A stretch of DNA of 64,000 nucleotides. Source: Galbitalea soli. GTDB taxonomy: Bacteria; Actinomycetota; Actinomycetes; Actinomycetales; Microbacteriaceae. The stretch's first letter is position 1. Every line of letters starts with the position of its first letter. The translations under genes were made by a program, and so were the position numbers. The stretch lies in the NCBI RefSeq assembly GCF_010686725.1, contig NZ_JAAGWZ010000005.1, positions 62,001 through 126,000 on the forward strand, read 5' to 3'. This document shows, one piece after another, positions 1-64,000 of this stretch. The notes under the pieces are model-generated. The model saw nothing but the letters and a program-made list of their open reading frames with translations. It was not told where the DNA came from and did not search any database.

Positions 1-2
1 CC

Positions 3-797
3 CAGACCCTCGTGCTCCCCTACAACGATCTCGACGCGGTGCGTGCCGTGTTCAACGCGCGCGGTCGCAGCATCGCCGCCGTCATCGTCGAGGCCGCATC
101 GGCCAATATGGGCGTCGTCGCGCCGCAGCGCGGATTCAACCGGGAGCTCTCTCGGATCGCGCGCGAGAACGGCGCGCTGCTCATCCTCGACGAGGTGCTC
201 ACGGGCTTCCGCGTGGGGCCGGCCGGCTGGTGGGGGCTCGAAGCGGGTCTCGTCGTGCCCGATGGAGCCGGGTGGATGCCCGACCTCGTGACCTTCGGAA
301 AAGTCATCGGCGGCGGCCTCCCGCTCGCCGCCCTCGGTGGTCGCGCCGACGTCATGGACTACCTCGCCCCGCTCGGCCCCGTCTACCAGGCGGGCACCCT
401 CAGCGGCAACCCGGTCGCGGTCGCGGCCGGCATCGCGACGCTGCGTGCTGCCGACGCCGCGGTGTACTCGGCCCTCGACGCCACGGCCAACACGCTCGCC
501 GCAGAGGTCTCGTCGGCGCTCAGCGCCCAGGGCGTCGCGCACTCCGTGCAGCGTGCGGGCAACCTGTTCTCCTTCGCGTTCCGCGAGACCGCGCCCGTCG
601 ACTACGAGCAGGTGAAGGCGCAGGACGCGTACCGTTACCCGCCGTTCTTCCACGCGATGCTCGACGCGGGGGTCTCCCTGCCCCCCTCGGTCTACGAGGC
701 GTGGTTCGTGTCGGCGGCGATGGACGACACGGTCGTCGAGCGGATCGTCTCGGCGCTGCCGGCCGCCGCCGCTGCCGCGGCCGCCGCGCGCCCCTAG
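3..797 (+). CDS. hemL: Glutamate-1-semialdehyde 2,1-aminomutase, C-terminal part
   Basis: PLP-dependent class III aminotransferase fold enzyme that turns glutamate-1-semialdehyde into 5-aminolevulinate for haem synthesis in the cytoplasm. The frame is open at the window edge, so the N-terminal 160-170 residues of the usual ~430 lie outside; the GTG at 12 is internal. Visible motifs are LDEVLTGFR (cofactor-binding Asp), [10 protein letters not shown] with the Schiff-base lysine, and [12 protein letters not shown]. The tail ends in a run of about nine alanines before Arg-Pro, an odd but frequent feature of high-G+C genes. It converges on the DUF1304 gene and shares a hairpin terminator with it. 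Confidence 0.93.
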
Positions 798-846
798 CGC
801 TCTCGCGAACGAGCCTGTAGCCCCGCCGGCGCGCGCAGAGAGCGCT
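796..846. terminator. Bidirectional terminator hairpin between hemL and DUF1304 gene
   Basis: AGCGCTCTC at 796-804 is exactly complementary to GAGAGCGCT at 838-846, leaving a loop of about 33 bases. The arms overlap the stop codons of two convergent genes, which fits a shared terminator. There is no clear T-tract, as is common in actinobacteria. Confidence 0.55.
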
Positions 847-1255
847 ATCGCGTGAGAGCTCCGACCGTGACCAGCAGCACGGCGATCAGGGGCAGGGTTC
901 CCTGCGTCGCGGCGGCCCGCGCCAGCCGCGGGTTCGAGATCACCAGCACGAGCGCCGCGGCGAGCATGCTCCCCACCGACAGCAGTGTCATCGCGAGCCC
1001 GGCACCGAGCAGCGAGCCGCCCGCGGCCAGGAACGCGACACCGAGAAGGGCGCCGACCGCGAGAAACAGGTTGTAGAAGCCCTGGTTGAGCGCCATCGGC
1101 CGGAGTACCTCCGCGTCGGCCTGACTCGTGACCCCGAACCGCCGCCAGATCGCGGGCTGCCGCCAGCGGATGCTCTCGAAGCTGAAGATGAGTACGTGGA
1201 GGAGACCGGCGAGCACGGCGAACACGGCGCCGATCGTGAGGAAGACGCTACCCAT
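845..1255 (-). CDS. DUF1304 family membrane protein
   Basis: A 136-residue integral membrane protein with four hydrophobic segments (about residues 2-24, 48-70, 76-98 and 112-134) and the family-typical stretch MALNQGFYNLFLAVGA in the middle. DUF1304 proteins are small four-helix membrane proteins of unknown function. I place the start at the ATG of MGSVFLTIG (1255); the longer open frame upstream has no membrane character and runs into the neighbouring reductase. It is last in a minus-strand row trhO-pfkA-MDR-DUF1304 and may be cotranscribed. Confidence 0.85.
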   Translation of the reverse strand: MGSVFLTIGAVFAVLAGLLHVLIFSFESIRWRQPAIWRRFGVTSQADAEVLRPMALNQGFYNLFLAVGALLGVAFLAAGGSLLGAGLAMTLLSVGSMLAAALVLVISNPRLARAAATQGTLPLIAVLLVTVGALTR

Positions 1256-1286
1256 GGGGCAAGTGTCGCACGGAAGCGTCGCGGGC

Positions 1287-2306
1287 TCAGGCGCGCACGT
1301 CGACCACGGTGCGCCCGCGGAGTTCGCCGCGCAGGATGGCGGCGCCGGCATCGATCGCTCCCTCGAGCGGCACGACGGTGGTCATCCGGTCGAGCAGTTC
1401 GTAGTCGAGGTCGCGCGCGAGACGGGCCCACGCGGCGTGACGCGGGGCGGGCGGGCACTCGACCGAGTTGATGCCCACGAGGCTGACCCCCCGCAGGATG
1501 AACGGCAGCACCGTGAGCGGAACGTCGACGCCCCCCACCAAGCCGCAGGCCGTGACCGTTCCGCCGTAGTTCGTCTCGGCGATCGCGGTGGCGAGGGTCT
1601 GCCCGCCCACGGAGTCGATGACCCCGGCCCAGCGCTGCCGCAGGAGTGGGCGCCCGGCGGACTCGAACTCGGCCCGATCCACGGTCTCCGCGGCGCCCAG
1701 CGAGAGCAGGTACTCGCGGTGCTCGGGCCGGCCGGTCGAGGCGACCACGCGGTAGCCCGCGGCCGCGAGGAGGGCGACGGCGATCGAGCCGACCCCGCCC
1801 GAGGCGCCGGTCACGAGGATGTCGCCGTCGCCGGGTCGCACCCCGCCCGAACCGGGCACGGCGGGGGAGCGGTCGGCGCCCTCGAGCGCGAGCACGGAGA
1901 GCGCGGCGGTGAACCCTGCCGTTCCGATCGCGGCGGCACGTGCGGGCGACATCCCCGCCGGAAGCGCGACGAGGGAGGAGGAGTCGACGGATGCCCGCTC
2001 CGCCAGCCCGCCGTTGCGGGTCTCGCCGATGCCCCAGCCGTTCACGATCACCTGGTCGCCGACCGACCAGTCCGCCGAGGTGGAGGAGGCGACGCGACCG
2101 ACGAGGTCGATGCCGGGGATGAGCGGGGAGACCCGGGCGACGCCGGGGTTGCCGGCGAGGGCCATGCCGTCTTTGTAGTTGATGCCGGAGTGGGAGATGT
2201 CGACGAGCACGTCGCCGTCGCCGAGCTGGTCATCCGTCAGCCCGGTCTCGAGCACAGTCGAGACGGAGCCATCGTCGGCTCGGGTGACGCGAATGGCCCG
2301 GGTCAT
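1287..2306 (-). CDS. MDR-family NADPH:quinone / acryloyl-CoA reductase (AcuI/YhdH type)
   Basis: Cytoplasmic medium-chain dehydrogenase/reductase of 339 residues without the zinc ligands of alcohol dehydrogenases. The N-terminal GroES-like domain has the YhdH/AcuI-typical SGINYKDGMAL and GIDLVGRV stretches; the Rossmann domain starts at ILVTGASGGVGSIAVALLAA (about residue 165). Family members reduce acryloyl-CoA or other alkenals with NADPH; the real substrate cannot be read from sequence. The start ATG is three bases after the pfkA stop codon, which points to cotranscription with phosphofructokinase. Confidence 0.88.
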   Translation of the reverse strand: MTRAIRVTRADDGSVSTVLETGLTDDQLGDGDVLVDISHSGINYKDGMALAGNPGVARVSPLIPGIDLVGRVASSTSADWSVGDQVIVNGWGIGETRNGGLAERASVDSSSLVALPAGMSPARAAAIGTAGFTAALSVLALEGADRSPAVPGSGGVRPGDGDILVTGASGGVGSIAVALLAAAGYRVVASTGRPEHREYLLSLGAAETVDRAEFESAGRPLLRQRWAGVIDSVGGQTLATAIAETNYGGTVTACGLVGGVDVPLTVLPFILRGVSLVGINSVECPPAPRHAAWARLARDLDYELLDRMTTVVPLEGAIDAGAAILRGELRGRTVVDVRA

Positions 2307-2309
2307 GGC

Positions 2310-3335
2310 TCAGCCGAACAGGACCTTCGCCTCGAGGTAGCGATCCTCGGGGACGGTCTTGAGCCTGCCGAGGGCGTCCTCGAAGGGGACGTGCACGATC
2401 TCGGTGCCCTGCAGCGCCACCATGCGCCCCCAGTGACCGTCGAGCACGGAGCGCAGCGCCGCCATGCCGAGTCGCGTCGCGAGCACCCGGTCGAACGCGG
2501 AGGGGGTTCCGCCGCGCTGGATGTGGCCGAGGGTCGTCGCCCGGGTCTCGATGCCGGTGCGCTCCTCGATGATGGGCGCGAGCAGTTCGCCGATGCCGCC
2601 CAGCCGGGGCCGCCCGAAGGCGTCGAGGCCGCGCTCGGAGTGGGCGTCGTCCATCGTGTCGAGGGAGAACCCCTCGGCGACGACGACCAGCGGGGCGCGA
2701 CCGCGGTCGTGCGCGTGCGTGACCCACTCCACGATCTGGTCGACGGAGGTCTTCTGCTCGGGGATGAGGATCGCGTGAGCGCCGGCCGCCATGCCGGAGT
2801 GCAGTGCGATCCAGCCGACGTGCCGGCCCATGACCTCGGCCACCATGCAGCGGTCGTGCGCGTCGCCGGTCGTGCGCAGCCGGTCCATCGCGTCGGTGGC
2901 GATGCCCACCGCGGTGTCGAAGCCGAAGGAGTAGTCGGTCGCGGAGAGGTCGTTGTCGACGGTCTTCGGCACGCCGACGATTCGGATGCCCGCATCCGTC
3001 AACCGCTTCGCCGCCGCCAGCGTGCCCTCGCCGCCGATCGCGATCATCGCGTCGATGCCGTTCTCCTGCATCACCTGGTTGACGCGGTCCACGCCGCCGA
3101 TGCCCTCGAAGGGGTTGGTGCGCGAGGTGCCGAGGATCGTGCCGCCCTGCTTGCTGATGCCCTTCACCTCGGGCATGCCGAGGGGCACGATGTCACCCTC
3201 GACGACGCCGCGCCAGCCGTTGCGGAAGCCCACGAACTCGCAGTTGTGCACCTGGATTCCGGTGAAGACAGCGCCGCGGATGACGGCGTTGAGCCCGGGC
3301 GCGTCGCCACCGCTCGTGAGGATACCGATTCTCAT
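2310..3335 (-). CDS. pfkA: 6-phosphofructokinase, group III
   Basis: Phosphorylates fructose 6-phosphate to the 1,6-bisphosphate in glycolysis; 341 residues, normal for the actinobacterial group III family. GILTSGGDAPGLNAVIRG binds the phosphate donor, GGEGTLAAA holds a Gly at the position where PPi-dependent enzymes carry Asp (so ATP use is expected), and PKTVDNDL contains the catalytic Asp of the TVDND loop. I chose the ATG at 3335; an upstream in-frame start at 3344 is possible. CACAAT lies seven bases before the ATG and could be a leaderless -10 box. The gene follows trhO by 28 bases. Confidence 0.95.
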   Translation of the reverse strand: MRIGILTSGGDAPGLNAVIRGAVFTGIQVHNCEFVGFRNGWRGVVEGDIVPLGMPEVKGISKQGGTILGTSRTNPFEGIGGVDRVNQVMQENGIDAMIAIGGEGTLAAAKRLTDAGIRIVGVPKTVDNDLSATDYSFGFDTAVGIATDAMDRLRTTGDAHDRCMVAEVMGRHVGWIALHSGMAAGAHAILIPEQKTSVDQIVEWVTHAHDRGRAPLVVVAEGFSLDTMDDAHSERGLDAFGRPRLGGIGELLAPIIEERTGIETRATTLGHIQRGGTPSAFDRVLATRLGMAALRSVLDGHWGRMVALQGTEIVHVPFEDALGRLKTVPEDRYLEAKVLFG

Positions 3336-3363
3336 GAACACCATTGTGGTGCATGACCCCGTT

Positions 3364-4269
3364 TCACCCGCACACGGCGGTGGCGGCCTCGGCCCGGGGC
3401 ACCGGTACGGCGTGCGTCACGCAGCGGGTGCCCGCGGCGTGCTCGTCGCAGACCACGAGCTGCACCCGGCAGCTGGGGTCGCCGCAGTTCTCCATGCGGC
3501 TGGTGGATGACCCGCACTCGTAGCACGCGCCGATCACCGCGGCGTGGTCGCTGAACTCGATCGACTTGCGCTCGTCGAAGACGTACAGCGAGCCATCCCA
3601 GAGACCGTCGTCGCCGAAGCGCTCGCCGTAGCGGACGATGCCGCCGTCCAGTTGGTACACCTCGGTGAAGCCTCGACTGAGCATGAGCGAGCTGAGCACC
3701 TCGCAGCGCACACCCCCGGTGCAATAGGTGACGATGGGCTGGTCTTTGAGGTGATCGTAGGCACCGCGGTCGAGCTCGGCGACGAAATCGCGGGTGGCGT
3801 CGACGGATGGGACCACCGCATCCCGGAACCGGCCGATCTGCGCCTCGAAGCGGTTGCGCCCGTCGAAGAAGGTGACCGGGCGCTGCTCGACGAGGGCGTG
3901 CAGCTCGTCGGGGCTGAGTCGGGTGCCGCCCCCGACGACGCCGCCCTCGTCGACCCGCAACTCGCCGGCGGCACCGAAGCTGACGAGCTCGTCGCGCACC
4001 CGCACGCTCAGGCGGGGGAAGTCGTTGCCGGTGCCCTCGCTCCACTTGAGGTCGATATCGCGGAACGGCGCGAACTCGCGCAGCCGCCGGGCGTACCGCT
4101 TCACCGCCGAGAGCTCGCCGCCGATGGTGCCGTTGATGCCGTCCTTCGACAGCAGGATGCGCCCGCGGATGCCCAGCCGCTCGCCGAGCTCACGCTGCCA
4201 GAGCCGCACGGCCTCGGGGTCGGCGAGCGGCGTGAACCGGTAGAAGAGGAGGATCTTGGAGACGGGCAT
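3364..4269 (-). CDS. trhO: tRNA uridine-34 hydroxylase, rhodanese fold (TrhO/YceA family)
   Basis: A 301-residue protein with the TrhO layout: an N-terminal alpha/beta domain ([32 protein letters not shown]), a rhodanese domain with the loop cysteine in YCTGGVRCE (about residue 185), and a Cys-rich C-terminal tail ([20 protein letters not shown]) that looks metal-binding. The family hydroxylates U34 of tRNA to ho5U without iron or NADPH. The start ATG lies inside the 52-bp repeat; TACACT at 4276-4281 read on the minus strand is exactly six bases before the ATG, so the transcript is probably leaderless. It was once the divergent neighbour of the glycosylase gene at 11509. Confidence 0.93.
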
Positions 4270-4309
4270 CCATCGAGTGTAAAGACGGCGCGCGGGGCTA
4301 ACCTCTCTG
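4258..4309. repeat. 52-bp direct repeat, left copy (exopolysaccharide island boundary)
   Basis: This 52-bp segment is identical to 11456-11507 and in the same orientation. It contains the first four codons of trhO (minus strand), the trhO leaderless -10 box TACACT, and a plus-strand TAACCT box that now points at no start codon. The bases flanking it differ from those around the right copy, so 52 bp is the exact extent. Confidence 0.93.
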
Positions 4310-4323
4310 TCGACTCACCCGTC

Positions 4324-4339
4324 GCCGCGATGGCGCGGC
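4324..4339. terminator. Short hairpin downstream of GH16 gene
   Basis: GCCGCG-atgg-CGCGGC forms a perfect 6-bp stem just beyond the GH16 stop codon. On the plus strand it is followed by TTTAT, so it could also stop transcription from the orphan TAACCT box in the left 52-bp repeat. Function is inferred only from position. Confidence 0.35.
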
Positions 4340-4340
4340 T

Positions 4341-5171
4341 TTATGAACGTCGGTACACCGCGACGTAGTCGACGACGAGTTGCGCAGGGAACACCGTCGA
4401 GGTGGCGGGCGAGCCCGGCCACGTGCCGCCGACGGCGAGGTTGAGGATGAGCGAAAACGGCCGATCGAAGACCCAGCGGTTGCCCCGTGTGGTGTCGGGC
4501 GTCTGAATCGCGTACACCTCGCCGTCGACCAGATACTCGATAGACGACCGGGACCAGATGATCGCGTAGGTGTGGAATCGGGACGACAGCGGTTCTCCGC
4601 TCGGCGTCGTGAACGTCGCGGTGAGGGAATCGAGTCCGGCGTACCCGGGGCCGTGCAAGGAGCCGTGAACCGTCGCCGGTTCGGACCCGATGTTCTCGGC
4701 GATGTCGATCTCGCCGTCGTTCGGCCAGTTGTTGGGTGCTGTCGGCGCGCCGAGCATCCAGAAAGCCGACCATAATCCAGCACCGACCGGCACTTTCATT
4801 CGTGCTTCGATGCGGCCGTACCTCACGGTGGAGGACGGGGCGGTGGTCAATCGAGCGGAGGTGAATTCGCAGCGCCCATACCAGCAGGCAAGATCCTGAT
4901 TCGACTTGTCGGCGGTCAGGACGAGGTGGCCGCGCCCATCCAGCGAGGCGTTCTGCGATCCCGGCGTGTAATACTCCAGCTCCCGGTTTCCCCACCCGTC
5001 GCCGCCCGTATCGGCCGACCATCGGGCAGGGGGCGGCAGGCCGGCAGCTCCGTCGAAGGTGTCAATCCACACCCGCTTCCAGGTCGGAGCGGTGTGCGAG
5101 GGCGTTGTGGCGGGCGCCGCACACCCGGCGAGGCCGATGGCGGCGAGCAGCACGAACAGGAGCTTCCGGAT
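4341..5171 (-). CDS. Glycoside hydrolase family 16 lipoprotein (beta-glucanase-like)
   Basis: Secreted, lipid-anchored endo-beta-glucanase-like enzyme. The signal ends in the lipobox LAGC; the mature part is a single GH16 jelly roll with ENIGSEP following the active-site stretch GEIDIAE, which carries both catalytic glutamates, and the family motifs RIEARMKVP and GLWSAFWML. The usual substrates are laminarin, lichenan or similar beta-glucans. No ATG/GTG/TTG lies at the proper place: an ATC codon at 5171-5169 sits seven bases after GGAAGGAG and gives a textbook lipoprotein signal (start-RKLLFVLLAAIGLAGC). The first ordinary start, GTG at 5153, would lack the positive n-region and sits too far from the Shine-Dalgarno. 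It is part of the 7.2 kb exopolysaccharide island and may process its product. Confidence 0.85.
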   Translation of the reverse strand: MRKLLFVLLAAIGLAGCAAPATTPSHTAPTWKRVWIDTFDGAAGLPPPARWSADTGGDGWGNRELEYYTPGSQNASLDGRGHLVLTADKSNQDLACWYGRCEFTSARLTTAPSSTVRYGRIEARMKVPVGAGLWSAFWMLGAPTAPNNWPNDGEIDIAENIGSEPATVHGSLHGPGYAGLDSLTATFTTPSGEPLSSRFHTYAIIWSRSSIEYLVDGEVYAIQTPDTTRGNRWVFDRPFSLILNLAVGGTWPGSPATSTVFPAQLVVDYVAVYRRS

Positions 5172-5255
5172 GGGAAATCTCCTTCCTCAGGGCAACGAAT
5201 GCTGGCCCCGAGGATGGCCCATCAACGCGTGGGCACGCAAGTCGACGGTGACTCG

Positions 5256-5465
5256 TCAGGAGTGCAGAGCGAACTCCGACACCGAGTTTCGTGCCTCCTC
5301 AAGGAGCGCACGATCTCGCCTCGACGGCAACCAGCCGAGAGGCTCGCCGTACTCCGTCTCGATGGTGTGGCGAGCGTCCTCGCGAGCGACAAAGCGCGCC
5401 CCGAGCAGACTGACCGCTACCAAAACGAGTAACGATCCTATAAACAGCGTTGTTTCCAGCATCAT
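5256..5465 (-). CDS. Small single-pass membrane protein, hypothetical
   Basis: A 69-residue open frame starting with two methionines, then one hydrophobic helix (residues 4-24, LETTLFIGSLLVLVAVSLLG) and a charged C-terminal part with a run of Arg, Asp and Glu residues. I do not recognise it. The frame can be extended upstream but that part has no clear signal. A 6-bp inverted repeat lies directly in front. It sits between the GH16 gene and the divergent synthase operon; a real but weakly supported gene. Confidence 0.4.
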   Translation of the reverse strand: MMLETTLFIGSLLVLVAVSLLGARFVAREDARHTIETEYGEPLGWLPSRRDRALLEEARNSVSEFALHS

Positions 5466-5470
5466 TGATG

Positions 5471-5487
5471 GACCCCAATCTGGGGTC
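5471..5487. promoter_or_regulatory. Inverted repeat GACCCC-N5-GGGGTC
   Basis: A perfect 6-bp palindrome with a 5-base spacer (GACCCCAATCTGGGGTC) immediately upstream of the small membrane-protein frame and within the divergent control region of the island. It could be an operator or the base of a leader hairpin; nothing else supports it. Confidence 0.3.
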
Positions 5488-5926
5488 AAGACTAGCGGCC
5501 AATGCGGGCCCGCGACACCCCCGAGTAGCGAACTCCACGCTCCGTCAACGAACACGAAATGTGCTGATCAACGCCGATTCCTGGAAACTCGCAACGAGTT
5601 GCATTCGACGATGTCGAATTTCTGTGTCGCCGCAGTCACGTGCGATGCGGCTCATTTTGCGATTTACACGCTCGACACAAAGACGTAACTTGCGGCGTCG
5701 AAGCGCGTCGCTATATTGACGACAACCACCCGCCGTGTCGACTCACCTCGCACGGTTGCACCTCCGCATTACGAACGCCGGATTCCCAACGACGCGCATA
5801 CGGTGACAGTCCCGAACCACCTGCGATCCCCCCAAGAACAGGCGTAAAAATGCTGACCCGAGGCGTTATTTGTCGTGCCCGAAACCACTCGCTCGTCGCC
5901 CTCTGCGGTGAAGGTGGGGTGCGTTC
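5488..5926. other. Gene-free leader and promoter region of the polysaccharide operon
   Basis: About 440 bases with no credible gene and clearly lower G+C than the rest of the window (for example ACTTGC and TATATTGACG around 5686-5720). It must hold the promoter for the synthase gene and its long untranslated leader. I looked for known riboswitch cores and saw none I could defend. AAGGTGGGG just before 5927 is the probable ribosome binding site. Confidence 0.5.
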
Positions 5927-7666
5927 ATGAGCACTGTCATCGACCCGAGCACCGTTGCCCCAGCGGGCGAACTGCTTCAGTTCCACGCCTCCACCGCGGC
6001 GCCCACCGTGGAGCCGGGGGCCGGACAATCCCCGTCGACCGAACTCGTCACGCCGCCGACGGACGCGGAACTCACCTGGTATCTCGGATCGCAGCGCCGC
6101 TGGGTGCAAATCATCACCCTGAGCTCTTTTCTGCTGGCGGCGATCAGCCTCGTGCGGTTCGTCGCGACATCCGTCTGGTTGTATCCGCTCCTGCTGGTGC
6201 TTGCGGTGAACATTGCTGGAGTTGTGCTCTCGCTCATTTCTGGGATGAACAAGGGCCGTGACACGAAGGCATCGCATTTCCGCCTCATTCGCGAGTGGGA
6301 AGCTGACACTCCGACGTCGCTGTATCCGACCGTCGATGTGTTCCTGCCGTCCGCGGGCGAGGACCTCGCGGTGCTGCGCAACACGTATACCCACGTCAGC
6401 CGAATGGAATGGGCGGGGCGACTGCAGGTGTGGGTGCTGGACGATGCCGACAAGAGCGAGGTGCGCCAACTGGCGACCGACTTCGGCTTCAACTACCGCG
6501 TGCGCCCCAATCGCGGCTACATGAAGAAGGCGGGCAACCTCCAGGCCGGATTCGGGCAGTCGGACGGCGACTTCATCGTCATCTTCGACGCCGATTTCTG
6601 CCCCAGGCCGGATTTCCTTCGTCACACGATTCCGTACATGCGCGACCCCGAGATCGCGATCGTTCAGACCCCGCAGTTCTTCGACACGCGGGGCGAGATG
6701 ACCTGGCTCGAGCGCACTGCGGGGGCGACCCAAGAACTGTTCTACCGGTGGGTGCAACCGTCACGTGACCGAGCTGGTGCCGCCATTTGCGTGGGAACCT
6801 GTGCCGTCTATCGGCGTTCCGCGCTGAAGGAGACCGGCGGGTTCGCACAGATCGAGCACAGCGAGGACGTCCACACCGGCATGATGCTCATGCGAGCGGG
6901 CTTCTCGGTTCGTTATGTGCCCATCCTTGTATCCAAGGGGCTCTGCCCGTCGGACCTGGCCGGATTCCTGAACCAGCAATACCGCTGGTGCAACGGATCC
7001 ATCACCCTCCTCCGAAGTGGGCAGGCGTCCCGTCGCCCCCTGAGCCTCCGCCAGCGGATGGCCTTCTGGTCCGGCTTCATGTACTACATCAGCACTGCGG
7101 TCAACGTGTTCTTTCTCCACGTTCCCGGCATGATCATGGCTGTCCTCTTCGCCTCTGACGTGCGAGCTTCCAACTTCATACCGTTCCTCGCTGGCGCGTG
7201 GGTCTATCTCGTGCTGATGCCACGCGTCTCCAAGTCCCGCTGGCGATTCGAGGTGATGAGAGTCCAGATGGCCTACAGCTTCAGCCACGCGTTGGCGATC
7301 ACTCACAAGCTGACGGGTCGCACAAAGGGTTGGGTCGCCACTGGCGCAGTCGGAAAGAAGAGCAGCCTCGCCCGCACGATCGCCGTCATCGGTTCGCTGA
7401 CGATCGGTCTGACGCTCGGCATCTCGTGGGGAGCTCTCGCGTTCGATGTCAGCCTGCTCGGGTGGCACCAGTTCTGGCCGATGGCGATCTTCCTGGCGGC
7501 CTACAGCTACGTCGGCCTCCCGCTGCTGCGCGACTTCCTCCGCGTGATCTGGCCGAAGCGAGCTCGTTCGAAGCACACGACCACGAACGCGCTTGCGCCG
7601 GTAACTCCATTCAACGTCCACGAGGGCCCTCACGCACTCGAGCCGATCTCCGAAGGTGCCATCTGA
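5927..7666 (+). CDS. Processive family 2 glycosyltransferase, cellulose-synthase-like
   Basis: A 579-residue membrane synthase that should polymerise a beta-linked polysaccharide from a UDP-sugar and push it across the membrane. Two hydrophobic helices (about 60-110) precede the catalytic domain with all hallmarks: DDAD near 171, DADF near 221, SEDVH near 312 (the TED position) and QQYRWCNG near 350 (QxxRW). About five further helices follow. There is no PilZ domain, unlike BcsA, so c-di-GMP control by that route is not expected. The stop overlaps the next start as TGATG. With a downstream UDP-glucose dehydrogenase the polymer may contain glucuronic acid, but the product cannot be named from sequence. 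Confidence 0.9.
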   Translation: MSTVIDPSTVAPAGELLQFHASTAAPTVEPGAGQSPSTELVTPPTDAELTWYLGSQRRWVQIITLSSFLLAAISLVRFVATSVWLYPLLLVLAVNIAGVVLSLISGMNKGRDTKASHFRLIREWEADTPTSLYPTVDVFLPSAGEDLAVLRNTYTHVSRMEWAGRLQVWVLDDADKSEVRQLATDFGFNYRVRPNRGYMKKAGNLQAGFGQSDGDFIVIFDADFCPRPDFLRHTIPYMRDPEIAIVQTPQFFDTRGEMTWLERTAGATQELFYRWVQPSRDRAGAAICVGTCAVYRRSALKETGGFAQIEHSEDVHTGMMLMRAGFSVRYVPILVSKGLCPSDLAGFLNQQYRWCNGSITLLRSGQASRRPLSLRQRMAFWSGFMYYISTAVNVFFLHVPGMIMAVLFASDVRASNFIPFLAGAWVYLVLMPRVSKSRWRFEVMRVQMAYSFSHALAITHKLTGRTKGWVATGAVGKKSSLARTIAVIGSLTIGLTLGISWGALAFDVSLLGWHQFWPMAIFLAAYSYVGLPLLRDFLRVIWPKRARSKHTTTNALAPVTPFNVHEGPHALEPISEGAI

Positions 7667-7818
7667 TGTCTGAACTGCACGAGTCCTCCTCCGGCGAGCC
7701 CAAAACCGCCTTCGCGAATCACCTGAGTCTGATCGAGGCGATCAGCTACACCTCTGTGATCGGATTCATCGCCGCGATGGCCGCGGGCCTCTTCGACGGG
7801 ATGGTGCCCTGGAAATGA
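7666..7818 (+). CDS. 50-residue membrane protein coupled to the polysaccharide synthase
   Basis: A complete small gene that standard length cut-offs would drop. Its ATG overlaps the synthase stop (TGATG at 7664-7668) and its TGA overlaps the acyltransferase ATG (ATGA at 7815-7818), which is strong evidence of translation. The protein has a polar N-terminus of about 27 residues and one hydrophobic segment (SYTSVIGFIAAMAAGLF) near the C-terminus, ending Val-Pro-Trp-Lys. I infer a small accessory subunit of the synthase or the acyltransferase; there is no family I recognise. Confidence 0.72.
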   Translation: MSELHESSSGEPKTAFANHLSLIEAISYTSVIGFIAAMAAGLFDGMVPWK

Positions 7819-9911
7819 GCGCGCCCACGATTATTCGACCCACCGATGGCCGGATGCCCTCCGCGGCGGTGCCCTCGCGTCCTCGCCGAGCATTCCAGAC
7901 CGATATCGAGGGTCTCCGCGCGATCGCCGTGATCGCGGTGGTCGCATTCCATGCGACGATCCCCGGGTTCGGCGGCGGCTTCGCCGGCGTCGATGTCTTC
8001 TTCGTCATCTCTGGATACCTCATCACCGGTCAATTGATGCGAGAGTTTCTCTCCACCGGAACCGTCAAGCTCTTCGGGTTCTACGCTCGTCGCGCGAAGC
8101 GACTTCTCCCGGCCGCAACCGTCGTGCTTGTCGCGATCGCGGTGGCCACCGTTCTCTTGGAGCCGCTGCTGGGCGTCTACCGATCGATGCAGGACCTGCT
8201 TGCTGCGGCGCTCTATGCCACCAACTGGCACTTCATCGGCTTGGGAACGGACTACCTCGCGCAGTCGACGGCGGACAGCCCGGTCTTGCACTTCTGGTCG
8301 CTTGCGGTCGAAGAGCAGTTCTATCTCGCGTGGCCGATGCTGATCATCGCGGCTGGGTACGTCGCCCGTCGCCGGGGCATGGCGGCTGTGGGCGCTGTCG
8401 CGTCAGCTGTTGCGGCGGTGACCGTCGCATCCTTCATCGTGGGCGCCATTCTCACCGTGAGCGACCCCAAGCTCGCCTACATGGCAACCCAGGCGCGTGC
8501 GTGGGAATTCGGTGTCGGAGCGCTGATCGCACTGGCGGCGGGCAAGCTCCAGTCGGTCGCCGCCCGAGGCCCGGCACGAGGAGTTGGCTATGTGCTGGGT
8601 TGGGCGGGTCTCGCGGCCATCCTGTTCTCGGTCCTCACGTTCGACAGCGCGACTCCGTTCCCCGGCTACGCCGCACTCGTGCCGACCCTGGGAACGGGAG
8701 CGATCATTGCTGCGGGACTTCTCGTCGGCACCCGCATGGGCGGCGTCGGGTCGGTTCTGTCCCTCAGGCCGATTCGCTATATCGGGCGCCTCTCCTACGC
8801 CTGGTATCTGTGGCACTGGCCGGTGATGGTTCTCGTCGAGATCAAGACGAGCACCCTCTCCTGGCAGATGCGTTCCGTGCTCATGGTGGTGGCGCTTCTC
8901 TTGGCCGCCGCAACACTTCACCTGATCGAGATGCCCATCTCCCGGTGGAAAACGGTCGCCCGAAACGTCGGCCCCGCATTCGCGCTCGGTGTGCTGTGCA
9001 TGGTGACGGCATCCGCGTTGGTGCTGGGAATCGGGGCGACGGCGGTCAATGCCCTAGGTACCGCGGGTGCTCAAGTCTCTGCGGCCCAGATTCGCGCCGC
9101 ATTCGGGTCGGGCAAGGAATCCACGTCTGGCGCCGTCGTTCCGAGCGCGCTCGACGCTGTCAAAGATGTCCCAAAACCAGATGGATGCCTCTTCGACCAT
9201 GAAAAGGGTTTGACTGCCGCTTGCACGATCGGGCCCGTGGGCGGGCTTCCGGTAGTGCTCTTCGGCGATAGCCATGCTCACCAGTGGCTTCCGGCGATCG
9301 AGCAAATGGCTATCCCTCGGGGATGGCGGCTCACAGTGTTCGCTAAGTCAGGGTGCCCAGTTCCGAATATCGCGCCACGAACCGACGGCAGTCGATTCTC
9401 CGAGCCCGAATGCATCGCATGGCGTCAGGCCGCGATCACGGAAATCACTCGAACAATTCACCCCTCGTTGATCATCGTTTCGTCTCTCGACAACTACATT
9501 CCCGACAAGGGAGAAGTGCTGACAGCCTGGAACAACTCTCTGGACAAACTGCGGACGGCCGGCGTGCCCATTGCGTACATTCGCGACACCCCTATTCCGC
9601 CGCGGGATGTGCCGACCTGCATCTCTGGGTCATTGACCAACTGGTCCAAGTGCTCGTTCGCTCCGAGAAATGAAGTTGAGCCCGTTATCCAGCAGGCACT
9701 GATCGGCAACGAAGACAAGGTCACAGTTATCGATCTGTACAAGTACTTCTGCGACGCAACGACCTGCCCAGCGGTCAAGAACGGGGTGCTGCTGTACCGC
9801 GACAGCTCGCACATCACCGCTACGGCGGCTAAAGCCCTCTCTCAGCCCTTTGAACAGGCGTTTGTCGACGCGGGGCTCATTCCGAAGGCGAAGTCGACCG
9901 CTCAAGGGTGA
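7815..9911 (+). CDS. Polysaccharide O-acyltransferase (acyltransferase 3 plus SGNH domain)
   Basis: Membrane O-acetyltransferase of 698 residues, OafA type. Residues about 30-400 form the ten-helix acyltransferase-3 domain, opening with DIEGLRAIAVIAVVAFHA and containing DVFFVISGYLITGQL and YARRAKRLLPAA. After a linker the extracytoplasmic SGNH domain begins with the nucleophile motif FGDSHAHQW (Ser near 485) and ends with the DSSHIT block (Asp-x-x-His near 662). Such enzymes move acetyl groups from acetyl-CoA to a surface sugar polymer. Placement directly behind the synthase suggests that the island's polymer is acetylated. Confidence 0.92.
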   Translation: MSAPTIIRPTDGRMPSAAVPSRPRRAFQTDIEGLRAIAVIAVVAFHATIPGFGGGFAGVDVFFVISGYLITGQLMREFLSTGTVKLFGFYARRAKRLLPAATVVLVAIAVATVLLEPLLGVYRSMQDLLAAALYATNWHFIGLGTDYLAQSTADSPVLHFWSLAVEEQFYLAWPMLIIAAGYVARRRGMAAVGAVASAVAAVTVASFIVGAILTVSDPKLAYMATQARAWEFGVGALIALAAGKLQSVAARGPARGVGYVLGWAGLAAILFSVLTFDSATPFPGYAALVPTLGTGAIIAAGLLVGTRMGGVGSVLSLRPIRYIGRLSYAWYLWHWPVMVLVEIKTSTLSWQMRSVLMVVALLLAAATLHLIEMPISRWKTVARNVGPAFALGVLCMVTASALVLGIGATAVNALGTAGAQVSAAQIRAAFGSGKESTSGAVVPSALDAVKDVPKPDGCLFDHEKGLTAACTIGPVGGLPVVLFGDSHAHQWLPAIEQMAIPRGWRLTVFAKSGCPVPNIAPRTDGSRFSEPECIAWRQAAITEITRTIHPSLIIVSSLDNYIPDKGEVLTAWNNSLDKLRTAGVPIAYIRDTPIPPRDVPTCISGSLTNWSKCSFAPRNEVEPVIQQALIGNEDKVTVIDLYKYFCDATTCPAVKNGVLLYRDSSHITATAAKALSQPFEQAFVDAGLIPKAKSTAQG

Positions 9912-10004
9912 CCTCCCTGCTGCGTGACATCCGCCTCATCGGCAGCTACCACTGGCTGCTTGCACCAAGATTCTGTGCCGCTCTAAATGAGAAGGAGAAC
10001 CACG

Positions 10005-11423
10005 ATGACCACCGAAATCGGCTCTTCGCTGCCGCCCATTGTCGAGAATCCGCGCATGACGGTGATCGGCACTGGATACCTGGGCGCGACGCACGCCATC
10101 TGCATGGCGTTGCTCGGGTTCGACGTGCTCGGCGTCGATGTGGACTCGTCGAAGATCGCAGCGCTTCAATCGGGACGAGTTCCGTTTTACGAGCCCGGTC
10201 TGTCCGATGCACTGTCGGAGGCGCTCGCGAGCGGGCGGCTGCGCTTCAGCACCGACTTCGCCGAGGCCGCCGAGTGGGGTGACGTACATTTCCTGTGCGT
10301 CGGCACACCGCAGTCCAAGGGATCCGATGCGGCAGACCTGACCTATGTCGATCTCGCCTTCACGGAACTGGCGAGCCGAATCACTCGGCGCGCCTTGTTG
10401 GTGGGCAAGTCGACGGTGCCGATCGGCACGGCCGCACGTCTCACCTCGCTCGTGCAGGCCGTCTCGCCGGCGGGCACCGAACTCGAGCTCGCGTGGAACC
10501 CGGAGTTTCTCCGCGAGGGCTACGCGGTCAAGGACACACTGCATCCCGACCGTCTGGTGTTCGGGGTGCAATCCGTGTGGGCCGAGCGCCAGCTGGCGGC
10601 AGCCTTCCGACCGATCCTGGAGGAGGGCACTCCGTTGGTGGTCGCTGACCTCGCGACCGCTGAACTGGTCAAGGTCGCCGCCAACTCCTTCCTGGCCACC
10701 AAGATCTCCTATATCAATGCAATGGCGGAGGTGTGCGAGGCCACCGGCGCAGACGTCAACTTGTTGGCGACGGCGCTGGGCCACGACTCGCGGATCGGAT
10801 CGCGGTTTCTCAAGCCTGGACTCGGTTTCGGTGGGGGATGCCTGCCGAAGGACATCCGCGCGTTCGCTCACCGCGCCGACGAACTCGGTGTGGGCCAGGC
10901 AGTGGCGTTCCTCAGGGAGGTGGACTCAATCAACCAGCGCCGCCGCGTTCGCACCGTCAATCTCGTGGAAGAGCTCGCGGGCGGATCAGTGCGTGGGCTC
11001 CGGGTCGCGGCGCTCGGGGCAGCCTTCAAGCCGAACTCCGACGACATTCGCGACGCCCCAGCGCTCGACGTCGCACGGATGCTGCATGAGGCGGGCGCGA
11101 TCGTCACGGTCTATGACCCCGAGGCGATGGAAAACGCGAAGCGCTCCTACCCTGAATTGAACTACGCGGACTCGCTCGCGCAGGCGGTGGAGGAGGCGGA
11201 CGTCGTCGCGCTGTTGACGGAGTGGCAGGAGTTCCGCGACGCAGACCCGGACGATTTGGCCGAGCTGGTCGCGCATCGCCGCATCGTCGACGGGAGGCAC
11301 GCGCTCGATGCCGCCGACTTTCGGGCGAAGGGATGGGAGTTCCGCGCGCTCGGACGCCCAGCAAACCCGTCAACCGTGTCGCTCGAGGCGGATGCGCGCG
11401 AGGGCCTTCTCGCCTTCGCGTAG
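10005..11423 (+). CDS. ugd: UDP-glucose 6-dehydrogenase
   Basis: Oxidises UDP-glucose to UDP-glucuronate with two NAD+; 472 residues. The N-terminal Rossmann fold has VIGTGYLGATHA; the central part has NPEFLREGYAV and KVAANSFLATKISYINA; the catalytic cysteine is in GFGGGCLPKD (Cys279); the C-terminal domain has GAAFKPNSDDIRDAP. I start at the ATG at 10005, preceded by GAAGGAGA at proper spacing, not at the in-frame start at 9987. A 93-base gap separates it from the acyltransferase, but the shared orientation and context make it the precursor-supply gene of the island. Confidence 0.95.
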   Translation: MTTEIGSSLPPIVENPRMTVIGTGYLGATHAICMALLGFDVLGVDVDSSKIAALQSGRVPFYEPGLSDALSEALASGRLRFSTDFAEAAEWGDVHFLCVGTPQSKGSDAADLTYVDLAFTELASRITRRALLVGKSTVPIGTAARLTSLVQAVSPAGTELELAWNPEFLREGYAVKDTLHPDRLVFGVQSVWAERQLAAAFRPILEEGTPLVVADLATAELVKVAANSFLATKISYINAMAEVCEATGADVNLLATALGHDSRIGSRFLKPGLGFGGGCLPKDIRAFAHRADELGVGQAVAFLREVDSINQRRRVRTVNLVEELAGGSVRGLRVAALGAAFKPNSDDIRDAPALDVARMLHEAGAIVTVYDPEAMENAKRSYPELNYADSLAQAVEEADVVALLTEWQEFRDADPDDLAELVAHRRIVDGRHALDAADFRAKGWEFRALGRPANPSTVSLEADAREGLLAFA

Positions 11424-11425
11424 CC

Positions 11426-11440
11426 GAGCCCGGCGGGCTC
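11426..11440 (+). terminator. Tight hairpin after ugd
   Basis: GAGCCC-GGC-GGGCTC, a perfect 6-bp stem with a 3-base loop, begins two bases after the ugd stop codon. It is the likely end of the island transcript and lies just inside the right 52-bp repeat. Confidence 0.5.
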
Positions 11441-11455
11441 CTGGAGCGGAACCGC

Positions 11456-11507
11456 GGAGACGGGCATCCATCGAGTGTAAAGACGGCGCGCGGGGCTAAC
11501 CTCTCTG
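11456..11507. repeat. 52-bp direct repeat, right copy (exopolysaccharide island boundary)
   Basis: Identical to 4258-4309 over 52 bases. This copy keeps the functional TAACCT promoter box of the glycosylase gene and carries a useless duplicate of the trhO promoter and its first four codons (Met-Pro-Val-Ser, minus strand), which now read into the end of ugd. The pair therefore marks where a 7.2 kb block entered a former trhO/glycosylase divergent spacer. Confidence 0.93.
11497..11502 (+). promoter_or_regulatory. Leaderless -10 box TAACCT of the glycosylase gene
   Basis: TAACCT ends six bases before the ATG at 11509, the spacing at which transcription would begin on the A of the start codon. 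No Shine-Dalgarno is present. The same arrangement recurs before several other genes in the window. Confidence 0.6.
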
Positions 11508-11508
11508 C

Positions 11509-12432
11509 ATGGGTGCGACGGATGTTCGGGAGACGGTCTATCGTCCCGAGCATCCGGTCTCGCTGCGGCACGTGCTCGGCCCGCTGGTGCGCGGCGCCGC
11601 CGACCCCACCCACCGCTGGGAGGGCGCGGCGCTCTGGCGCACGGTGCTCACGCCGGACGGCCCCGCGACGCTGCACCTCGCCGTGAGCGGAGCCGCCGTG
11701 CACGCGACCGCCTGGGGGCCGGGTGCCGAGCGCGCGATCGCGGGTGTGCCCGAGCTGTGTGGGGCGGGGGACGACTGGGACGGGCTCGATGTGAGCGACC
11801 GCCCCTTCCTCGCCGAGGCGCGACGACGCGTTCCCGGGCTGCGGTTGACCCGCACGAACGCCGTGTTCGAGGCGCTCGTCGCCGGGATTCTGGAGCAGAA
11901 GGTGACGGGGCTCGAGGCGCGACGCGCCTGGCGCTGGCTCGTGACGGCGTATGGTGCGGTGGCACCCGGTCCCGCACCCGAGGGGATGCGGGTGATTCCG
12001 GCCCCGGAGGTCTGGCGCCGCATCCCGTCGTGGGACTGGCATCGTGCGGGGGTCGGCCCGAACCGCTCGGAGACCGCGGTGCGCGCGGCGACCGTCGCGA
12101 GCTCGCTCGAGCGCACCCTCGAACTCGGCCGGGGAGGCGAGGAGGTCGCCCGGCGATTGCGGTCGCTCCCCGGCATTGGCGTCTGGACGGCGGCCGAGAC
12201 CACGCAGCGCGCACACGGCGACCCCGACTCGCCGAGCGTCGGCGACTACCACCTGGCCTCCCTCGTGGGCTGGGCGCTCGTCGGCGCGCCCGTGGACGAC
12301 GACGGCATGCTCGAACTGCTCGCGCCCTACGCGGGCCACCGCCACCGGGTGGTGCGGCTGATCGAGGCGAGCGGCTTCCGCAAGCCCGCCTTCGGCCCCC
12401 GGATGACCGTGCAGGACCACCGCCGCCACTGA
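11509..12432 (+). CDS. DNA-3-methyladenine glycosylase II-like (HhH-GPD, AlkA type)
   Basis: Base-excision repair enzyme of 307 residues that should remove alkylated purines from DNA. The N-terminal third is the AlkA-like beta domain; the helix-hairpin-helix is LRSLPGIGVWTAAETTQRAH (about residues 218-237), followed by the catalytic aspartate in VGDYHLAS (Asp246). LVAGILEQKVTGLEARRAW near 125 is the usual helical-bundle entry. It is monocistronic, starts leaderless from the TAACCT box in the repeat, and was originally divergent from trhO. Confidence 0.9.
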   Translation: MGATDVRETVYRPEHPVSLRHVLGPLVRGAADPTHRWEGAALWRTVLTPDGPATLHLAVSGAAVHATAWGPGAERAIAGVPELCGAGDDWDGLDVSDRPFLAEARRRVPGLRLTRTNAVFEALVAGILEQKVTGLEARRAWRWLVTAYGAVAPGPAPEGMRVIPAPEVWRRIPSWDWHRAGVGPNRSETAVRAATVASSLERTLELGRGGEEVARRLRSLPGIGVWTAAETTQRAHGDPDSPSVGDYHLASLVGWALVGAPVDDDGMLELLAPYAGHRHRVVRLIEASGFRKPAFGPRMTVQDHRRH

Positions 12433-12563
12433 GGGTTGGCCGGCGCGGGTGCGCGCGCCGCGCGCCTCCACCCGCGCCTTCAGGCGCGCCTCCTCCCGCA
12501 CGCACCACGCGCGCCTCCCGCGCGTCTCCACCCGCACCACCCGCGCGCCTGCACCCGCACACT
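12433..12563. other. Low-complexity C/G-rich spacer
   Basis: An imperfect tandem of a CGCGCGCCTCCACCCGC-like unit fills the spacer after the glycosylase stop codon. Short open frames here are compositional and have no start signal. It is one of several repeat stretches attached to gene ends in this window. Confidence 0.55.
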
Positions 12564-12668
12564 TTGCAGGATGAGTCGGCGCGCGGCGCCGCCCTCTTCT
12601 CGGCGAGCCCAGCAGGGAGGCGGGCCGGCGGTGCCAGGCTCCCTCTTACGGCGGCGCGGCTCCTGCAA
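12564..12668 (+). repeat. 105-bp palindromic intergenic element, copy A
   Basis: The segment is bounded by TTGCAGGA and its exact complement TCCTGCAA. Aligned without gaps to the reverse complement of 47558-47662 it matches at about 80 of 105 positions, strongest at both ends and around GGCGGGCCGGCG. The outer arms continue as GC-rich complementary blocks (GGCGCCGCC near the left, GGCGGCGCGG near the right), so a long hairpin is possible. There is no coding capacity; a MITE-like or REP-like element or a conserved RNA hairpin are the options. Confidence 0.82.
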
Positions 12669-12676
12669 TGTGTGAC

Positions 12677-12770
<94 letters not shown>

Positions 12771-12814
12771 CGCGACGGCCGGCGCGGGCGCCGGCGGCGG
12801 GTTCGTTGGCGCCC

Positions 12815-12888
12815 TCAACAAACTGTAAATATTTCTGTAAAAAATTATTAGTAAAGTAAGTTGACAGATAAATCCAGCTGAGTAGAGT
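12815..12888 (+). promoter_or_regulatory. Strong consensus promoter with AT-rich upstream element
   Basis: TTGACA at 12861-12866, a 16-base spacer and TAGAGT at 12883-12888 give a near-consensus promoter, preceded by about 45 very AT-rich bases (around 12818-12860) resembling an UP element. Such a stretch is striking in this genome. Transcription to the right would start near 12895 and run through the 6C-like RNA in the antisense sense, or define its true strand. Confidence 0.55.
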
Positions 12889-12897
12889 GTTCTTCAT

Positions 12898-13035
12898 CAA
12901 GCCGCGAGGCGAACAAATCGGGGGGTTTGGTTCTCGCGCAAGGGCTGGCCGGTGCCGCGTACAACGCCGCCGCACAGCCGCCAGGGGAGGAGCGCCGGTA
13001 TCGGGGGGTTCGGCGCTCCTTCCCCCTTCCCCTCA
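12898..13035 (-). ncRNA. 6C-like small RNA (two C6-loop hairpins)
   Basis: On the minus strand two stem-loops expose the same 11 bases, AACCCCCCGAT, in their loops. Hairpin 1 has the stem GGAGCGCCG/CGGCGCTCC (13020-12989 region). Hairpin 2 has CGCGAG/CTCGCG plus an inner AACCAAA/TTTGTT (12938-12903). Two hairpins with six-cytosine loops are the defining mark of the actinobacterial 6C RNA, thought to pair with G-rich ribosome binding sites. The exact ends are not visible. The strong promoter at 12861 points the other way, so strand needs proof. Confidence 0.6.
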
Positions 13036-13044
13036 TCACAGACC

Positions 13045-13086
13045 CCGGCAGGTCGGCGTCTTTTCGGGTGTGCGTCGACCTGCCGG
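13045..13086. terminator. Long inverted repeat downstream of the FAD oxidoreductase gene
   Basis: CCGGCAGGTCG at 13045-13055 pairs perfectly with CGACCTGCCGG at 13076-13086 and extends inward by three more pairs including one G-T. The 14-base loop contains TTTT. A second hairpin, CGCGGGC-cagt-GCCCGCG, lies at 13094-13111. Together they probably end the minus-strand oxidoreductase transcript, or a plus-strand RNA from the promoter at 12861. Confidence 0.55.
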
Positions 13087-13230
13087 TCTCCCGCGCGGGC
13101 CAGTGCCCGCGGTGACGATCAGCGCGCCGCTGCTGAGCGCGGGCGCGCCGCAGGGCGGTCCGGCACAGGCGAGCGCGCCGGTCCAGCGGGCCCGGTCGGG
13201 TCGCGGGCGCGGGTCGCAGGGCAAGCGGGC

Positions 13231-14805
13231 TCAGCGACCGCCGCCGACGCCCGTTGCCTCGAGCACCGCCATCGCCGCGTTGTGCCCGCCGAGCCCACTG
13301 ACCGCGCCACCGCGCTGCGCGCCCGATCCGCAGAGCAGGATCCGCGGGTGCGCCGTCGCGACGCCCCAGCGCTCCGCCGCGGTGGCGAGCGGAGCGTCGT
13401 CCTCCAGGAACGGCCACGACAGCGGCCCGTGGAAGATGTTTCCGCCCGGCATGGCGAGCGCGTGTTCGAGGTCGAGGGTGGTCTTCGTCTCGATCGTCGG
13501 GCGCCCCGCGGCGTCTGCGAGCAGCAGCTCCTCGATCGGCTCGGCGAGCACCGAGTCGAGCGAGCGGATGACCGCCGCCTGATACTCGTCCCGTCGGGCG
13601 TCGTTCGTCTCTTCGGTCACCAGCCGGTCCGGCGCGTGCAGGGCGAAGACGGTGAGCGTCTGGGCGCCCGAGGCGCGCAACTCGGGCGACAGGATGCTCG
13701 GGTCGGTGAGCGAGTGGCAGTAGATCTCGCAGGGCAGCGGATCCGGCACCGACCCCGCGCTCGCACTCGCGTAGGCGGCGTCGAGCTGTGCCCAGCCCTC
13801 GTTGATGTGGAAGGTGCCGCCGAAGGCGGCGGCCGGGTCCACCGCGGGGTCGCGCAGTCGCGGCAGTCGCTTCAGCAGGAGGTTGACCTTCACTTGCGCG
13901 CCCTCGGGTCGGGCGACCGCGGGGCCGCCCCCGGCCCCGCCCGCCTCGAGCAGGCGCGCGAGCACGGCGGGCGCGACGCCGGAGAGCACGACCTCCGCGT
14001 GGAGTGGCCGCTCGCGGTCATCCAGCCGATAGCGCACCTCGCCGTCGGGCGTCACCGCGGTGACCTCGGCGCCGGTCACGAGCGTGGCGCCGGCGCGTCG
14101 CGCGGCGTTCAGCAACTCGCCCGAGACGCTGCCCATGCCGCCGATCGGCACGTCCCAGTCGCCCGTTCCGCCGCCGATCACGTGGTAGAGGAAGCAGCGG
14201 TTGGCGGCGAGCGTCTCGTCGACGTTGGGGGCGAAGGTGCCGATGAGGGCGTCGGTGAGCACGACTCCGCGCACGAGGTCGTCGCCGAAGGTCTCGCGGA
14301 TACCCGACCCCACCGGCTGCTCGATGAAGCGGTGCCACAGGGCGTCGTCGCCGACCGCGGCCCGCGCCTCCGAGCGGCGCAGCAGCGGCTCGGTGACCGT
14401 GGGGAACAGGGCGCGCGCGAGCGTGGCCGTGCCCGCGTAGAACTCCGACCACGCGCCGGCGTCGGCACCGAGCGCCCGCGCCGTCGCGGCGGGGTCGCCG
14501 CCATCGACGAGAACGCCCGTCTCCGTGCCGGGGCGGGGGGTGTAGGAGGAGTAGCGGCGACGCGCGAGCCGGATATCGAGGCCGAGGTCGTGGATGATGC
14601 GGGAGGGGAGGAGTGACACCAGGTAGGAGTAGCGCGAGAGCCGGGCATCCACCCCCTCGAAGGCCTGTGCCGAGACCGCTGCGCCGCCGAGATGATCCTG
14701 TCGTTCGAGCAGGATGACCGACTTGCCGGCCCGCGCCAGATACGCCGCCGCCACCAGCGCGTTGTGCCCGCCGCCGACGATGGCGACGTCGTAGCGGCCG
14801 GTCAC
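13231..14805 (-). CDS. FAD-dependent phytoene-desaturase-like oxidoreductase
   Basis: A 524-residue flavoprotein of the COG1233 family (phytoene dehydrogenase and related proteins). The N-terminus carries the dinucleotide motif VAIVGGGHNALVAAAYLARAG; the C-terminus has the second FAD block LLCGSGAQRGGAVSGLGGHN. There is no carotenoid gene nearby, so it is better read as a relative of unknown substrate than as CrtI. Translation starts at the GTG at 14805, overlapping the marR stop as GTGA; the frame upstream of that belongs to marR DNA. It should be cotranscribed with and possibly controlled by marR. Confidence 0.85.
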   Translation of the reverse strand: MTGRYDVAIVGGGHNALVAAAYLARAGKSVILLERQDHLGGAAVSAQAFEGVDARLSRYSYLVSLLPSRIIHDLGLDIRLARRRYSSYTPRPGTETGVLVDGGDPAATARALGADAGAWSEFYAGTATLARALFPTVTEPLLRRSEARAAVGDDALWHRFIEQPVGSGIRETFGDDLVRGVVLTDALIGTFAPNVDETLAANRCFLYHVIGGGTGDWDVPIGGMGSVSGELLNAARRAGATLVTGAEVTAVTPDGEVRYRLDDRERPLHAEVVLSGVAPAVLARLLEAGGAGGGPAVARPEGAQVKVNLLLKRLPRLRDPAVDPAAAFGGTFHINEGWAQLDAAYASASAGSVPDPLPCEIYCHSLTDPSILSPELRASGAQTLTVFALHAPDRLVTEETNDARRDEYQAAVIRSLDSVLAEPIEELLLADAAGRPTIETKTTLDLEHALAMPGGNIFHGPLSWPFLEDDAPLATAAERWGVATAHPRILLCGSGAQRGGAVSGLGGHNAAMAVLEATGVGGGR

Positions 14806-15314
14806 GCCATGGCCTCGAGGTGCTCCGGGTCGGCGGGGTCGGACTCCTCGTCGCAGGCGGGGGTGCCGACGGCGGCGAGCACGCGCGCGGAGATGTCGGC
14901 GACGGTCTCGAGCTCCTCCGGCGTCAGCACGTCGAGGAAGTACCGACGGATGTTCGCCGCGTGCTCGCGCATCGTGCCGAGTACGGCGCGCGTGCCGGCG
15001 GGGGTCAGCTCGACCCAGCTGCCGCGCAGGTCGGTGTCGCACTCGCTCCGGGCGACGAGGCCGCGCCGATCCATGCGGGTGACCTGGTGAGAGACGCGGC
15101 TCTTCTCCCAGCCGAGGCGTTCGGCGAGTTCACGGGCGCGGATCCGGCGGCCGGGCACGGCGAACACCGTCATGAGCAGGTCGTACTCGGGGCGGGAGAT
15201 GTCGCCGGCCGCGTGGAGCTCGCGCTCGAGCACCTGGTCGAGGCGGCGCCGCATCTCGACGAAGGTGCGCCAGGCGCGCCACTCCTCCTCGCTGATCTCC
15301 GAGGACGACTCCAT
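14802..15314 (-). CDS. MarR-family transcriptional regulator
   Basis: A 170-residue winged-helix regulator. The helix-turn-helix lies at IRARELAERLGWEKSRVSHQ (about 65-85), followed by the wing with the MarR signature MDRRGLVARSECDTDLRG. Family members usually repress their own operon and release DNA on binding a small phenolic or oxidant. TACTGT lies seven bases before the ATG, so the message is probably leaderless. Overlap with the oxidoreductase suggests a two-gene operon. Confidence 0.9.
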   Translation of the reverse strand: MESSSEISEEEWRAWRTFVEMRRRLDQVLERELHAAGDISRPEYDLLMTVFAVPGRRIRARELAERLGWEKSRVSHQVTRMDRRGLVARSECDTDLRGSWVELTPAGTRAVLGTMREHAANIRRYFLDVLTPEELETVADISARVLAAVGTPACDEESDPADPEHLEAMA

Positions 15315-15340
15315 GCCGACAACAGTAGTTCGTCGCGGCC

Positions 15341-16255
15341 TCAGGCCGGGGACTGCGGCGCGACGAGCCCGAGCTGCTCCACCGCGCGCCCCAGAATGTC
15401 GCGGCAGGCCGTGATGGCGGCGCTCGTGCCGCTCGACCGCCGCGCCGAGGTGAAGATGGTGCGCCGGGGGAGACCCGCCAGCTCGACCAGCCGCACGCTC
15501 GGCGGGCGTCCCGCCCAGACGAGATCGGGCAGCAGGGCGACCGCGTGCCCCGACTCGACGAGGCGGATGTGCGCCTGCAGGTCGGCCGTCTCGAACCGCA
15601 CGTCGGGTTCGAAGCCCGCCGTGCGACAGGCCTGCTCCGCCCAGTGCCGGGACGCGGTGCCCCTCGGCTCCATCACCCAGGCGCTGTCGCGCGCGTCGGC
15701 GATCCCGGTGATGCGGGCCGAGCTGGCCCCCAGCCGGATCGCGTCGGTGCACAGCGGCTGCCGGTCGAGCTCGGCGATCCGCGGGGCCGCGTGCCCCGGG
15801 TACTGCTCGGCGATGACGAGGTCGAACTCCCGCGCCCAGACGGCCGCGAGGGCGCTCTCCGGTTCCCGCTGGGTGATCTCGACCCGCAGCGAGGGATGCT
15901 CGGCCGCCAGCATCGTGAGGGCGAGCGGCACCACGCTCAGCGCCGCCGACTGGAAGACGGCCAGCCGCACCGTCCCGCTCGCGACGCTGCGGGTGCGGGC
16001 GAGGTCGGCCTCCAGCTGCTCCATCCGTTCGAGCAGCGCGTGGGTGTGCTCGACGAGGAGTTCGGCCTCCGCCGTCAGTCGCACGCGGCGCCCGGACTTG
16101 ACGAGCAGCGGCACCCCGACCTCCTCCTCGAGGGCGGAGAGCTGCTGGGAGACGGAGGACGCGCTGTAGGAGAGCGCCTCGGCGACGGCGGCGATCGTGC
16201 CGCGCAGCTGGAGCTCGCGAAGGAGGGCGAGGCGGCGGAGCTCGAGCACGGTCAT
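15341..16255 (-). CDS. LysR-family transcriptional regulator
   Basis: A 304-residue LysR protein. The N-terminal winged helix is clear (TIAAVAEALSYSASSVSQQLSALEEEVGVPLL), then a linker and a type 2 periplasmic-binding-like effector domain starting near VRLAVFQSAALSVVPLAL. The start is the ATG at 16255 behind GGGGG. It is divergent from putA with about 120 bases between the two starts, so it is the best candidate for a proline- or P5C-responsive regulator of putA; that link is inferred from position only. Confidence 0.88.
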   Translation of the reverse strand: MTVLELRRLALLRELQLRGTIAAVAEALSYSASSVSQQLSALEEEVGVPLLVKSGRRVRLTAEAELLVEHTHALLERMEQLEADLARTRSVASGTVRLAVFQSAALSVVPLALTMLAAEHPSLRVEITQREPESALAAVWAREFDLVIAEQYPGHAAPRIAELDRQPLCTDAIRLGASSARITGIADARDSAWVMEPRGTASRHWAEQACRTAGFEPDVRFETADLQAHIRLVESGHAVALLPDLVWAGRPPSVRLVELAGLPRRTIFTSARRSSGTSAAITACRDILGRAVEQLGLVAPQSPA

Positions 16256-16374
16256 CCCCCATTCGTCAGGTATTCCGATCAGTATCGTGCACAAACCATC
16301 GCTTTTCACGATGGATTGACGCGCGCACACTGGAACCGGAACCCCCGCCGAGTGAGAGGCATAGTCTCGTGAGC

Positions 16375-19300
16375 ATGTCGAGCATCGATCCGCAGCCCGT
16401 CCACCACCCCGCGGACCTCGCGGACGAGGCGATCGCCACCGTGCGCCGCTGGCTGCAGGAATCGGCGAGCGTCGCGCCGGATGTGAGCGCCCAGCGACTG
16501 GCCGGCGTGCTCAAGGATCCGCGCGGTCTGCAATTCACCCTCGGCTTCGTCGACACGGTCGTGCGGCCGGAGGACGTGCACGTGGCCGGGGCCAATCTCG
16601 CGCGACTGGGGCGGATCATCCCGCGATTCCTGCCCTGGTACCTGCGCGCGGCGATCGCGGTCGGGGGCATCCTCGGCCCCGTGCTGCCGTGGATCGTGGT
16701 GCCCGTCGCGCGGCGCGTGCTGCGCTCGATGGTCAGCCACCTCGTGATCGACGCGCGCCCGGCCGAACTCGACAAGACCCTCGCCACCCTGCGCCGCCAG
16801 CGGGTGCGGCTCAACCTCAATCTTCTGGGCGAGGCGGTGCTCGGAGACGAGGAGTCGGACCGTCGACTGCGCGGAACCCGCGAACTCCTCGAGCGCGATG
16901 ACGTCGACTACGTCTCGATCAAGGTCTCATCGGTCGTGGCGCACATGTCGATGTGGGGTTTCGAGCAGACGGTGCAGCGCGTGGTGGAGCGACTGACCCC
17001 GCTCTACGAGTACGCGGCCGTCTCCCCGACGCCCAAGTTCATCAACCTCGACATGGAGGAGTACCACGATCTCGACCTGACGATCGCGGTCTTCACGGCC
17101 CTGCTCGACCAGCCGCGCCTCGCGAAGCTCGAGGCGGGAATCGTGCTGCAGGCCTACCTGCCCGACGCGCTCGGCGCGCTCAAGAAGCTCACCGCGTGGG
17201 CGATCGAACGGCGGGCGCGGGGCGGGGCGGGCATCAAGGTGCGCGTCGTCAAGGGCGCGAACCTGGCGATGGAGCGGGTCGATGCCGCCCTGCACGGCTG
17301 GCCGCTCGCGACCCTGCCGAGCAAGCAGGAGACCGACACGAACTACAAGCGGGTACTCGACTGGGCGTTCACCCCGGAGCACACGGATGCGGTGCGCATC
17401 GGCGTCGCCGGCCACAACCTCTTCGACGTGGCGTTCGCCTGGCTCCTGGCCCGCCAGCGCCACGTCGACACCCGTGTCGAGTTCGAGATGCTGCTGGGCA
17501 TGGCGACGGGGCAGGCCGACGCGGTCAAGCGAGCCGTCGGCGGACTCCTCCTGTACACGCCCGTCGTGCAGCCGCACGACTTCGACACCGCCATCGGCTA
17601 CCTCGTGCGCCGGCTGGAGGAGAACGCCGACCCCGAGAACTTCATGAGCGGCGTCTTCGAGCTCGCGAGCAGCGAGGCGATCTTCGAGCGCGAGGCCGGC
17701 CGATTCCGCGCCTCGCTGGCCGGGCTGGATGACCCCCTCCCGACCCCCAATCGCACCCAGGATCGCTCCCACCCGAGCGTCGCGCCCTCCACCGTGGGCG
17801 CCTTCCGCAACGAGCCGGACACGGACTCCGCGCTCGCGGGCAACCGGGCCTGGGCGCTGCGCGTGCTCGAACGCAGTGCGGACTCCACCCTCGGCGTCGA
17901 CACGATCGCGGCCGCCGCCGTGACCGATGCGGCCGCTCTGGAGACGATCGTCGCGGGTGCCGTCGCGGCCGGAACGGGCTGGGGAGCGACCCCGGCTCAC
18001 GATCGCGCGCGCATCCTGCACGACGCCGGCGACGTGCTCGCTGCGTTCCGCGGGCGACTCGTCGAGGTGATGGCGAGCGAGACCGGCAAGACCATCGGCG
18101 AGGCCGACGTGGAGGTGAGCGAGGCGGTCGACTTCGCGCACTACTACGCGGAGCGGGCGCTCGACCTCGACCACGTCACCGGTGCACGGTTCGTGCCCTC
18201 CACACTCATCGTCGTCACCCCGCCGTGGAACTTCCCGGTGGCGATCCCGGCGGGCTCGGTGCTGTCGGCGCTCGCCTCCGGAGCCGCGGTCATCATCAAG
18301 CCGGCTCCGCAGGCGCGCCGCTGCGCGGCCGTCATGATCGAGGCACTGTGGGAGGCGGGCGTGCCGCGCGAGGTGCTCCAGCTCGTCGACATCGAGGAGG
18401 GCGAGCTCGGGCGGGCGCTCATCGCCGACCCCCGCGTCGACCGCGTCATCCTCACCGGCGCCTGGGAGACGGCGGCACTGTTCCGCAGCTGGCGGCCGGA
18501 GCTTCCGCTGCTCGCCGAGACGAGCGGCAAGAACGCGATCATCGTCACTCCGTCGGCCGATCTCGACCTCGCCGTCGCCGATGTCGTGCGCAGCGCCTTC
18601 GGGCACGCCGGGCAGAAGTGCTCCGCCGCCTCGCTCGTCATTCTGGTCGGTTCGGTCGCGTCGTCGGAGCGCTTCCGTCGTCAGCTCGTGGGGTCGGCAC
18701 GGGCCGTGCGGGTCGGCTACCCGCAGGACCCGACCGTCGAGATGGGGCCGATCGTGGAACCCGCGCACGGCAAGCTGCTCTCCGCATTGACGGAGCTGGC
18801 GCCGGGCGAGGAGTGGCTCGTGAAGCCGCGCCAGCTCGACGAGACGCAGCGGCTGTGGTCGCCCGGCGTGAAGGCGGGGGTCGCGCCGGGGAGCGCGTTC
18901 CACCTCACCGAGTACTTCGGTCCCGTGCTCGGCATCATGACCGCGCGCACGCTCGACGAGGCGATCGCCCTGCAGAACGCGAGCGACTACGGGCTCACCG
19001 CGGGCCTCCACTCCCTCGACCCCGACGAGGTGGCCCACTGGATCGACACCGTCGACGCGGGCAACCTCTACGTGAACCGCGGCATCACCGGCGCGATCGT
19101 GCGCCGACAGCCCTTCGGCGGCTGGAAGCGCTCGGCGGTCGGGACCGGGGCGAAGGCGGGCGGGCCCAACTACCTGCTGACCCTCGGCAGCTGGGTCGCG
19201 GTTGCGGAGGAGACGGCGGATGACCTGCTCCTCGACGGCATCAGCGCACCGGTCGCGACCGTCATCACGCGCGCCCAGGCCGGCATGGAGTTCGAGGAGT

Positions 19301-19848
19301 TCGAGCGGGTGCGGCTGGCCGCCCTGCACGACCAGGAGGCGTGGGCGGCGGAGTTCGGCGTCGCGCGCGACGTGAGCGCGCTCGGCGTGGAGCGGAACGT
19401 CTTCCGCTACCGACCCGCCCCGATCACGCTGCGGCTCGCCGAGAACGGCGGCATGGGCGACCTCGTGCGGCTCATCGCGGCGGCGACCCTCACCCGCTCG
19501 CCCCTGTGGATCAGCAGCGCGACGCCACTGCCGACCGCCCTCGTCGAACTGTTCCGCACGCTCACCTCGCCCACATCCGTGCGCTCCGTCGTCATCGAGA
19601 CCGACGCGCGATTCGCCGCCCGCGCTCAGTCGGGCGAACTCGACACGACCCGGGTGCGATTGGTGGGCGGGGATGCGGTGGCGCTCGCCGCGGCGGCGGG
19701 CGGGCATCCCGATCTCGCCATCTGGGGCGCGCCCGTCACGACCGCGGGGCGCATCGAACTCCTGCCCTTCCTGCACGAGCAGGCGGTGAGTGTGACGGCG
19801 CACCGCTTCGGCAACCCCGACCCGGGGATGGCCGAGCTCGTCATCTAG
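16375..19848 (+). CDS. putA: Bifunctional proline dehydrogenase / pyrroline-5-carboxylate dehydrogenase
   Basis: Oxidises proline to glutamate in two steps. Residues about 1-440 form the FAD proline dehydrogenase barrel (NLDMEEYHDLDLT, VRVVKGANLAMERV, GVAGHNLFDVAFAWL). Residues about 530-1000 form the aldehyde dehydrogenase with PPWNFPVAIPAGSVLSALAS, the Glu motif AETSGKNA and the catalytic cysteine in GHAGQKCSAA (near 749). A further 150 residues at the C-terminus are of unassigned function. No N-terminal DNA-binding domain is present, so control is external. TAGTCT ends seven bases before the ATG at 16375, favouring a leaderless start there over the GTG at 16369. Confidence 0.95.
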   Translation: MSSIDPQPVHHPADLADEAIATVRRWLQESASVAPDVSAQRLAGVLKDPRGLQFTLGFVDTVVRPEDVHVAGANLARLGRIIPRFLPWYLRAAIAVGGILGPVLPWIVVPVARRVLRSMVSHLVIDARPAELDKTLATLRRQRVRLNLNLLGEAVLGDEESDRRLRGTRELLERDDVDYVSIKVSSVVAHMSMWGFEQTVQRVVERLTPLYEYAAVSPTPKFINLDMEEYHDLDLTIAVFTALLDQPRLAKLEAGIVLQAYLPDALGALKKLTAWAIERRARGGAGIKVRVVKGANLAMERVDAALHGWPLATLPSKQETDTNYKRVLDWAFTPEHTDAVRIGVAGHNLFDVAFAWLLARQRHVDTRVEFEMLLGMATGQADAVKRAVGGLLLYTPVVQPHDFDTAIGYLVRRLEENADPENFMSGVFELASSEAIFEREAGRFRASLAGLDDPLPTPNRTQDRSHPSVAPSTVGAFRNEPDTDSALAGNRAWALRVLERSADSTLGVDTIAAAAVTDAAALETIVAGAVAAGTGWGATPAHDRARILHDAGDVLAAFRGRLVEVMASETGKTIGEADVEVSEAVDFAHYYAERALDLDHVTGARFVPSTLIVVTPPWNFPVAIPAGSVLSALASGAAVIIKPAPQARRCAAVMIEALWEAGVPREVLQLVDIEEGELGRALIADPRVDRVILTGAWETAALFRSWRPELPLLAETSGKNAIIVTPSADLDLAVADVVRSAFGHAGQKCSAASLVILVGSVASSERFRRQLVGSARAVRVGYPQDPTVEMGPIVEPAHGKLLSALTELAPGEEWLVKPRQLDETQRLWSPGVKAGVAPGSAFHLTEYFGPVLGIMTARTLDEAIALQNASDYGLTAGLHSLDPDEVAHWIDTVDAGNLYVNRGITGAIVRRQPFGGWKRSAVGTGAKAGGPNYLLTLGSWVAVAEETADDLLLDGISAPVATVITRAQAGMEFEEFERVRLAALHDQEAWAAEFGVARDVSALGVERNVFRYRPAPITLRLAENGGMGDLVRLIAAATLTRSPLWISSATPLPTALVELFRTLTSPTSVRSVVIETDARFAARAQSGELDTTRVRLVGGDAVALAAAAGGHPDLAIWGAPVTTAGRIELLPFLHEQAVSVTAHRFGNPDPGMAELVI

Positions 19849-19913
19849 CGCGGGCGACGCCGTTCGGTGGAGAACTCTGACGGGCGCGCGGGGCGAACGA
19901 CTATGCTCCACGC

Positions 19914-21032
19914 GTGCGAGAGCCGAGCGCGACGGCCGGGGCCGCGTGGCCCCCTCTGCAGGATGCCCAGCGCAGCGTCCTCCTCGATCTCCTCGTGCAC
20001 GGCTCGCGCTCCCGCGCCGAGCTCGCGCGCCGCACCGGGCTGTCGCGGCCGACGCTCACGCGCCTGACCCGGGGCCTCATCGATCTGGGGCTCGTGGCCG
20101 AGGGCGAGATCCTGCCGCTCCCCGGGAGGGGACGCCCCTCCGAGATGCTGGAACTCCGGCCCGGCGCCGCGCACTTCCTCGGGGTGCTGCTGGCCGGCGA
20201 CACCGTCCGCGCCGCCGTCACCGATCTCAGCGGAACGGTCGTGCACCGCGAGCAGCATCGACTCGACTCCCGTGACCTCACCGCCCTGGCCACCCTGCTC
20301 ACGCGGGTGTCAGTGCGGCTCACGCCGCAGTTCAACCGGCTCTCCGCCCTCGGCGTCTGCGTGATCGGCGAGGCGCCGCGGCCCGATCCAATGGGGGATG
20401 ACCGGCACTCGCTCCGCGACGCACTCCGTCAGGCGACCCGGCTCCCCAGCGCGATCAGGAGCCCGGTGCAGGCGCTCGCCTCCGCCCACCACTGGTTCGG
20501 CGCCGGGCTCGGGCGGTCGTCGCTCGCGCTCCTCGACGTGGGCGGCGGCATCGACTGCGGCCTCGTGCTCCGCGACGAGGTGATCGAGGGATCGCGCGGG
20601 CAGGCCGGGCGGGTCGGTCACCTCGCGGTCGACACGACCGGGCCCCGCTGCGACCGGGGGCACGCGGGCTGCGTCGCGGCGTACGCGACGGCCCGATCCC
20701 TCGTCGCCGGCTCCGGCATGCCCGACGCCAGCGTGGCGACCGTCGTCGCCGCGGCGCGCGAGGGCGATCAGCGCGCCCTGGCCGCGGTCCGCCTCGCGGG
20801 TACCGCGCTCGGGGTCGCGATCGCCCACATCGTGAACCTGCTCGACGTCGAGGTGGTCATCGTCGCGGGCCTCGGCGGGGCAGTGGTCGACCTCGCGCGC
20901 GACGAGGTGGGCGCCGCGATCGATTCCCGCCGCGACCCGCCGGGTGCCGCACCGCCGCTCGTCGTCTCCGCACCGGGGCCCGTCGACTACGCGCGGGCGG
21001 CCGCGATGAGCGCGGTGCGTCTCGTCGTCTAG
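19914..21032 (+). CDS. ROK-family transcriptional regulator
   Basis: A 372-residue regulator: N-terminal winged helix (SRAELARRTGLSRPTLTRLTRGL, about 32-55) followed by a ROK sugar-kinase-like domain (LDVGGGIDCGLVL near 205). The zinc site appears as CDRGHAGC; the kinase-type AGE-x-GH motif is AGRVGH, so the catalytic Glu is missing, as expected for a regulator without kinase activity. TATGCT lies six bases before the GTG, indicating a leaderless transcript. No sugar operon is adjacent, so its target is unknown. Confidence 0.88.
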   Translation: MREPSATAGAAWPPLQDAQRSVLLDLLVHGSRSRAELARRTGLSRPTLTRLTRGLIDLGLVAEGEILPLPGRGRPSEMLELRPGAAHFLGVLLAGDTVRAAVTDLSGTVVHREQHRLDSRDLTALATLLTRVSVRLTPQFNRLSALGVCVIGEAPRPDPMGDDRHSLRDALRQATRLPSAIRSPVQALASAHHWFGAGLGRSSLALLDVGGGIDCGLVLRDEVIEGSRGQAGRVGHLAVDTTGPRCDRGHAGCVAAYATARSLVAGSGMPDASVATVVAAAREGDQRALAAVRLAGTALGVAIAHIVNLLDVEVVIVAGLGGAVVDLARDEVGAAIDSRRDPPGAAPPLVVSAPGPVDYARAAAMSAVRLVV

Positions 21033-21076
21033 GTGCGCGGCATGAGCAGCATGCGCGGAGTGACGGAATTGGCGTC

Positions 21077-21105
21077 TTTTTGGCCCGACAAAGTGGCCGA
21101 AAAAA
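21077..21105. promoter_or_regulatory. Putative operator of the toxin-antitoxin operon
   Basis: TTTTTGGCC (21077-21085) faces GGCCGAAAAA (21095-21105) as an interrupted inverted repeat directly upstream of the TAGAAT box (21110-21115) that lies seven bases before the antitoxin ATG. Phd-type antitoxins bind such palindromes to repress their own operon. Confidence 0.5.
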
Positions 21106-21122
21106 TGGCTAGAATGGATCCC

Positions 21123-21392
21123 ATGCACACGGTCTCAGTCAGCGAAGCGAAGGACAAGCTCTCGACGTTGGTCGAGAGTGTCGAATCCACCCACGACGCA
21201 GTGGTGATCACTCGCCACGGCAAGGCCGCCGCGGTGCTCATCTCGCCCGACGATCTGGATGCGCTGCAGGAGACGCTCGCCTGGCTGTCCGACCCGGCTC
21301 ACGCCGCGGAGATGGCTGAAGCCGAGGGTGACATCGCGAGCGGCCGCATGCTCTCTCTGGAGGAAGTGCGTGCTCAACTGGCACAGCGGTGA
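21123..21392 (+). CDS. Phd/YefM-family antitoxin
   Basis: An 89-residue antitoxin with the Phd/YefM N-terminus MHTVSVSEAKDKLSTLVESV, the central VITRHGKAAAVLISPDDLDAL block, and an acidic C-terminal tail that should wrap the toxin. It binds DNA as a dimer and neutralises the downstream toxin. The ATG at 21123 follows TAGAAT by seven bases (leaderless); earlier in-frame ATGs would start upstream of the promoter. The stop overlaps the toxin start as GTGA. Confidence 0.92.
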   Translation: MHTVSVSEAKDKLSTLVESVESTHDAVVITRHGKAAAVLISPDDLDALQETLAWLSDPAHAAEMAEAEGDIASGRMLSLEEVRAQLAQR

Positions 21393-21667
21393 CGGCCGCG
21401 CCGTATGAGGTCAGGCTCTCCCGGCCCGCGACGCGGGCGCTCGGCCGCCTCGATCCCAAGCTGGTCGACGCGGTCCTGAGATTTCTCGGAGGACCGCTCA
21501 CTGAGAACCCGATGAGAGTGACGAAGCCCCTCGCCGCCGAGCTCGAAGGACTGCGGGCGGGCTACGTCGGCATCGCCTATCGCGTACTCGTTCGCATCGA
21601 CGAGGACGCCCGCGTGGTGAACGTGCTGCGCATCGCGCACCGCTCCGACGTGTACGGCATTCGGTAG
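21389..21667 (+). CDS. RelE/ParE-superfamily toxin
   Basis: A 92-residue basic protein with the RelE-type C-terminal block YRVLVRIDEDARVVNVLRIAHRSDVYGIR. Relatives cleave mRNA in the ribosome A-site and slow growth. The GTG start overlaps the antitoxin stop by four bases, giving the usual antitoxin-first order. ParE (gyrase) activity is less likely given the YRVLVRID and HRSDVY pattern, but cannot be excluded. Confidence 0.92.
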   Translation: MTAAPYEVRLSRPATRALGRLDPKLVDAVLRFLGGPLTENPMRVTKPLAAELEGLRAGYVGIAYRVLVRIDEDARVVNVLRIAHRSDVYGIR

Positions 21668-21679
21668 TCGCCCCGGGCG

Positions 21680-22048
21680 TCAGTCGCGCAGCGCGGCTCG
21701 GGCGTAGTCGAGCCCGAGTGCCGGATCGACGCCGAGGGCGCGGATGCGGTCGGCGTACACCCGCGCCGCCTCTTTCGCCTGTCGCTCGCGCGGGTCGCCC
21801 TGCGCCGCGACGAAGGAGCCGCTGCGCCCCCGGGTCTCGATGAAGCCGTCGGCCTCCAGCTCGCGGTAGCTGCGGGCGACCGTGCCGGGGGCGAGGCCGA
21901 GGGCCTCGGCGAGCCCCCGCACGGTCGGCAAGCGGATGCCCGCCGCGAGTTCCCCTGAGGCGATCCGCTCCACGAACTGTTCGCGCAGTTGCTCGAAGGG
22001 GGGCACGCTCGACCCGGGGTCGATGCGGAAGGAGGCGGGGTCGATCAT
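21680..22048 (-). CDS. GntR-family regulator, YtrA-like short type
   Basis: A 122-residue regulator made of a GntR winged helix (PPFEQLREQFVERIASGELAAG, LPTVRGLAEALGLAPGTVARS) and only a short tail, as in the YtrA subfamily. No ligand domain is present. Its ATG lies eight bases after the stop of the Lrp gene, so the two are probably one minus-strand unit. YtrA-type regulators usually sit next to ABC transporter genes, which is not so here; the target is unknown. Confidence 0.87.
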   Translation of the reverse strand: MIDPASFRIDPGSSVPPFEQLREQFVERIASGELAAGIRLPTVRGLAEALGLAPGTVARSYRELEADGFIETRGRSGSFVAAQGDPRERQAKEAARVYADRIRALGVDPALGLDYARAALRD

Positions 22049-22056
22049 CCGGCGGC

Positions 22057-22494
22057 TCAGTCGTGTGTGCGGTGGATCAGCCGGGAGAGCACGATCGCGC
22101 TGCGGGTGTGGTCGACGTTGGGCGCGATGCGCACCTTCTCGAGCGCCATCTCGAGGGAGGGGATGTCGCGCGAGCGCATGTGCACGATCGCGTCGGCGGA
22201 GCCCGTGACGGTGCCGGCGTCGACGACCTCGGGAACGCCGGAGAGGATGCGCTTGAGCTCGTCGGGCGCGACCGTGCCGCGGCAGAACAGCTCGACGTAG
22301 GCCTCGGTCGCCATTCCGTCGACGGCGGGGTCGACCTGGATGGTGAAGCTGCGGATGACCCCGTCGGCGACGAGCCGGTCGACGCGCCGCTTCACCGCGG
22401 AGGCGGAGAGCCCGATGACCTCGCCGATGTCGCCGTAGCCGGCCCGGGAGTTCTGTCGGAGAAGATCGATGATGCCGTAGTCGAGATTGTCCAT
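22057..22494 (-). CDS. Lrp/AsnC-family transcriptional regulator
   Basis: A 145-residue feast/famine regulator: helix-turn-helix at RAGYGDIGEVIGLSASAVKRRVDRL, then the RAM ligand-binding domain (VTGSADAIVHMRSRDIPSLE). It is divergent from the dimethylargininase-like gene and RocD, and a 12-bp-arm palindrome lies between them, so I infer control of arginine/ornithine catabolism. TATGCT lies six bases before the ATG (leaderless). A similar Lrp - DDAH-like - RocD arrangement is known from mycobacteria. Confidence 0.92.
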   Translation of the reverse strand: MDNLDYGIIDLLRQNSRAGYGDIGEVIGLSASAVKRRVDRLVADGVIRSFTIQVDPAVDGMATEAYVELFCRGTVAPDELKRILSGVPEVVDAGTVTGSADAIVHMRSRDIPSLEMALEKVRIAPNVDHTRSAIVLSRLIHRTHD

Positions 22495-22508
22495 GAGAGC
22501 AGCATATG

Positions 22509-22538
22509 GCGAATAACTGTGTCAAGACAGTCATTTGC
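22509..22538. promoter_or_regulatory. Palindromic operator between lrp and the ornithine genes
   Basis: GCGAATAACTGT and ACAGTCATTTGC face each other across GTCAAG; 10 of 12 arm positions pair. It sits just upstream of the lrp -10 box (22501-22506) and about 60 bases before the divergent gene, the proper place for an Lrp-type site controlling both directions. Confidence 0.6.
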
Positions 22539-22597
22539 GCTGATTTCTTGCGCTTCAAGCTCTGACATTGCGGATAGGTGCGTGAAACACTGGCATT

Positions 22598-23434
22598 ATG
22601 ACGATGACCGACACCACCTCCGCGACGCCGACGCGTATCGCCACCAAACGTACCGTTCTCATGTGCCGCCCTGACTACTTCACCGTCAGCTACCGCATCA
22701 ACCCCTGGATGCACCCCGAGGCTCCCACCGACACGAGCCTCGCGGTGACGCAGTGGGAGGTGCTGTACAACACCTACCTCGAGCTCGGCTTCGACGTGCA
22801 GCTCATCGACCCGATCCCGGGCCTGCCCGACATGGTCTACGCGGCCAACGGCGGCTTCGTCATCGACAACATCGCCTACGGTGCGAGCTTCACCTACCCC
22901 GAGCGCCAGCCCGAGGGGCCGGCCTACATGGACTGGTTCTGCTCGCAGGGCTTCGACGTGCGCGTGCCCGAGAACGTCAACGAGGGCGAAGGCGACTTCC
23001 TGCTCGTGGGCGGGGTCATCCTCGCCGGCACCGGATTCCGCAGCGCCTCCGACAGCCACGCGGAGGTCGCGCGCATCTACGGACGCGAGGTCGTGAGCCT
23101 CGAACTCATCAACCCGAGCTTCTACCACCTCGACACGGCGGTGGCCGTGCTCGACGACAGCAACATCGCCTACCTGCCGAGCGCCTTCACCGAGGAGGGA
23201 AACCGCGTGCTGCGCGAGCTGTTCCCCGACGCGATCATCGTGAACGAGGAAGACGCCGCGGTGCTCGGGCTCAACTCCTTCAGCGACGGCTACAACGTCG
23301 TGATCGCCTCCCGGGCGAAGGACTTCGAGCGGCAGCTGCGCGAGCGCGGCTACAACCCGATCGGCGTCGACCTGAGCGAGCTGCTGCTCGGTGGAGGAGG
23401 GGTGAAATGCTGCACGCTGGAACTGCGTCGATGA
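22598..23434 (+). CDS. ddaH: Dimethylargininase-like guanidino hydrolase (amidinotransferase fold)
   Basis: A 278-residue enzyme of the arginine-deiminase-like pentein fold. The catalytic triad is visible: Glu/Asp in NEGEGDFLLVGG, His in NPSFYHLDTAVAVL, and the nucleophile Cys271 in GGGGVKCCTLELR. DDAH enzymes hydrolyse methylated arginine to citrulline; close pentein relatives act on arginine itself or release ornithine directly. The neighbour RocD uses ornithine, so an arginine-to-ornithine-type step is worth considering. The exact substrate is unproven. It overlaps rocD as ATGA. Confidence 0.85.
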   Translation: MTMTDTTSATPTRIATKRTVLMCRPDYFTVSYRINPWMHPEAPTDTSLAVTQWEVLYNTYLELGFDVQLIDPIPGLPDMVYAANGGFVIDNIAYGASFTYPERQPEGPAYMDWFCSQGFDVRVPENVNEGEGDFLLVGGVILAGTGFRSASDSHAEVARIYGREVVSLELINPSFYHLDTAVAVLDDSNIAYLPSAFTEEGNRVLRELFPDAIIVNEEDAAVLGLNSFSDGYNVVIASRAKDFERQLRERGYNPIGVDLSELLLGGGGVKCCTLELRR

Positions 23435-24633
23435 GCGAGGCCGTCGAGGCGGCCGAACGCAATCTGGCCCACAACTACCACCCGCTCGAGGTGGTCGTCG
23501 AGACCGGCGAGGGCGCGTGGGTCACCGATGTGACGGGCCGCAAGTACCTGGACTGCCTGGCAGCGTACTCGGCGGTCAACTTCGGGCACGGGCATCCGGT
23601 GCTCGTCGCCGCCGCGAAGGCGCAACTCGACCGCATCACGCTCACCAGCCGGGCCTTCCACAACGACCGACTGGCGCCGTTCGCGACGGCGCTCGCCGCA
23701 CTCGCCGGCAAAGACATGGTGCTGCCGATGAACACGGGGGCCGAGGCGGTCGAGTCGGGCATCAAGGTCGCTCGCGCCTGGGGCTACCGGGTGAAGGGCG
23801 TGCCGCACGACCGCGCGACGATCATCGTGGCCGACGGCAACTTCCACGGGCGCACCACCACGATCATCAGCTTCTCGAACGACCCGGATGCGCGGGCCGA
23901 CTTCGGACCGTACACGCCGGGCTTCGTGAGCGTTCCCTACGGCGACGCGGCGGCGCTCGAGGCGGCCATCGACGAGAACACCGTCGCCGTGCTGCTCGAG
24001 CCGATCCAGGGCGAGGCCGGCATCGTGGTGCCGCCCGCCGACTACCTGCCCGCGGTGCGCGAGATCACCAGCCGCCGCAATGTGTTGTTCATCGCCGACG
24101 AGATCCAGTCCGGACTCGGGCGCACCGGTGCCACCTTCCAGTGCGACAACGTGGGCGTCGTGCCCGACCTGTACCTGCTGGGCAAGGCGCTCGGCGGCGG
24201 CATCGTGCCCGTGAGCGCGGTCGTGGGCAACCACGACGTGCTCGGCGTGCTCCAGCCCGGCCAGCACGGCTCGACCTTCGGCGGCAACCCGCTGGCCGCC
24301 GCGGTGGGGCTCGCCGTCGTGGAATTGCTCGCGACCGGTGAGTACCAGGAGCGCGCGCGACTGCTCGGCGCCCGGCTGCGGGCCTCGCTCGACCGTCTGG
24401 TGGGATTCGGCATCGTCGAGGTGCGCGGTGCCGGCCTGTGGGCGGGCATCGACATCGACCCCGCCCTCGGTACCGGACGACAGGTCTGCGAGCTGCTCAT
24501 GGAGCGCGGTGTGCTGGCCAAGGACACGCACGGATCGACGATCCGCCTCGCGCCCCCGATCGTGGTGGAGGCGGCGGAGCTCGACTGGGCGGTCGAGCAG
24601 TTGGAGGCGGTGCTCGCGGAACTCCGCGGCTGA
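23431..24633 (+). CDS. rocD: Ornithine--oxo-acid transaminase
   Basis: PLP enzyme that turns ornithine and 2-oxoglutarate into glutamate-5-semialdehyde and glutamate; 400 residues, family-typical. Motifs: [18 protein letters not shown] near the N-terminus, [27 protein letters not shown] with the cofactor-binding Asp, and [15 protein letters not shown] with the Schiff-base lysine near 252. I start at the ATG overlapping the previous stop; an in-frame ATG at 23407 behind GGAGGAGGGG would add eight residues and is a serious alternative. The product cyclises to P5C, the substrate of PutA encoded 4 kb upstream. Confidence 0.94.
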
Positions 24634-24636
24634 GCG

Positions 24637-24700
24637 GTGCGCCGGCCGTGTGGTGCCTCGGCCGGGCGGTGCGTCAGCCGGGCGGTGCGTCAGTCGGGCG
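24637..24700. repeat. Tandem array, four 16-bp units
   Basis: Four units of the GTGCGTCAGCCGGGCG type fill the whole spacer between the rocD stop codon and the stop codon of the convergent ROK gene. The last two units differ at one base; the first two are more diverged. Confidence 0.9.
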
Positions 24701-25849
24701 TCAGGAGCGCTTACCCAGCACGAAGCGCTGGATCGCGATGACCGCGGCCCCGCGGCACCACTCCACGTTGTCGCCGGAGGTCGCCACGAGCGGAACGCGG
24801 CGCGCCCGCGGGTCGCGGTCGGCGGCGATGCCCTCCTGGATCGCGTCGGCGGCGACCTCGACGAGGCGCACGCCCTCTCCGCCCAGGATCACGAGCTCCG
24901 GGGCCGTGAGGTTGGCGATGGCCGCGATCATGCGCCCGAGCCCGCGGCCCGCGTCGTCGACCACGCGGCGGGCGGCGGGCTCCCCGGCGGCGGCGCGATC
25001 GAGCGCCTCGTCATAGTCGACCTCCTGCCCGAGGACCGCCGAGACGGCGGTGCTGATCGCCGTGCTCGTGAGCACGCTGCGCGCGCATCCGCGATGCCCG
25101 GCCGGGCACAGCGGACCGAAGGGGTCGAGGGGCCAGTGACCGACGAGGCCGATCCCGGAGTCGGCGTCCACGACGATCTCGTCGTGGATGACCGTGCCGT
25201 AGCCGATCCCCGCGCCGAGAGTGAGCACGGCGAACCGGTCGAGCCCGCGCCCCGCGCCGAACCAGTGCTCGGCCTCGGTGAACGCCACGACGTCATTCTC
25301 GATGACGGTGGGGATGCCCGTCGCGGTCTCGAGCAGCGTACCGAGCGGCACCTCCGACCACTCCAGGAAGGGCGCGGCGGTGACGACGGCGTGGTCGGCG
25401 ATGAGGGCACCCATCCCGACCCCGAGCGCGGAGACGGTGTCGACCTTGCCGCGCAGGCGACCGACGACCTCGACGAGGGTCGCGATGACGGCGTCGGGGT
25501 CGCGGCTCGGCAGCACGGCGTGCTCGGAGGCGATGACGGCGGCGCGGAGGTCGGTGAGCACGCCGAGCACGTCCACTCCGGTGAGTTTGATGCCGATGAA
25601 GTGCTGGGACTCGGGCACGATGTCGAGCGGCCGGGAGGGGCGTCCGGCACGGCCATCCGTCTTCTCCTCCACCTCGACGAGCAGGCCGCTCTCGATGAGC
25701 GGGGTGCTGAGGCGGGTGAGCGATCCGGCGGAGAGGTCGAGCCGGCGGGCGATGTCGCTGCGCGAGATGGGACCGTGGATGAGCACCTCGAGGGCGACGG
25801 AGCGGGAGGCGCCGGTGTCGGGGGTCCACGGGGAGGTGGAGATGCGCAT
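24701..25849 (-). CDS. ROK-family repressor of the isomalto-oligosaccharide operon
   Basis: A 382-residue regulator with a winged helix (ISRSDIARRLDLSAGSLTRLS, about 28-48) and a ROK domain (LTLGAGIGYGTVI near 225; CPAGHRGC as the zinc loop). The kinase-type AGE-x-GH motif reads GLVGHW, so no kinase activity is expected. The ATG at 25849 follows GGGAAGGGAG; the open frame further upstream is intergenic. It is divergent from the ABC/GH66/GH13 operon and presumably represses it until a glucose-derived inducer binds. Confidence 0.88.
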   Translation of the reverse strand: MRISTSPWTPDTGASRSVALEVLIHGPISRSDIARRLDLSAGSLTRLSTPLIESGLLVEVEEKTDGRAGRPSRPLDIVPESQHFIGIKLTGVDVLGVLTDLRAAVIASEHAVLPSRDPDAVIATLVEVVGRLRGKVDTVSALGVGMGALIADHAVVTAAPFLEWSEVPLGTLLETATGIPTVIENDVVAFTEAEHWFGAGRGLDRFAVLTLGAGIGYGTVIHDEIVVDADSGIGLVGHWPLDPFGPLCPAGHRGCARSVLTSTAISTAVSAVLGQEVDYDEALDRAAAGEPAARRVVDDAGRGLGRMIAAIANLTAPELVILGGEGVRLVEVAADAIQEGIAADRDPRARRVPLVATSGDNVEWCRGAAVIAIQRFVLGKRS

Positions 25850-25966
25850 CCGACTCCCTTCCCTGACGGCCCACCGCGTCGTGCGAGTGCTCGCCTCAGC
25901 GTGCCACACGGAGAATACTTTCGTCAATGAAGATATATCGGGGAGAAACACGCCTGAAATCGACGC

Positions 25967-25995
25967 TTGACACCGAATTACTTTTGACATAGAAA
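25967..25995 (+). promoter_or_regulatory. Promoter of the isomalto-oligosaccharide operon
   Basis: TTGACA (25967-25972), 17 bases, then TAGAAA (25990-25995) form a good promoter about 70 bases before the binding-protein ATG. A second TTGACA overlaps the spacer at 25984. An imperfect palindrome around 25915-25936 (ATACTT...GATAT) could be the ROK operator, with 7 of 11 arm positions matching. Confidence 0.55.
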
Positions 25996-26064
25996 TAACT
26001 CCACCGCACGACGACAGCGCTGCGGATGCACAACGTGTCTTCACATCACGACAGGAGAATCGCA

Positions 26065-27351
26065 ATGAAGCGTTCACAGAGGATCGGTCTGGCGGTGGCG
26101 ACGGCGGCAGCGATCTCGCTCGTCATCGCCGGCTGCTCGGGCAGCTCGACCGACTCGGCCACCGGTACCAAGGCCAGCCCGATCACCCTCACCTTCTGGG
26201 GCAGCTACGGCAACGGTGGCAACTCCACCCAGCAGGATGCCCTCAACAAGACGTTGATCCCGGCCTTCGAGAAGGCGAACCCGGGCATCACCGTCAAGTA
26301 CGTCGACATCGCCTACGACTCCCTGCTGCAGAAGCTCACCACGAGCGCCGCGGGCGGCCAGCTGCCCGACCTCGTGCGGGCCGACCTCGGCTGGGTGCCG
26401 CAGTTCGCGCAGCTGGGCGTGCTGGCCCCGCTCTCCGACACCATGTCGGACTACAAGACGCTCGCGGCCGCCGACTATCCCGGCAGCGTCGCCACCAACC
26501 TCTACAAGGGCAAGTACTACGGGCTGCCGCTCGACACCAACACGCGCGTGCTCATCACGAGCCAGGCGGCGCTCGACAAGGCGGGCGTCTCGGCCCCGCC
26601 CAAGACCTTCGCCGACCTCGAGGCGATGGGCGCGAAGCTCAAGGGAACCGGCGTCGATCTCTTCGCCGACAGCGGCCTCGGCGCCTGGAACATCTCGCCC
26701 TGGATCTGGTCGGGCGGTGGCGACATCACGAACGCCGACGAGACGAAGGCGACCGGCTACCTCAACAGCCCGCAGAACGTGCAGACGATCCAGATGCTCG
26801 TCGACCTGTACAAGGAGAAGCTGATCCCGAATCTGATCACCGGCAACCAGGGCGCCACGGGAACCTCCGACGGCCTGCCCAAGACGCAGTACGCCACAAT
26901 CTTCGACGGACCATGGATGGCCGGCATCTGGGGTGGTCAGTACCCCGCCTTCAAGCCGATCTACTCGCCGATCCCCGCGGGTGCGGGCGGATCGATCAGC
27001 GTCGTCGGCGGCGAGGACATCGTGCAGACGGCGAGCTCGACGCACGCGGCGGCCGCGCAGAAGTTCATCCGCTTCACGCAGAGCGAGCAGTTCCAGATCG
27101 CGATGGCGAAGACGGGGCAGATGACCGTGCAGCCGGCGCTCGCCGACCAGCAGGCCCAGATCGCCGCGTACTACTCCGTGTACTCCGACCAGCTCAAGAC
27201 GGCGAAGTCTCGCGTCGCGAGCCCCAACCAGAGCAAGATTGACACCGTGCTGTCGACGTCGCTCACGCCCGCCTTCCTCGGCAAGACCTCGGTCAGTGCC
27301 GCACTCGACGGCGCCGCATCGCAGATCGACGCACTGCTGGCGGGAAGCTAG
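26065..27351 (+). CDS. Sugar ABC transporter substrate-binding lipoprotein
   Basis: A 428-residue extracellular solute-binding protein, family 1. The signal MKRSQRIGLAVATAAAISLV ends in the lipobox VIAGC, so it is lipid-anchored outside the membrane. ITLTFWGSYG starts the mature fold and WIWSGGGDITN, IFDGPWMAG lie in the second lobe. The following GH66 and GH13 genes suggest isomalto-oligosaccharides from dextran as ligand. The ATG is preceded by CAGGAGAA. Two permeases follow; no ATPase gene is in the operon. Confidence 0.93.
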   Translation: MKRSQRIGLAVATAAAISLVIAGCSGSSTDSATGTKASPITLTFWGSYGNGGNSTQQDALNKTLIPAFEKANPGITVKYVDIAYDSLLQKLTTSAAGGQLPDLVRADLGWVPQFAQLGVLAPLSDTMSDYKTLAAADYPGSVATNLYKGKYYGLPLDTNTRVLITSQAALDKAGVSAPPKTFADLEAMGAKLKGTGVDLFADSGLGAWNISPWIWSGGGDITNADETKATGYLNSPQNVQTIQMLVDLYKEKLIPNLITGNQGATGTSDGLPKTQYATIFDGPWMAGIWGGQYPAFKPIYSPIPAGAGGSISVVGGEDIVQTASSTHAAAAQKFIRFTQSEQFQIAMAKTGQMTVQPALADQQAQIAAYYSVYSDQLKTAKSRVASPNQSKIDTVLSTSLTPAFLGKTSVSAALDGAASQIDALLAGS

Positions 27352-27354
27352 CAC

Positions 27355-28308
27355 TTGGCTCTCCTCACCTCGGATCAGCCCCGGGTGGACCGCGCGACAG
27401 GACCCGTTCCTGTCGCGCGGTCGCGCCGCCCGCGCTCCTCCGCCACGCCCTACCTCTTCCTTCTCCCCGGAGTCGCGATCTTCGTCATCGCGATCATCTG
27501 GCCGGCGCTGCAGGCCTTCCGCATGAGCTTCTACCACTGGCAGATCATGGCCGGCGCGATCAGCCAGTGGATCGGCGTCGACAACTACGTGCGGGCCTTC
27601 CGCGACCCGGCGTTCTGGCTCAGCCTGAGCAACAGCGGCATCTACATGCTCGCGACGGTGATCCCCCAGATGGCGATCGGGCTGTTCATCGCCGTGCTGC
27701 TGAAGCGCCGCAGCCCCAGCCAGCCGCTCTTCCGCGTGCTGTACTACCTGCCCGTGATCACGAGCTGGGTCGTCGTCTCGCTCCTCTTCAAGTACCTCTT
27801 CGCCGACCGCGGGCTCGTCAACTTCACGCTGCACGACTTCCTGCACCTCATGCACAGCGACGTCTCGTGGCTGTCCGAGCGGGGAACGGCCCTCATCGTC
27901 ATCTGTCTCCTCGGAATCTGGAAGGGCGTCGGCTGGTCGATGATGATCTACCTCGCGGCGCTTCAGGGCGTGCCCGAATCCCTCGAGGAGGCGGCGCTCG
28001 TCGACGGCGCGGGTCCCTGGCAGCGGTTCCGCGCGGTCACCCTGCCGGCGATCAATCCGGCCACCGTCTTCCTCTCCGTCATGCTCGTGATCGGCGGGCT
28101 CAACGTCTTCGCGAGCGTCGAGCTCGTGACCGGGGGCGGCCCCGTCGGGCAGACGGATGTCGTGCTCAGCTACATGTACACGCAGGCGTTCCGCTACCTC
28201 GACTTCGGATACGGGTCGGCGATCGCGGTCATCCTCGCCGTTCTCGTGTTCGTGCTCGCCGTGCTGCAGCTGCGCATCACGCGCGACCGCGGGGAGGAGC
28301 TCGCATGA
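27355..28308 (+). CDS. Sugar ABC transporter permease, MalF type
   Basis: A 317-residue permease with six predicted helices, the first at LFLLPGVAIFVIAIIWPALQ. The cytoplasmic EAA loop that docks the ATPase reads EEAALVDGAGPWQRFRAVTL near residue 215. The TTG at 27355, three bases after the binding-protein stop, is the first usable start; GTG at 27385 is an alternative. It pairs with the next permease, with which it overlaps as ATGA. Confidence 0.92.
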   Translation: MALLTSDQPRVDRATGPVPVARSRRPRSSATPYLFLLPGVAIFVIAIIWPALQAFRMSFYHWQIMAGAISQWIGVDNYVRAFRDPAFWLSLSNSGIYMLATVIPQMAIGLFIAVLLKRRSPSQPLFRVLYYLPVITSWVVVSLLFKYLFADRGLVNFTLHDFLHLMHSDVSWLSERGTALIVICLLGIWKGVGWSMMIYLAALQGVPESLEEAALVDGAGPWQRFRAVTLPAINPATVFLSVMLVIGGLNVFASVELVTGGGPVGQTDVVLSYMYTQAFRYLDFGYGSAIAVILAVLVFVLAVLQLRITRDRGEELA

Positions 28309-29171
28309 CCGCGCTCGCCCCCCGCCTGCGCGCCCGGCCCCGCGCCGCCGCCGGCGCCGCCACCACCTTCCGCTACGTCGTGCTGATCGCGGGCGCGATC
28401 GTGATGGTCACGCCCTTCGCCTACATGGTGGCGACGAGCTTCCAGGGCCAGGCCTACGTGCTCACGCTGCCGCCGCAGTTCATTCCGAGTCACCCCACCA
28501 CCGCGAACTACACGACCGCGCTGGGTGCCCAGAACTTCGCGCTCTACTTCCTCAACTCCGCGATCGTCACGATCATCTCGACCGCGCTCTCGGTGCTGCT
28601 CAGCTCGATGATGGCGTTCGCCTTCGCCCGCTTCCGGTTCCGGGGCAGGGAGGTCATCTTCCGGATCCTGCTCGCCGGGCTCACGATTCCCGCGGTGATG
28701 CTCCTGATCCCGCAGTACATCCTGGCCCGCGACCTGCACCTGCTCGACTCGCTCACCGGCCTCATCTTCTTCTACGTCGCCGGCTCGCTCTCGCTCAACA
28801 CCTTCCTGCTGCGCGGCTTCCTCGCCTCCGTGCCCGCAGAACTCGATCAGGCGATGCAGGTCGACGGCGCCACCGCGTGGACGCGCTACTGGCGACTCGC
28901 CCTGCCCCTCGCGAAGCCGGCGATCGCGACGGCGACCATCTTCACCTTCCTGAACGGCTGGGACGAGTACCCGATCGCGCTGACCCTCATCAACAACCCC
29001 GACCACAGCACCCTGCCGCTCGCGATCGCCAACTATCAGGGGCAGAACGCGACGCAGTGGGGGCTCGTGTTCGCGGCGTCGCTCATCGCGGTCATCCCGG
29101 TCATCATCGTGTTCCTCGTCTTTCAGCGCTACTTCGTGCAGGGGCTCACCGCCGGGGCGGTGAAGGGATGA
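28305..29171 (+). CDS. Sugar ABC transporter permease, MalG type
   Basis: A 288-residue permease, six predicted helices, with the EAA-type loop at DQAMQVDGATAWTRYWRLAL (about 183-202) and the MalG-like C-terminus QRYFVQGLTAGAVKG. Forms the second half of the membrane channel with the preceding protein. It overlaps the previous gene and the GH66 gene by four bases each, so stoichiometric translation is likely. Confidence 0.93.
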   Translation: MTALAPRLRARPRAAAGAATTFRYVVLIAGAIVMVTPFAYMVATSFQGQAYVLTLPPQFIPSHPTTANYTTALGAQNFALYFLNSAIVTIISTALSVLLSSMMAFAFARFRFRGREVIFRILLAGLTIPAVMLLIPQYILARDLHLLDSLTGLIFFYVAGSLSLNTFLLRGFLASVPAELDQAMQVDGATAWTRYWRLALPLAKPAIATATIFTFLNGWDEYPIALTLINNPDHSTLPLAIANYQGQNATQWGLVFAASLIAVIPVIIVFLVFQRYFVQGLTAGAVKG

Positions 29172-30793
29172 CCGGCCCCGAGCTCCTCCCCACCCGCGCC
29201 CGCTACGCGGCCGACGAGCCCATCGTGCTCGAGGTGCGCGGCACCGATCGCCCGGGCACGGTCATCGTGCGCCACCTCGGCGACGAGGTGCTGCGCGCGC
29301 GGCACGGCGGTGGAGACACGATCGTGCTCGGCTGGCTGCCGATCGGCGGCTACGGCGTGGACTTCGTGGCCGACGACGGCACCGCGCTCCGCACCGCCGT
29401 CGACGTCGCCGGCTACGCCGGTGCGCGGCTGCGGTACGGCTTCGTGGTCGACTACTCGCCGGGCCGCGACCTCGCCGGGGTCGCCGACACGGTGCGGCGA
29501 CTGCACCTCGACGGTGTGCAGTTCTACGACTGGGCCTACCGCCACGCCGACCTCATGGGCGGCGGCGCGGAGTACCGCGACGCGCTCGACCAGCCCATCT
29601 CGCTCGCCACCGTGCGGGCGCTCGTGCAGACGGTGCAGAACGCCGGCTCGCGGGCACTCGGGTACGCGGCCGTGTACGCCGTCGGCCCGGCGGAGTGGGG
29701 CGACTGGTCGCATCGCGCCCTGCTCACCGCGAGCGGGGCGCCCTACGGACTCGGCGACTTCCTGTTCCTGGTCGACCCGGCCGCGCCCGACTGGCGCGAG
29801 AGCTTCACGGGGCAGCTGGCGCGGGCGACCGCCGAGCTCGGCTTCGACGGCTTCCATCTCGACCAGTACGGGTATCCCAAGCGGGCGGTGCGGCCGGACG
29901 GCGAGGTGGTCGATGTCGCGGAGTCGTTCGGGGCGGTCATCCGCTCGGTGCGCGATCGCCTTCCGGAGTCGACGCTCGTGTTCAACAACGTCAACGACTT
30001 CCCGACGTGGCTGACCGCGACCGCGCCGCAGGACGCCGTCTACATCGAGGTGTGGGATCCGCAGCTCACGCTCGGTTCGCTGGCGCGGGTCGTCTCGCGG
30101 GCGCGGGATCTCGCGGGGGACACCCCCGTCGCGATCGCGGCCTATCAGCACGTCTACGACTCCGCCCCCGCCGAGGCGGCCGACCGCGCGACCGCGCTCA
30201 CGATGGCCACGCTCTACTCGCACGGTGCCACGCAACTGCTCGCGGGCGAGGCCGACCGAATTCTCGTCGACCCCTATTACGTGCGCAACCACGTGGTCGA
30301 GGCGTCGACGGCGGCTCTGCTGAAGCGCTGGTACGACTTCTTGGTCGAGCACGACGAGGTGCTGCTCGATCCGGCGATCGTCGACGTCACCGGCTCCTAC
30401 GCGGGCGCCTACAACGACGATTGCGACGTCTCCTTCCGCGGCGTCGCGGTCACCGAGGAGGCGCGTGCGGGTTCGGTCTGGCGGCGCATCACGGCGGCGG
30501 GCGACCGGCTCGTCGTGCACCTCATCAACCTCCGCGGCCAGGACGACGAGCTGTGGGATGCCCCGCGCCGCGACCCCGTGCCGCCCGGGCCGGGCACGCT
30601 CAGGTTCCGTCGCGTGGGCGTCGGAGTACCCCGGGTGCGCGCGGCCGACCCGGACGCGGCCGGGCGCCTCATCGAGCTGCCCGTCGAGCTCGACGGCGAC
30701 TGGGCGACCGCGACCCTCCCCGACTTCACCCTCTGGCTCATGGTCGTCATCGACCCCGTGCCCGAACCGACAGAAATGCGAGAACTCCCATGA
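29168..30793 (+). CDS. Glycoside hydrolase family 66 (dextranase-like), cytoplasmic
   Basis: A 541-residue protein that matches the GH66 core: an N-terminal beta domain, then a barrel with RYGFVVDYSPGRD, VQFYDWAYRHADLMG and the catalytic-nucleophile strand GFDGFHLDQYGYPK (Asp232). The acid/base Glu is probably in YIEVWDP. GH66 members cut alpha-1,6-glucans or make cyclo-isomalto-oligosaccharides. No signal peptide is present and the gene overlaps a permease gene, so it should act on imported oligosaccharides inside the cell, unlike the secreted dextranases. Confidence 0.85.
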   Translation: MTGPELLPTRARYAADEPIVLEVRGTDRPGTVIVRHLGDEVLRARHGGGDTIVLGWLPIGGYGVDFVADDGTALRTAVDVAGYAGARLRYGFVVDYSPGRDLAGVADTVRRLHLDGVQFYDWAYRHADLMGGGAEYRDALDQPISLATVRALVQTVQNAGSRALGYAAVYAVGPAEWGDWSHRALLTASGAPYGLGDFLFLVDPAAPDWRESFTGQLARATAELGFDGFHLDQYGYPKRAVRPDGEVVDVAESFGAVIRSVRDRLPESTLVFNNVNDFPTWLTATAPQDAVYIEVWDPQLTLGSLARVVSRARDLAGDTPVAIAAYQHVYDSAPAEAADRATALTMATLYSHGATQLLAGEADRILVDPYYVRNHVVEASTAALLKRWYDFLVEHDEVLLDPAIVDVTGSYAGAYNDDCDVSFRGVAVTEEARAGSVWRRITAAGDRLVVHLINLRGQDDELWDAPRRDPVPPGPGTLRFRRVGVGVPRVRAADPDAAGRLIELPVELDGDWATATLPDFTLWLMVVIDPVPEPTEMRELP

Positions 30794-32547
30794 CCGACGT
30801 CGCGACTACCCCCGCTCGCCTGGCGCACGACGCGGACTGGTGGAAGAGCGCGGTGATCTACCAGGTGTACCCGCGCAGTTTCGCGGACTCGAACGGCGAC
30901 GGAATCGGCGACCTGCCGGGCGTGCTCGCCCACCTCGACTACCTGCACACCCTCGGTGTCGACGCGATCTGGCTCTCGCCGATCTACGCCTCGCCGCAGG
31001 ACGACAACGGCTACGACATCAGCGACTACCGGGCGATCGACCCCGCCTTCGGCACCCTGGACGACGTCGACGAGCTCATCGCGCAGGCGCACGCCCGCGG
31101 CATCAAGATCGTGATGGATCTGGTGGTGAACCACACCTCCGACGAGCACGCGTGGTTCCGCGAGTCCGCCGGCGGCCGGGAGAGCGCGCGGCGCGACTGG
31201 TACATCTGGCGGCCGCCGCGGCCCGGGTTCGAGGGCGGCACCCCCGGCGCGGAGCCCAACAACTGGTCATCCTTCTTCTCGGGCTCGGCCTGGCAGTGGG
31301 ATGCGGCCTCGGGCGAGTACTACCTGCACCTGTTCTCGCGCAAGCAGCCCGACCTCAACTGGGAGAACCCGGAGGTGCGAACGGCGATCTTCGAGATGAT
31401 GACGTGGTGGCTCGACCGCGGCGTCGACGGCTTCCGGATGGACGTCATCAACCTCATCTCCAAGGTGCCGGGTCTGCCCGACGGAGTCGTCGCGCCCGGT
31501 GCCGTGTACGGCGACGGCACCCCGTTCTGCATCAACGGCCCCCGGCTGCACGAGTTTCTGCAGGAGATGCACGCGCGCGTCTTCGCGGGGCGGGTCGGGC
31601 AGCTGGTGACGGTCGGCGAGATGCCGGGGGTGACGGTCGAGGATGCCCGGCTCTTCACCGATCCCGCGCGCAACGAGCTCAACATGGTGTTCCAGTTCGA
31701 GCACGTCGACCTCGATCACGGCGCCCACAAGTTCGACCCGCTGCCCCTCGACCTGCGCGCGCTGAAGGGCTCGCTCGGCCGCTGGCAGGAGGGCCTGCAC
31801 GAGACCGGGTGGAACAGCCTGTACTGGAACAACCACGATCAGCCGCGGGCGGTGAGCCGCTTCGGCGACGACGGCGCGTATTGGTCGCAGTCGGCGCGCG
31901 CCCTCGGCGCGGTGCTGCACCTCATGCGCGGCACCCCCTACATCTATCAGGGCGAGGAGCTCGGCATGACCAACGTGCCCTTCGCCTCCATCGACGAGGT
32001 GCGCGACATCGAGTCGCTCAACTTCTTCGCCGATGCGGTGGGGAACCGGGGGGAGAGCGCCGAGGTCGTGCTCGCGGGCATCCGTCACAGCGGTCGCGAC
32101 AACGCGCGCACACCGATGCAGTGGTCGGCCGCGCCGCACGGCGGCTTCACGACCGGGCAACCGTGGATCGAGGCGAACCCGAACGCCGACCGCATCAACG
32201 CCGAGAGTCAGGTGGGCAGGGCGGGCTCGGTGTTCGAGTTCTATCGCGCGCTCGTGCGGATGCGTCACGACGACCCGGTGGTGGGCTACGGCGACATCAG
32301 GATGCTCGCGCTCGAGCATCCCGCCCTCGTCGCGTACTCGCGCGCCCTCGGTGACGCGCGCCTGCTGGTCGTCGCCAACTTCGGGGTCGAGCCCATCGAC
32401 CCGGCGGGTGTCGACGAGCTCGACCCGTCCTGGGCGCGAGCCACGCTCGTGCTCTCGAACTATCCGGCGGCCGAGTTCGGCGAGCCGTTGCGCCCCTGGG
32501 AGGTGCGAGTGTTCCGGGAGCCCGGGTTAGCGGTAATCTCAAGCTGA
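30790..32547 (+). CDS. GH13 oligo-1,6-glucosidase / alpha-glucosidase
   Basis: A 585-residue GH13 enzyme of the oligo-1,6-glucosidase group that cuts glucose from isomalto-oligosaccharides. Conserved regions: DLVVNHTSDEH (I), GFRMDVIN with the nucleophile Asp218 (II), TVGEMPG with the acid Glu277 (III), NNHDQPRAVS with Asp350 (IV). The Val directly after the nucleophile is the known mark of alpha-1,6 preference in this group. It is translated from an ATG overlapping the GH66 stop and completes the dextran pathway. Its 3' end contains the lacI promoter and an operator-like site. Confidence 0.94.
   Translation: MTDVATTPARLAHDADWWKSAVIYQVYPRSFADSNGDGIGDLPGVLAHLDYLHTLGVDAIWLSPIYASPQDDNGYDISDYRAIDPAFGTLDDVDELIAQAHARGIKIVMDLVVNHTSDEHAWFRESAGGRESARRDWYIWRPPRPGFEGGTPGAEPNNWSSFFSGSAWQWDAASGEYYLHLFSRKQPDLNWENPEVRTAIFEMMTWWLDRGVDGFRMDVINLISKVPGLPDGVVAPGAVYGDGTPFCINGPRLHEFLQEMHARVFAGRVGQLVTVGEMPGVTVEDARLFTDPARNELNMVFQFEHVDLDHGAHKFDPLPLDLRALKGSLGRWQEGLHETGWNSLYWNNHDQPRAVSRFGDDGAYWSQSARALGAVLHLMRGTPYIYQGEELGMTNVPFASIDEVRDIESLNFFADAVGNRGESAEVVLAGIRHSGRDNARTPMQWSAAPHGGFTTGQPWIEANPNADRINAESQVGRAGSVFEFYRALVRMRHDDPVVGYGDIRMLALEHPALVAYSRALGDARLLVVANFGVEPIDPAGVDELDPSWARATLVLSNYPAAEFGEPLRPWEVRVFREPGLAVISS
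32527..32539 (+). promoter_or_regulatory. Operator-like site and -10 box before lacI
   Basis: TTAGCGGTAA (32527-32536) differs in one base from the two exact TTAGCGCTAA sites upstream of the GH42 gene, and TAATCT (32534-32539) overlaps it as a possible -10 box. This suggests that the LacI protein represses its own gene from a promoter inside the end of the GH13 gene. Confidence 0.55.
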
Positions 32548-32568
32548 TCCGCGAGCGGGAGGTGATGG

Positions 32569-33603
32569 GTGACCACAGGGACATCGGTCGATACGCCCGC
32601 GCCCCGGAAGCCGCCGACTCTGTACGACGTGGCGACGCTCGCGGGAGTCTCGCACCAGACCGTCTCGCGGTTGGTGAAGGGGCACACGAACATCCGGCCC
32701 GAGATCCGCAGCCGGGTGGAGGCCGCGATCGCCGAGCTCAACTACCGCCCCAACCGCGCCGCCCGTTCGCTCGCGACCGCCACCTCGCGGCGCATCGCGG
32801 CCCTCTTCTTCGACCGACTCGACGAGGTGGGGCCGACCCGGATCGTGCAGGGGGCGAGCGACCGCGCGCGGGAGGCCGGCTACGTGCTCGACATCGTGGG
32901 CCTCGACCCGCGCCAGCACAGCGACATCGAGCGCGCCGTGGCGCTCATCGACGAGTCGGACACCGCGGGCATCATGGTCTTCGCCCCCACTGAGGCCGTG
33001 CGCGACGAGATCGCGCGGGTCTCCTTCGGCGTGCCCGTCTTTCTGGAGGCCGGCGTGCTGCCCGCGTCGGGGCTCCGCAACGGCGACGTGACCGGCACCG
33101 CGCTGCTCACCGACCACCTGCTCGAGCTGGGGCACCGGCGTTTCTTCACCATCACCGGCCCGCTCGAGTGGTTCGCCGCACAGACCCGACTGCGCTCGCT
33201 GCAGGAGTCGGTGGCGCGCGGCGGGGGCAAACTCGTGGGGCAGCTGGAGGGCGACTGGAGTCCCGCATCGGGCTACGAGGCGGGTCTGCGCCTGCCGCTC
33301 GATCAGGGCGTGACCGCGCTCGTGGTCTCCAACGACCAGATGGCGCTCGGGGCGCTCAGCGCGCTGCGCGAGCGCGGAGTGCGGGTGCCAAACGACATGA
33401 GCGTGGTGGGCTTCGACGGAATCCCCGAGTCGAGATTCTTCGAGCCGCCGCTGACCACGGTCGGCGTGGAGTTCGACGACCAGGGGCGCTCCTCGATGAA
33501 CGCGCTCCTGCACATGATCGACCCGGGGCTGCACCCGGAGGCGGCGGAGCTCAAGCTGCCCGCGCTGTTCGCGCGGGAGTCGACCGCGCCCGCCCTGCGG
33601 TGA
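32569..33603 (+). CDS. LacI-family repressor of the beta-galactoside operon
   Basis: A 344-residue LacI protein. The DNA-binding head TLYDVATLAGVSHQTVSRLV is of the type found with beta-galactosidase operons; the hinge helix region is NYRPNRAARSLAT and the periplasmic-binding-like domain follows. The GTG start has GGGAGGTGATG in front. Although it follows the dextran operon, exact operators lie upstream of the next gene (GH42), so I assign it to that operon. The stop codon is the first base triplet of a tandem array. Confidence 0.92.
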   Translation: MTTGTSVDTPAPRKPPTLYDVATLAGVSHQTVSRLVKGHTNIRPEIRSRVEAAIAELNYRPNRAARSLATATSRRIAALFFDRLDEVGPTRIVQGASDRAREAGYVLDIVGLDPRQHSDIERAVALIDESDTAGIMVFAPTEAVRDEIARVSFGVPVFLEAGVLPASGLRNGDVTGTALLTDHLLELGHRRFFTITGPLEWFAAQTRLRSLQESVARGGGKLVGQLEGDWSPASGYEAGLRLPLDQGVTALVVSNDQMALGALSALRERGVRVPNDMSVVGFDGIPESRFFEPPLTTVGVEFDDQGRSSMNALLHMIDPGLHPEAAELKLPALFARESTAPALR

Positions 33604-33678
33604 CGCGCGCACAAAGCGCCGGGGTGACGCGCGCACCACGCGCCCGTCCCGCGGTGACGCGCGCACGACGCGCTGGGG
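33601..33678. repeat. Tandem array starting at the lacI stop codon
   Basis: Three imperfect units beginning TGACGCGCGCAC (24, 30 and 24 bases) start with the TGA stop itself and are followed by a partial fourth TGATGCC. The rest of the spacer up to 33787 is GC-rich and without a gene. Confidence 0.88.
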
Positions 33679-33787
33679 TGATGCCTCCGGCGGCGCAGGG
33701 GAGCCGCGGCGCGCGCGGCGGCCCGCGCTCGCTCGGCGCCCGCCGGTAACGGCTGGGTAACAAAGCGGCCCGCGGCAGAATTGCCTC

Positions 33788-33844
33788 TTGTTAGCGCTAA
33801 CTCACCTCCGCTAGTCTGACCGGACCGCGTTGCGTTAGCGCTAA
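33788..33844 (+). promoter_or_regulatory. GH42 operon promoter with two LacI operators
   Basis: Exact palindromes TTAGCGCTAA lie at 33791-33800 and 33835-33844, 44 bases apart, about four helical turns. Between them sit a -35-like TTGTTA (33788-33793, overlapping operator 1), an 18-base spacer and TAGTCT (33812-33817). Operator 2 lies just past the expected start. The central CG is typical of LacI-family sites, and looping between the two is plausible. Confidence 0.85.
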
Positions 33845-33885
33845 CTCGGCTGAGTCACCCGCCCCCTGACACTGGAGTCATCGCT

Positions 33886-35985
33886 GTGAGCACCCCCGAG
33901 CAGTCCGCGCCCGTCCTTCCCGGCATCCGGTTCGGGGCGGCCTACTACCCCGAGTACGAGCCGGGGAAGGACATCGAGGGGGATCTCGACCTGATGGCGG
34001 CGGCCGGGTTCACGGTCATCCGGGTCGGCGAGTCGGTGTGGTCGACCTGGGAGCCGCGCGACGGCGAGTTCGACCTCGACTGGCTGCAGCCCACTCTCGA
34101 CGGCGCCCACGCGCGCGGCATCGCGGTGATCCTCGGCACGCCCACCTACGCGATCCCGCCGTGGCTGCAGGTGAAGCACCCGGAGCTCGCGAGCGACGTC
34201 GCCACGGGCACCCCCAAGCACTGGGGAGCCCGGCAGGAGGTCGACTACTCGAGCCCGCTGTTCTGGACCTACTGCGAGCGCATCATCCGGGTCATCCTCG
34301 AGCGCTACGCGGCACACCCCGCCGTCATCGGCTTCCAGGTCGACAACGAGCCCGGCATGGAGCTCTTCCACAACGCGCACACCTTCGAGCGCTTCGTCGC
34401 CGAACTCGCCGAGAAGTACGGCGACGTCGAGACGCTCAACCGCGAGTGGGGCCTCGTCTACTGGTCGCACCGCATCACCGACTGGGGCCAGCTCTGGGTG
34501 CCCGACGGCAACACCCTTCCGCAGTACGACCTCGCCTGGCGCGCCTTCCAGGCGCGGCTCACCACGGAGTTCATCTCGAAGCAGGCCGATCTCGTGCGCG
34601 AGTACAGCGCGCCGACTCAGTTCATCACCACCTGCTTCCAGTACGGACGGCCCGCCACGCACGAGCCGCAGACCGCGCTCGCGCTCGACGTCACCGCCTC
34701 CAACCCCTACTACGGCATGCAGGATCACCTCGCCAAGGGTGTCGACCTGCCCGCACTGGCCGAGTGGAACACGACCGGACCGTGGGGCCTCATGTTCCAG
34801 GGCGACCGCGCCTGGGCATCCAAGCAGGCCCGCTTCCTGGTCACCGAGACCGACGTGCAGACCATCAGCGGCAGCGACCACAACTACCCGCCCTACCCCG
34901 GGCAGCTGAAGCAGGCCGCGCTCGCGCTCGTCGCCCGCGGCGCCGCGATGATCGAGTACTGGCACTGGCAGTCGCTGCGCTACGGCACCGAGACGTACTG
35001 GGGCGGCGTGCTCCCGCACAGCCAGAAGCCCGGGCGCATCTACCGCGAGGTCGCCGCGCTCGGTGAGACGCTGCGCTCCCTCGGCGGCACGCTCGACGGC
35101 TTCGTTCCCGACTCCGACATCGCCGTGCTGTTCTCGCACGAGAGCCTGTGGGCCTTCAACTTCTTCCCGCCGCTGCACACGGCCGACCACCGGCCCGACC
35201 GCTTCGCGTACCGCCGCATCTTCGACGCCTTCTACCGCGGGGTCATCGACGCGGGCGCGCAGGCCAACATCGTGCACCCCGAGCAGCTGGGCGACGACCC
35301 CGCTGCCTTCGCGGCTGCGCACCCGGTGTTCCTGGTTCCGGCCTTCTACACGGCGACGGATGACCAGCTCGCCTTCCTGCGCGACTACGCCCTCGCGGGC
35401 GGGCACCTCATCGCGGGCATCCGCACCGGCTACGGTGACGACGAGGCGCGCGCGCGGCTCGCGGTGGCGCCGGCGGTGCTGAGCGAGGTGGCCGGCGTCT
35501 GGTACGACGAGTTCTCCAATCTCGATGCACCGCTCGCGGTCATCCCGGAGGGCGGGTTCACCGTCTCGCCCGAGGCCCGCGCCACCGCCTGGGCCGATGG
35601 CCTCGTCGTCGACGGCGCCACCGTGCTCGCCGGCTATCAGCACTCCGAGCTCGGGCGGTTCCCCGCGATCACCACGCGAGAGGTCGGCGCCGGCCGCGTC
35701 ACCTACGTGGGCACCGTGCCCAACGCGGCGCTCGCGGCCGACATCATCCACTGGGCCGTGCCCCTGCCGACCGCCGGCGAGTGGATGATCGCCCCCACCG
35801 TCACCGTCACCTCCGGTACCACCGGCGCGGGTCGCCGCGCCTGGTTCGTGCACAACTGGAGCTCCCTTCCCGCAACGGCCACCAGCCCGGTCGCGGTCAC
35901 CGACGCGACCGACGGCAGCGAGTTCGCCGCCGGCCACGAATTCTCGCTCGAGCCCTGGGCCGCCCTGGTCCTCACGAGCGAGTAG
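33886..35985 (+). CDS. Beta-galactosidase, GH42
   Basis: A 699-residue GH42 enzyme: TIM barrel opening with GIRFGAAYYPEYEP, acid/base Glu155 in QVDNEPGMEL and nucleophile Glu321 in FLVTETDVQ, then the trimerisation and beta domains. It lacks a signal peptide and should hydrolyse imported galactosides. The acid/base loop reads DNEP, not the usual NEY, so substrate preference may differ from the second GH42 of the operon. The GTG start is the first gene after the operators. Confidence 0.92.
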   Translation: MSTPEQSAPVLPGIRFGAAYYPEYEPGKDIEGDLDLMAAAGFTVIRVGESVWSTWEPRDGEFDLDWLQPTLDGAHARGIAVILGTPTYAIPPWLQVKHPELASDVATGTPKHWGARQEVDYSSPLFWTYCERIIRVILERYAAHPAVIGFQVDNEPGMELFHNAHTFERFVAELAEKYGDVETLNREWGLVYWSHRITDWGQLWVPDGNTLPQYDLAWRAFQARLTTEFISKQADLVREYSAPTQFITTCFQYGRPATHEPQTALALDVTASNPYYGMQDHLAKGVDLPALAEWNTTGPWGLMFQGDRAWASKQARFLVTETDVQTISGSDHNYPPYPGQLKQAALALVARGAAMIEYWHWQSLRYGTETYWGGVLPHSQKPGRIYREVAALGETLRSLGGTLDGFVPDSDIAVLFSHESLWAFNFFPPLHTADHRPDRFAYRRIFDAFYRGVIDAGAQANIVHPEQLGDDPAAFAAAHPVFLVPAFYTATDDQLAFLRDYALAGGHLIAGIRTGYGDDEARARLAVAPAVLSEVAGVWYDEFSNLDAPLAVIPEGGFTVSPEARATAWADGLVVDGATVLAGYQHSELGRFPAITTREVGAGRVTYVGTVPNAALAADIIHWAVPLPTAGEWMIAPTVTVTSGTTGAGRRAWFVHNWSSLPATATSPVAVTDATDGSEFAAGHEFSLEPWAALVLTSE

Positions 35986-36032
35986 ACGCTTCGTCGACGC
36001 TGACGAAGCCCACCACGAAAAAGGAAAGGCAC

Positions 36033-37394
36033 ATGAGAAAACGCGCACCAAGAACAGCTTTGGCGCTGGGCGTCGGCCTGCTGACCACTGCACTGCTCCT
36101 CACCGGGTGCACCCCGGGTACCTCCACCGGTGGAACCACCACCACGGGCACCGTCAGCCAGGCCGACATCGACAAGGCCATGAAGACGCCCACGACGCTG
36201 ACCTTCTGGACCTGGGTGCCCGACATCCAGAACGAGGTCGACCTCTTCGAGAAGGCCTACCCGGCCATCAAGGTGAAGGTCGAGAACGTCGGACAGGGTG
36301 CCCCGCACTACACGAAGATCCGCACGGCACTCAAGGCCGGCACCGGCGCTCCCGATGTCGCCCAGATCGAGTACCAGTACATCTCGTCGTTCAACGTGAC
36401 CAAGTCGCTCGCCGACCTCACGCCCTACGGCGGCGCGAAGCTCAAGAGCGACTACGTGCCGTGGGTGTGGAACCAGGTCGTGCAGAACGGGCAGGTTCTG
36501 GCGATCCCGCAGGACTCCGGCCCCATGGGTAACCTCTACCGCACCGACATCCTGAAGAAGGCGGGCATCACCACGCCGCCCGCCACCTGGGACGAGTACG
36601 CGACCGACGCGGCCCTCGTCAAGCAGAAGACCGGCTCGTACATCTCCGATGTCGCGTCGAGCCAGGCGGGCCAGTGGCTCGGGCTCCTGTGGCAGGCCGG
36701 CGCCAAGCCGTTCGGCTACGACGGCAAGAAGGGCGTCACGGTCGACGTGAACAGCGCGAAGGCCAAGCAGGTCGTGAGCTACTGGGAGAAGCTGATCAAG
36801 GCCGACCTGGTCTCGACCGACCCCGACTTCACGGATGCCTGGTACCAGGGTCTCGCGAAGGGCAAGTACGCCGGCTGGCTGACCGCGGCCTGGGGCCCGA
36901 TCTTCCTGCAGGGCACGGCCAAGAACACCTCCGGCCTCTGGGCCGCCGCGCCGCTGCCGCAGTGGGACGCGAGCGCTCCCGCCTCCGGCAACTGGGGTGG
37001 ATCGTCGGACGCGGTGCTCGCCACCTCGAAGAACAAGATCGCCGCGTACGAGTTCGCCAAGTGGATCAACAACGACAAGTCGTCCACCTCGCTGTTCGCG
37101 TCGAAGCAGTTCCTCTGGCCGACCGCGAACAACGTGCTCACCGACTCCGCCTTCACCGACACCAAGTCGGCGTTCTACGGCGGCCAGCAGGTGAACAAGA
37201 CGTTCTCCGACATCTCCAACACCGTCGACACGAAGTTCGAGTGGCTGCCCTACATGGACTTCGCCTACTCGAGCTTCACCGACACCATCGGTAAGCAGAT
37301 CGCATCGAAGGGCGACCTCTCGGCCGGCCTCGACGCGTGGCAGAAGGCGCTCGTCGACTACGGAACCCAGCAGGGCTTCACGGTCAACAAGTAA
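36033..37394 (+). CDS. Sugar ABC transporter substrate-binding lipoprotein
   Basis: A 453-residue extracellular solute-binding protein, family 1, with signal MRKRAPRTALALGVGLLTT and lipobox LTGC. LTFWTWVPDIQNEVDLFE opens the mature fold; PQDSGPMGNLYR and AYEFAKWINN are later landmarks. Between two GH42 genes the ligand is probably a beta-galactoside or galacto-oligosaccharide. AAAGGAAAGG precedes the ATG. Confidence 0.93.
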   Translation: MRKRAPRTALALGVGLLTTALLLTGCTPGTSTGGTTTTGTVSQADIDKAMKTPTTLTFWTWVPDIQNEVDLFEKAYPAIKVKVENVGQGAPHYTKIRTALKAGTGAPDVAQIEYQYISSFNVTKSLADLTPYGGAKLKSDYVPWVWNQVVQNGQVLAIPQDSGPMGNLYRTDILKKAGITTPPATWDEYATDAALVKQKTGSYISDVASSQAGQWLGLLWQAGAKPFGYDGKKGVTVDVNSAKAKQVVSYWEKLIKADLVSTDPDFTDAWYQGLAKGKYAGWLTAAWGPIFLQGTAKNTSGLWAAAPLPQWDASAPASGNWGGSSDAVLATSKNKIAAYEFAKWINNDKSSTSLFASKQFLWPTANNVLTDSAFTDTKSAFYGGQQVNKTFSDISNTVDTKFEWLPYMDFAYSSFTDTIGKQIASKGDLSAGLDAWQKALVDYGTQQGFTVNK

Positions 37395-37402
37395 CGCCTC
37401 AC

Positions 37403-37436
37403 GGGGTGGTTCCGCTCCTCGGAGCGGGACCACCCC
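37403..37436 (+). terminator. Hairpin between binding-protein and permease genes
   Basis: GGGGTGGTTCCGCTCC and GGAGCGGGACCACCCC form a long stem with one or two G-U pairs. In ABC operons such a hairpin behind the binding-protein gene typically protects its message or stops part of the transcription, so that more binding protein than permease is made. Confidence 0.7.
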
Positions 37437-37476
37437 CGTCCCCGTTCTTCCCCGCCATCACCACAAAGGAGTACCG

Positions 37477-38415
37477 ATGAGCACACAGGCCGTCGCCGGC
37501 ACGGCGACGAGGCGTCCCCGCCCCGGGGGCGCATCCACGACGAAGAAGAAGCAGTGGCGCGCCGCCTATCTCTTCGTCATCCCGTTCTTCCTCGTCTTCG
37601 TCACGATGCTGATCGTGCCGCTGTTCTACTCGGGGTACCTCAGCTTCTTCGCCACCCGCCTCGTGGGCGGCACGAGCTTCGCCGGCGTCGAGAACTACGT
37701 GAAGACATTCACCGACCCGCTGTTCCTGGCGGGGCTCGGACGCACGGCGCTGTTCCTGGTCATCCAGGTGCCCATCATGCTCGGCCTCGCGCTGTTCTTC
37801 GCGCTGGCCCTCGACAGCGGGCGCGTTCGCGGCGCGAAGGTGCTCCGGCTGCTGTTCTTCGTGCCCTACGCCATTCCCGGAGTGGTCGCCACGCTCATGT
37901 GGGGCTACCTCTACGGCCAGGACTTCGGCCCGATCGATCAGGTGCTCGGCTTCCTCGGGCTCGGCCAGCCCAACCTGCTGTCCGACAGCAACGTGCTCGG
38001 TTCGATGATGAACATCGTCACGTGGGAGTTCGTCGGCTACAACATGATCATCATGTACTCGGCCCTGAGGTCGATCCCCGCCGAGCTCTTCGAGGCGGCC
38101 GAGATCGACGGGGCCTCGCAGTTCCGGGTGGCGTGGAGCATCAAGATCCCGGCGATCCGTCCGGCGATCCTGCTCACGGTCATCTTCTCGATCATCGGCA
38201 GCTTCCAGCTCTTCAACGAGCCGAGCCTGCTGCGCAACATCGCCCCCAACGCGATCAACTCGTCGTACACACCCAACTTCTACGCGTACAACCTTGCTTT
38301 CGTGAACCAGGACGTCAACTACGCGGCCGCGGTCGCCTTCATCCTCGGCATCGTGATCATGATCGTCTCCTACGTCGTTCAGCTCACCACCCAGCGAAGG
38401 GAGCGCCTCGGATGA
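37477..38415 (+). CDS. Sugar ABC transporter permease, MalF type
   Basis: A 312-residue permease with six helices (first at LFVIPFFLVFVTMLIVPLFY) and the EAA-type loop FEAAEIDGASQFRVAWSIKI near 205. A polar, lysine-rich N-terminal tail of about 27 residues precedes the first helix. AAAGGAG stands before the ATG. Its stop overlaps the next permease start. Confidence 0.93.
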   Translation: MSTQAVAGTATRRPRPGGASTTKKKQWRAAYLFVIPFFLVFVTMLIVPLFYSGYLSFFATRLVGGTSFAGVENYVKTFTDPLFLAGLGRTALFLVIQVPIMLGLALFFALALDSGRVRGAKVLRLLFFVPYAIPGVVATLMWGYLYGQDFGPIDQVLGFLGLGQPNLLSDSNVLGSMMNIVTWEFVGYNMIIMYSALRSIPAELFEAAEIDGASQFRVAWSIKIPAIRPAILLTVIFSIIGSFQLFNEPSLLRNIAPNAINSSYTPNFYAYNLAFVNQDVNYAAAVAFILGIVIMIVSYVVQLTTQRRERLG

Positions 38416-39326
38416 GCGCCCTCAGCACCGCCGCACCCGCGGCCGCCTCCACCGCCCGTCGGCCGAAGGCGTACTCACCCGAGAAGCGCCGGAGCAACCT
38501 GCTCACGGTGATCCTCTGGGTCATCGCGCTGTACTTCGTGATCCCCCTGTTCTGGCTCGTCATCGCGTCGACGAAGGACAACGCCGACCTGTTCTCGAGC
38601 TTCGGGCTCTGGTTCGGCGCGCACTTCAGCCTGTTCCAGAACATCGGCGACGTCTTCAGCGCGCAGGGCGGCATCTTCCTGCGCTGGGCGCTCAACACCG
38701 TGCTCTACGCGGGGGTCTCGGCGGTCGGCGCCTCCCTGCTCGCCACGATGGCCGGGTACGCCTTCGCGAAGTACCAGTTCCCGGGCGGCAAGGCGCTGTT
38801 CAGCGTCACCCTCGGCGCGATCATGATCCCGCTCACCGCGCTCGCCATCCCGACTTACCTGCTGTTCTCGTCGGCGGGGCTCACAAACACGCCCTTCGCG
38901 GTCATCCTGCCCTCGCTCGTCAGCCCCTTCGGGGTCTTCCTCATGCGGGTGTACGCGGCCGATGCCGTGCCCGACTCGCTCATCGAGGCGGCCCGGGTGG
39001 ATGGCGCGGGGGAGTTTCGCATCTTCTGGCAGGTGAGCCTGCGGCTGCTCGGCCCCGGGGTCGTGACGGTGTTCCTGTTCGCGCTCGTTGCGACGTGGAA
39101 CAACTACTTCCTGCCCCTCATCATGCTGAACACGCAGGAGCTCTACCCGCTCACGGTGGGGCTCGCACAGCAGCAGGCGGCCAGCGCGGCGGGCGGCGGC
39201 GCCCAGGCGCTGTTCTCGACGGTCATCACGGGGTCGCTCGTATCGGTCATCCCGCTGGTCGTCGCCTTCCTCTACCTCCAGCGCTACTGGCAGACCGGTC
39301 TCGCGACCGGTGGTGTCAAGGGCTGA
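38412..39326 (+). CDS. Sugar ABC transporter permease, MalG type
   Basis: A 304-residue permease, six helices, with the EAA loop SLIEAARVDGAGEFRIFWQV near 205-224 and C-terminus QRYWQTGLATGGVKG. Overlaps the MalF-type gene as ATGA. Like the dextran system it has no partner ATPase in the operon. Confidence 0.93.
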   Translation: MSALSTAAPAAASTARRPKAYSPEKRRSNLLTVILWVIALYFVIPLFWLVIASTKDNADLFSSFGLWFGAHFSLFQNIGDVFSAQGGIFLRWALNTVLYAGVSAVGASLLATMAGYAFAKYQFPGGKALFSVTLGAIMIPLTALAIPTYLLFSSAGLTNTPFAVILPSLVSPFGVFLMRVYAADAVPDSLIEAARVDGAGEFRIFWQVSLRLLGPGVVTVFLFALVATWNNYFLPLIMLNTQELYPLTVGLAQQQAASAAGGGAQALFSTVITGSLVSVIPLVVAFLYLQRYWQTGLATGGVKG

Positions 39327-39360
39327 CCTCCCGACCACGATCACGAAAGACAGCTGACGA

Positions 39361-41331
39361 ATGAACGACACCACCCCCGCGATCTGGTACGGCGGCGACT
39401 ACAACCCCGAGCAGTGGCCCGAGGAGATCTGGGATGAGGATGTGCGCCTCATGCAGCAGGGCGGCATCAGCCTGGTGAGCCTCGGCATCTTCTCCTGGGC
39501 GAAGCTGGAGCCGCGCGAGGGCGACTTCGACTTCGCCTGGCTGGACCGCATCATGGCGAAGCTTCACGAGGGCGGGGTGCGCATCGACCTCGCCACGGCG
39601 ACCGCATCACCGCCCCCGTGGCTCTCGCACGCCTACCCCGAGGTGCTTCCCGTCACCGAGACGGGCGTGCGCCTGCAGCTGGGCAGCCGGCAGCAGTACT
39701 GCCCGAGCTCCCCGGTGTTCCGGCGGCTCGCGGCGAGGCTCGTGCAGAAGATCGCCGAGCGCTACAGCGACCACCCCGGACTCGAGCTGTGGCACATCGG
39801 CAACGAGTACGGCTGCCACGTGAGCCACTGCTACTGCGAGGTCTCGGCGGAGGCGTTCCGGGGCTGGCTGCGCGCCCGGTACGGCACGGTCGAGGCGGTC
39901 AACGCGGCATGGGGCACCGCGTTCTGGTCGCAGAACTACGGAACCTTCGACGAGATCCACCCGCCCAGCGCCGCGCCCACCTTCCGCAACCCGGGCCAGC
40001 TCCTCGACTTCGACCGGTTCAGCTCGGATGAACTGCTCGAGTGCTACCGGACCGAGCTCGCCGTGCTGCGCGCCGCGACGCCCGCCGTGCCCATCACCAC
40101 GAACTTCATGGGCTTGTTCGGCGCCGCCGACTACTGGAAGTGGGCGCAGGAGGTCGACGTCGTCTCCGACGACTCCTACCCCGACCCGGCCGACCCGGAG
40201 TCACCCGCCTACGCGGCGATGACGCGCGACCTCATGCGCTCGCTGCGCGGCGGTCAGCCCTGGCTGCTCATGGAGCAGGCGCCCAGTGCCGTCAACTGGC
40301 GGCGACGCAACGCGCCCAAGCGACCGGGGCAGATGCGGGCGTGGTCGTTGCAGGCGGTCGCGCGGGGTGCCGACGGCATCCTCTTCTTCCAGTGGCGCCA
40401 GTCGGTGTCGGGGGCCGAGAAGTTCCACTCCGGGCTCGTTCCCCACGCCGGAACGGACACCCGCGTGTGGCGCGAGGTCGAGGCGCTCGGCGCCGAACTG
40501 AAGTCGCTGTCGTCGATCGCGGGGTCGCGGGTCGAGGCCCGGGTCGCGATCGTGATGGAGTGGGACAGCTGGTGGAGCCTGAACCAGGATGCCCTGCCCG
40601 CCCACCTCTCCTACGTGCAGTCGATCTACTCCTGGTACCGCGAGCTCTGGGCGCGGACAGTGACCGTCGACTTCGTGCGGGCCACGAGCGACCTCTCCGG
40701 CTACGCGGTCGTCGTGGTTCCCACCCTGTTCACGGCCTCCGCCGCGGCGCTCGGCAACCTGGCGGCGTTCGCCGAGGCGGGCGGCCACCTCGTGGTCGGC
40801 TACCAGAGCGGCATCACCGACGAGACCACCCGCATCACCGCGGGCGGCTACCTCGGGGCGCTGCAGGAGACCCTCGGCGTGCGGGTGGAGGAGTTCGCGC
40901 CGTTCGCCACGGCTGACCTCGCGGCCTCCGCTCCGGCCTCGGTCGAGCTGCCGACCGGCGTGCTGGTGGGACTCGCGTCGGGCGAGACGCCCGCGACCGT
41001 CTGGGCCGAGTACCTGCACGCCACCGATGCCGAAGTGGTGGCGACGTTCGGACACGGGGACCTCGCGGGCTGGCCGGCGATCACCCGGCGGGCCACCGCA
41101 TCCGGTGCCGCCTGGTACGTCGCGACCCAGCCGGTCGGCTCGGGCATGGATGACCTGCTCGACCGCGTGCTCGGCGACGCGGGCGTCACCGGGGTGCTGG
41201 CGGCGCCGGTCGCGGGCGTCGAGGCCGTGAGACGTGGCGGTCGCCTGTTCCTCATCAACCACGGGGACACGACGGTGGCGGTCGAGGGCATCACCGTCGA
41301 ACCGCGCGGCGTGCACATCGGCGAGGCGTGA
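39361..41331 (+). CDS. Beta-galactosidase, GH42
   Basis: A 656-residue GH42 enzyme with classical sites: WYGGDYNPEQWPEEIW at the N-terminus, acid/base Glu149 in HIGNEYGCH, nucleophile Glu305 in WLLMEQAPSAVNW. The Cys-rich stretch CHVSHCYCE next to the acid/base may bind zinc, as in other GH42 enzymes. No signal peptide, so cytoplasmic. It closes the operon and is followed by a terminator hairpin. Confidence 0.94.
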   Translation: MNDTTPAIWYGGDYNPEQWPEEIWDEDVRLMQQGGISLVSLGIFSWAKLEPREGDFDFAWLDRIMAKLHEGGVRIDLATATASPPPWLSHAYPEVLPVTETGVRLQLGSRQQYCPSSPVFRRLAARLVQKIAERYSDHPGLELWHIGNEYGCHVSHCYCEVSAEAFRGWLRARYGTVEAVNAAWGTAFWSQNYGTFDEIHPPSAAPTFRNPGQLLDFDRFSSDELLECYRTELAVLRAATPAVPITTNFMGLFGAADYWKWAQEVDVVSDDSYPDPADPESPAYAAMTRDLMRSLRGGQPWLLMEQAPSAVNWRRRNAPKRPGQMRAWSLQAVARGADGILFFQWRQSVSGAEKFHSGLVPHAGTDTRVWREVEALGAELKSLSSIAGSRVEARVAIVMEWDSWWSLNQDALPAHLSYVQSIYSWYRELWARTVTVDFVRATSDLSGYAVVVVPTLFTASAAALGNLAAFAEAGGHLVVGYQSGITDETTRITAGGYLGALQETLGVRVEEFAPFATADLAASAPASVELPTGVLVGLASGETPATVWAEYLHATDAEVVATFGHGDLAGWPAITRRATASGAAWYVATQPVGSGMDDLLDRVLGDAGVTGVLAAPVAGVEAVRRGGRLFLINHGDTTVAVEGITVEPRGVHIGEA

Positions 41332-41333
41332 TC

Positions 41334-41359
41334 GTGGGCGGGCAAAAGCGTCCGCCCAC
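41334..41359 (+). terminator. Terminator of the GH42 operon
   Basis: GTGGGCGG (41334-41341) pairs exactly with CCGCCCAC (41352-41359); the loop contains GCAAAAGC, which can pair further. It begins three bases after the GH42 stop codon. Confidence 0.7.
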
Positions 41360-41360
41360 C

Positions 41361-41848
41361 CTGCCCGGCTGGGAGGACGCGTAGTGGCGGGGTGAGCTGT
41401 CGCTCGCGGCGCTGCTCATCGACCGCCCCGGCGACGTGATGCTGTCGGCACGGGTGACGGTCGACTTCGCGGGTACCTTCGATGCGGGCGTGCTGTGCCT
41501 GTGGGAGTCGGAGGAGTGCTGGGCGAAGCTGTGCTTCGAGTACTCCCCGCGGGGCCAGCCGATGGTCGTGTCGGTGGTGACCCGCGGGCACTCCGACGAC
41601 GCCAACGCGATCGCGATCGACTCGCCGAGGGTTTGGTTGCGCGTCGCGCGCATCTGCGTGGCCTACGCGTTCCACTACTCGACCGACGGGGTGTACTGGC
41701 ATTTCGTGCGCCTGTTCCGACTGGGTGACGACGGCCGGGCCCGACTCGGGATGCTCGCTCAAGCTCCCGTGGGCGAGGGGTGCACGCGCGCTTCGACCAC
41801 GTGCGGCTCGCCCGCGAGACCGCCGGGAACCTCCGCGACGGGAGCTGA
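41361..41848 (+). pseudogene. Decayed DUF1349 gene
   Basis: The central frame reads as a DUF1349 protein (VTVDFAGTFDAGVLCLW, WAKLCFEYSPRGQPMVVSVV, DDANAIAIDSPRVWLRVARI). The usual N-terminal part is reduced to Leu-Pro-Gly-Trp-Glu-Asp-Ala and an in-frame stop at about 41381. Near 41780 a one-base frame change is needed to continue into FDHVRLARETAGNLRDG. Both defects point to a pseudogene, unless sequencing errors explain them. Members of the family are often encoded beside carbohydrate genes, which fits the place. Confidence 0.72.
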
Positions 41849-41928
41849 CCGCGCCCTGCGGCCGACTGCGCCCTGCGGCTGACCGCGCCCTGCGGCTGAC
41901 TGCGCCCCGCGGCTGACCGCGCCCTGCG
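41844..41928. repeat. Tandem array, five 17-bp units
   Basis: Five units of the type GCTGACCGCGCCCTGCG; units 1, 3 and 5 are identical, units 2 and 4 share the variant GACTGCG. The first unit includes the TGA that ends the DUF1349 remnant. Confidence 0.93.
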
Positions 41929-42114
41929 GCGCTCGCTTTGCTGAGAATCCTCCCGATGCCGTGATGTCGGTTTGCGTTCATACGTGACTATATGTCTAGG
42001 ATGTACGCCCATTGGACGTTATCCACAGGCGACGCACTCGTGGTGCACCCCTCGCACCTCCCTGTGATATTGATTGTTCCTCAATAACCCGCGAGTTACG
42101 AAGGAGACAACCAG
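41929..42114 (+). promoter_or_regulatory. Promoter region of the lipoprotein/ABC operon
   Basis: This 186-bp gene-free region is clearly AT-richer than its neighbours. TTGCGT near 41972 and TAGGAT near 41997 are a possible, widely spaced promoter pair. GAAGGAGA shortly before the ATG at 42115 is a strong ribosome binding site. I see no clear operator. Confidence 0.45.
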
Positions 42115-42558
42115 ATGATTCACACGAAACGGAGCCGGCGGCGGCGCGCAGTGATGGCGGTGGCGGCCACGGCGGCCATCGCGGTCGGAGTGGTGACGGG
42201 GCCGGCGGTTGCGGCGTATGCGGAAACTCTGAGTCTTGGGCCAAGCCACGTCTATTGGTCGAAGACGTTTTACACCAAGGCCCACTACAAGCACGTGACT
42301 GGCCATGCCGCGATTTCGAATGTCCGGGTGCACGAGACGTGCGGGGCGGGGGGATACGTCAACATCGGATTTCGCACGCATATCGAGCAGTACGGTGAAT
42401 CCACGCAGTTCCCGTCGATTCGGAACGGAAGCGGAGCGACCTTCCGAAACGTTGATGGCCCGGCGGGCTACCGCTACACCTTCAGCTCCGGCTTCTATTA
42501 CTTCAACGCCAAGCTCGGGTGTGAGGCAGGCACGTGGTCCGGAACGGTCCACTGGTGA
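42115..42558 (+). CDS. Small secreted protein of unknown function
   Basis: A 147-residue protein with a basic n-region (KRSRRRR), a hydrophobic stretch to about residue 33 and a likely cleavage after AYA. The mature part of about 108 residues is rich in Tyr, His, Gly and Ser, has two cysteines (HETCGAGG and KLGCEAG) that could form a disulfide, and ends GTWSGTVHW; it looks like an all-beta domain. It does not match a family I know; a resemblance to lactococcin-972-type bacteriocins is too weak to claim. It is the first gene of the operon and overlaps the next as TGATG. Confidence 0.8.
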   Translation: MIHTKRSRRRRAVMAVAATAAIAVGVVTGPAVAAYAETLSLGPSHVYWSKTFYTKAHYKHVTGHAAISNVRVHETCGAGGYVNIGFRTHIEQYGESTQFPSIRNGSGATFRNVDGPAGYRYTFSSGFYYFNAKLGCEAGTWSGTVHW

Positions 42559-43115
42559 TGGGTCGTTCGTCGCTAGCGTTCGCGGCCTCAATCGGTCTGG
42601 TGTTGGCCCTCGTGGGCTGCACGTCCTCGCCCCATTCAGCAAAGAGTCCAGGCGTGGAATCGCCTACGTCCATTCCAACGTCTCAGTCCGGTTTCGTCGC
42701 GGCGACGGAATCGAGTGCGAACGCTGAATACAAGCGAAGCATCGCGAAAATGCCTGCTCCGCTTCCCTCTGGCACGTCATTTCCAGCGAGTATCTCAGCG
42801 GCAGAACTCCCTCCCGCAGGCGAGGGAATCGTCGAGGAAGGCATCGGCCGGAACAAGGCATGGTTCACGTGGCTCTGCGCCTGGGAAGCCTCGTACCTCG
42901 ATGCGTACGCGGCTGGTGATGCCAAGCAGTCGAAGTTGGCCGCGTCGATGATCGAGCTCTGGTCTCGCTCCGACTTCTATCGCGACTCGGTCGACGATCC
43001 TAGTCACGGTTGGGTCGACAACGTGATCGCCCCGATGAAGCTCGACGATCCATCCGGTGTCAAGCAGGATCACGAGTCGATGTGCGCCGACTACCCCACG
43101 GTGCCGACGAAATGA
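42558..43115 (+). CDS. Paralogous lipoprotein 1 of 3 (WLCAWE family)
   Basis: A 185-residue lipoprotein (signal MGRSSLAFAASIGLVLA, lipobox LVGC) with a Ser/Pro-rich linker and then the domain shared by the next two genes: YKRSIAKMPAPLPSG, WFTWLCAWEASYLDAYAAGD, DDPSGVKQDHESMC. Two cysteines are conserved in all three copies (WLCAWE and the one 13-14 residues from the end), perhaps a disulfide. The function is unknown. TGATG overlap upstream, ATGA overlap downstream. A GTG one codon upstream is an alternative start. Confidence 0.85.
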   Translation: MGRSSLAFAASIGLVLALVGCTSSPHSAKSPGVESPTSIPTSQSGFVAATESSANAEYKRSIAKMPAPLPSGTSFPASISAAELPPAGEGIVEEGIGRNKAWFTWLCAWEASYLDAYAAGDAKQSKLAASMIELWSRSDFYRDSVDDPSHGWVDNVIAPMKLDDPSGVKQDHESMCADYPTVPTK

Positions 43116-43708
43116 GGGCGAACTGGGCCCGCCGCAATGTGAGCGTCCGCGGCAGGGGACTCTTCGCTCCCCTCATCGGTGGTGCGGTGATGATGGTCTT
43201 GACCGCATGCTCGGGATCGCCCCACGCGACACCGTCTCATCAGGCGAACGTGCCCGGCAAGACCGTGCCCTCGGCGGAGCCGTCCTTCGTCGCGCTGACG
43301 AAGGGCAGCGCGGCTGAGGAGTACAAGCGGAATATCGCCGCCGTTCCCGAGCCGCTACCTTCGGGTCGCGCTTACCCGCCGGGACTCCCTGCTGACTTCG
43401 TGCCCGACCCGGAGGATGGCCTTCTGGAGGCGGGCGGCGCGCGGAACGTCGTCTGGTACACGTGGCTCTGCGCGTGGGAGTCGTCGTACCTCGATTCCTT
43501 CGCCGCCGGTGACAAGGCGAAGACGGCACTCGCGGAGTCCATGCTCGAGCGGTGGGCAACGATGGACTTCTATCAAAACGTGGAAGACGACCCGGAGAAG
43601 GGCTTCATCACCCACGTACTCGACCCCATGAAGTTGGGCGATCCGTCCGGAGTTAAACAGGATTACCAGTCACTTTGCGGCGAACTCCCCACGGTGGCGG
43701 CGAAATGA
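43112..43708 (+). CDS. Paralogous lipoprotein 2 of 3 (WLCAWE family)
   Basis: A 198-residue lipoprotein: longer basic N-terminus, helix GLFAPLIGGAVMMVL, lipobox LTAC. The domain repeats the pattern of its neighbours: YKRNIAAVPEPLPSGRAYPP, WYTWLCAWESSYLDSFAAGD, GDPSGVKQDYQSLC, ending PTVAAK. It is most similar to copy 3 in the PEPLP-GRAYPP segment and to copy 1 in the SYLD-AAGD segment. ATGA overlaps on both sides. Confidence 0.86.
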   Translation: MRANWARRNVSVRGRGLFAPLIGGAVMMVLTACSGSPHATPSHQANVPGKTVPSAEPSFVALTKGSAAEEYKRNIAAVPEPLPSGRAYPPGLPADFVPDPEDGLLEAGGARNVVWYTWLCAWESSYLDSFAAGDKAKTALAESMLERWATMDFYQNVEDDPEKGFITHVLDPMKLGDPSGVKQDYQSLCGELPTVAAK

Positions 43709-44298
43709 GCGAGCGACAGAGCCGCCCCGCCGGCGCGGTGACGGGCCGCGCGATTACCGTCGTGATCGTGGGCGGGCTGATCGGCGCAATCCTTACGGGG
43801 TGCGAGAGTGCGCCCGGTACGTCGTCGGCGTCGGGTGGGGGAACGCCCGGGTTCGCCGAGCCCACGGCACCGCCTCTGATTCCCGAGACGCAGAGAAACG
43901 CCGATCGTGAGTACCGGCGCGTCAGCCGGCTCATCCCGGAGCCGCTCCCACCCGGCCGCGCCTACCCTCCGGCGCTGCCCGACCGCATGATCCCAGCCTC
44001 CTCGGATGGCGTCATGGAACAGGGTTTGGGGCGCTACGTCGCGTGGTACACCTGGCTCTGCGCCTGGGAGTCCGCCTATCTGACCGCTTCCGCATCAGAC
44101 GACAAGCCGGCGCTCGCCGCGGCAGAGGCGAAGCTCAACCAATGGCCCTCGATGGAGTTCCATCGCGACGACGAGGACGACCCCGACCACGTCTGGACCA
44201 CGAACGTGCTCGACAAGATGAACCTCGATGACCCATCCGGGGTGAAGAGCGACTACGACTCGCTCTGCTCGGACTTTCCCACGGTGGCGGCGAAATGA
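43705..44298 (+). CDS. Paralogous lipoprotein 3 of 3 (WLCAWE family)
   Basis: A 197-residue lipoprotein with signal helix AITVVIVGGLIGAI and lipobox LTGC. Shared blocks: YRRVSRLIPEPLPPGRAYPP, WYTWLCAWESAYL, DDPSGVKSDYDSLC and the terminal PTVAAK. The middle is the most diverged of the three. Tandem duplication with divergence is the simplest origin. ATGA overlap on both sides couples it to the export genes. Confidence 0.86.
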   Translation: MSERQSRPAGAVTGRAITVVIVGGLIGAILTGCESAPGTSSASGGGTPGFAEPTAPPLIPETQRNADREYRRVSRLIPEPLPPGRAYPPALPDRMIPASSDGVMEQGLGRYVAWYTWLCAWESAYLTASASDDKPALAAAEAKLNQWPSMEFHRDDEDDPDHVWTTNVLDKMNLDDPSGVKSDYDSLCSDFPTVAAK

Positions 44299-45104
44299 GG
44301 CGGGCACTCCTCGCGGCGACGGTCGCCGTCGCCGCACTGCTGCTCGCGGGGTGCACGCCCGCCGCGGTGCACCCCGCCGACCCGGAGCCCAGCTATGCGG
44401 GGCCGGCGAAGGTCACCGTGAAACGGAAGACGATCATCCCCGTGCTGTCGCTCGGCGCCGAGGTGCGCAGCGACGTCGAGTACCAGGTGACCGCACCCGT
44501 GGCCGGCACCATCCGGCGCGGAGCGCATGATCAACCGGTCATCACCGCCCCGGACGGCACGACCCACGCGGTCGACCTCCCGACCGGCGCGCGCATCACC
44601 GACATCCTGGTGGCCGACGGGCAGCGCGTCGCCAAGGGGCTGCCGATCGCGCTCGCGACCGAGACCGGCTTCGCCCTCGTCGCCGCGGTGGAGGGCGCCG
44701 ACCTGCTGCGCTTCGCCGTGACGCCGCTCTCGGCGAAGGCGCAGATCGTGGCGAGCGGGTCGCCGTTCGACTGCCGGTTCCTCGACCCGAGGCCCACCAC
44801 CCTGCCCGACTCGAAAGACGAGCACCTCATGGCCTGCCAGATTCCGGATGACCAGCCCGTCGTACTCGGAATGACCGGCACGATCGCCTTCCGCTTCCCC
44901 GGCGCGACCGACGTGCTGACCCTCCCCACGCTCGCCGTCGCCGGAACGCTCGACAACGGGGCGGTCACCCTCGTGCGCGGCGGCAGCCGCTCGACCGTGA
45001 AGGTCGGCCTCGGCATCACCGACGGCTTCGACGTGCAGATCACCTCGGGCCTGCACGAGGGCGACACCGTGGAAGTGCCGAGCCCCTCGCTGTTCAATGG
45101 CTGA
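44295..45104 (+). CDS. MacA-like periplasmic-adaptor lipoprotein
   Basis: A 269-residue lipoprotein (signal MRRALLAATVAVAALLL, lipobox LAGC). The core resembles membrane-fusion proteins: VTAPVAGTIRRGA, then LPTGARITDILVADGQRVAKG as in barrel-sandwich domains, and at the end GLGITDGFDVQITSGLHEGD as in MacA/RND adaptors. No long coiled coil is present, which suits a monoderm cell. It should work with the ATPase and permease that follow. Confidence 0.85.
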   Translation: MRRALLAATVAVAALLLAGCTPAAVHPADPEPSYAGPAKVTVKRKTIIPVLSLGAEVRSDVEYQVTAPVAGTIRRGAHDQPVITAPDGTTHAVDLPTGARITDILVADGQRVAKGLPIALATETGFALVAAVEGADLLRFAVTPLSAKAQIVASGSPFDCRFLDPRPTTLPDSKDEHLMACQIPDDQPVVLGMTGTIAFRFPGATDVLTLPTLAVAGTLDNGAVTLVRGGSRSTVKVGLGITDGFDVQITSGLHEGDTVEVPSPSLFNG

Positions 45105-45831
45105 GCCGGTAATCCAACTGCGGGGCGTCGGCAAGGCGGTACCCGGCCTCCCGCACCTGCTCAGCGACGTCAGCCTGTCGGTCGAGCGCGGCAGCTCGGT
45201 GGCGATCATGGGCCGGTCGGGATCGGGCAAGAGCACCATGCTGTCGGTGCTCGGCCTGCTCGACCCCGACTTCGCGGGCGAGTACCTGCTGAACGGGCAG
45301 CGCGTCGATCGGCTGTCGTCGCGGGCGTGCGACCGCCTGCGCGGCACCGAGATCGGATTCGTCTTCCAGCGCTTCGCCCTGTTCGCCCACCTCAGCGCCC
45401 TCGAGAACGTCATGGTGCCGCTGCGACACCGGGGCGGGTCGACGGAGCGCGCGATGCGACACCGCGCGCACGCCGCACTCGACAGCGTCGACATGGGGCA
45501 CGCCGCCCGCCGGCGCCCCCGCCACCTCTCCGGCGGGGAGCAGCAGAGGGTCGCGATCGCCCGGGCGCTCATCAACGACCCGGCGCTCATCCTCGCCGAC
45601 GAGCCCACCGGATCGCTCGACGCCGACACCGGCCGCACCATCGTCAGCCTGCTGCTCGGCCGGGTCGCCGAACAGGGCGCCGCGCTCGTCGTCGTCACCC
45701 ACGAGCACGACGTCGCGGCCGAGATGGATGACCTGCTGCGGCTCACCCGCGGCACCCTCGCCCCGGGTTCCGAGGTGCCCGCGCCCGCCGCCGACCACCG
45801 CCCGCCCGCCCTCGCGGAGGCCGGCGCATGA
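45097..45831 (+). CDS. ABC transporter ATPase, MacB/LolD family
   Basis: A 244-residue ATPase: Walker A GRSGSGKST, Q-loop FVFQRFALF, signature LSGGEQQRVAIARAL, Walker B ALILADEPTGSLD, H-loop VVVTHEHD. The LADEPTGSLD form is typical of the MacB/LolD/FtsE group that drives extrusion of lipids, peptides or lipoproteins by mechanotransmission. It overlaps the adaptor gene by eight bases and the permease by four. Confidence 0.95.
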   Translation: MAEPVIQLRGVGKAVPGLPHLLSDVSLSVERGSSVAIMGRSGSGKSTMLSVLGLLDPDFAGEYLLNGQRVDRLSSRACDRLRGTEIGFVFQRFALFAHLSALENVMVPLRHRGGSTERAMRHRAHAALDSVDMGHAARRRPRHLSGGEQQRVAIARALINDPALILADEPTGSLDADTGRTIVSLLLGRVAEQGAALVVVTHEHDVAAEMDDLLRLTRGTLAPGSEVPAPAADHRPPALAEAGA

Positions 45832-46997
45832 ACCTCCTCCGGATCGCCCTGCAGTCCATCGCGGTCAACTGGGTGCGGACCCTGCTCGCGATCATCGCCC
45901 TCTCCTCCTCGGTCGTGGGGGTCGTCACCGTCGCCTCCGCCGCCGCGACCATCGAGACGACCGTCACCCACCGGGCCCTCATGGCCGACGGCTCGCCCTC
46001 CACCCTTCTCGTGAGCGGGCTGAACGGCGCGGAGGGCCTCACCGAGAGCGTCGAGTGGAAGGCGCAGCTCCAGCCCTACGTCGGTGGGGGCTCGGTCGCG
46101 CGGATCGCCCAACTCGAGTCGGCGACGATCGTGAGCGAGGGCCGGTCCGATTCGGTCGACATCTCCTTCACCGAGCCGGAGCTCACCCGCAACCACCCCT
46201 TCGAGGTGCTGGGCGGGCGATGGCTGGGCGGCCGTCGCGACACCGTCGCGGTGCCCGTTGTCGTGAACCGGCTGGAGGCGAACGCGCTCGACCTCCGCCT
46301 CGGCGGGGCGATCGAGCTGCGGGCGTCCACGGCCGAGACCACCCTGCAGGCGCTCGTCGTCGGAGTCGTCGAGGACGGGGCCCACGATCAGCGCGCCTAC
46401 GTCGCGCTCGCCGACGCCGACGCCTTCCTGCGCGGCAATCAGGCGCAGCTCACGACCTCGCTGGAGGTGGCGGCGCCCGGACTCGCCACCGAAGACCTGA
46501 CACGCCGCCTCAACGGGCTCTCCTCGCTGCGCGGAGTCCGGGTCGATTGGGCGGTGCAGCGGGTCGACACCGTGGGCGGGCTCCGGCAGGAGGTCGAGGC
46601 GACACGGTCCGCGTTCCTCGTCGTGGGGATCCTGGGCCTCGTGGCGGGGGCGGTCGCGGTGGCCAACATCGGCCTCAGCGCGGTGCGGGAGCGGTCATCC
46701 GAGCTGTCGCTCCGACGCGCGCTCGGTGCCCGCCGCTGGCACCTCCCCGCGGTGATGGTGCTCGAATCGCAGCTCATCGCCGTGGTCGCCGGCGTCGTCG
46801 CGATCGCGATGTCGTGGGCGATCTACCCGACGCTCGCTCAGCAGTTCGGCGCGCCCTACGGGATCGCCGCGCCGCCGTACCCGACCGCGGTCGCCGCCGC
46901 GGGGATCCTCGTCGGCATGGGGACCGCGCTGCTCGGGGGCCTCGTGCCCGCCGTGCACTCGATGCGCGCCCCCATCGCGAGCATCATGCGGGCGTAG
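45828..46997 (+). CDS. FtsX-like ABC permease, MacB type
   Basis: A 389-residue permease with one N-terminal helix (RTLLAIIALSSSVVGVVTVA), an extracytoplasmic domain of about 210 residues, and three C-terminal helices with the FtsX signature SAVRERSSELSLRRALGARR at about 284-303. With the ATPase and adaptor it makes a MacAB-like efflux or lipoprotein-handling machine. It ends the operon; a 36-bp repeat pair follows. Confidence 0.93.
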   Translation: MNLLRIALQSIAVNWVRTLLAIIALSSSVVGVVTVASAAATIETTVTHRALMADGSPSTLLVSGLNGAEGLTESVEWKAQLQPYVGGGSVARIAQLESATIVSEGRSDSVDISFTEPELTRNHPFEVLGGRWLGGRRDTVAVPVVVNRLEANALDLRLGGAIELRASTAETTLQALVVGVVEDGAHDQRAYVALADADAFLRGNQAQLTTSLEVAAPGLATEDLTRRLNGLSSLRGVRVDWAVQRVDTVGGLRQEVEATRSAFLVVGILGLVAGAVAVANIGLSAVRERSSELSLRRALGARRWHLPAVMVLESQLIAVVAGVVAIAMSWAIYPTLAQQFGAPYGIAAPPYPTAVAAAGILVGMGTALLGGLVPAVHSMRAPIASIMRA

Positions 46998-47028
46998 GGG
47001 CGCCGACGGCTGACCCTCGGCCGCCTCG

Positions 47029-47109
47029 TCGGCCGCCCTCGGCTCAGCGCCGTTGCGGCGCCCGACCGCTCCGTCGGCCGCCGTCCGCTCACCGCCGTTG
47101 CGGCGCCCC
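47029..47109. repeat. Two-copy tandem repeat, 36-bp unit at 45-bp period
   Basis: GTCGGCCGCC...GTTGCGGCGCCC at 47029-47064 recurs at 47074-47109 with three or four mismatches. It follows the permease stop codon and runs into the end of the small convergent gene. Confidence 0.8.
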
Positions 47110-47337
47110 CGGCCGAGTGCGCCACCGCCGTGCCGCGACCCCGAAGGTGTACGCCCAGATCGGGATGACTGACGCCACGCCAATCCCCTCCGTGTGGGCC
47201 GAGCCCGAGATGTAGAGCACGTTGAGCGTCACGCTCCAAGCGACCGCGGCCACCAGCCACACCGTGCGCCACCACGGCCGGAACAGGTAGAACACCAGGT
47301 CGGCGCGAACGCCTCCGCGTTCGTGTGAATCGGTCAT
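47089..47337 (-). CDS. Small two-helix membrane protein, hypothetical
   Basis: An 82-residue protein with two hydrophobic segments (TVWLVAAVAWSVTLNVLYI and the GIGVASVIPIWAYTFGVAA stretch) joined by a short outer loop, and a basic C-terminal tail. GGGAAGGGA precedes the ATG at 47337 and TATAGT lies about 40 bases upstream. The last codons overlap the 36-bp repeat, so the tail may have been altered by repeat growth. Function unknown; it resembles the SCO4225-type small membrane proteins only in layout. Confidence 0.7.
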   Translation of the reverse strand: MTDSHERGGVRADLVFYLFRPWWRTVWLVAAVAWSVTLNVLYISGSAHTEGIGVASVIPIWAYTFGVAARRWRTRPGAPQRR

Positions 47338-47772
47338 CGACAGAATCCCTTCCCCGTGAGCCGGCAACGCAGAGACTATAGATCGAGGACGCGCCGTCTC
47401 TCCGCGCGTGTCCACAGCTCCTCCCGCCGCCCCGCTCCTGCCCTGCCCACCGCGACCTCCGGCCCTCTTGCCCGCCCCCACCCTCCGACCCGCCCACCCC
47501 ACCGCGCTTCGTGCTGCTCGCCCCTCGGCCCGCTCGCGCCACCCCACCGCGCACGCAATGCAGGAGCCACACCGCCGCGAGGGGGAGCCTGCCGTCGCCG
47601 GCCCGCCTATTTACTGGCTGCGCGGGGGAGGCGGCGGCGCGGTGCGCCGTCTGATCCTGCAATCCGTGCCGCAGGGCCCTGCGTGCGGCGGCGGACGAGA
47701 GCTCGCGTCGCCGCCGGCCGGCCGGCCCGCGCGCAGCACGCGCCGCGCGCCCCGGTGCGGCAGGATGGGCGC
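47338..47772. other. Gene-free C-rich spacer holding a 105-bp repeat element
   Basis: No credible gene lies here. From about 47410 to 47550 the plus strand is rich in CCC-type runs; 47558-47662 is copy B of the palindromic element; CAGGAT at 47761-47766 is six bases before the ltrA-type GTG and may be its leaderless -10 box. Confidence 0.55.
47558..47662 (-). repeat. 105-bp palindromic intergenic element, copy B
   Basis: Reverse-complement relative of 12564-12668, exactly the same length. Its ends read ATGCAGGA and TCCTGCAA, so one terminal base differs from a perfect inverted repeat. About 76 percent of positions match copy A without any gap, with the best conservation in the terminal 25-30 bases and the GGCGGGCCGGCG block. 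Confidence 0.82.
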
Positions 47773-48969
47773 GTGACTTCGCCCGCCTTCCGCCTCCGCA
47801 CCCGGATGACCGCTCGCGCCACCGACGAGGCCCACCGCGTCTCCTCGCCCCTCGAGCTGCTGTTCGACCTCACCTTCGTGGTCGCGGTCGGCAAGCTTGC
47901 GGCCGAGCTCGCCGCCCACCTCGAGTCCGGTACCGCCGTCGCGTACCTCGCGCCCTACGTGATGGTCTTCTTCGCGATCTGGTGGGCGTGGATGAACTTC
48001 ACCTGGTTCGCCTCGGCCTATGACACCGATGACGTGCCGTACCGCATCCTGACCCTCGTTCAGATGGCCGGGGTGCTCGTGCTCGCGGCGGGAGTGCCGG
48101 CCGCTTTCGCCGGCAACGACTACCTTCTCATCACCATCGGCTACCTCGTGATGCGGATCGGGCTCGTGGCGCAGTGGGTGCGGGCCGCCGTCGAGCACCC
48201 GGAGGGGAGACCGACCGCGGTGCGGTACGCGGTGGGGATCTCGGTGGTGCAGCTCGCGTGGGCGATCCGGGCGTTCCTGCTCCCCGTGAGCTGGGGCGCG
48301 TGGACCTTCATCGTGCTCGCGGTGGCGGAACTGTGCGTGCCGTTCCTTGCCGAGCGCACGGGGCGCACCAATTGGCACGCGCATCACGTGGCCGAGCGCT
48401 ACGGACTGTTCACGATCATCGTGCTGGGCGAGAGCGTGCTCGCCATCTCGAACGGGGTCGCGACGGGCCTCGGCCACGGCGTGAGCTGGCCGCTCGTGAT
48501 CGTCGCCCTCGCCGGCCTCGTGATCCTGTTCGCGCTCTGGTGGCTCTACTACCTGGAGCCCGCGGGCGAGGCGCTCGAGAACAACCGCGCGCGCTCCTAC
48601 CTGTGGGGGTACAGCCACTACGCCGTCTTCGTGGCGCTCGCCGCACTCGGGGCGGGGCTCGAGGCGGCGGTCGCGAGCGCGGGAGGACACTCAGAGCTCG
48701 AGCCGACCGCCGCCGGATTCGCGATCGGCATTCCCGTGGCGGTGTTCCTCATCGTGCTCTGGGCGGCGCACGCGCCCATCGTGGAGCGACCCGTCGTGCG
48801 GGCCGACGTGGTGATCCCGGCCGCCGTCGTCGTGCTCCTCCTCCCTCTCGTCGCCCCCGGGGTCGGCGTCGCCGGTGTCGCCGCGCTCATCGCGCTCGCC
48901 TGCGTCGCCGTCATCGCGGTGACCGTGCTCGTGAAGCTGCGGCGCACCCGAATTAGGCTGGCACCGTGA
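47773..48969 (+). CDS. ltrA: Low temperature requirement protein A (LtrA) family
   Basis: A 398-residue membrane protein with about ten to twelve helices. The LtrA signature is clear at the N-terminus (SSPLELLFDLTFVVAVGKLA) and in RYGLFTIIVLGESVLAI in the middle. LtrA was named from a Listeria cold-growth mutant; the molecular role is unknown. The GTG at 47773 is six bases behind CAGGAT, and the frame upstream runs through the repeat element and is not coding. It overlaps the next gene as GTGA. Confidence 0.9.
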   Translation: MTSPAFRLRTRMTARATDEAHRVSSPLELLFDLTFVVAVGKLAAELAAHLESGTAVAYLAPYVMVFFAIWWAWMNFTWFASAYDTDDVPYRILTLVQMAGVLVLAAGVPAAFAGNDYLLITIGYLVMRIGLVAQWVRAAVEHPEGRPTAVRYAVGISVVQLAWAIRAFLLPVSWGAWTFIVLAVAELCVPFLAERTGRTNWHAHHVAERYGLFTIIVLGESVLAISNGVATGLGHGVSWPLVIVALAGLVILFALWWLYYLEPAGEALENNRARSYLWGYSHYAVFVALAALGAGLEAAVASAGGHSELEPTAAGFAIGIPVAVFLIVLWAAHAPIVERPVVRADVVIPAAVVVLLLPLVAPGVGVAGVAALIALACVAVIAVTVLVKLRRTRIRLAP

Positions 48970-50081
48970 CCATCCTGAGCCCCGAGCTGCTGGAGCGGAT
49001 CCGTTCCCGCGCGGCCGGCTACGACCGCGACAACGCCTTCTTCAGCGACGACCTCGACGAGCTGCGCGCCGCCGGCTACCTCGCGCCGCGCCCCCTCCTC
49101 GACCTCGTCCGCGACCAGCGCGCCCTCGCGGCCGCAGCGCCCGCGACCGCCCTCGGCATCAACATGCACCTCGTCTGGGTGGGCGTCGCGCGCGTGCTGG
49201 CCGAGCGCGGCGATCACAGCCTCGACTGGCTCCTGGAGGAGGCCGCCGCGGGGGAGCTCTTCGCCTTCGGCAACAGCGAGGCGGGCAACGACCTCGTGCT
49301 CTTCGATTCGACCACCCGCGCCGAGCCGCGAGGCGACGGCTCCTACGCCTTCACTGGCACCAAGATCTTCACCTCGCTGGCCCCCGCCTGGACGCGACTG
49401 GGCATCTTCGGGCGGGATGACAGCGACCCGGATACCCCGCGCCTGGTGCACGGATTCATCACGCGCGACACCCCGGGCTGGTCGATGGTCGAGGACTGGG
49501 ACACCCTCGGGATGCGCGCGACGCAGAGCCACACGACGCGACTCGAGGGCGCGATCGTGCCCGCGGACCGGGTGGTGCGCATCCTGCCGGTGGGACCGAG
49601 CCCCGACCCCTTCATCTTCGGGATCTTCTCGGGCTTCCTGCTGCTCATCGGCTCGGTGTACGCGGGGCTCGCCGACCGCGCGCTGGAGCTGGGCGTCGCC
49701 GCGGCCCAGCGGCGCACCTCGCTGCTGAACGGCGGGGCGAGCTACGCCCTCGACCCCGATATCCGCTGGCAGCTCGCCGACGCCGCGATCGCGCTCGACG
49801 CCCTCCGGCCGCAGTTGGAGGGACTGGCCGCCGACGTCGACGGTCTCGTGAACCACGGTGCCAATTGGTTCCGCTACCTGACCGGAACCAAGCTGCGGGC
49901 GATCGACACCGCGCGCAGCGTCGTCGACCACGCGGTGCGGGTCTCGGGCGGTCGCTCCTACGGCGCCGACTCCGAGCTCGCACGGCTCTACCGGGACGTG
50001 CTCGCGGGGGTGTTCCACCCCTCCGACGCCGAATCCGTGCATCGCACGATCGCCGCGAACCTGCTCGGCCCGCTGCCCTGA
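48966..50081 (+). CDS. Acyl-CoA dehydrogenase-like flavoprotein
   Basis: A 371-residue protein with the acyl-CoA dehydrogenase layout: helical N-domain, beta middle domain (AFGNSEAGND, YAFTGTKIFTSLAPAWTRLG, GMRATQSHTTRLEG) and helical C-domain (DTARSVVDHAVRVSGGRSYG). The region of the catalytic glutamate is not obvious, so it may belong to the flavin-monooxygenase-like side of the family (DszC/SfnB type). TAGGCT at 48954-48959, inside ltrA, is six bases before the GTG, so it may also have its own leaderless transcript. Confidence 0.87.
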   Translation: MTILSPELLERIRSRAAGYDRDNAFFSDDLDELRAAGYLAPRPLLDLVRDQRALAAAAPATALGINMHLVWVGVARVLAERGDHSLDWLLEEAAAGELFAFGNSEAGNDLVLFDSTTRAEPRGDGSYAFTGTKIFTSLAPAWTRLGIFGRDDSDPDTPRLVHGFITRDTPGWSMVEDWDTLGMRATQSHTTRLEGAIVPADRVVRILPVGPSPDPFIFGIFSGFLLLIGSVYAGLADRALELGVAAAQRRTSLLNGGASYALDPDIRWQLADAAIALDALRPQLEGLAADVDGLVNHGANWFRYLTGTKLRAIDTARSVVDHAVRVSGGRSYGADSELARLYRDVLAGVFHPSDAESVHRTIAANLLGPLP

Positions 50082-50113
50082 CCCCGAGGCGCCCGCCGCG
50101 CCGCACCCCTCGC

Positions 50114-50151
50114 CCGCACACCGTGACCCCGCACACCCTGACCCCGCACAC
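50114..50151. repeat. Tandem array, 15-bp unit, 2.5 copies
   Basis: CCGCACACCGTGACC, CCGCACACCCTGACC and a partial CCGCACAC follow each other between the acyl-CoA dehydrogenase stop codon and the terminator hairpin. Confidence 0.8.
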
Positions 50152-50156
50152 GAACG

Positions 50157-50196
50157 AGCCCGGGGGCGGTGACCACCACGACACCGCCCCCGGGCT
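50157..50196. terminator. Strong bidirectional terminator
   Basis: AGCCCGGGGGCGGTG and CACCGCCCCCGGGCT form a perfect 15-bp stem with a 10-base loop, followed by GTTCTCTC on the plus strand. It separates two convergent genes. Confidence 0.85.
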
Positions 50197-50241
50197 GTTC
50201 TCTCGCGCATCCGCGCCCCGTGGGGCGACCGATGCGACGGT

Positions 50242-51474
50242 CTATCGCGCCCTCGGCACCAGCCTCTCGAGCTGGGTGACGTGGCCCGGTTCGAGCTCGG
50301 CGAGGCTCTTCACACCCAGCAGGCGCATGGTGCGCGCGATCTGGTCGCCGAGGATGCCGATGGTGCGGTCGACGCCCTCGCGCCCGCCCGCCATCAGCCC
50401 GTAGAGGTAAGCGCGGCCGATGAGCGTGAACTTCGCGCCGAGCGCGATCGCGGCGACGATGTCGGCGCCCGACATGATGCCGGTGTCGAGGTGGACTTCG
50501 GTGTCTTTGCCGACCTCGCGCACGACCTCCGGGAGGAGGTGGAAGGGGATGGGCGCGCGGTCGAGCTGGCGGCCGCCGTGGTTGGAGAGCGTGATGCCGT
50601 CGACCCCCATCGAGGCGAGGGTACGGGCATCCGCCACGCTCTGCACGCCCTTCACGACGAGCTTGCCGGGCCACTGCTCCTTGATCCACGCGAGGTCGTC
50701 GAAGGTGACGGTGGGATCGAACATGCTGTCGAGCAGCTCGCCGACGGTGCCCGACCAGCGGTCGAGCGAGGCGAAGGCGAGCGGCTCGGTGGTGAGGAAG
50801 TTGATCCACCACTCCGGGCGGGGCAGGGCGTTCAGCACCGTTCCCGGCGTGAGCTGCGGGGGGATGGAGAAGCCGTTGCGCTTGTCGCGCAGGCGGGCTC
50901 CGGCGACCGGCACGTCGACGGTCACCAGCAGCGTGTCGAAGCCGGCCTTCGCGGCGCGATCGACGAGCGCCATCGAGCGGTCGCGGTCCTTCCACATGTA
51001 GAGCTGGAACCAGTTGCGCCCGGTGGGGTTGGCCGCCTTGACGTCTTCGATCGCGGTCGTGCCCATGGTCGACAGCGAGAAGGGGATGCCCGCCGCCCCG
51101 GCCGCGGACGCCCCCGCGATCTCGCCCTCGGTCTGCATCATGCGGGTGAAGCCGGTCGGTGCGATGCCGAACGGCATGGCCACGGGAGCGCCGAGCACCT
51201 CGCTGGACAGGTCGACCACCGAGACATCGCGCAGGATCGCCGGGTTGAACTGGATGTCCTCGAAGGCCTGCCGCGCACGGGCGAGCGAGATCTCCGCCTC
51301 GGCCGCGCCCTCGGTGTAGTCGAAGGCGGCCTTGGGGGTGCGTCGCTGGGCGATGTCGCGGAGGTCGTAGATGGTGAGCGCCGAGGCGAGTCGGCGCTTC
51401 TTCGCGTTCAGCTCCGGCTTCTTGAACTGCATGAGCGGCGCGAGGTCGCGCGGCTTCGGGAAACGTCTCTTCAT
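50242..51474 (-). CDS. lldD: L-lactate dehydrogenase, FMN-dependent
   Basis: A 410-residue alpha-hydroxy-acid dehydrogenase that oxidises L-lactate to pyruvate at the membrane side of the cytoplasm, passing electrons to quinone. Seen: [20 protein letters not shown] (FMN contact), [32 protein letters not shown], the active-site histidine in [12 protein letters not shown] (about 299) and [20 protein letters not shown]. It overlaps the GntR gene as ATGA, a classic lld arrangement. The rhamnose operon just upstream yields L-lactate as a product. Confidence 0.94.
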
Positions 51475-52160
51475 CGGTGATTCTCTCTGCTCGGGGAGTC
51501 GGCGGTGCCGCTCGCGTCGACGTGGGCGAGGAGTCGTTCGCGCGACGCCTCGACGTGGCTGCGGGTGAGGCGCGCAGCGAGTTCGGGGTCGGCGGCGCCG
51601 ACGGCATCGAGGATGGCCTGGTGCTCGGCCGAGACCTCGGCGGCGGTGCGCAGATGGTTGGCCTGCACCTGCCCGATGCACAGCTCGATCTCGCCCATGA
51701 TGAGCGAGTGCATACGCACGAGGCGGGTGCTGGGCTGACCGGTGACGAGCGCGCGGTGGAACGCGATGTCGAGCGGCGCGTAGGCGAGGTCGCCGTCGGC
51801 CCCGGCCTGGATCCGGCGGTGCGCGTCGAGCGCCTCCCGCGGCACGGTGCCCTCGCTCGCGAGCTTGGCGGCGGCGGCGGACTCGACAACCGCCCGGGTG
51901 TCGAAGAGGTCGACGATGTCGGCCCGGCTCAGCTCCGGCACGCGGGCCGCCTGATGCACCTCGCGGTGCAGCAGCCCCTCGCTCACGAGTCGCTCGATGG
52001 CCATCTTCGCGGTGGGGCGGGAGACGCCGAACTGCAGGGCGACCGCCGACTCGGTGAACGTCGTCCCGGGAGCGGCGACCTGGCTGAGGATGCTCGCGCG
52101 CAGCTCGTCGTAGATCGCGCTGGGCAGGATGGTGGAGATGCTCGGGCCGGGCATGGGCAT
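51471..52160 (-). CDS. GntR-family regulator, FCD type (LldR-like)
   Basis: A 229-residue regulator: winged helix ([39 protein letters not shown]) and an all-helical FCD domain with the metal-site residues in DIAFHRALV and the later His of AEHQAIL. Position and family suggest a lactate-responsive repressor of the lactate dehydrogenase. The ATG at 52160 touches GAGAGG directly; the ATG two codons later (52154) has better spacing and may be the true start. Confidence 0.88.
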
Positions 52161-52209
52161 CCTCTCTGCCGTCGACGGTGGCGGTTCCGGGGCGCTGAAG
52201 GTGCCACCG

Positions 52210-52245
52210 GATTGTCAATCAATGTAGCAGATTGTTTAGCAATCT
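52210..52245. promoter_or_regulatory. Twin palindromes upstream of the FCD regulator
   Basis: GATTGTCAATC (52210-52220) is a perfect palindrome around one base, and AGATTGTTTAGCAATCT (52229-52245) has perfect 6-bp arms. Both share GATTG/CAATC half-sites, as expected for binding of one dimeric GntR protein. They lie 50-85 bases before the regulator start. Confidence 0.6.
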
Positions 52246-52253
52246 GGAACGGC

Positions 52254-54722
52254 TCAGCCGAAGTGGATCCGGTGCTCGCCGGCCGCGAGGGAGTGCTCGT
52301 CGCCGGCCGCATCCACGACGATCACCGGCACGGGGCTCGAGATCGTGAGCACGCCGCCCGCGAGATGCGCCGACACGGGGCCGTGCGGGGTGGGCACGCG
52401 ACCCTCCAGCTCGGCGACACCGCCGGGCGCCGGCGCGATCCGCACGCGACTGTAGCCGGGCGCGTCGGGGCGGATTCCGAGCACGTAGCTCACGAGGTCG
52501 CGCGTGGGGGTGCTGCTCCAGCCGTGCACGGGAGTGCCCCAGCCCCAGCACTCTCCGAAGGTGTCGTAGCCGTCGACCAGGAACACCGACCATCGACGCA
52601 CCAGGCGCGTGAGATCGCCCGCGCGGCCCGCCGCCGCCACCGCGTCGTGCACGAGGTAGCTGTAGAACGGTTCGGTGAGCACGACCTCGGTCTCGGCGTC
52701 CCAGTCGATGCGCTGGATGCCCTGCGACTGCTCGATCATCTTCTGCACGTCGTAGCCGCCGTCGTTGCCGCCGATCCAGGAGCGGACCACGAGCGTGCGG
52801 TCATCCGTGATCGCGTCGATGATGCGCGACCAGCGCTCGCGGGGAGCCAGCCCGGAGACGATCGCCGTCGCTCCCGCCGCCTGCGACGCGGCCGCCATCG
52901 GCACACCGCCCAGCAGGTGATCGATGTAGGTGCCCCGGCGCTCGTCCCAGAAGTCCTCGAACCCGGCCCGCGCGGCATCCCAGCGGGTGCGCGCCCAGCG
53001 GGCGGAGGCCGCGTTGCCGATGACCTCGCTGATCTCGCCGAACTCCGCCAGGCCGCGAGCCCACAGTGCGGTGAGGATGGAGCTGCGCCCGGTCGAGAAC
53101 ACGCTCGCCCAGTCGACCAGGTTCCACTCCGGCACATCGCTGATCGTGCCGTGCTCGTCGACGTAGGGCTCGTACCAGCGCAGCACCTTCTCCACGGTCG
53201 GCAGCACCGCCAGCAGCTGATCGGTGACCCCCTCGAACATCATGAGGTTGTACACCCCGTGCACCCAGTGCAGCGCCCAGTCGGGGATGGTCATGGCGCC
53301 GTGCAGTTCTATCTCGCCGACCACGCTCATCGGCAGCATGTGGTCAGGGCGCGGAGAGTCGCCGAGCGCGATGTAGTTGCGGGCGAGCGCCCAGTCGCTG
53401 TTCGTGGTGAGGTGCACGAGCTGGTGCACGACACCGTCGCCGACCCACGCCCGCTGCTCGCGGGTGGGGCAGTCGGTGAACGAGTCGAAGGAGTTGAGTT
53501 GCACGGTGCGCCGACCCGCCGTGTACAGCGCGTTCAGCTCCTCGTCGCTCGACCGGAAGAACGCGTCGCCCGTCCACTGATACGTGTACTCGTGCACCCG
53601 TGCGGCGGCCACCGTCACCTCGGCGGCGACCGGTGCGTGCAGCACGATGTGCAGGTAGCGCAGGCCGTTGAGTTCGAGCCCCGTGTAGCGGTCGTCGTGG
53701 CCGCGGGTGATGTAGGCGCCGCCCGTGTTCGGCGCCGACATCGGGGCGTCCGGGGCGTAGGCGAGCTCGCGATAGTGCAGCTCCACCTCGACCCCCGCGG
53801 GTGCCGTGAGCTCGAGCTCCACGTAGCCCGCGACGATGCGGCCGAAGTCGACCGAGAGATGGTGCACGGTCTCGGGGGTGAGCTGGGCGGTGACCGGCAG
53901 GATGCCCGGCGCCGCCTCCCCGCCCGCCTCGAGCACCTCGACCACCCGCTTCGACGGGTGCGTGCTCGACCAGGTCGGCTTCGCCCGGCGGGAGCTGTCG
54001 CTCAGGCCGGGGGCCTCGATCGTGACACCGCCGAGGGCCGCGATCCCGCGCGGCAGGAGGGCGCCATAGGGGTCGGTGGGCGGCTGCGATCGGGCGAAGC
54101 CGCCGATGTGGCTCGTGCGCACGATCGTCGCGGGCGCCCACTCGCTGTCGTCGAACGCGGTCGTCGCCCAGCGCGGGTCGAGCAGTCGCGCGTCGAGACG
54201 CTCCACCGGCACCCCGTCGATGGACTCTCCCGCGAAGGTGGTCCAGGCGGGGGAGCGCAGGACGCGCCAGGAGGCGTCGGAGGTGAGGACGGTGTCGCCG
54301 AGCGCCGCCTCGAACACGAGCAGGGCATCCGTGCCCAGCCCGCCGATGGCCGGAGCCGGCTGCCAGAAGGCGTTCGGTCGACCGTAGTAGGTGACGAGCA
54401 CCGCGATCGTGTTGATTCCGACGCGGAGGAAGGGCGCGAGGTCGTACTGGTCGTAGCGGAGTCGGCGCGGTTGCGAGCGGATGGGGCCGCGACCGACCTC
54501 CACGCCGTTCACGTGCAGCACGTAGCGCGAGTCGGCGGTCAGCCGGGCGGGCACCGTCTCGGGCACCGCGTCGACCTCGATCGAGCGGCGGTAGTGCACC
54601 CGCGAGAACGCGTGGGGCGTGAGCTCGCCGCCGAAGCTGATCTGCCCCTCGGGCTCAGGGGGCAGCTCCGGGCCGATCCAGTGGCCGCTCCAGGCGACCC
54701 CGGGGAACGCGGCCGAGGTCAC
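52254..54722 (-). CDS. Alpha-L-rhamnosidase-like glycoside hydrolase (GH78), copy 1
   Basis: An 822-residue protein with the GH78 plan: N-terminal beta domains (SRYVLHVNGVEVGRGPIRSQ is a carbohydrate-binding-like strand set), then an (alpha/alpha)6 barrel with the signature FDSFTDCPTREQRAWVGDG near 430-450, and a C-terminal beta domain. It should release rhamnose from glycosides or pectin-derived oligosaccharides. No signal peptide is seen, so it acts inside. GTG start overlapping the second GH78 as GTGA. Confidence 0.88.
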   Translation of the reverse strand: MTSAAFPGVAWSGHWIGPELPPEPEGQISFGGELTPHAFSRVHYRRSIEVDAVPETVPARLTADSRYVLHVNGVEVGRGPIRSQPRRLRYDQYDLAPFLRVGINTIAVLVTYYGRPNAFWQPAPAIGGLGTDALLVFEAALGDTVLTSDASWRVLRSPAWTTFAGESIDGVPVERLDARLLDPRWATTAFDDSEWAPATIVRTSHIGGFARSQPPTDPYGALLPRGIAALGGVTIEAPGLSDSSRRAKPTWSSTHPSKRVVEVLEAGGEAAPGILPVTAQLTPETVHHLSVDFGRIVAGYVELELTAPAGVEVELHYRELAYAPDAPMSAPNTGGAYITRGHDDRYTGLELNGLRYLHIVLHAPVAAEVTVAAARVHEYTYQWTGDAFFRSSDEELNALYTAGRRTVQLNSFDSFTDCPTREQRAWVGDGVVHQLVHLTTNSDWALARNYIALGDSPRPDHMLPMSVVGEIELHGAMTIPDWALHWVHGVYNLMMFEGVTDQLLAVLPTVEKVLRWYEPYVDEHGTISDVPEWNLVDWASVFSTGRSSILTALWARGLAEFGEISEVIGNAASARWARTRWDAARAGFEDFWDERRGTYIDHLLGGVPMAAASQAAGATAIVSGLAPRERWSRIIDAITDDRTLVVRSWIGGNDGGYDVQKMIEQSQGIQRIDWDAETEVVLTEPFYSYLVHDAVAAAGRAGDLTRLVRRWSVFLVDGYDTFGECWGWGTPVHGWSSTPTRDLVSYVLGIRPDAPGYSRVRIAPAPGGVAELEGRVPTPHGPVSAHLAGGVLTISSPVPVIVVDAAGDEHSLAAGEHRIHFG

Positions 54723-57556
54723 GCCGTCGCCCCCGTGCCCGCGCCGCGGCCGGCGTTGAGCGCGTCGAGCGCCGCGCCGATCTCGGCCTGCATGCTCGGC
54801 GACAGCTGGAAGAACGCCTCGCCCAGCGCGCGACCCTCCGTCCACTTGGTGTGGCGCCGGAAGATCTGCGCCTGCTCCGGGCTGTGCGCCGCGATCGCCT
54901 GCCAGACCGCCGCGTACGCTTCCGGGTCGTCGATCACCGCGGCGAGCGAACTCTCCGTGGTGACAGCGCCGGGCGCGACCGGCGCGGCGGCCGCGCCGAC
55001 CGTCCACTGGTGCTCGCCCGAGCCCACCTCGTGCACGTCGTCGGTGCCCGGCAGCGTCACGACGGCCGTCGTGTTCGCCGGGATCACCACCGAGACGGTC
55101 ACGGTGTCGCCGTCGCGCACCCACCCCGCGGTCGCGATCCCGTAGGGGGTGTCGTGCGTCGCCGTCGCGTGGTCGAAGCCGTCGAGCAGGTGCGGCTGGA
55201 TGCGCAGGGTGCGGTACCCCGGCTCGGCGGGCGCGAGACCCGCGACCGAGCGGTGCAGCCAGTCGGCGACGGCGCCGAGCGCGTAGTGGTTGAACGAGGT
55301 CATCTCGCCGGGGTTGATGGTGCCGTCCTCGAGCATGCTGTCCCAGCGCTCCCAGATCGTCGTCGCCCCCATCGTCACGGGGTAGAGCCACGACGGGTTC
55401 TCGGTCTGGGTGAGCAGCCGCGCGGCGGTGTCGGCGTGGCCGGTGTCGGTCAGCGCGTCGGTGATGAGCGGCGTGCCGACGAACCCCGTTCCGATCCGGT
55501 AGCCCGCCGACCGCACGAGTACCGCGAGTCGTGCGCCCATCGCGAGGCGCTGCGCCTCGTCGCGGTAGAGGCCGAACATGATGGCCGTGGCGTAGCCGGT
55601 CTGCGCATCCGACATCATGCGCCCGCTCTCGGCGACGTACTCGGCGAGGAAGGCGGCGTGGATGCGCGACCGCAACTCGCCGTACCGGGCCGCGTCGGCG
55701 GCGTTGCCGAGCAGCTCCGCGGCGCGCACCACGAAGTCGACCGAGCGGTAGAGGTAGGCGCTCGCCACGATGTCGGCATCGGTCTTCGCGTCGGCCGGGA
55801 AGTCGGGCGAGGCGTCGGGGTCGAGCCAGTCGCCGAACTGGAAGTGGTCCTCCCACAGCATCCGGTCGCCCGCCATGCCGAGAAGCGTGTCGGCCCAGGC
55901 CTTCATGCTCTCGTACTGGTCGGCCACGACGCCCAGGTTGCCGAAGCGCTCGTGCAGCACGGTGGGCACGACGGTGGCGGCGTCGCCCCAGGCGGCGGCG
56001 GCGCCGGGGCGCCCCGGGAGCACACTCGGAATGATGAACGGCACCACGCCGTCGGCCGCCTTCTGCTCCAGCGCCAGGTCGACCAGCCAGCCGGTGAGGA
56101 AGGCGTCGGCCTCGTACAGGAAGCTCGCGGTCGGGGAGAAGACCTGGATGTCGCCCGTCCAGCCGAGCCGTTCATCCCGCTGCGGGCAGTCGGTCGGCAG
56201 GTACAGGAAGTTGCCGCGCATGCCCCAGACCACGTTCTCGTGCAGGCGGTTGACGAGCGCGTGCGAGCTGTCGAACCAGCCGGTGCGCGCCATGTCGCTG
56301 TGGATGACCACCGCGGTGACGTCGGAGGCGTCGAGCTCCCCGGCCAGCCCATCGAGCTGCGCATAGCGGAAGCCGTGGAAGGTGAAGCGCGGCTCCCACG
56401 TCTCCTCGCCCGTTCCGGCGAGCGTGAAGTGATCGGTCGCCGCCGCGTTGCGCAGCGGCCGGATACCCAGCTCACCGTGCTCGAGCACTTCCGCGTGGCG
56501 CAGCGTGAGGGTGGTGCCGCGCTCGCCGCGGACCGTGATGCGGAGCCGGCCGACCAGGTTCTGGCCGAAGTCGAGGATGCGCGCGCCGCTCGGCGAGGTG
56601 ATCACCTCGCGCACCGCCACCTCCTCGATCGCCCGCACGGCGGGGGCGATGCGCGGCTGCGGGGTGGGCACGGTGTCGCCCTGCACGGCGGCGGCCGACC
56701 AGGCGGAGTCGTCGAAGCCGGGCTCGGTCCAGCCCGCCTGCTCGCGGGTCGCGTCGTAGCTCTCGCCCGCGTAGATGCCGCTCGCGACGACCGGGCCGTC
56801 ACCCGTGGCACGCCAGTCGGCGCCGGTGAGCACGGTCTCGGTACGGCCATCCGTGTACTCGATGACCAGCTGGGCGGCGACGGCGGGCTGCTCGCCGTAG
56901 AAGCGGCTGGCGCTGTCGCGGAAGCCGAAGTTCTCGGTGTACCACGCCCCGGCGAGGCTCACGCCGATCGCGTTGTCGCCCTGCCGCAGCAGCGCGGTGA
57001 CATCGGTGGTCTCGTGCACGAGGTGCCACTGGTAGCTGGTCCAGCCCGGCTTGAGGATCTGGTTGTCGACCTCGGCGCCGTTGATCCAGACCTGGTACGC
57101 GCCGTGCGCGGTCGCGTACAGGGTCGCGCGGGATACCTCGGCTTCGGTCGCGAACTCGTGGCGGAGCAGCGCGGGCTGCGCCGCCGCCGCGGGTTCGGCG
57201 AGGCCGACGAGCGGGGCGCTCCACTCGCCCTCGGCGAGGAACGCGGCGACGACCTCGATCGGCTCGCTCCACTCGGAGGTGGAGCCGTCGACGCCCGTGA
57301 CGCGCACGCTGACCGTGCGGCGCTCGCGCGGAGCGAGCGGGGTGAACGGCCACTCCACGAGCACGGAATCGCGCCCCTCCACGGTGACCGTGTCGCCGGA
57401 GCCGTCGCGCAGTTCGGCGCTCGCCTGCAGCCAGGCCGGGGTGGTCGCGGCCGACTTCCAGCTCAGGCGGGGCGCGGGGACGGCCACGTCGGTGCTGTCG
57501 GTGCGCAGCTCGGCGCGCACGGAAGCGACGCGCACGGTGGTGGTGTCGGTGCTCAT
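54719..57556 (-). CDS. Alpha-L-rhamnosidase (GH78), copy 2
   Basis: A 945-residue GH78 enzyme with the Bac_rhamnosid layout: an N-terminal fibronectin-like domain (PRLSWKSAATTPAWLQASAE), a jelly-roll domain (ARATLYATAHGAYQ-like strands, WTSYQWHLV), the barrel with PTDCPQRDERLGWTGD, and the C-terminal beta sandwich after NPGEMTSFNHYALGAVADWL. A further 90-residue C-terminal piece rich in acidic residues is unusual. AAAGGAGAATC precedes the ATG. No signal peptide; acts on imported rhamnosides. Confidence 0.93.
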   Translation of the reverse strand: MSTDTTTVRVASVRAELRTDSTDVAVPAPRLSWKSAATTPAWLQASAELRDGSGDTVTVEGRDSVLVEWPFTPLAPRERRTVSVRVTGVDGSTSEWSEPIEVVAAFLAEGEWSAPLVGLAEPAAAAQPALLRHEFATEAEVSRATLYATAHGAYQVWINGAEVDNQILKPGWTSYQWHLVHETTDVTALLRQGDNAIGVSLAGAWYTENFGFRDSASRFYGEQPAVAAQLVIEYTDGRTETVLTGADWRATGDGPVVASGIYAGESYDATREQAGWTEPGFDDSAWSAAAVQGDTVPTPQPRIAPAVRAIEEVAVREVITSPSGARILDFGQNLVGRLRITVRGERGTTLTLRHAEVLEHGELGIRPLRNAAATDHFTLAGTGEETWEPRFTFHGFRYAQLDGLAGELDASDVTAVVIHSDMARTGWFDSSHALVNRLHENVVWGMRGNFLYLPTDCPQRDERLGWTGDIQVFSPTASFLYEADAFLTGWLVDLALEQKAADGVVPFIIPSVLPGRPGAAAAWGDAATVVPTVLHERFGNLGVVADQYESMKAWADTLLGMAGDRMLWEDHFQFGDWLDPDASPDFPADAKTDADIVASAYLYRSVDFVVRAAELLGNAADAARYGELRSRIHAAFLAEYVAESGRMMSDAQTGYATAIMFGLYRDEAQRLAMGARLAVLVRSAGYRIGTGFVGTPLITDALTDTGHADTAARLLTQTENPSWLYPVTMGATTIWERWDSMLEDGTINPGEMTSFNHYALGAVADWLHRSVAGLAPAEPGYRTLRIQPHLLDGFDHATATHDTPYGIATAGWVRDGDTVTVSVVIPANTTAVVTLPGTDDVHEVGSGEHQWTVGAAAAPVAPGAVTTESSLAAVIDDPEAYAAVWQAIAAHSPEQAQIFRRHTKWTEGRALGEAFFQLSPSMQAEIGAALDALNAGRGAGTGATA

Positions 57557-57625
57557 GATTCTCCTTTGAATGATGGTCGCGGGTGCGGCCGGCGGTGCGG
57601 GTCGATCAGCGTGGGGTGCGGGGCC

Positions 57626-58408
57626 TCACGAGTACTCGGGGGTCTTGGTGCGGTAGCGCCAGGCCAGTTCGTTGTCGAGGATGAACGTCGACAGCGTCTG
57701 CTCCTCGCTCAGCGGCCACGCCCGGAAGCTCTCCAGCGCGGTCATGAGCGCGCCCGCCGTCGCGGGCGAGGGATCGTCGAGCACCGCGGCCACGAGCGCC
57801 TCCCAGCCGTCGGGCTTCTCGGCCAGTGCGTGGACCGTCGTGCTCAGGTACTTCGGGCCCTGGAACAGCACCCGGTTGTGCGCGAGCAGGAGCCGGGAGG
57901 CAGCGAGCACGAGGTGCACGGCGGCGTGCTGGAGCAGGAAGCGGTCGCCGGAGGCGTGGGCCTGCGCGAGGAAATACCCGCCGTGCAGGCGAAGCTGCGC
58001 GAGGAACGACGCGACCCGGGCGTCCCAGTCGGCGGCGGGGAGGGCGGCTCGGGCGAGACGGGTGGGGAGGTCATCCACCCGGCTGAAGGCGATGCGGGAG
58101 GTGGCGAACGACTCGCGCACCGCGTCGTCGCCGCGATCGGCCGCATCGTCGAGGTAGCTGAGCGTCGCGAGCTTGATGTCGTAATAGCCGCCCTCGTAGC
58201 CGATGCCCTCGGTCTCGGTGACCATGAGCAGGCCGTCGCGCCAGGCCCGCTCCCACCGCTCCTCGGTCACGACGAGGTAGAGGTCGACGTCGGAGTCGGC
58301 CCGCTCGGTGCCGCGCGCGAGCGATCCGGTGATCACCACGCCGAGGGTGTCGTCGTCCGCGGCCACCCGCTCGACGTACCGGGCGATCGCCTCCTCGTGA
58401 TGGATCAT
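57626..58408 (-). CDS. Nucleotidyltransferase-domain protein
   Basis: A 260-residue protein with the polymerase-beta-type nucleotidyltransferase motif GVVITGSLARGTERADSDVDLYLVV (its key part GS-LARG-DSDVDLYL at residues 28-46), third carboxylate probably in YDIKLATL, and a helical C-terminal domain as in aminoglycoside adenylyltransferases. It overlaps rhaB as ATGA, so it is firmly part of the rhamnose operon, where such a gene has no textbook role. It could modify a sugar, tRNA or antibiotic; substrate unknown. Confidence 0.85.
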   Translation of the reverse strand: MIHHEEAIARYVERVAADDDTLGVVITGSLARGTERADSDVDLYLVVTEERWERAWRDGLLMVTETEGIGYEGGYYDIKLATLSYLDDAADRGDDAVRESFATSRIAFSRVDDLPTRLARAALPAADWDARVASFLAQLRLHGGYFLAQAHASGDRFLLQHAAVHLVLAASRLLLAHNRVLFQGPKYLSTTVHALAEKPDGWEALVAAVLDDPSPATAGALMTALESFRAWPLSEEQTLSTFILDNELAWRYRTKTPEYS

Positions 58409-59850
58409 GCGACGCGCACCCTCGGGGCGTAGCGCACGGGCGGGAACGCCGCGGCGACCACCGCCCGCAGACTCTCCAGGTCGCCCGCGACGACGCCGAG
58501 TGCCCGCGCCTGCACGAGCACGTTCCCGATGGCGGTCGCCTCGACGGGCCCGGCCAGCACGGGCAGTCCGGTGCGATCGGCGGTGAGCTGGCAGAGCAGC
58601 GCGTTGAGCGACCCGCCGCCCACGATGTGCACCACGCCGACCCGCGTGCCCGAGAGCTCGGCGGCCGTGTGCACGGCGTGGGCGAAGGCCTCGGCGAGGC
58701 TCTCGATGATGCAGCGCACGAACTCCGCGCGCGACGCCGGAACCGGCAGCCCGTGCGAGCGGAGCCAGCCCGCGATGCGGCCGGGCATGTCGCCAGGGGC
58801 CAGGAACACGGGGTCGTCGGCGTCGAAGACCGGCACGGCCGCGGTGACGGCGGCCGCCTCGGCGAGCAGGGACGGCAGGTGGATGCTCGATCCCTCGGCC
58901 TCCCACTCGCGCACCGTCTCGCTCAGCAGCCAGAGCCCCATCACGTTGTGCAGGAACCGCACCCGGCCGTCGACGCCGCCCTCGTTGGTGAAGTTCGCCG
59001 CGCGGCTGGCCTCCGTGAGCACCGGATGATCGAGCTCGACCCCCACGAGCCCCCAGGTTCCGCACGAGATGTACGCGAAGTCCGCGCCCGTCGCCGGAAC
59101 CGCCACGACCGCGGAGGCGGTGTCGTGCGAGCCGACCGCCGTGACCGGCACCCCGGCGAAGGCCGCGCGGTCGCCGCCCGCGAGCACGACCGCGTCGCGC
59201 TCGCCCGGCTGCACGAGTCGGGGGAAGAGCGTGCGGGCGAGGCCCAGACGGTCGGCGAGCTCGAGGTCCCAGCCGTGCGAGGAGACGTCGAGCAGGCCGG
59301 TGGTCGAGGCGTTCGTGGCCTCGGCGCGCAGCTCGCCGGTGAGCCAGAAGCGCAGCAGGTCGGGCACGAGCAGGAAGCTGTCCGCCTCCTCCAGGCGACC
59401 GGCGACGCGGTCCGCCGTCAGCTGGTAGAGGGTGTTGAAGCTGAGGAACTGGAGGCCGTTGCGCGCGTAGAGCTCCGCCGGCGGCACGATCGCGTGCACG
59501 GCCCGGGCGGCCGGGACGGTGCGCTCGTCGCGGTAGTGGAACGGCTCGCCGAGCATCCGGCCGTCGCGCAGGAGGCCGTAGTCGACCGCCCAGGCGTCGA
59601 TGCCGATGCTCGCCAGCCCGCCCTCCACGGCTGCGGCGGCGGTGAGACCGCCGAGCACGTGCCGGTACAGCCCGCTCACATCCCAGTGCAGGCCCTCGTC
59701 GCGCGGCAGGCCGGTGCCGCCGGTGCCCGCGACCGGACCGTTGGGGAATCGCGCGAGTTGCTCGAGGTGGAGCTCGTTCGCCGAGACGCGGCCGAGCATC
59801 ACGCGGCCACTGGTGGCCCCGAGGTCGACGGCGGCGACGGTCGTGGTCAT
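58405..59850 (-). CDS. rhaB: Rhamnulokinase
   Basis: FGGY-family kinase of 481 residues that phosphorylates L-rhamnulose at C1. N-terminal ATPase-fold start AAVDLGATSGRVMLG, active-site stretch GIDAWAVDYGLL, the SHDTASAVVAVP block and the C-terminal VHIVGGGSLNALLCQLTAD adenosine motif all fit RhaB. Start at the ATG overlapping the aldolase/dehydrogenase stop. Confidence 0.95.
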   Translation of the reverse strand: MTTTVAAVDLGATSGRVMLGRVSANELHLEQLARFPNGPVAGTGGTGLPRDEGLHWDVSGLYRHVLGGLTAAAAVEGGLASIGIDAWAVDYGLLRDGRMLGEPFHYRDERTVPAARAVHAIVPPAELYARNGLQFLSFNTLYQLTADRVAGRLEEADSFLLVPDLLRFWLTGELRAEATNASTTGLLDVSSHGWDLELADRLGLARTLFPRLVQPGERDAVVLAGGDRAAFAGVPVTAVGSHDTASAVVAVPATGADFAYISCGTWGLVGVELDHPVLTEASRAANFTNEGGVDGRVRFLHNVMGLWLLSETVREWEAEGSSIHLPSLLAEAAAVTAAVPVFDADDPVFLAPGDMPGRIAGWLRSHGLPVPASRAEFVRCIIESLAEAFAHAVHTAAELSGTRVGVVHIVGGGSLNALLCQLTADRTGLPVLAGPVEATAIGNVLVQARALGVVAGDLESLRAVVAAAFPPVRYAPRVRVA

Positions 59851-61910
59851 CGCAGGAAGGCGGCGGCGACGCCCGCGTCGACCGGGATGTGCAGACCGGT
59901 GGTGTGGGAGAGGTCGGAGGCGCACAGGACGAAGACCGCGTTCGCGACGTTCTCGGGCAGCACCTCGCGCTTGAGGAGGGTGCGCTGGGCGTAGTACTTG
60001 CCCAGCTCCTCCTCGGGCACGCCGTAGACGGCGGCGCGCTTGGCGCCCCAGCCGCCGGCGAAGATGCCGGACCCGCGCACGACGCCGTCGGGGTTGATGC
60101 CGTTGACCTTCACGCCGTACTCGCCCAGCTCGGCCGCGAGCAGCCGCACCTGGTGCGCCTGGTCGGCCTTCGTGGCGGAGTAGGCGATGTTGTTGGGGCC
60201 GGCGAACACGGAGTTCTTCGACGAGATGTAGACGATGTCGCCGCCGAGCTTCTGGTCGATGAGCACGCGGGCCGCGGCGCGGGAGACGAGGAACGAGCCC
60301 TTCGCCATCACGTTGTGCTGCAGATCCCAGTCGGCCACCGTGGTCTCGAGGAGCGACTTCGAGAGCGAGAGTCCCGCGTTGTTGATCACGATGTCGAGGC
60401 CGCCGAAGGCGAGCAGCGCGGCGTCGACCGCCGCCTGAACCTGCGCCTCATCGGTGACGTTCGCCTGGATCCCCACCGCCACGTCGGTCCCGCCGAGCTC
60501 GGCCGCCGCGGCCTGCGCCTTCTCCAGGTCGAGGTCGGCGATCACGACGCACGAGCCCTCCGCTGCGAGGCGCGTGGCGATCGCCTTGCCGATGCCGGAC
60601 GCGGCCCCCGTGACGAGGGCGATGCGGCCCGCGAGCGGCTTGGGGGCGGGCATCCGCCGCAGCTTCGCCTCCTCGAGCGCCCAGTACTCGATGCGGAACT
60701 TCTCGCTCTCATCGATGGGCGCGTAGCTCGAGATCGCCTCCGCACCGCGCATGACGTTGATCGCGTTGATGTAGAACTCGCCCGCGACGCGGGCGGTCTG
60801 CTTGTTGGCGCCGTAGCTGAACATGCCGACGCCGGGGACGAGGATGATCGCCGGGTCGGCACCGCGCATCGCGGGCAGTTCTTCCGCCGGGGTTCCCGCA
60901 GCCACGGCCGCGTCGACACCCCGCTGGTAGTACCCGGCGTAGTCGGCCCGGTACTGCTCGTGCAGTTCGTCGAGGCGGGCGAGTTGTTCCTCGAGGCTCG
61001 CCGTCGTCGGGAGGTCGAGCACGAGCGGGGTGACCTTGGTGCGCAGGAAGTGGTCGGGGCAGCTGGTGCCGAGCGCGGTCAGCCGGGGGTGTTCGGCGCG
61101 CGAGAGGAAGTCGAGGACCACCTCGGCGTCGGTGAAGTGCCCCACCTGGGCGCGGTCGGTCGAGGCGATCGCCCGCAGGTGCGGGGCGAGCGCCGCGGCC
61201 CGGGCGGCGCGCTCCTCGGCGGGCAGGGCGGTGTAGCCGTCGAGCACCGCGCCGAAGGAGTCGGGGCGACCATGCTCGGCGATGTAGCTCTCGGCGGTGC
61301 GGATGATCCACAGACTGTTGGCCTCGGCCTCCTCGGAGGTCTCCCCCCACGCCGTGATGCCGTGGCCGCCCAGGATGCAGCCGATGGCCGCCGGGTTGGC
61401 CCGCTTGATCGCCGCGATGTCGAGACCGAGCTGGAAGCCGGGGCGGCGCCACGGCACCCACACGACCTTCCCGCCGAAGGCCGCCGCGGTCAGCGCCTCT
61501 CCGTCGGCCGCGGTCGCGAACGCGATGCCGGAATCCGGGTGCAGGTGGTCGACGTGCGCCGCATCGACGAGCCCGTGCATCGCCGTGTCGATCGAGGGTG
61601 CCGCTCCGCCCTTGCCGTGCAGGGTGTAGTCGAAGGCCGCGACCATGTCGTCCTCGTGGTCGACACCGGTGTAGGCGCCGACGAGGGCGCGCATCCGGTC
61701 GAGGCGGAGCACGGCGAGCCCGGACTCGGTGAGGGTGCCCAGGTCGCCGCCGGATCCCTTGACCCACAGCAGCTCGACCGGCTCACCCGTGACCGGGTCG
61801 GTGTCGGTGCCCTTGGCGGAGGTGTTGCCGCCCGCGTAGTTGGTGTTGCGCGGGTCGGCGCCCAGGCGATTGCTCCGGGCGATGAGGGCGGCCGCGGTGG
61901 GGTTCGTCAT
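59847..61910 (-). CDS. Rhamnulose-1-phosphate aldolase / lactaldehyde dehydrogenase fusion
   Basis: A 687-residue two-domain enzyme. Residues about 1-400 form a class II aldolase domain (YAGGNTSAKG, VDHLHPDSGIAFA with zinc-ligand histidines) that should split rhamnulose 1-phosphate into DHAP and L-lactaldehyde. Residues about 430-687 form a short-chain dehydrogenase (ALVTGAASGIGKAIATRLAA, active-site YSATKADQAH) thought to oxidise lactaldehyde to L-lactate. This fusion is known from rhamnose loci of actinobacteria and bacilli. It lies 21 bases after rhaM. Confidence 0.92.
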   Translation of the reverse strand: MTNPTAAALIARSNRLGADPRNTNYAGGNTSAKGTDTDPVTGEPVELLWVKGSGGDLGTLTESGLAVLRLDRMRALVGAYTGVDHEDDMVAAFDYTLHGKGGAAPSIDTAMHGLVDAAHVDHLHPDSGIAFATAADGEALTAAAFGGKVVWVPWRRPGFQLGLDIAAIKRANPAAIGCILGGHGITAWGETSEEAEANSLWIIRTAESYIAEHGRPDSFGAVLDGYTALPAEERAARAAALAPHLRAIASTDRAQVGHFTDAEVVLDFLSRAEHPRLTALGTSCPDHFLRTKVTPLVLDLPTTASLEEQLARLDELHEQYRADYAGYYQRGVDAAVAAGTPAEELPAMRGADPAIILVPGVGMFSYGANKQTARVAGEFYINAINVMRGAEAISSYAPIDESEKFRIEYWALEEAKLRRMPAPKPLAGRIALVTGAASGIGKAIATRLAAEGSCVVIADLDLEKAQAAAAELGGTDVAVGIQANVTDEAQVQAAVDAALLAFGGLDIVINNAGLSLSKSLLETTVADWDLQHNVMAKGSFLVSRAAARVLIDQKLGGDIVYISSKNSVFAGPNNIAYSATKADQAHQVRLLAAELGEYGVKVNGINPDGVVRGSGIFAGGWGAKRAAVYGVPEEELGKYYAQRTLLKREVLPENVANAVFVLCASDLSHTTGLHIPVDAGVAAAFLR

Positions 61911-61931
61911 GGTCGGTGTGCCTTGTCTGTG

Positions 61932-62285
61932 TCAGTGGTCGAGGGTGGCGACGGCGCGCAGTTGCTCGCCGAGGTCGAAGACGCGGGGGAGGTGGGTCGC
62001 GGCGAGATCGGCACGGTCATCCGCCTCGGCGAAGAAGGGCTGCATGCTCTCCTCCCAGCGGGTCGCGACGGCCGAGTCGCGCAGGTAGGCCGCGGAGGCC
62101 TCGTCGGAGTCGGTCTCGTAGTAGCCCACGAGGAGGCCGTCGGGGGAGAGGAAGAGCGAGTAGTTGCGCCGCCCCGAGCGCGCGATCTCCTGCAGCATCT
62201 CGGGCCACACCGGAGAGTGGCGCTCGAGGTACTCGGGGATGCGCTCCGGCTTCACCCGGAGGGTGAAGCAGACCTTCTCCGACAT
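61932..62285 (-). CDS. rhaM: L-rhamnose mutarotase
   Basis: A 117-residue protein of the RhaM family, interconverting rhamnose anomers so that the isomerase gets its preferred form. VCFTLRVKPERIPEYLERHS holds the N-terminal ferredoxin-like strand and the family His; YSLFLSPDGLLVGYYET and the WEESMQPFF block follow. It starts four bases after the rhaI stop. Confidence 0.93.
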   Translation of the reverse strand: MSEKVCFTLRVKPERIPEYLERHSPVWPEMLQEIARSGRRNYSLFLSPDGLLVGYYETDSDEASAAYLRDSAVATRWEESMQPFFAEADDRADLAATHLPRVFDLGEQLRAVATLDH

Positions 62286-62289
62286 GGGA

Positions 62290-63456
62290 TCAGGCGCCCC
62301 AGCCGGCCTGGGTGCCGCCGACGCGGTCGGCCGCGATCTGCTGCTGGTAGCCGCTCGCGAGGTAGGCCTTCATGGGGTTGGCCGGCAGGCCGCGGGTCTC
62401 GCGCCAGGCGGCGAGGTCGGCCCGCGGGTCGGTGTAGAAGGCATCCATGAGGATCTCGTTGGCGAGCAGCACGTCGTGGTCGCGCTGTGCCGCCTCGAGC
62501 GCGGCCGTGTCGACACTGAGTGCGCGCGCGGTCATCTCCTGCACGTTCAGCACCGAGCGGATCTGCCCGGGGATCTTGTCCTCGACGTTGTGGCACTGGT
62601 CGAGCATGAAGGCGACGGGCGAGCCCGGTCCGTAGCCGCCGCCCCGGATGACCTCGTAGAGGATGCGGAACAGCTGGAACGGGTCGGCGGCGCCCACGAT
62701 GAGGTCGTCGTCGGCGTAGAACCGCGAGTTGAAGTCGAAGCTGCCCAGTTTTCCGAGGCGCAGCAGCTGCGCGACGATGAACTCGATGTTCGTGCCGGGG
62801 GCGTGGTGGCCGGTGTCGAGGCAGACCATGGCGCGCTCACCGAGGGCGGCCACCTGCACGTAGCTGGTTCCCCAGTCGGGGACGTCGGTGTGGTAGAACG
62901 CCGGCTCGAAGAACTTGTATTCGAGGACCAGGCGCTGGTCATCCCCGATGTTGGCGTAGATCTCGGCGAGCGAGGCGGCGAGGTTGTCCTGGCGGCGACG
63001 GATGTCGTCCTGGCCGGGGTAGTTGGTGCCGTCGGCCAGCCAGATCTTGAGGTCGCGCGATCCGGTCTCGTTCATGATCTCGATGCACTCGAGGTGGTGG
63101 TCGATCGCCTTGCGCCGGGCCGACTCGCTCGTGGCCGCGAGGCTGCCGAACTTGTAGTCGTCGTCCTGGAAGGTGTTGGAGTTGATGGTGCCGAGGTCGA
63201 CGCCGTGGTCGCGCGCGAAGCGGCGGAGGGCGGCGTAGTCGTCGACCTTGTCCCACGGGATGTGCAGCGCGACGGTCGGCGCCAGCCCGGTGTACTTGTG
63301 CACCTGCGCGGCGTCGGCGATCTTCTCCTCCGGCGTGCGCGGGGTGCCCGGCGTGCCGAAGACCTTGAAGCGGGTGCCCGAGTTTCCGAATGCCCAGGAC
63401 GGCAGTTCGATGGCCTGGTCGGCCAGTGCGGCGAGGGTTGTGGCGTCGATGCTCAC
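62290..63456 (-). CDS. rhaI: L-rhamnose isomerase (RhaI type)
   Basis: A 388-residue xylose-isomerase-like barrel enzyme turning L-rhamnose into L-rhamnulose. Metal and substrate residues appear in LVLEYKFFEPAFYHTDVPDW, MVCLDTGHHAPGTNIE, GSFDFNSRFYADDD. It belongs to the RhaI branch found in Pseudomonas and actinobacteria, not the E. coli RhaA branch. It is the first gene of the minus-strand rhamnose operon and has a good promoter and an operator in front. Confidence 0.95.
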   Translation of the reverse strand: MSIDATTLAALADQAIELPSWAFGNSGTRFKVFGTPGTPRTPEEKIADAAQVHKYTGLAPTVALHIPWDKVDDYAALRRFARDHGVDLGTINSNTFQDDDYKFGSLAATSESARRKAIDHHLECIEIMNETGSRDLKIWLADGTNYPGQDDIRRRQDNLAASLAEIYANIGDDQRLVLEYKFFEPAFYHTDVPDWGTSYVQVAALGERAMVCLDTGHHAPGTNIEFIVAQLLRLGKLGSFDFNSRFYADDDLIVGAADPFQLFRILYEVIRGGGYGPGSPVAFMLDQCHNVEDKIPGQIRSVLNVQEMTARALSVDTAALEAAQRDHDVLLANEILMDAFYTDPRADLAAWRETRGLPANPMKAYLASGYQQQIAADRVGGTQAGWGA

Positions 63457-63530
63457 GGTTGGTTCCTTATCCCTTGTGCTGGGGGTGAGGGGCCGTCACC
63501 GTCGTGGTGTCGGTCTCTCTGCGGTGCGAA

Positions 63531-63584
63531 TGAATCGTTTCAATGACTAGTGACGATAGTAGGTTGCGAGAGCGATCACGTCAA
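63531..63584 (-). promoter_or_regulatory. Promoter and LacI-type operator of the rhamnose operon
   Basis: Read on the minus strand: TTGACG (63584-63579), 17 bases, TACTAT (63561-63556). Downstream of the expected start lies TGAAACGATTCA (63542-63531), a TGAA-x-CG-x-TTCA palindrome with the central CG of LacI-family sites. The -35 box overlaps the stop codon of the upstream GH78 gene, so the operon is packed right behind it. Confidence 0.7.
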
Positions 63585-64000
63585 TCGGGGCGTCCCGACG
63601 GAGTGATCACGGGCGCGGTGACGCTGACCTGGTGGGTGCCATGCGACAGTTCGAAGTCCGCCGCGGCGGGGGCGCCGTCGAGCGTGATTGTGGAATCGGC
63701 ACCGGCCGGGAGCGACACCGCGGCGGTGACGCCGAAGGGCACCTCGATCTCGGCGGCGAAGCCGTCGGGCCCGGTGGACCACTCCACCGCGACGGAGCCG
63801 AAGCCCGTCTCGACGGATGCCCGTACCCGGTCGATCCCGGCCACGGGGCGTGGCGCGACCACCGTGCGCCGGTAACCCGGCGCACTCGCGTCCGGCGCGA
63901 TGCCGCCCAGATTGCGATAGACCCAGTCGATGACCGCGCCGTAGGCGTAGTGGTTGAAGGAGAGCATCTGCGCGCCCTCGCTGTTGGCCATGTCGCCGGG
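63581..64000 (-). CDS. Alpha-L-rhamnosidase (GH78), C-terminal fragment at window edge
   Basis: The last 140 residues of a third GH78 enzyme; the frame continues beyond the window. GAQMLSFNHYAYGAVIDWVY matches the equivalent GEMTSFNHYALGAVADWL of copy 2, followed by the C-terminal beta sandwich (RVRASVETGFGSVAVEW). It is read toward the rhamnose operon and was probably transcribed as a neighbouring unit. Confidence 0.85.
   Translation of the reverse strand, partial: PGDMANSEGAQMLSFNHYAYGAVIDWVYRNLGGIAPDASAPGYRRTVVAPRPVAGIDRVRASVETGFGSVAVEWSTGPDGFAAEIEVPFGVTAAVSLPAGADSTITLDGAPAAADFELSHGTHQVSVTAPVITPSGRPD

Follow-up and report, generated by a model that had tools for sequence, protein, structure and literature searches.

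Judged from gene neighbourhoods, the irreducible element of the operon described here is not the full set of seven genes but a pair, encoding a Sec-exported protein (SEC) and a lipoprotein (LP). The operon lies in a 64,000-nucleotide stretch of Galbitalea soli DNA (contig NZ_JAAGWZ010000005.1, positions 62,001 to 126,000), called the window below, where SEC is followed by three LPs and a MacA/MacB-type pump. We place about half of our confidence in the reading that these genes form a Sec-dependent bacteriocin-like competition module, in which the LPs would confer immunity to SEC and the MacAB-like pump would clear it. The genome carrying the window is 3.04 Mb in size.

Seven co-directional genes on the + strand were confirmed at positions 42115-46997 of the window, and no junction lacks an overlap. 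The overlaps measure, in order, 1 (TGATG, between SEC and LP1), 4, 4, 4, 8 (before the ATPase) and 4 nt, with ATGA at the starts of LP2, LP3, the adaptor and the permease. The first-pass annotation had described every junction in this way, and its view of a single operon, in which an exported protein and paralogous lipoproteins accompany a MacAB-like machine, is borne out. The arrangement is far beyond chance, since the gene order is kept at about 15 other loci. A promoter and terminator scan gave no promoter-like site, and terminator-like sites did not exceed chance. GC3 is 70-84% in SEC and LP1-3 versus 93-95% in the pump and neighbouring genes, which suggests that in this genome SEC and the LPs are the younger part; a step of this kind is absent from the other cassettes. 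Comparison with five congeners gave no clean empty site, the flanking genes being 48-61% identical and not syntenic.

The first gene, SEC (42115..42558), carries a Sec signal with an AxA site cleaved between VAAYA and ET. The earlier proposal of a secreted protein is supported, while this site puts the mature length nearer 111 residues than the ~108 given before. Relatives and an AF2 model indicate an all-beta domain with one Cys pair, modelled as a sandwich with modest confidence (pLDDT 75, pTM 0.60). Among solved structures neither Foldseek (E >= 0.01) nor a second look with VIA (Z <= 7.5) gave a significant match for this fold; the hits are common, generic jelly rolls (PPC, CBM6, PirA). Profile scans of SEC found no Pfam, NCBIfam or PADLOC family, nor was there a sequence match to any toxin; profile searches of the PDB gave no significant relative. 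Mean pairwise identity over seven cassettes is 25% for SEC, 27% for LP, 30% for FtsX, 33% for MacA and 48% for the ATPase. SEC shows no striking arms-race signal, since it is little more diverged than FtsX.

LP1 (42558..43115), LP2 (43112..43708) and LP3 (43705..44298) have the lipoboxes ALVGC, VLTAC and AILTGC; a WLCAWE motif is common to them, as is a second conserved cysteine. LP1 and LP3 are each 45-47% identical to LP2. The array is a local tandem duplication, and a tree built from 35 LPs unites its members in a single clade (support 97/93). The same tree contains an independent LP duplication (L052) and a duplication of the whole SEC-LP pair (L051), and the order SEC-SEC-LP at a locus from another family (L214) mirrors the SEC-LP-LP-LP of the window. 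The domain is helical; the AF2 model of LP2 is a helical bundle with residues 61-198 mostly at pLDDT >90. Profile scans with LP matched no Pfam, NCBIfam or PADLOC family, and Foldseek, the sole fold search run, found no significant match among solved structures (best E 1.6). LP-like domains also occur as ectodomains of HAAS/PadR membrane proteins (L036, L038) and of TM proteins adjoining ECF sigma factors (L217, L219-L221). Because of these occurrences LP could act in sensing or as a scaffold instead of conferring immunity. Ectodomains of this kind in putative sensors fit binding of SEC, yet they also allow signalling.

The remaining three genes encode the separate components of a MacA/MacB-type pump. 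The MacA/YknX-like adaptor (44295..45104) is a lipoprotein (lipobox LLLAGC) with a conserved Cys pair; it matches RND_mfp over residues 101-259 at E 1.4e-10 and belongs weakly to this family, with 40.6 bits against a cut-off of 94.9. The ATPase (45097..45831) matches ABC_tran (E 2.9e-32) and has the Walker A (GRSGSGKST), signature (LSGGEQQR) and Walker B (ILADEP) motifs. It is of the MacB/LolD type and scores higher with LolD (199.9 bits, cut-off 307.75) than with TIGR03608 (179 bits, cut-off 254.85), staying under both cut-offs. The permease (45828..46997), which has an extracytoplasmic core domain, matches FtsX (E 3.2e-13, 50.2 bits, cut-off 25.5) and, as a borderline hit, MacB_PCD (E 3e-5, 24.8 bits, just under the cut-off of 27). 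Its best relatives among PDB chains are MacB (5nik, 5gko and 5lil; E 1e-9) and Spr0694-0695 (5xu1). The ATPase and permease clearly belong to the MacB superfamily; none of the pump proteins reaches the equivalog cut-off of LolD, MacA or MacB. LolCDE-type lipoprotein release was considered and dropped in view of the LolD score. PADLOC searches for anti-phage systems gave only generic ATPase matches and no system-specific gene.

The distribution of the cassette was followed in gene neighbourhoods, each read over at most 18 kb. With LP2 as the query, relatives were found in 33 of 300 genomes of the family, and plasmids gave no match. The set SEC-LP-MacA-ATPase-FtsX or remnants of it occur at about 16 loci, always with LP adjacent. 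Ten genera of the family combine LP with a pump cassette of high MacA score, usually in this order; at L053 and L057, which are more distant, LP comes last. When the MacA profile was run against 400 family genomes, 10 genomes, each from a different genus and with LP beside the gene, scored >279 bits, although these are the same loci that built the profile; below this clear break only a generic MacA paralogue followed (<=165 bits). Outside the family, the five-gene set is present in Actinoplanes xinjiangensis (L144), at L126 and L127 from two further families of the phylum and at L216 from one more family of the class. This occurrence in 10 of 400 family genomes, spread over 10 genera, and in other families suggests that the cassette is accessory and probably transferred. 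SEC is intact or broken in 14 of the about 16 cassettes and absent from L040 and L043. Four loci (L040, L043, L045, L048) keep an intact LP with SEC lost or broken; the reverse is found only at L037, where SEC and the pump are intact and LP is frameshifted, and a ratio of 4 to 1 involves too few loci for significance.

The SEC-LP association is tighter than that with the pump. Run over 300 genomes of the family, a SEC profile gave 21 confident hits. All have LP as a neighbour, directly adjacent except at L053 and L057, where it lies at the other end of the cassette. The pairing is not just circular, since five of these hits (G260:C1:943722, G270, G196, G034, G264) were absent from the profile. 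Ten of the hits have a pump and 11 do not, so the idea of a single indivisible seven-gene system was dropped. Of the two observations that the first-pass annotation named as refuting its view, one was made, namely SEC-LP pairs apart from the ABC genes, and the other, a match of SEC or LP to a characterised family, was not. The pairs occur in either gene order, often with a 4-nt overlap. Those with a pump are nearly all SEC-LP and those without it mostly LP-SEC with 4-nt overlaps (L051, L059, L067, L213), including a second, pump-less pair in the window's own genome (L067). Identities of SEC and LP covary (Mantel r 0.25, p 0.007, near-duplicates excluded and shared ancestry not removed).

About a quarter of the SEC-LP pairs adjoin giant secreted proteins in which Golvesin_C domains are combined with GDSL or RHS regions. 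Giants with Golvesin_C and/or a GDSL hydrolase are found near L041, L044, L047, L051 and L059, and those with Golvesin_C and RHS repeats near L037 and L067. In 22 genomes bearing SEC or LP, six of eight Golvesin_C genes lie <10 kb from a SEC-LP locus, where 0.07 would be expected (P ~1e-11). Of 160 genomes of the family, 5 have Golvesin_C genes, which in G102 and G126 lie in an unrelated context. At a parallel locus in the same genome (L222, at G000:C2), whose parts show no detected homology, the genes for a lipoprotein and a small secreted protein are divergent from those for a PG-binding adaptor, an ATPase, an FtsX permease and an RHS giant. The architecture looks modular.

In the competition module that we favour, SEC would be exported by Sec and freed by signal peptidase as a beta-sandwich protein, whose site of action would be the envelope of rival actinobacteria. 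LPs on the outer face of the producer membrane could bind SEC or shield its target, giving specific immunity, and the three tandem copies may broaden it to SEC variants. The adaptor, ATPase and permease would form a MacAB-like pump of the Gram-positive kind and drive SEC off the membrane from the extracytoplasmic side. Toxicity of SEC, its binding by LP and its role as pump substrate are what we infer from the constant SEC-LP pairing, the accessory distribution, the LP duplication and the loss of SEC with retention of LP at four loci versus one. Covariation of SEC and LP identities and the clustering of giants near the pairs also count for a bacteriocin with its immunity protein. Precedent comes from Gram-positive MacAB-like pumps, which act on Sec-exported toxins: they protect against SDP and serve the bacteriocin AS-48 (PMC5985334). 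The frameshifted LP beside an intact SEC and pump at L037 counts against an immunity role, and the generic jelly-roll matches and missing toxin match of SEC count against a bacteriocin. An exported toxin with immunity lipoproteins, one of the roles first suggested for the operon, survives as the best reading, with the pair replacing the seven genes as its unit. A broader and more tentative proposal is that SEC and LP each represent an undescribed actinobacterial family and that the two are inherited together. SEC proteins would then be a class of Sec-dependent, bacteriocin-like beta sandwiches and LPs their cognate helical lipoproteins for immunity, with a dedicated MacAB-like pump as an option and often in islands with giant Golvesin_C exoproteins bearing GDSL/RHS effectors.

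Three other explanations can be considered. SEC, LP and the pump could be accessory factors for export, folding or display of the giants. The linkage far above chance, the homology of the giants over ~1000 residues and their co-directional position downstream of SEC-LP at L041 and L059 would agree with this. The giants carry signal peptides of their own, however, no giant was recognised in the stretch read at the window operon or at most pump loci (L039, L050, L052, L056, L126, L144), and the diversity of SEC would be left unexplained, which makes a helper role improbable. We give about the same, if anything slightly lower, credence to an envelope-stress or antimicrobial-resistance module. In this reading the pump and LPs would counter envelope-active peptides of foreign origin, with SEC helping by binding the cell wall. 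Gram-positive pumps like Spr0693-0695 do confer resistance to antibiotics and peptides (PMC5768738), and LP-like ectodomains occur in likely sensors by PadR or ECF sigma factors, but the operon has no regulator or two-component pair and pump-less pairs are as frequent as pump-bearing ones.

SEC might also be a secreted signalling protein with the LPs as surface receptors and the pump serving its turnover. Ligand sensing would be a suitable role for LP domains that are fused with membrane segments and lie beside transcription factors. Against this, the operon encodes no transducer, three receptors for one ligand would be odd, and the ligand would be a large protein of variable sequence; we consider this quite unlikely.

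If the competition module is correct, SEC-LP gives actinobacteria a further two-gene competition system, made of unrelated protein families. Gene neighbourhood revealed it, since no family model covers either protein. For the MacAB-like pumps of Gram-positives, few substrates of which are known, it would also supply a defined protein as substrate, and it would provide a genetic context for the giant Golvesin/RHS/GDSL exoproteins.

The open-access literature yielded no description of a SEC-LP-pump gene set, which is weak evidence of absence. Still, the initial statement that no system of this shape is described went too far in view of SDP/YknWXYZ and AS-48/AS-48EFGH (PMC5985334, PMC4887032) and of NisI with NisFEG (PMC4094520). 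Like the operon, the SDP/YknWXYZ system of Bacillus combines a Sec-exported toxin with an adaptor, an ATPase and an FtsX/MacB-type permease encoded by three genes, and the YknXYZ-type pump is believed to work from the exterior of the cell (PMC4887032, PMC5985334). SDP, a processed peptide, has 42 residues, whereas SEC is an unrelated and larger protein that is translationally coupled to LP; YknW is a Yip1-type membrane protein and a lipoprotein array is missing there. AS-48 is a circular bacteriocin. Its Enterococcus locus has a MacAB-like pump made from separate genes (PMC5985334). In contrast to the window, AS-48E is a four-TM protein and the locus has neither LP-like lipoproteins nor SEC. 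NisFEG is not known to be of the MacB type or to have an adaptor. The likeness lies in the surface immunity lipoprotein NisI and an ABC transporter jointly shielding the producer (PMC4094520, PMC4234265). Nisin differs as a lanthipeptide that is modified and exported by its own machinery; lanthipeptide precursor or modification genes were not found among the seven proteins (Pfam/NCBIfam) nor, by eye, among the neighbours, and NisI and LP are not known to be linked in sequence. The Lactococcin 972 family also pairs a small Sec-exported, envelope-active protein of Gram-positives with an ABC transporter, to whose TIGR03608 model the window ATPase was compared above. That ATPase is closer to LolD, a 7-TM immunity-type gene is missing, and membership was rejected, with SEC and eight relatives giving no Lactococcin_972 match at E <= 1 (Pfam, NCBIfam). 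Spr0693-0695 of S. pneumoniae resembles the pump, with adaptor, ATPase and permease in one operon and a permease related in sequence (5xu1, E 1.6e-5), but it lacks SEC and LP genes and is a known drug and peptide resistance pump (PMC5768738). Overall, the operon most likely resembles SDP/YknWXYZ, AS-48/AS-48EFGH and NisI/NisFEG in its working, with unrelated protein families.

Pairs of the small Sec-exported protein (SEC) and the WLCAWE-motif lipoprotein (LP) are linked to one family of giant secreted proteins, encoded in the stretches of genomic DNA L041 (6170-10192), L044 (9284-13348), L047 (1124-5731), L051 (11709-16547), L059 (9445-13338) and L037 (3-5339), and, beside the pump-less pair of the window's own genome, in L067 (1-6690). 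These giants share a region of about 1000 residues, and their domain order is Golvesin_C followed either by a GDSL hydrolase or by RHS repeats. The window's genome also holds a parallel locus, L222 (G000:C2:484500-504400, 2339-13882), whose parts are without detected homology. One arm encodes a small secreted protein, a lipoprotein and a LysM-like lipoprotein; the other, divergent from it, encodes a PG-binding adaptor, an ATPase, an FtsX permease and a giant of 2292 residues (Golvesin/SLT/RHS).

A second group, small Cys-containing lipoproteins or fragments that resemble one another by eye, lies close to these loci, with members in L051 (at 10436-10873), L056 (at 13326-13856) and L222 (at 2790-3479); the L056 and L222 copies have no Pfam match.

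The LP-like domain also occurs as the ectodomain of membrane proteins, adjoined by genes for ECF sigma factors (L217, L219, L220 and L221) or HAAS/PadR (L036 and L038), and here it likely serves as a sensor.

At L055 (7812-11608), within a one-contig genome, the cassette is in decay: SEC contains an internal stop codon, and LP and FtsX are each broken across frames.

Tandem repeats flank the window operon, with five 17-bp units (GCTGACCGCGCCCTGCG) immediately upstream (41844-41930) and a looser 25-bp array immediately downstream (47034-47113). Elsewhere in the window, two overlapping genes (21123-21667) look like a Phd/RelE-type toxin-antitoxin module.

Follow-up and report, generated by a model that had tools for sequence, protein, structure and literature searches.

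We analysed a 64,000-nucleotide stretch of DNA from Galbitalea soli (hereafter the window), in which open reading frame calls place seven overlapping genes on the forward strand as one operon (42115-46997, +). Gene 1 (42115..42558, +), an ORF of 147 aa, encodes a small secreted protein, SEC, which was characterised by family alignment and a genome-wide search. Genes 2-4 encode three WCAW lipoproteins: copy 1 (42558..43115, +; 185 aa), whose ATG overlaps the SEC stop codon as TGATG; copy 2 (43112..43708, +; 198 aa), whose ATG at 43112 forms an ATGA overlap with the copy 1 stop; and copy 3 (43705..44298, +; 197 aa), which is joined to copy 2 by a further ATGA overlap. On inspection all three are intact, each with an ATG start. 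The remaining genes encode a MacA-like adaptor (44295..45104, +), which carries its own lipobox (LLAGC) and again begins in an ATGA overlap, an ABC ATPase of the LolD/MacB/FtsE type (45097..45831, +) and a MacB/FtsX-type permease (45828..46997, +). A search for a sigma-70-like promoter found none, and terminator signals occurred at chance level only.

A preliminary description of this DNA had reported three tandem proteins sharing the motifs Y-[KR]-R-x5-P-x-PLP-x-G, W-[FY]-TWLCAWE-[AS]-x-YL and DPSGVK-x-D-x3-[ML]-C, and all three motifs are indeed present in all three copies. The operon setting, with a likely partner (SEC) upstream and a MacAB-like machine downstream, is absent from that description. 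Each copy consists of a lipobox, a linker of free sequence and a conserved domain of ~130 residues; the lipobox Cys closes the N-terminal hydrophobic stretch (VGC, TAC and TGC in copies 1, 2 and 3), and two further Cys, one in WLCAWE and one in the C-terminal [ML]C, are invariant across the copies. Pairwise identity is 39-46% at full length, and mature copies 1 and 3 are each 49% identical to mature copy 2. With copy 2 as the query, a search of the host's own genome (3.04 Mb in size) returned copies 1 and 3 at E=1.2e-55 and 2.4e-55. At the level of sequence, the likeness among the copies is far above chance.

The three downstream genes, referred to below as the cassette, were compared with curated models and solved structures. 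The adaptor matches TIGR01730 (RND_mfp) with 40.6 bits (E=1.4e-10), under the curated cut-off of 94.9, and MacA chains in the PDB at E=1.7e-4 to 6.5e-4. For the ATPase, the top models include LolD, L_ocin_972_ABC, FtsE and MacB, with E=2.9e-32 for ABC_tran and E=3.7e-59 for LolD, the latter below its equivalog cut-off. The permease exceeds the cut-off of FtsX PF02687 (E=3.2e-13; 50.2 bits against 25.5) and falls just under that of MacB_PCD (E=3.1e-5; 24.8 bits against 27); phmmer searches of the PDB matched it to MacB chains (E=1.1e-9) and to 5xu1, an ABC transporter permease (E=1.6e-5). On these matches the operon has the defining parts of a MacB-type (type VII) ABC system, namely a MacB/LolD/FtsE-related ATPase, a permease with the FtsX/MacB core and a MacA/RND adaptor alongside, the adaptor's likeness being clear although under the curated cut-off.

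Spread and predicted fold of the WCAW family

Copies 1-3 have no significant match in Pfam, NCBIfam, PHROGs or PADLOC, none of 20 family members matches Pfam or NCBIfam at E<=0.001, and copy 2 has no match in plasmid and phage collections. Likewise, the WCAW profile has no match among PDB sequences at E<=1, and no description of the family was found in the literature searched, to which subscription journals contribute little, with the motif string included among the queries. In terms of its sequences, therefore, the family is undescribed in any library searched. The idea of a new-looking family had been put forward in the preliminary description; the absence of any curated match bears it out, and an HMM built from the three copies (E<=1e-4) detects WCAW in 35 of the 398 genomes of the host family, spread over 23 of 85 genera. 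One row of this search, at 14617 of the window, is a chance match, and the host genome still counts through its true members. That match (14617-15087) was dropped because its open frame runs antisense to two called genes, at 13231-14805 and 14802-15314.

Beyond the host family, a 20-row profile found WCAW in 15 of 297 genomes from the order and in 4 of 396 from the phylum. A first profile scan of genome contigs found no WCAW relatives, and a second, built on a broader alignment, recovered 17 loci. Named loci include, in the Microbacteriaceae, Cryobacterium, Salinibacterium, Leifsonia, Herbiconiux and MAGs of Naasia and Glaciihabitans, and further afield Cellulomonas, Actinotalea and Arthrobacter. 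After the removal of nine duplicates of other loci, 62 distinct WCAW loci were counted. In a 62-row tree, from which broken or partial rows are excluded, the window copies form one group (bootstrap 96, SH-aLRT 73), and their neighbours are lone Cellulomonas lipoproteins and HAAS-linked sensors. This grouping, which is not firm, is consistent with tandem duplication of WCAW within the host lineage.

Most relatives carry a single WCAW copy beside the same cassette. We therefore take it that a three-way hetero-oligomer, or a set of three different subunits, is no general requirement for the core function, and it seems very unlikely that the window copies are specialised paralogues, whether as subunits of one hetero-oligomer or as binders of different partners. 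The evidence that would agree with specialisation is that the copies keep all conserved positions at only 39-49% identity, and that multiple copies recur elsewhere, as a two-copy tandem at one locus (L065) and as two SEC-WCAW pairs at another (L060).

An AlphaFold2 model of mature copy 2, based on 20 sequences, is all-helical and confident (mean pLDDT 86, pTM 0.77), with 10-residue blocks at pLDDT 83-98 from residue 31 onwards and low confidence in the first ~25 residues. Foldseek found no match to the model among solved structures at E<=0.001. The best VIA-align result was FliS (Z 7.2, rmsd 2.8, 84 residues aligned, model positions 76-161); a FliS-like fold was rejected, as a Z of 7.2 is within the range common for helical bundles. 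A missing fold match of this kind does not show that the fold is new.

Both Cys are aligned in 54 WCAW rows. In nine further rows the first Cys is kept and the second column is gapped; of these nine, seven carry a Cys near the C-terminal end, L071 lacks one there, and the last is the front half of a gene that is broken (L049). The first Cys is absent from five rows, and in all five the second is absent too. With four fragment rows set aside (L049 twice, L047 and L066), 61 of 62 intact members with a first Cys also retain one towards the C terminus. Because the two residues are lost together, a disulfide is predicted that would join the long WLCAWE helix to the last helix (C88 to C157 in the numbering of mature copy 2); the prediction is drawn from the co-loss. 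The suggestion in the preliminary description of a compact domain under selection with two conserved Cys is thus supported, given its recurrence in the family genomes, the confident helical model and the five cases of co-loss.

Genomic partners of WCAW

SEC carries a signal peptide, with cleavage between AYA and ETL as judged by eye, two Cys and the C-terminal end WSGTVHW. None of 21 SEC members has a Pfam match. A model from seven sequences is all-beta at moderate confidence (mean pLDDT 71), and its fold matches are weak ones to jelly-roll binding modules (best E 0.03, none significant). A 21-row SEC profile searched over the 398 family genomes gave 35 match rows, of which 27 cover the full domain; the other eight were dropped as signal-peptide matches, in that they cover only profile positions 1 to 71-106 and lie in ORFs of >=489 aa. 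A WCAW gene adjoins or shares an operon with 26 of the 27 full-domain SEC genes: 23 stand with a WCAW gene from the first search, and three of the remaining four with one found through a wider profile, which leaves L127 as the sole SEC gene without a WCAW neighbour. Since 19 of the 27 matches had themselves built the profile, the fair count of linkage is that of the other eight, seven of which have a WCAW neighbour. The genomic pairing of SEC and WCAW is real. Viewed from the WCAW side, 30 of the 62 loci have a same-strand SEC gene no more than 4.5 kb away, a lower bound, given that a SEC-like secreted ORF (L153) and a SEC-like C-terminal piece (L160) were seen by eye and missed by the profile. 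No SEC match was found within 4.5 kb at the other 32 loci, which include two Cellulomonas lipoproteins and the HAAS-type fusions.

Linkage to the cassette is likewise directly observed. At 20 of the 62 WCAW loci the cassette is encoded on the same strand at a distance of up to 4.5 kb; adding the divergent L077 and L090 raises the count to 22, and the adaptor cluster is present at these 22 linked loci. The window permease was matched in 4 of 100 family genomes; three of these matches are WCAW/SEC loci, and the fourth belongs to a cassette without SEC or WCAW. For 13 cassette loci, a set that leaves out seven near-identical or broken ones, the tree distances of WCAW correlate with those of SEC at r=0.44, of MacA at 0.54 and of the permease at 0.66. 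Because the correlation with SEC is weaker than that with the permease, no special co-evolution of SEC and WCAW is claimed. SEC, WCAW, MacA and the permease diverge alike (mean distances 2.7-2.9). Faster evolution of SEC and WCAW than of the cassette, which had been expected, is thus not seen in the tree distances, and there is no sign of the unusually fast evolution of a toxin and its immunity protein.

Many SEC-WCAW pairs adjoin a giant surface protein in place of the cassette. These giants are secreted proteins of 1300-2300 aa with SLT-like and golvesin-like domains, followed either by a GDSL hydrolase with or without CW_binding_2 or by RHS repeats. They occur at 14 places in 13 of the 398 genomes, 11 of them within ~5 kb of SEC/WCAW (10 of 13 without the query itself), and the remaining three stretches contain no WCAW. 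Such an arrangement could reflect assembly and display: WCAW would act as a chaperone or as an anchor, SEC would be an exoprotein with a structural or carbohydrate-binding role, and the two would build a surface structure with the SLT/golvesin/GDSL/RHS giant or with the MacAB-like machine, no toxin being involved. The jelly-roll resemblance of the SEC model, non-significant as it is, would agree with this reading, as would the lipobox counts given below. However, no giant lies near the window operon, a profile search leaves 18 of the 20 cassette loci without a giant in the fetched stretch (clustering adds L051), and the sensor fusions are left unexplained. We regard assembly and display as possible, if somewhat doubtful.

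By regular expression, a lipobox is present in 20 of 27 WCAW ORFs at cassette loci versus 2 of 14 at loci with a giant only (Fisher p=0.0006), so that WCAW in giant loci is mostly without one. The misses at cassette loci include broken genes (L068 and the second piece of L049) and Cys sites outside the pattern (L152, L157, L158 and the first piece of L049). This observed correlation indicates that lipid anchoring of WCAW accompanies the membrane machine.

In Salinibacterium, Cryobacterium and Actinotalea, WCAW is found on the outer side of membrane proteins whose inner side carries a HAAS domain. HAAS exceeds its Pfam threshold in L045 and L092, falls short of it in L044 (the same place as L084) and L089, and has no match in L082; L046 and L048 lie outside the scanned set. 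A PadR-like gene is common to six sensor-type loci. The occurrence of WCAW as the outer domain of HAAS membrane proteins beside PadR-like genes is what one would expect if it bound a ligand. The sensor-type WCAW gene of G144 is broken by a stop. HAAS-PadR pairs are described in PMC11237479 as proposed alternatives to two-component systems; in these relatives WCAW forms the extracytoplasmic part of the HAAS protein, whereas the window copies are lipoproteins in which no HAAS match was found, in an operon in which no PadR-like gene was found. No SEC match was found in the five family genomes with sensor-type WCAW (G144, G199, G243, G343 and G393).

The fusions could also be read in terms of sensing and detoxification. 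WCAW would then bind an envelope-active compound, such as a foreign antibiotic or peptide, with the lipoproteins feeding a MacAB-like pump, the HAAS copies signalling through PadR and SEC being an accessory. The proposal made for HAAS-PadR pairs, the five genomes without SEC and the existence of orphan WCAW genes without SEC all agree with such a role, as does the account in PMC8277102 of MacAB homologues of S. pneumoniae that respond to antimicrobial peptides. The presence of WCAW beside all but one of the full-domain SEC genes, however, argues that SEC is more than an accessory, and we consider this reading unlikely.

Known systems and a proposed mechanism

The window operon resembles MacAB, YknWXYZ and Spr0693-0695 in combining a MacA-like adaptor, a separate ATPase and a MacB/FtsX permease, and the presence of SEC, a protein secreted by the Sec route, and of the three WCAW copies sets it apart from them. 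YknWXYZ is a four-component pump that includes YknW, an integral membrane protein, and exports SDP. The window proteins stay under the curated cut-offs for the named families, and the likeness to YknWXYZ covers the MacB-like parts. According to PMC8277102, MacB-type systems push on substrates that are already outside and do not carry them across their own membrane, and the Gram-positive YknWXYZ is described as protecting Bacillus from its own SDP toxin (PMC8277102; PMC4887032).

A second comparison is with lactococcin 972 (PF09683), where a small Sec-type protein is likewise accompanied by an ABC system; the window ATPase is a distant relative of the TIGR03608 type (179 of 254.85 bits). SEC was rejected as a member of Lactococcin_972, since a PF09683 scan of the host's own genome gave one match elsewhere (C2), below the cut-off, and none at SEC. 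The nisin cluster offers a similar layout, with a gene for a secreted effector, a membrane-anchored lipoprotein and an ABC transporter at the membrane, and these three elements have counterparts in the window. Nevertheless, SEC is a mature protein of ~110 residues and not a lanthipeptide, the window operon has no modification enzymes, its transporter belongs to the MacB type and has an adaptor, and no sequence match to the nisin proteins was found, the WCAW comparison covering PDB sequences (E<=1), Pfam and NCBIfam. In lantibiotic immunity, the NisI lipoprotein is described as working with the NisFEG ABC transporter (PMC4234265, PMC4094520, PMC4828448).

We consider it quite plausible, though we hold it tentatively, that the WCAW proteins are membrane-anchored lipoproteins of a receptor or immunity type that bind SEC and work with the MacAB/Ykn-type machine in self-protection and release; the binding, the direction of transport and any toxicity of SEC are what we infer here. 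The three WCAW proteins would be tandem copies of one helical, disulfide-stapled domain, lipid-anchored on the outer face of the membrane. With its signal peptide, SEC would leave the cell via Sec and so arrive at the outer face unaided. There the acidic WCAW lipoproteins may capture the neutral-to-basic SEC, as across 26 loci the net charge of WCAW cores runs from -2 to -22 and that of SEC from -1 to +8. The MacA-like lipoprotein, ATPase and permease would then use mechanotransmission to push SEC off the membrane and through the wall. The outcome would be self-protection and release, comparable to NisI and NisFEG for nisin or YknWXYZ for the SDP toxin, and SEC would be a bacteriocin-like or signalling effector. 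The three copies may provide a higher dose or bind a wider range of SEC variants.

The triplication of WCAW is a local detail, and the general finding is a partnership of SEC and WCAW that recurs in relatives from soil and water across the Micrococcales, with a MacB-type machine, with giants or with WCAW as a sensor. Two secreted or surface families without a curated model are now tied to each other and to a MacB-type machine in many genera. Few substrates are known for Gram-positive MacB-type machines; here a candidate substrate and its candidate membrane receptor lie in one operon, and the question of substrate therefore becomes directly testable. A broader and more doubtful proposal pairs SEC as effector with WCAW as receptor in a so far undescribed exoprotein system of the Micrococcales. 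The receptor would then serve in three forms: anchored by lipid alongside a MacAB-like machine for immunity or release, free beside giants, and, where the genome has no SEC, as the outer domain of HAAS/PadR sensors. If this were true, genomes that encode HAAS/PadR-WCAW and make no SEC could eavesdrop on the SEC of a neighbour. The reuse of one domain as a lipoprotein and as a sensor input also provides a handle on what both detect.

A minor observation concerns base composition. SEC and copies 1-3 have a GC content of 0.61-0.68, below the 0.72-0.74 of the cassette, and a GC3 of 0.70-0.84, below its 0.93-0.95.

Giant secreted proteins beside SEC and WCAW genes

A family of giant secreted surface proteins, in which SLT-like/golvesin-like domains are followed by a GDSL hydrolase or RHS repeats, repeatedly adjoins genes for the small secreted protein SEC and for the lipoprotein domain WCAW. 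Thirteen of the loci compared bear such giants (L053, L055, L056, L059, L060, L062, L072, L074, L095, L128, L049, L057 and L009), and at several of them the giant is transcribed divergently from the SEC/WCAW pair. Among the 398 family genomes searched, giants lie near SEC/WCAW at 11 of 14 genomic places.

One of these loci, L009 (G000:C1:1246000-1263000, 1-10222), is another, diverged SEC/WCAW locus of the window's own genome. Here a 2230-aa RHS/SLT/golvesin surface protein faces a group made up of a WCAW gene that lacks a lipobox, SEC, a PadR-like gene, a membrane protein and another WCAW protein, the last with a weak LysM match. The same genome encodes a second RHS-type giant at L167 (G000:C2:482000-501500; 292-729 and 7535-16379), adjoined by an ABC/FtsX pair and with a weak SEC-profile match 9 kb away.

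Composition, surroundings and possible mobility

GC3 of SEC and the three lipoproteins (window 42115-44298) is 0.70-0.84, clearly below that of the adaptor-ATPase-permease cassette, which, like the beta-galactosidase gene upstream of the operon, reaches 0.93-0.95. The history of the operon's first four genes may therefore differ from that of the cassette. Immediately upstream of the operon lies a sugar-use cluster (window 33886-41882) containing a GH42 beta-galactosidase, ABC sugar importer-like genes and a DUF1349 protein. At L051 (3669-4516), ORFs that by eye resemble integrases/transposases adjoin the WCAW cassette, a possible sign of mobility.

Other genomic contexts of SEC and WCAW

HAAS-type membrane proteins carrying WCAW as their outer domain adjoin PadR-like genes at L044, L045, L046, L048, L089 and L092, and no SEC match was found in any of the five family genomes checked that carry such proteins. 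A class A penicillin-binding protein (transglycosylase/transpeptidase) is often found near SEC/WCAW pairs; neighbour-gene clustering places it at 5 loci (L053, L055, L057, L074 and L075), with Pfam PASTA domains at L057 and L075. The sole SEC gene without a nearby WCAW gene is that of L127 (G348:C28:245000-260000, about 7000-7475), where the product of the preceding gene resembles, by eye, a DNA methyltransferase fused to an AAA ATPase.
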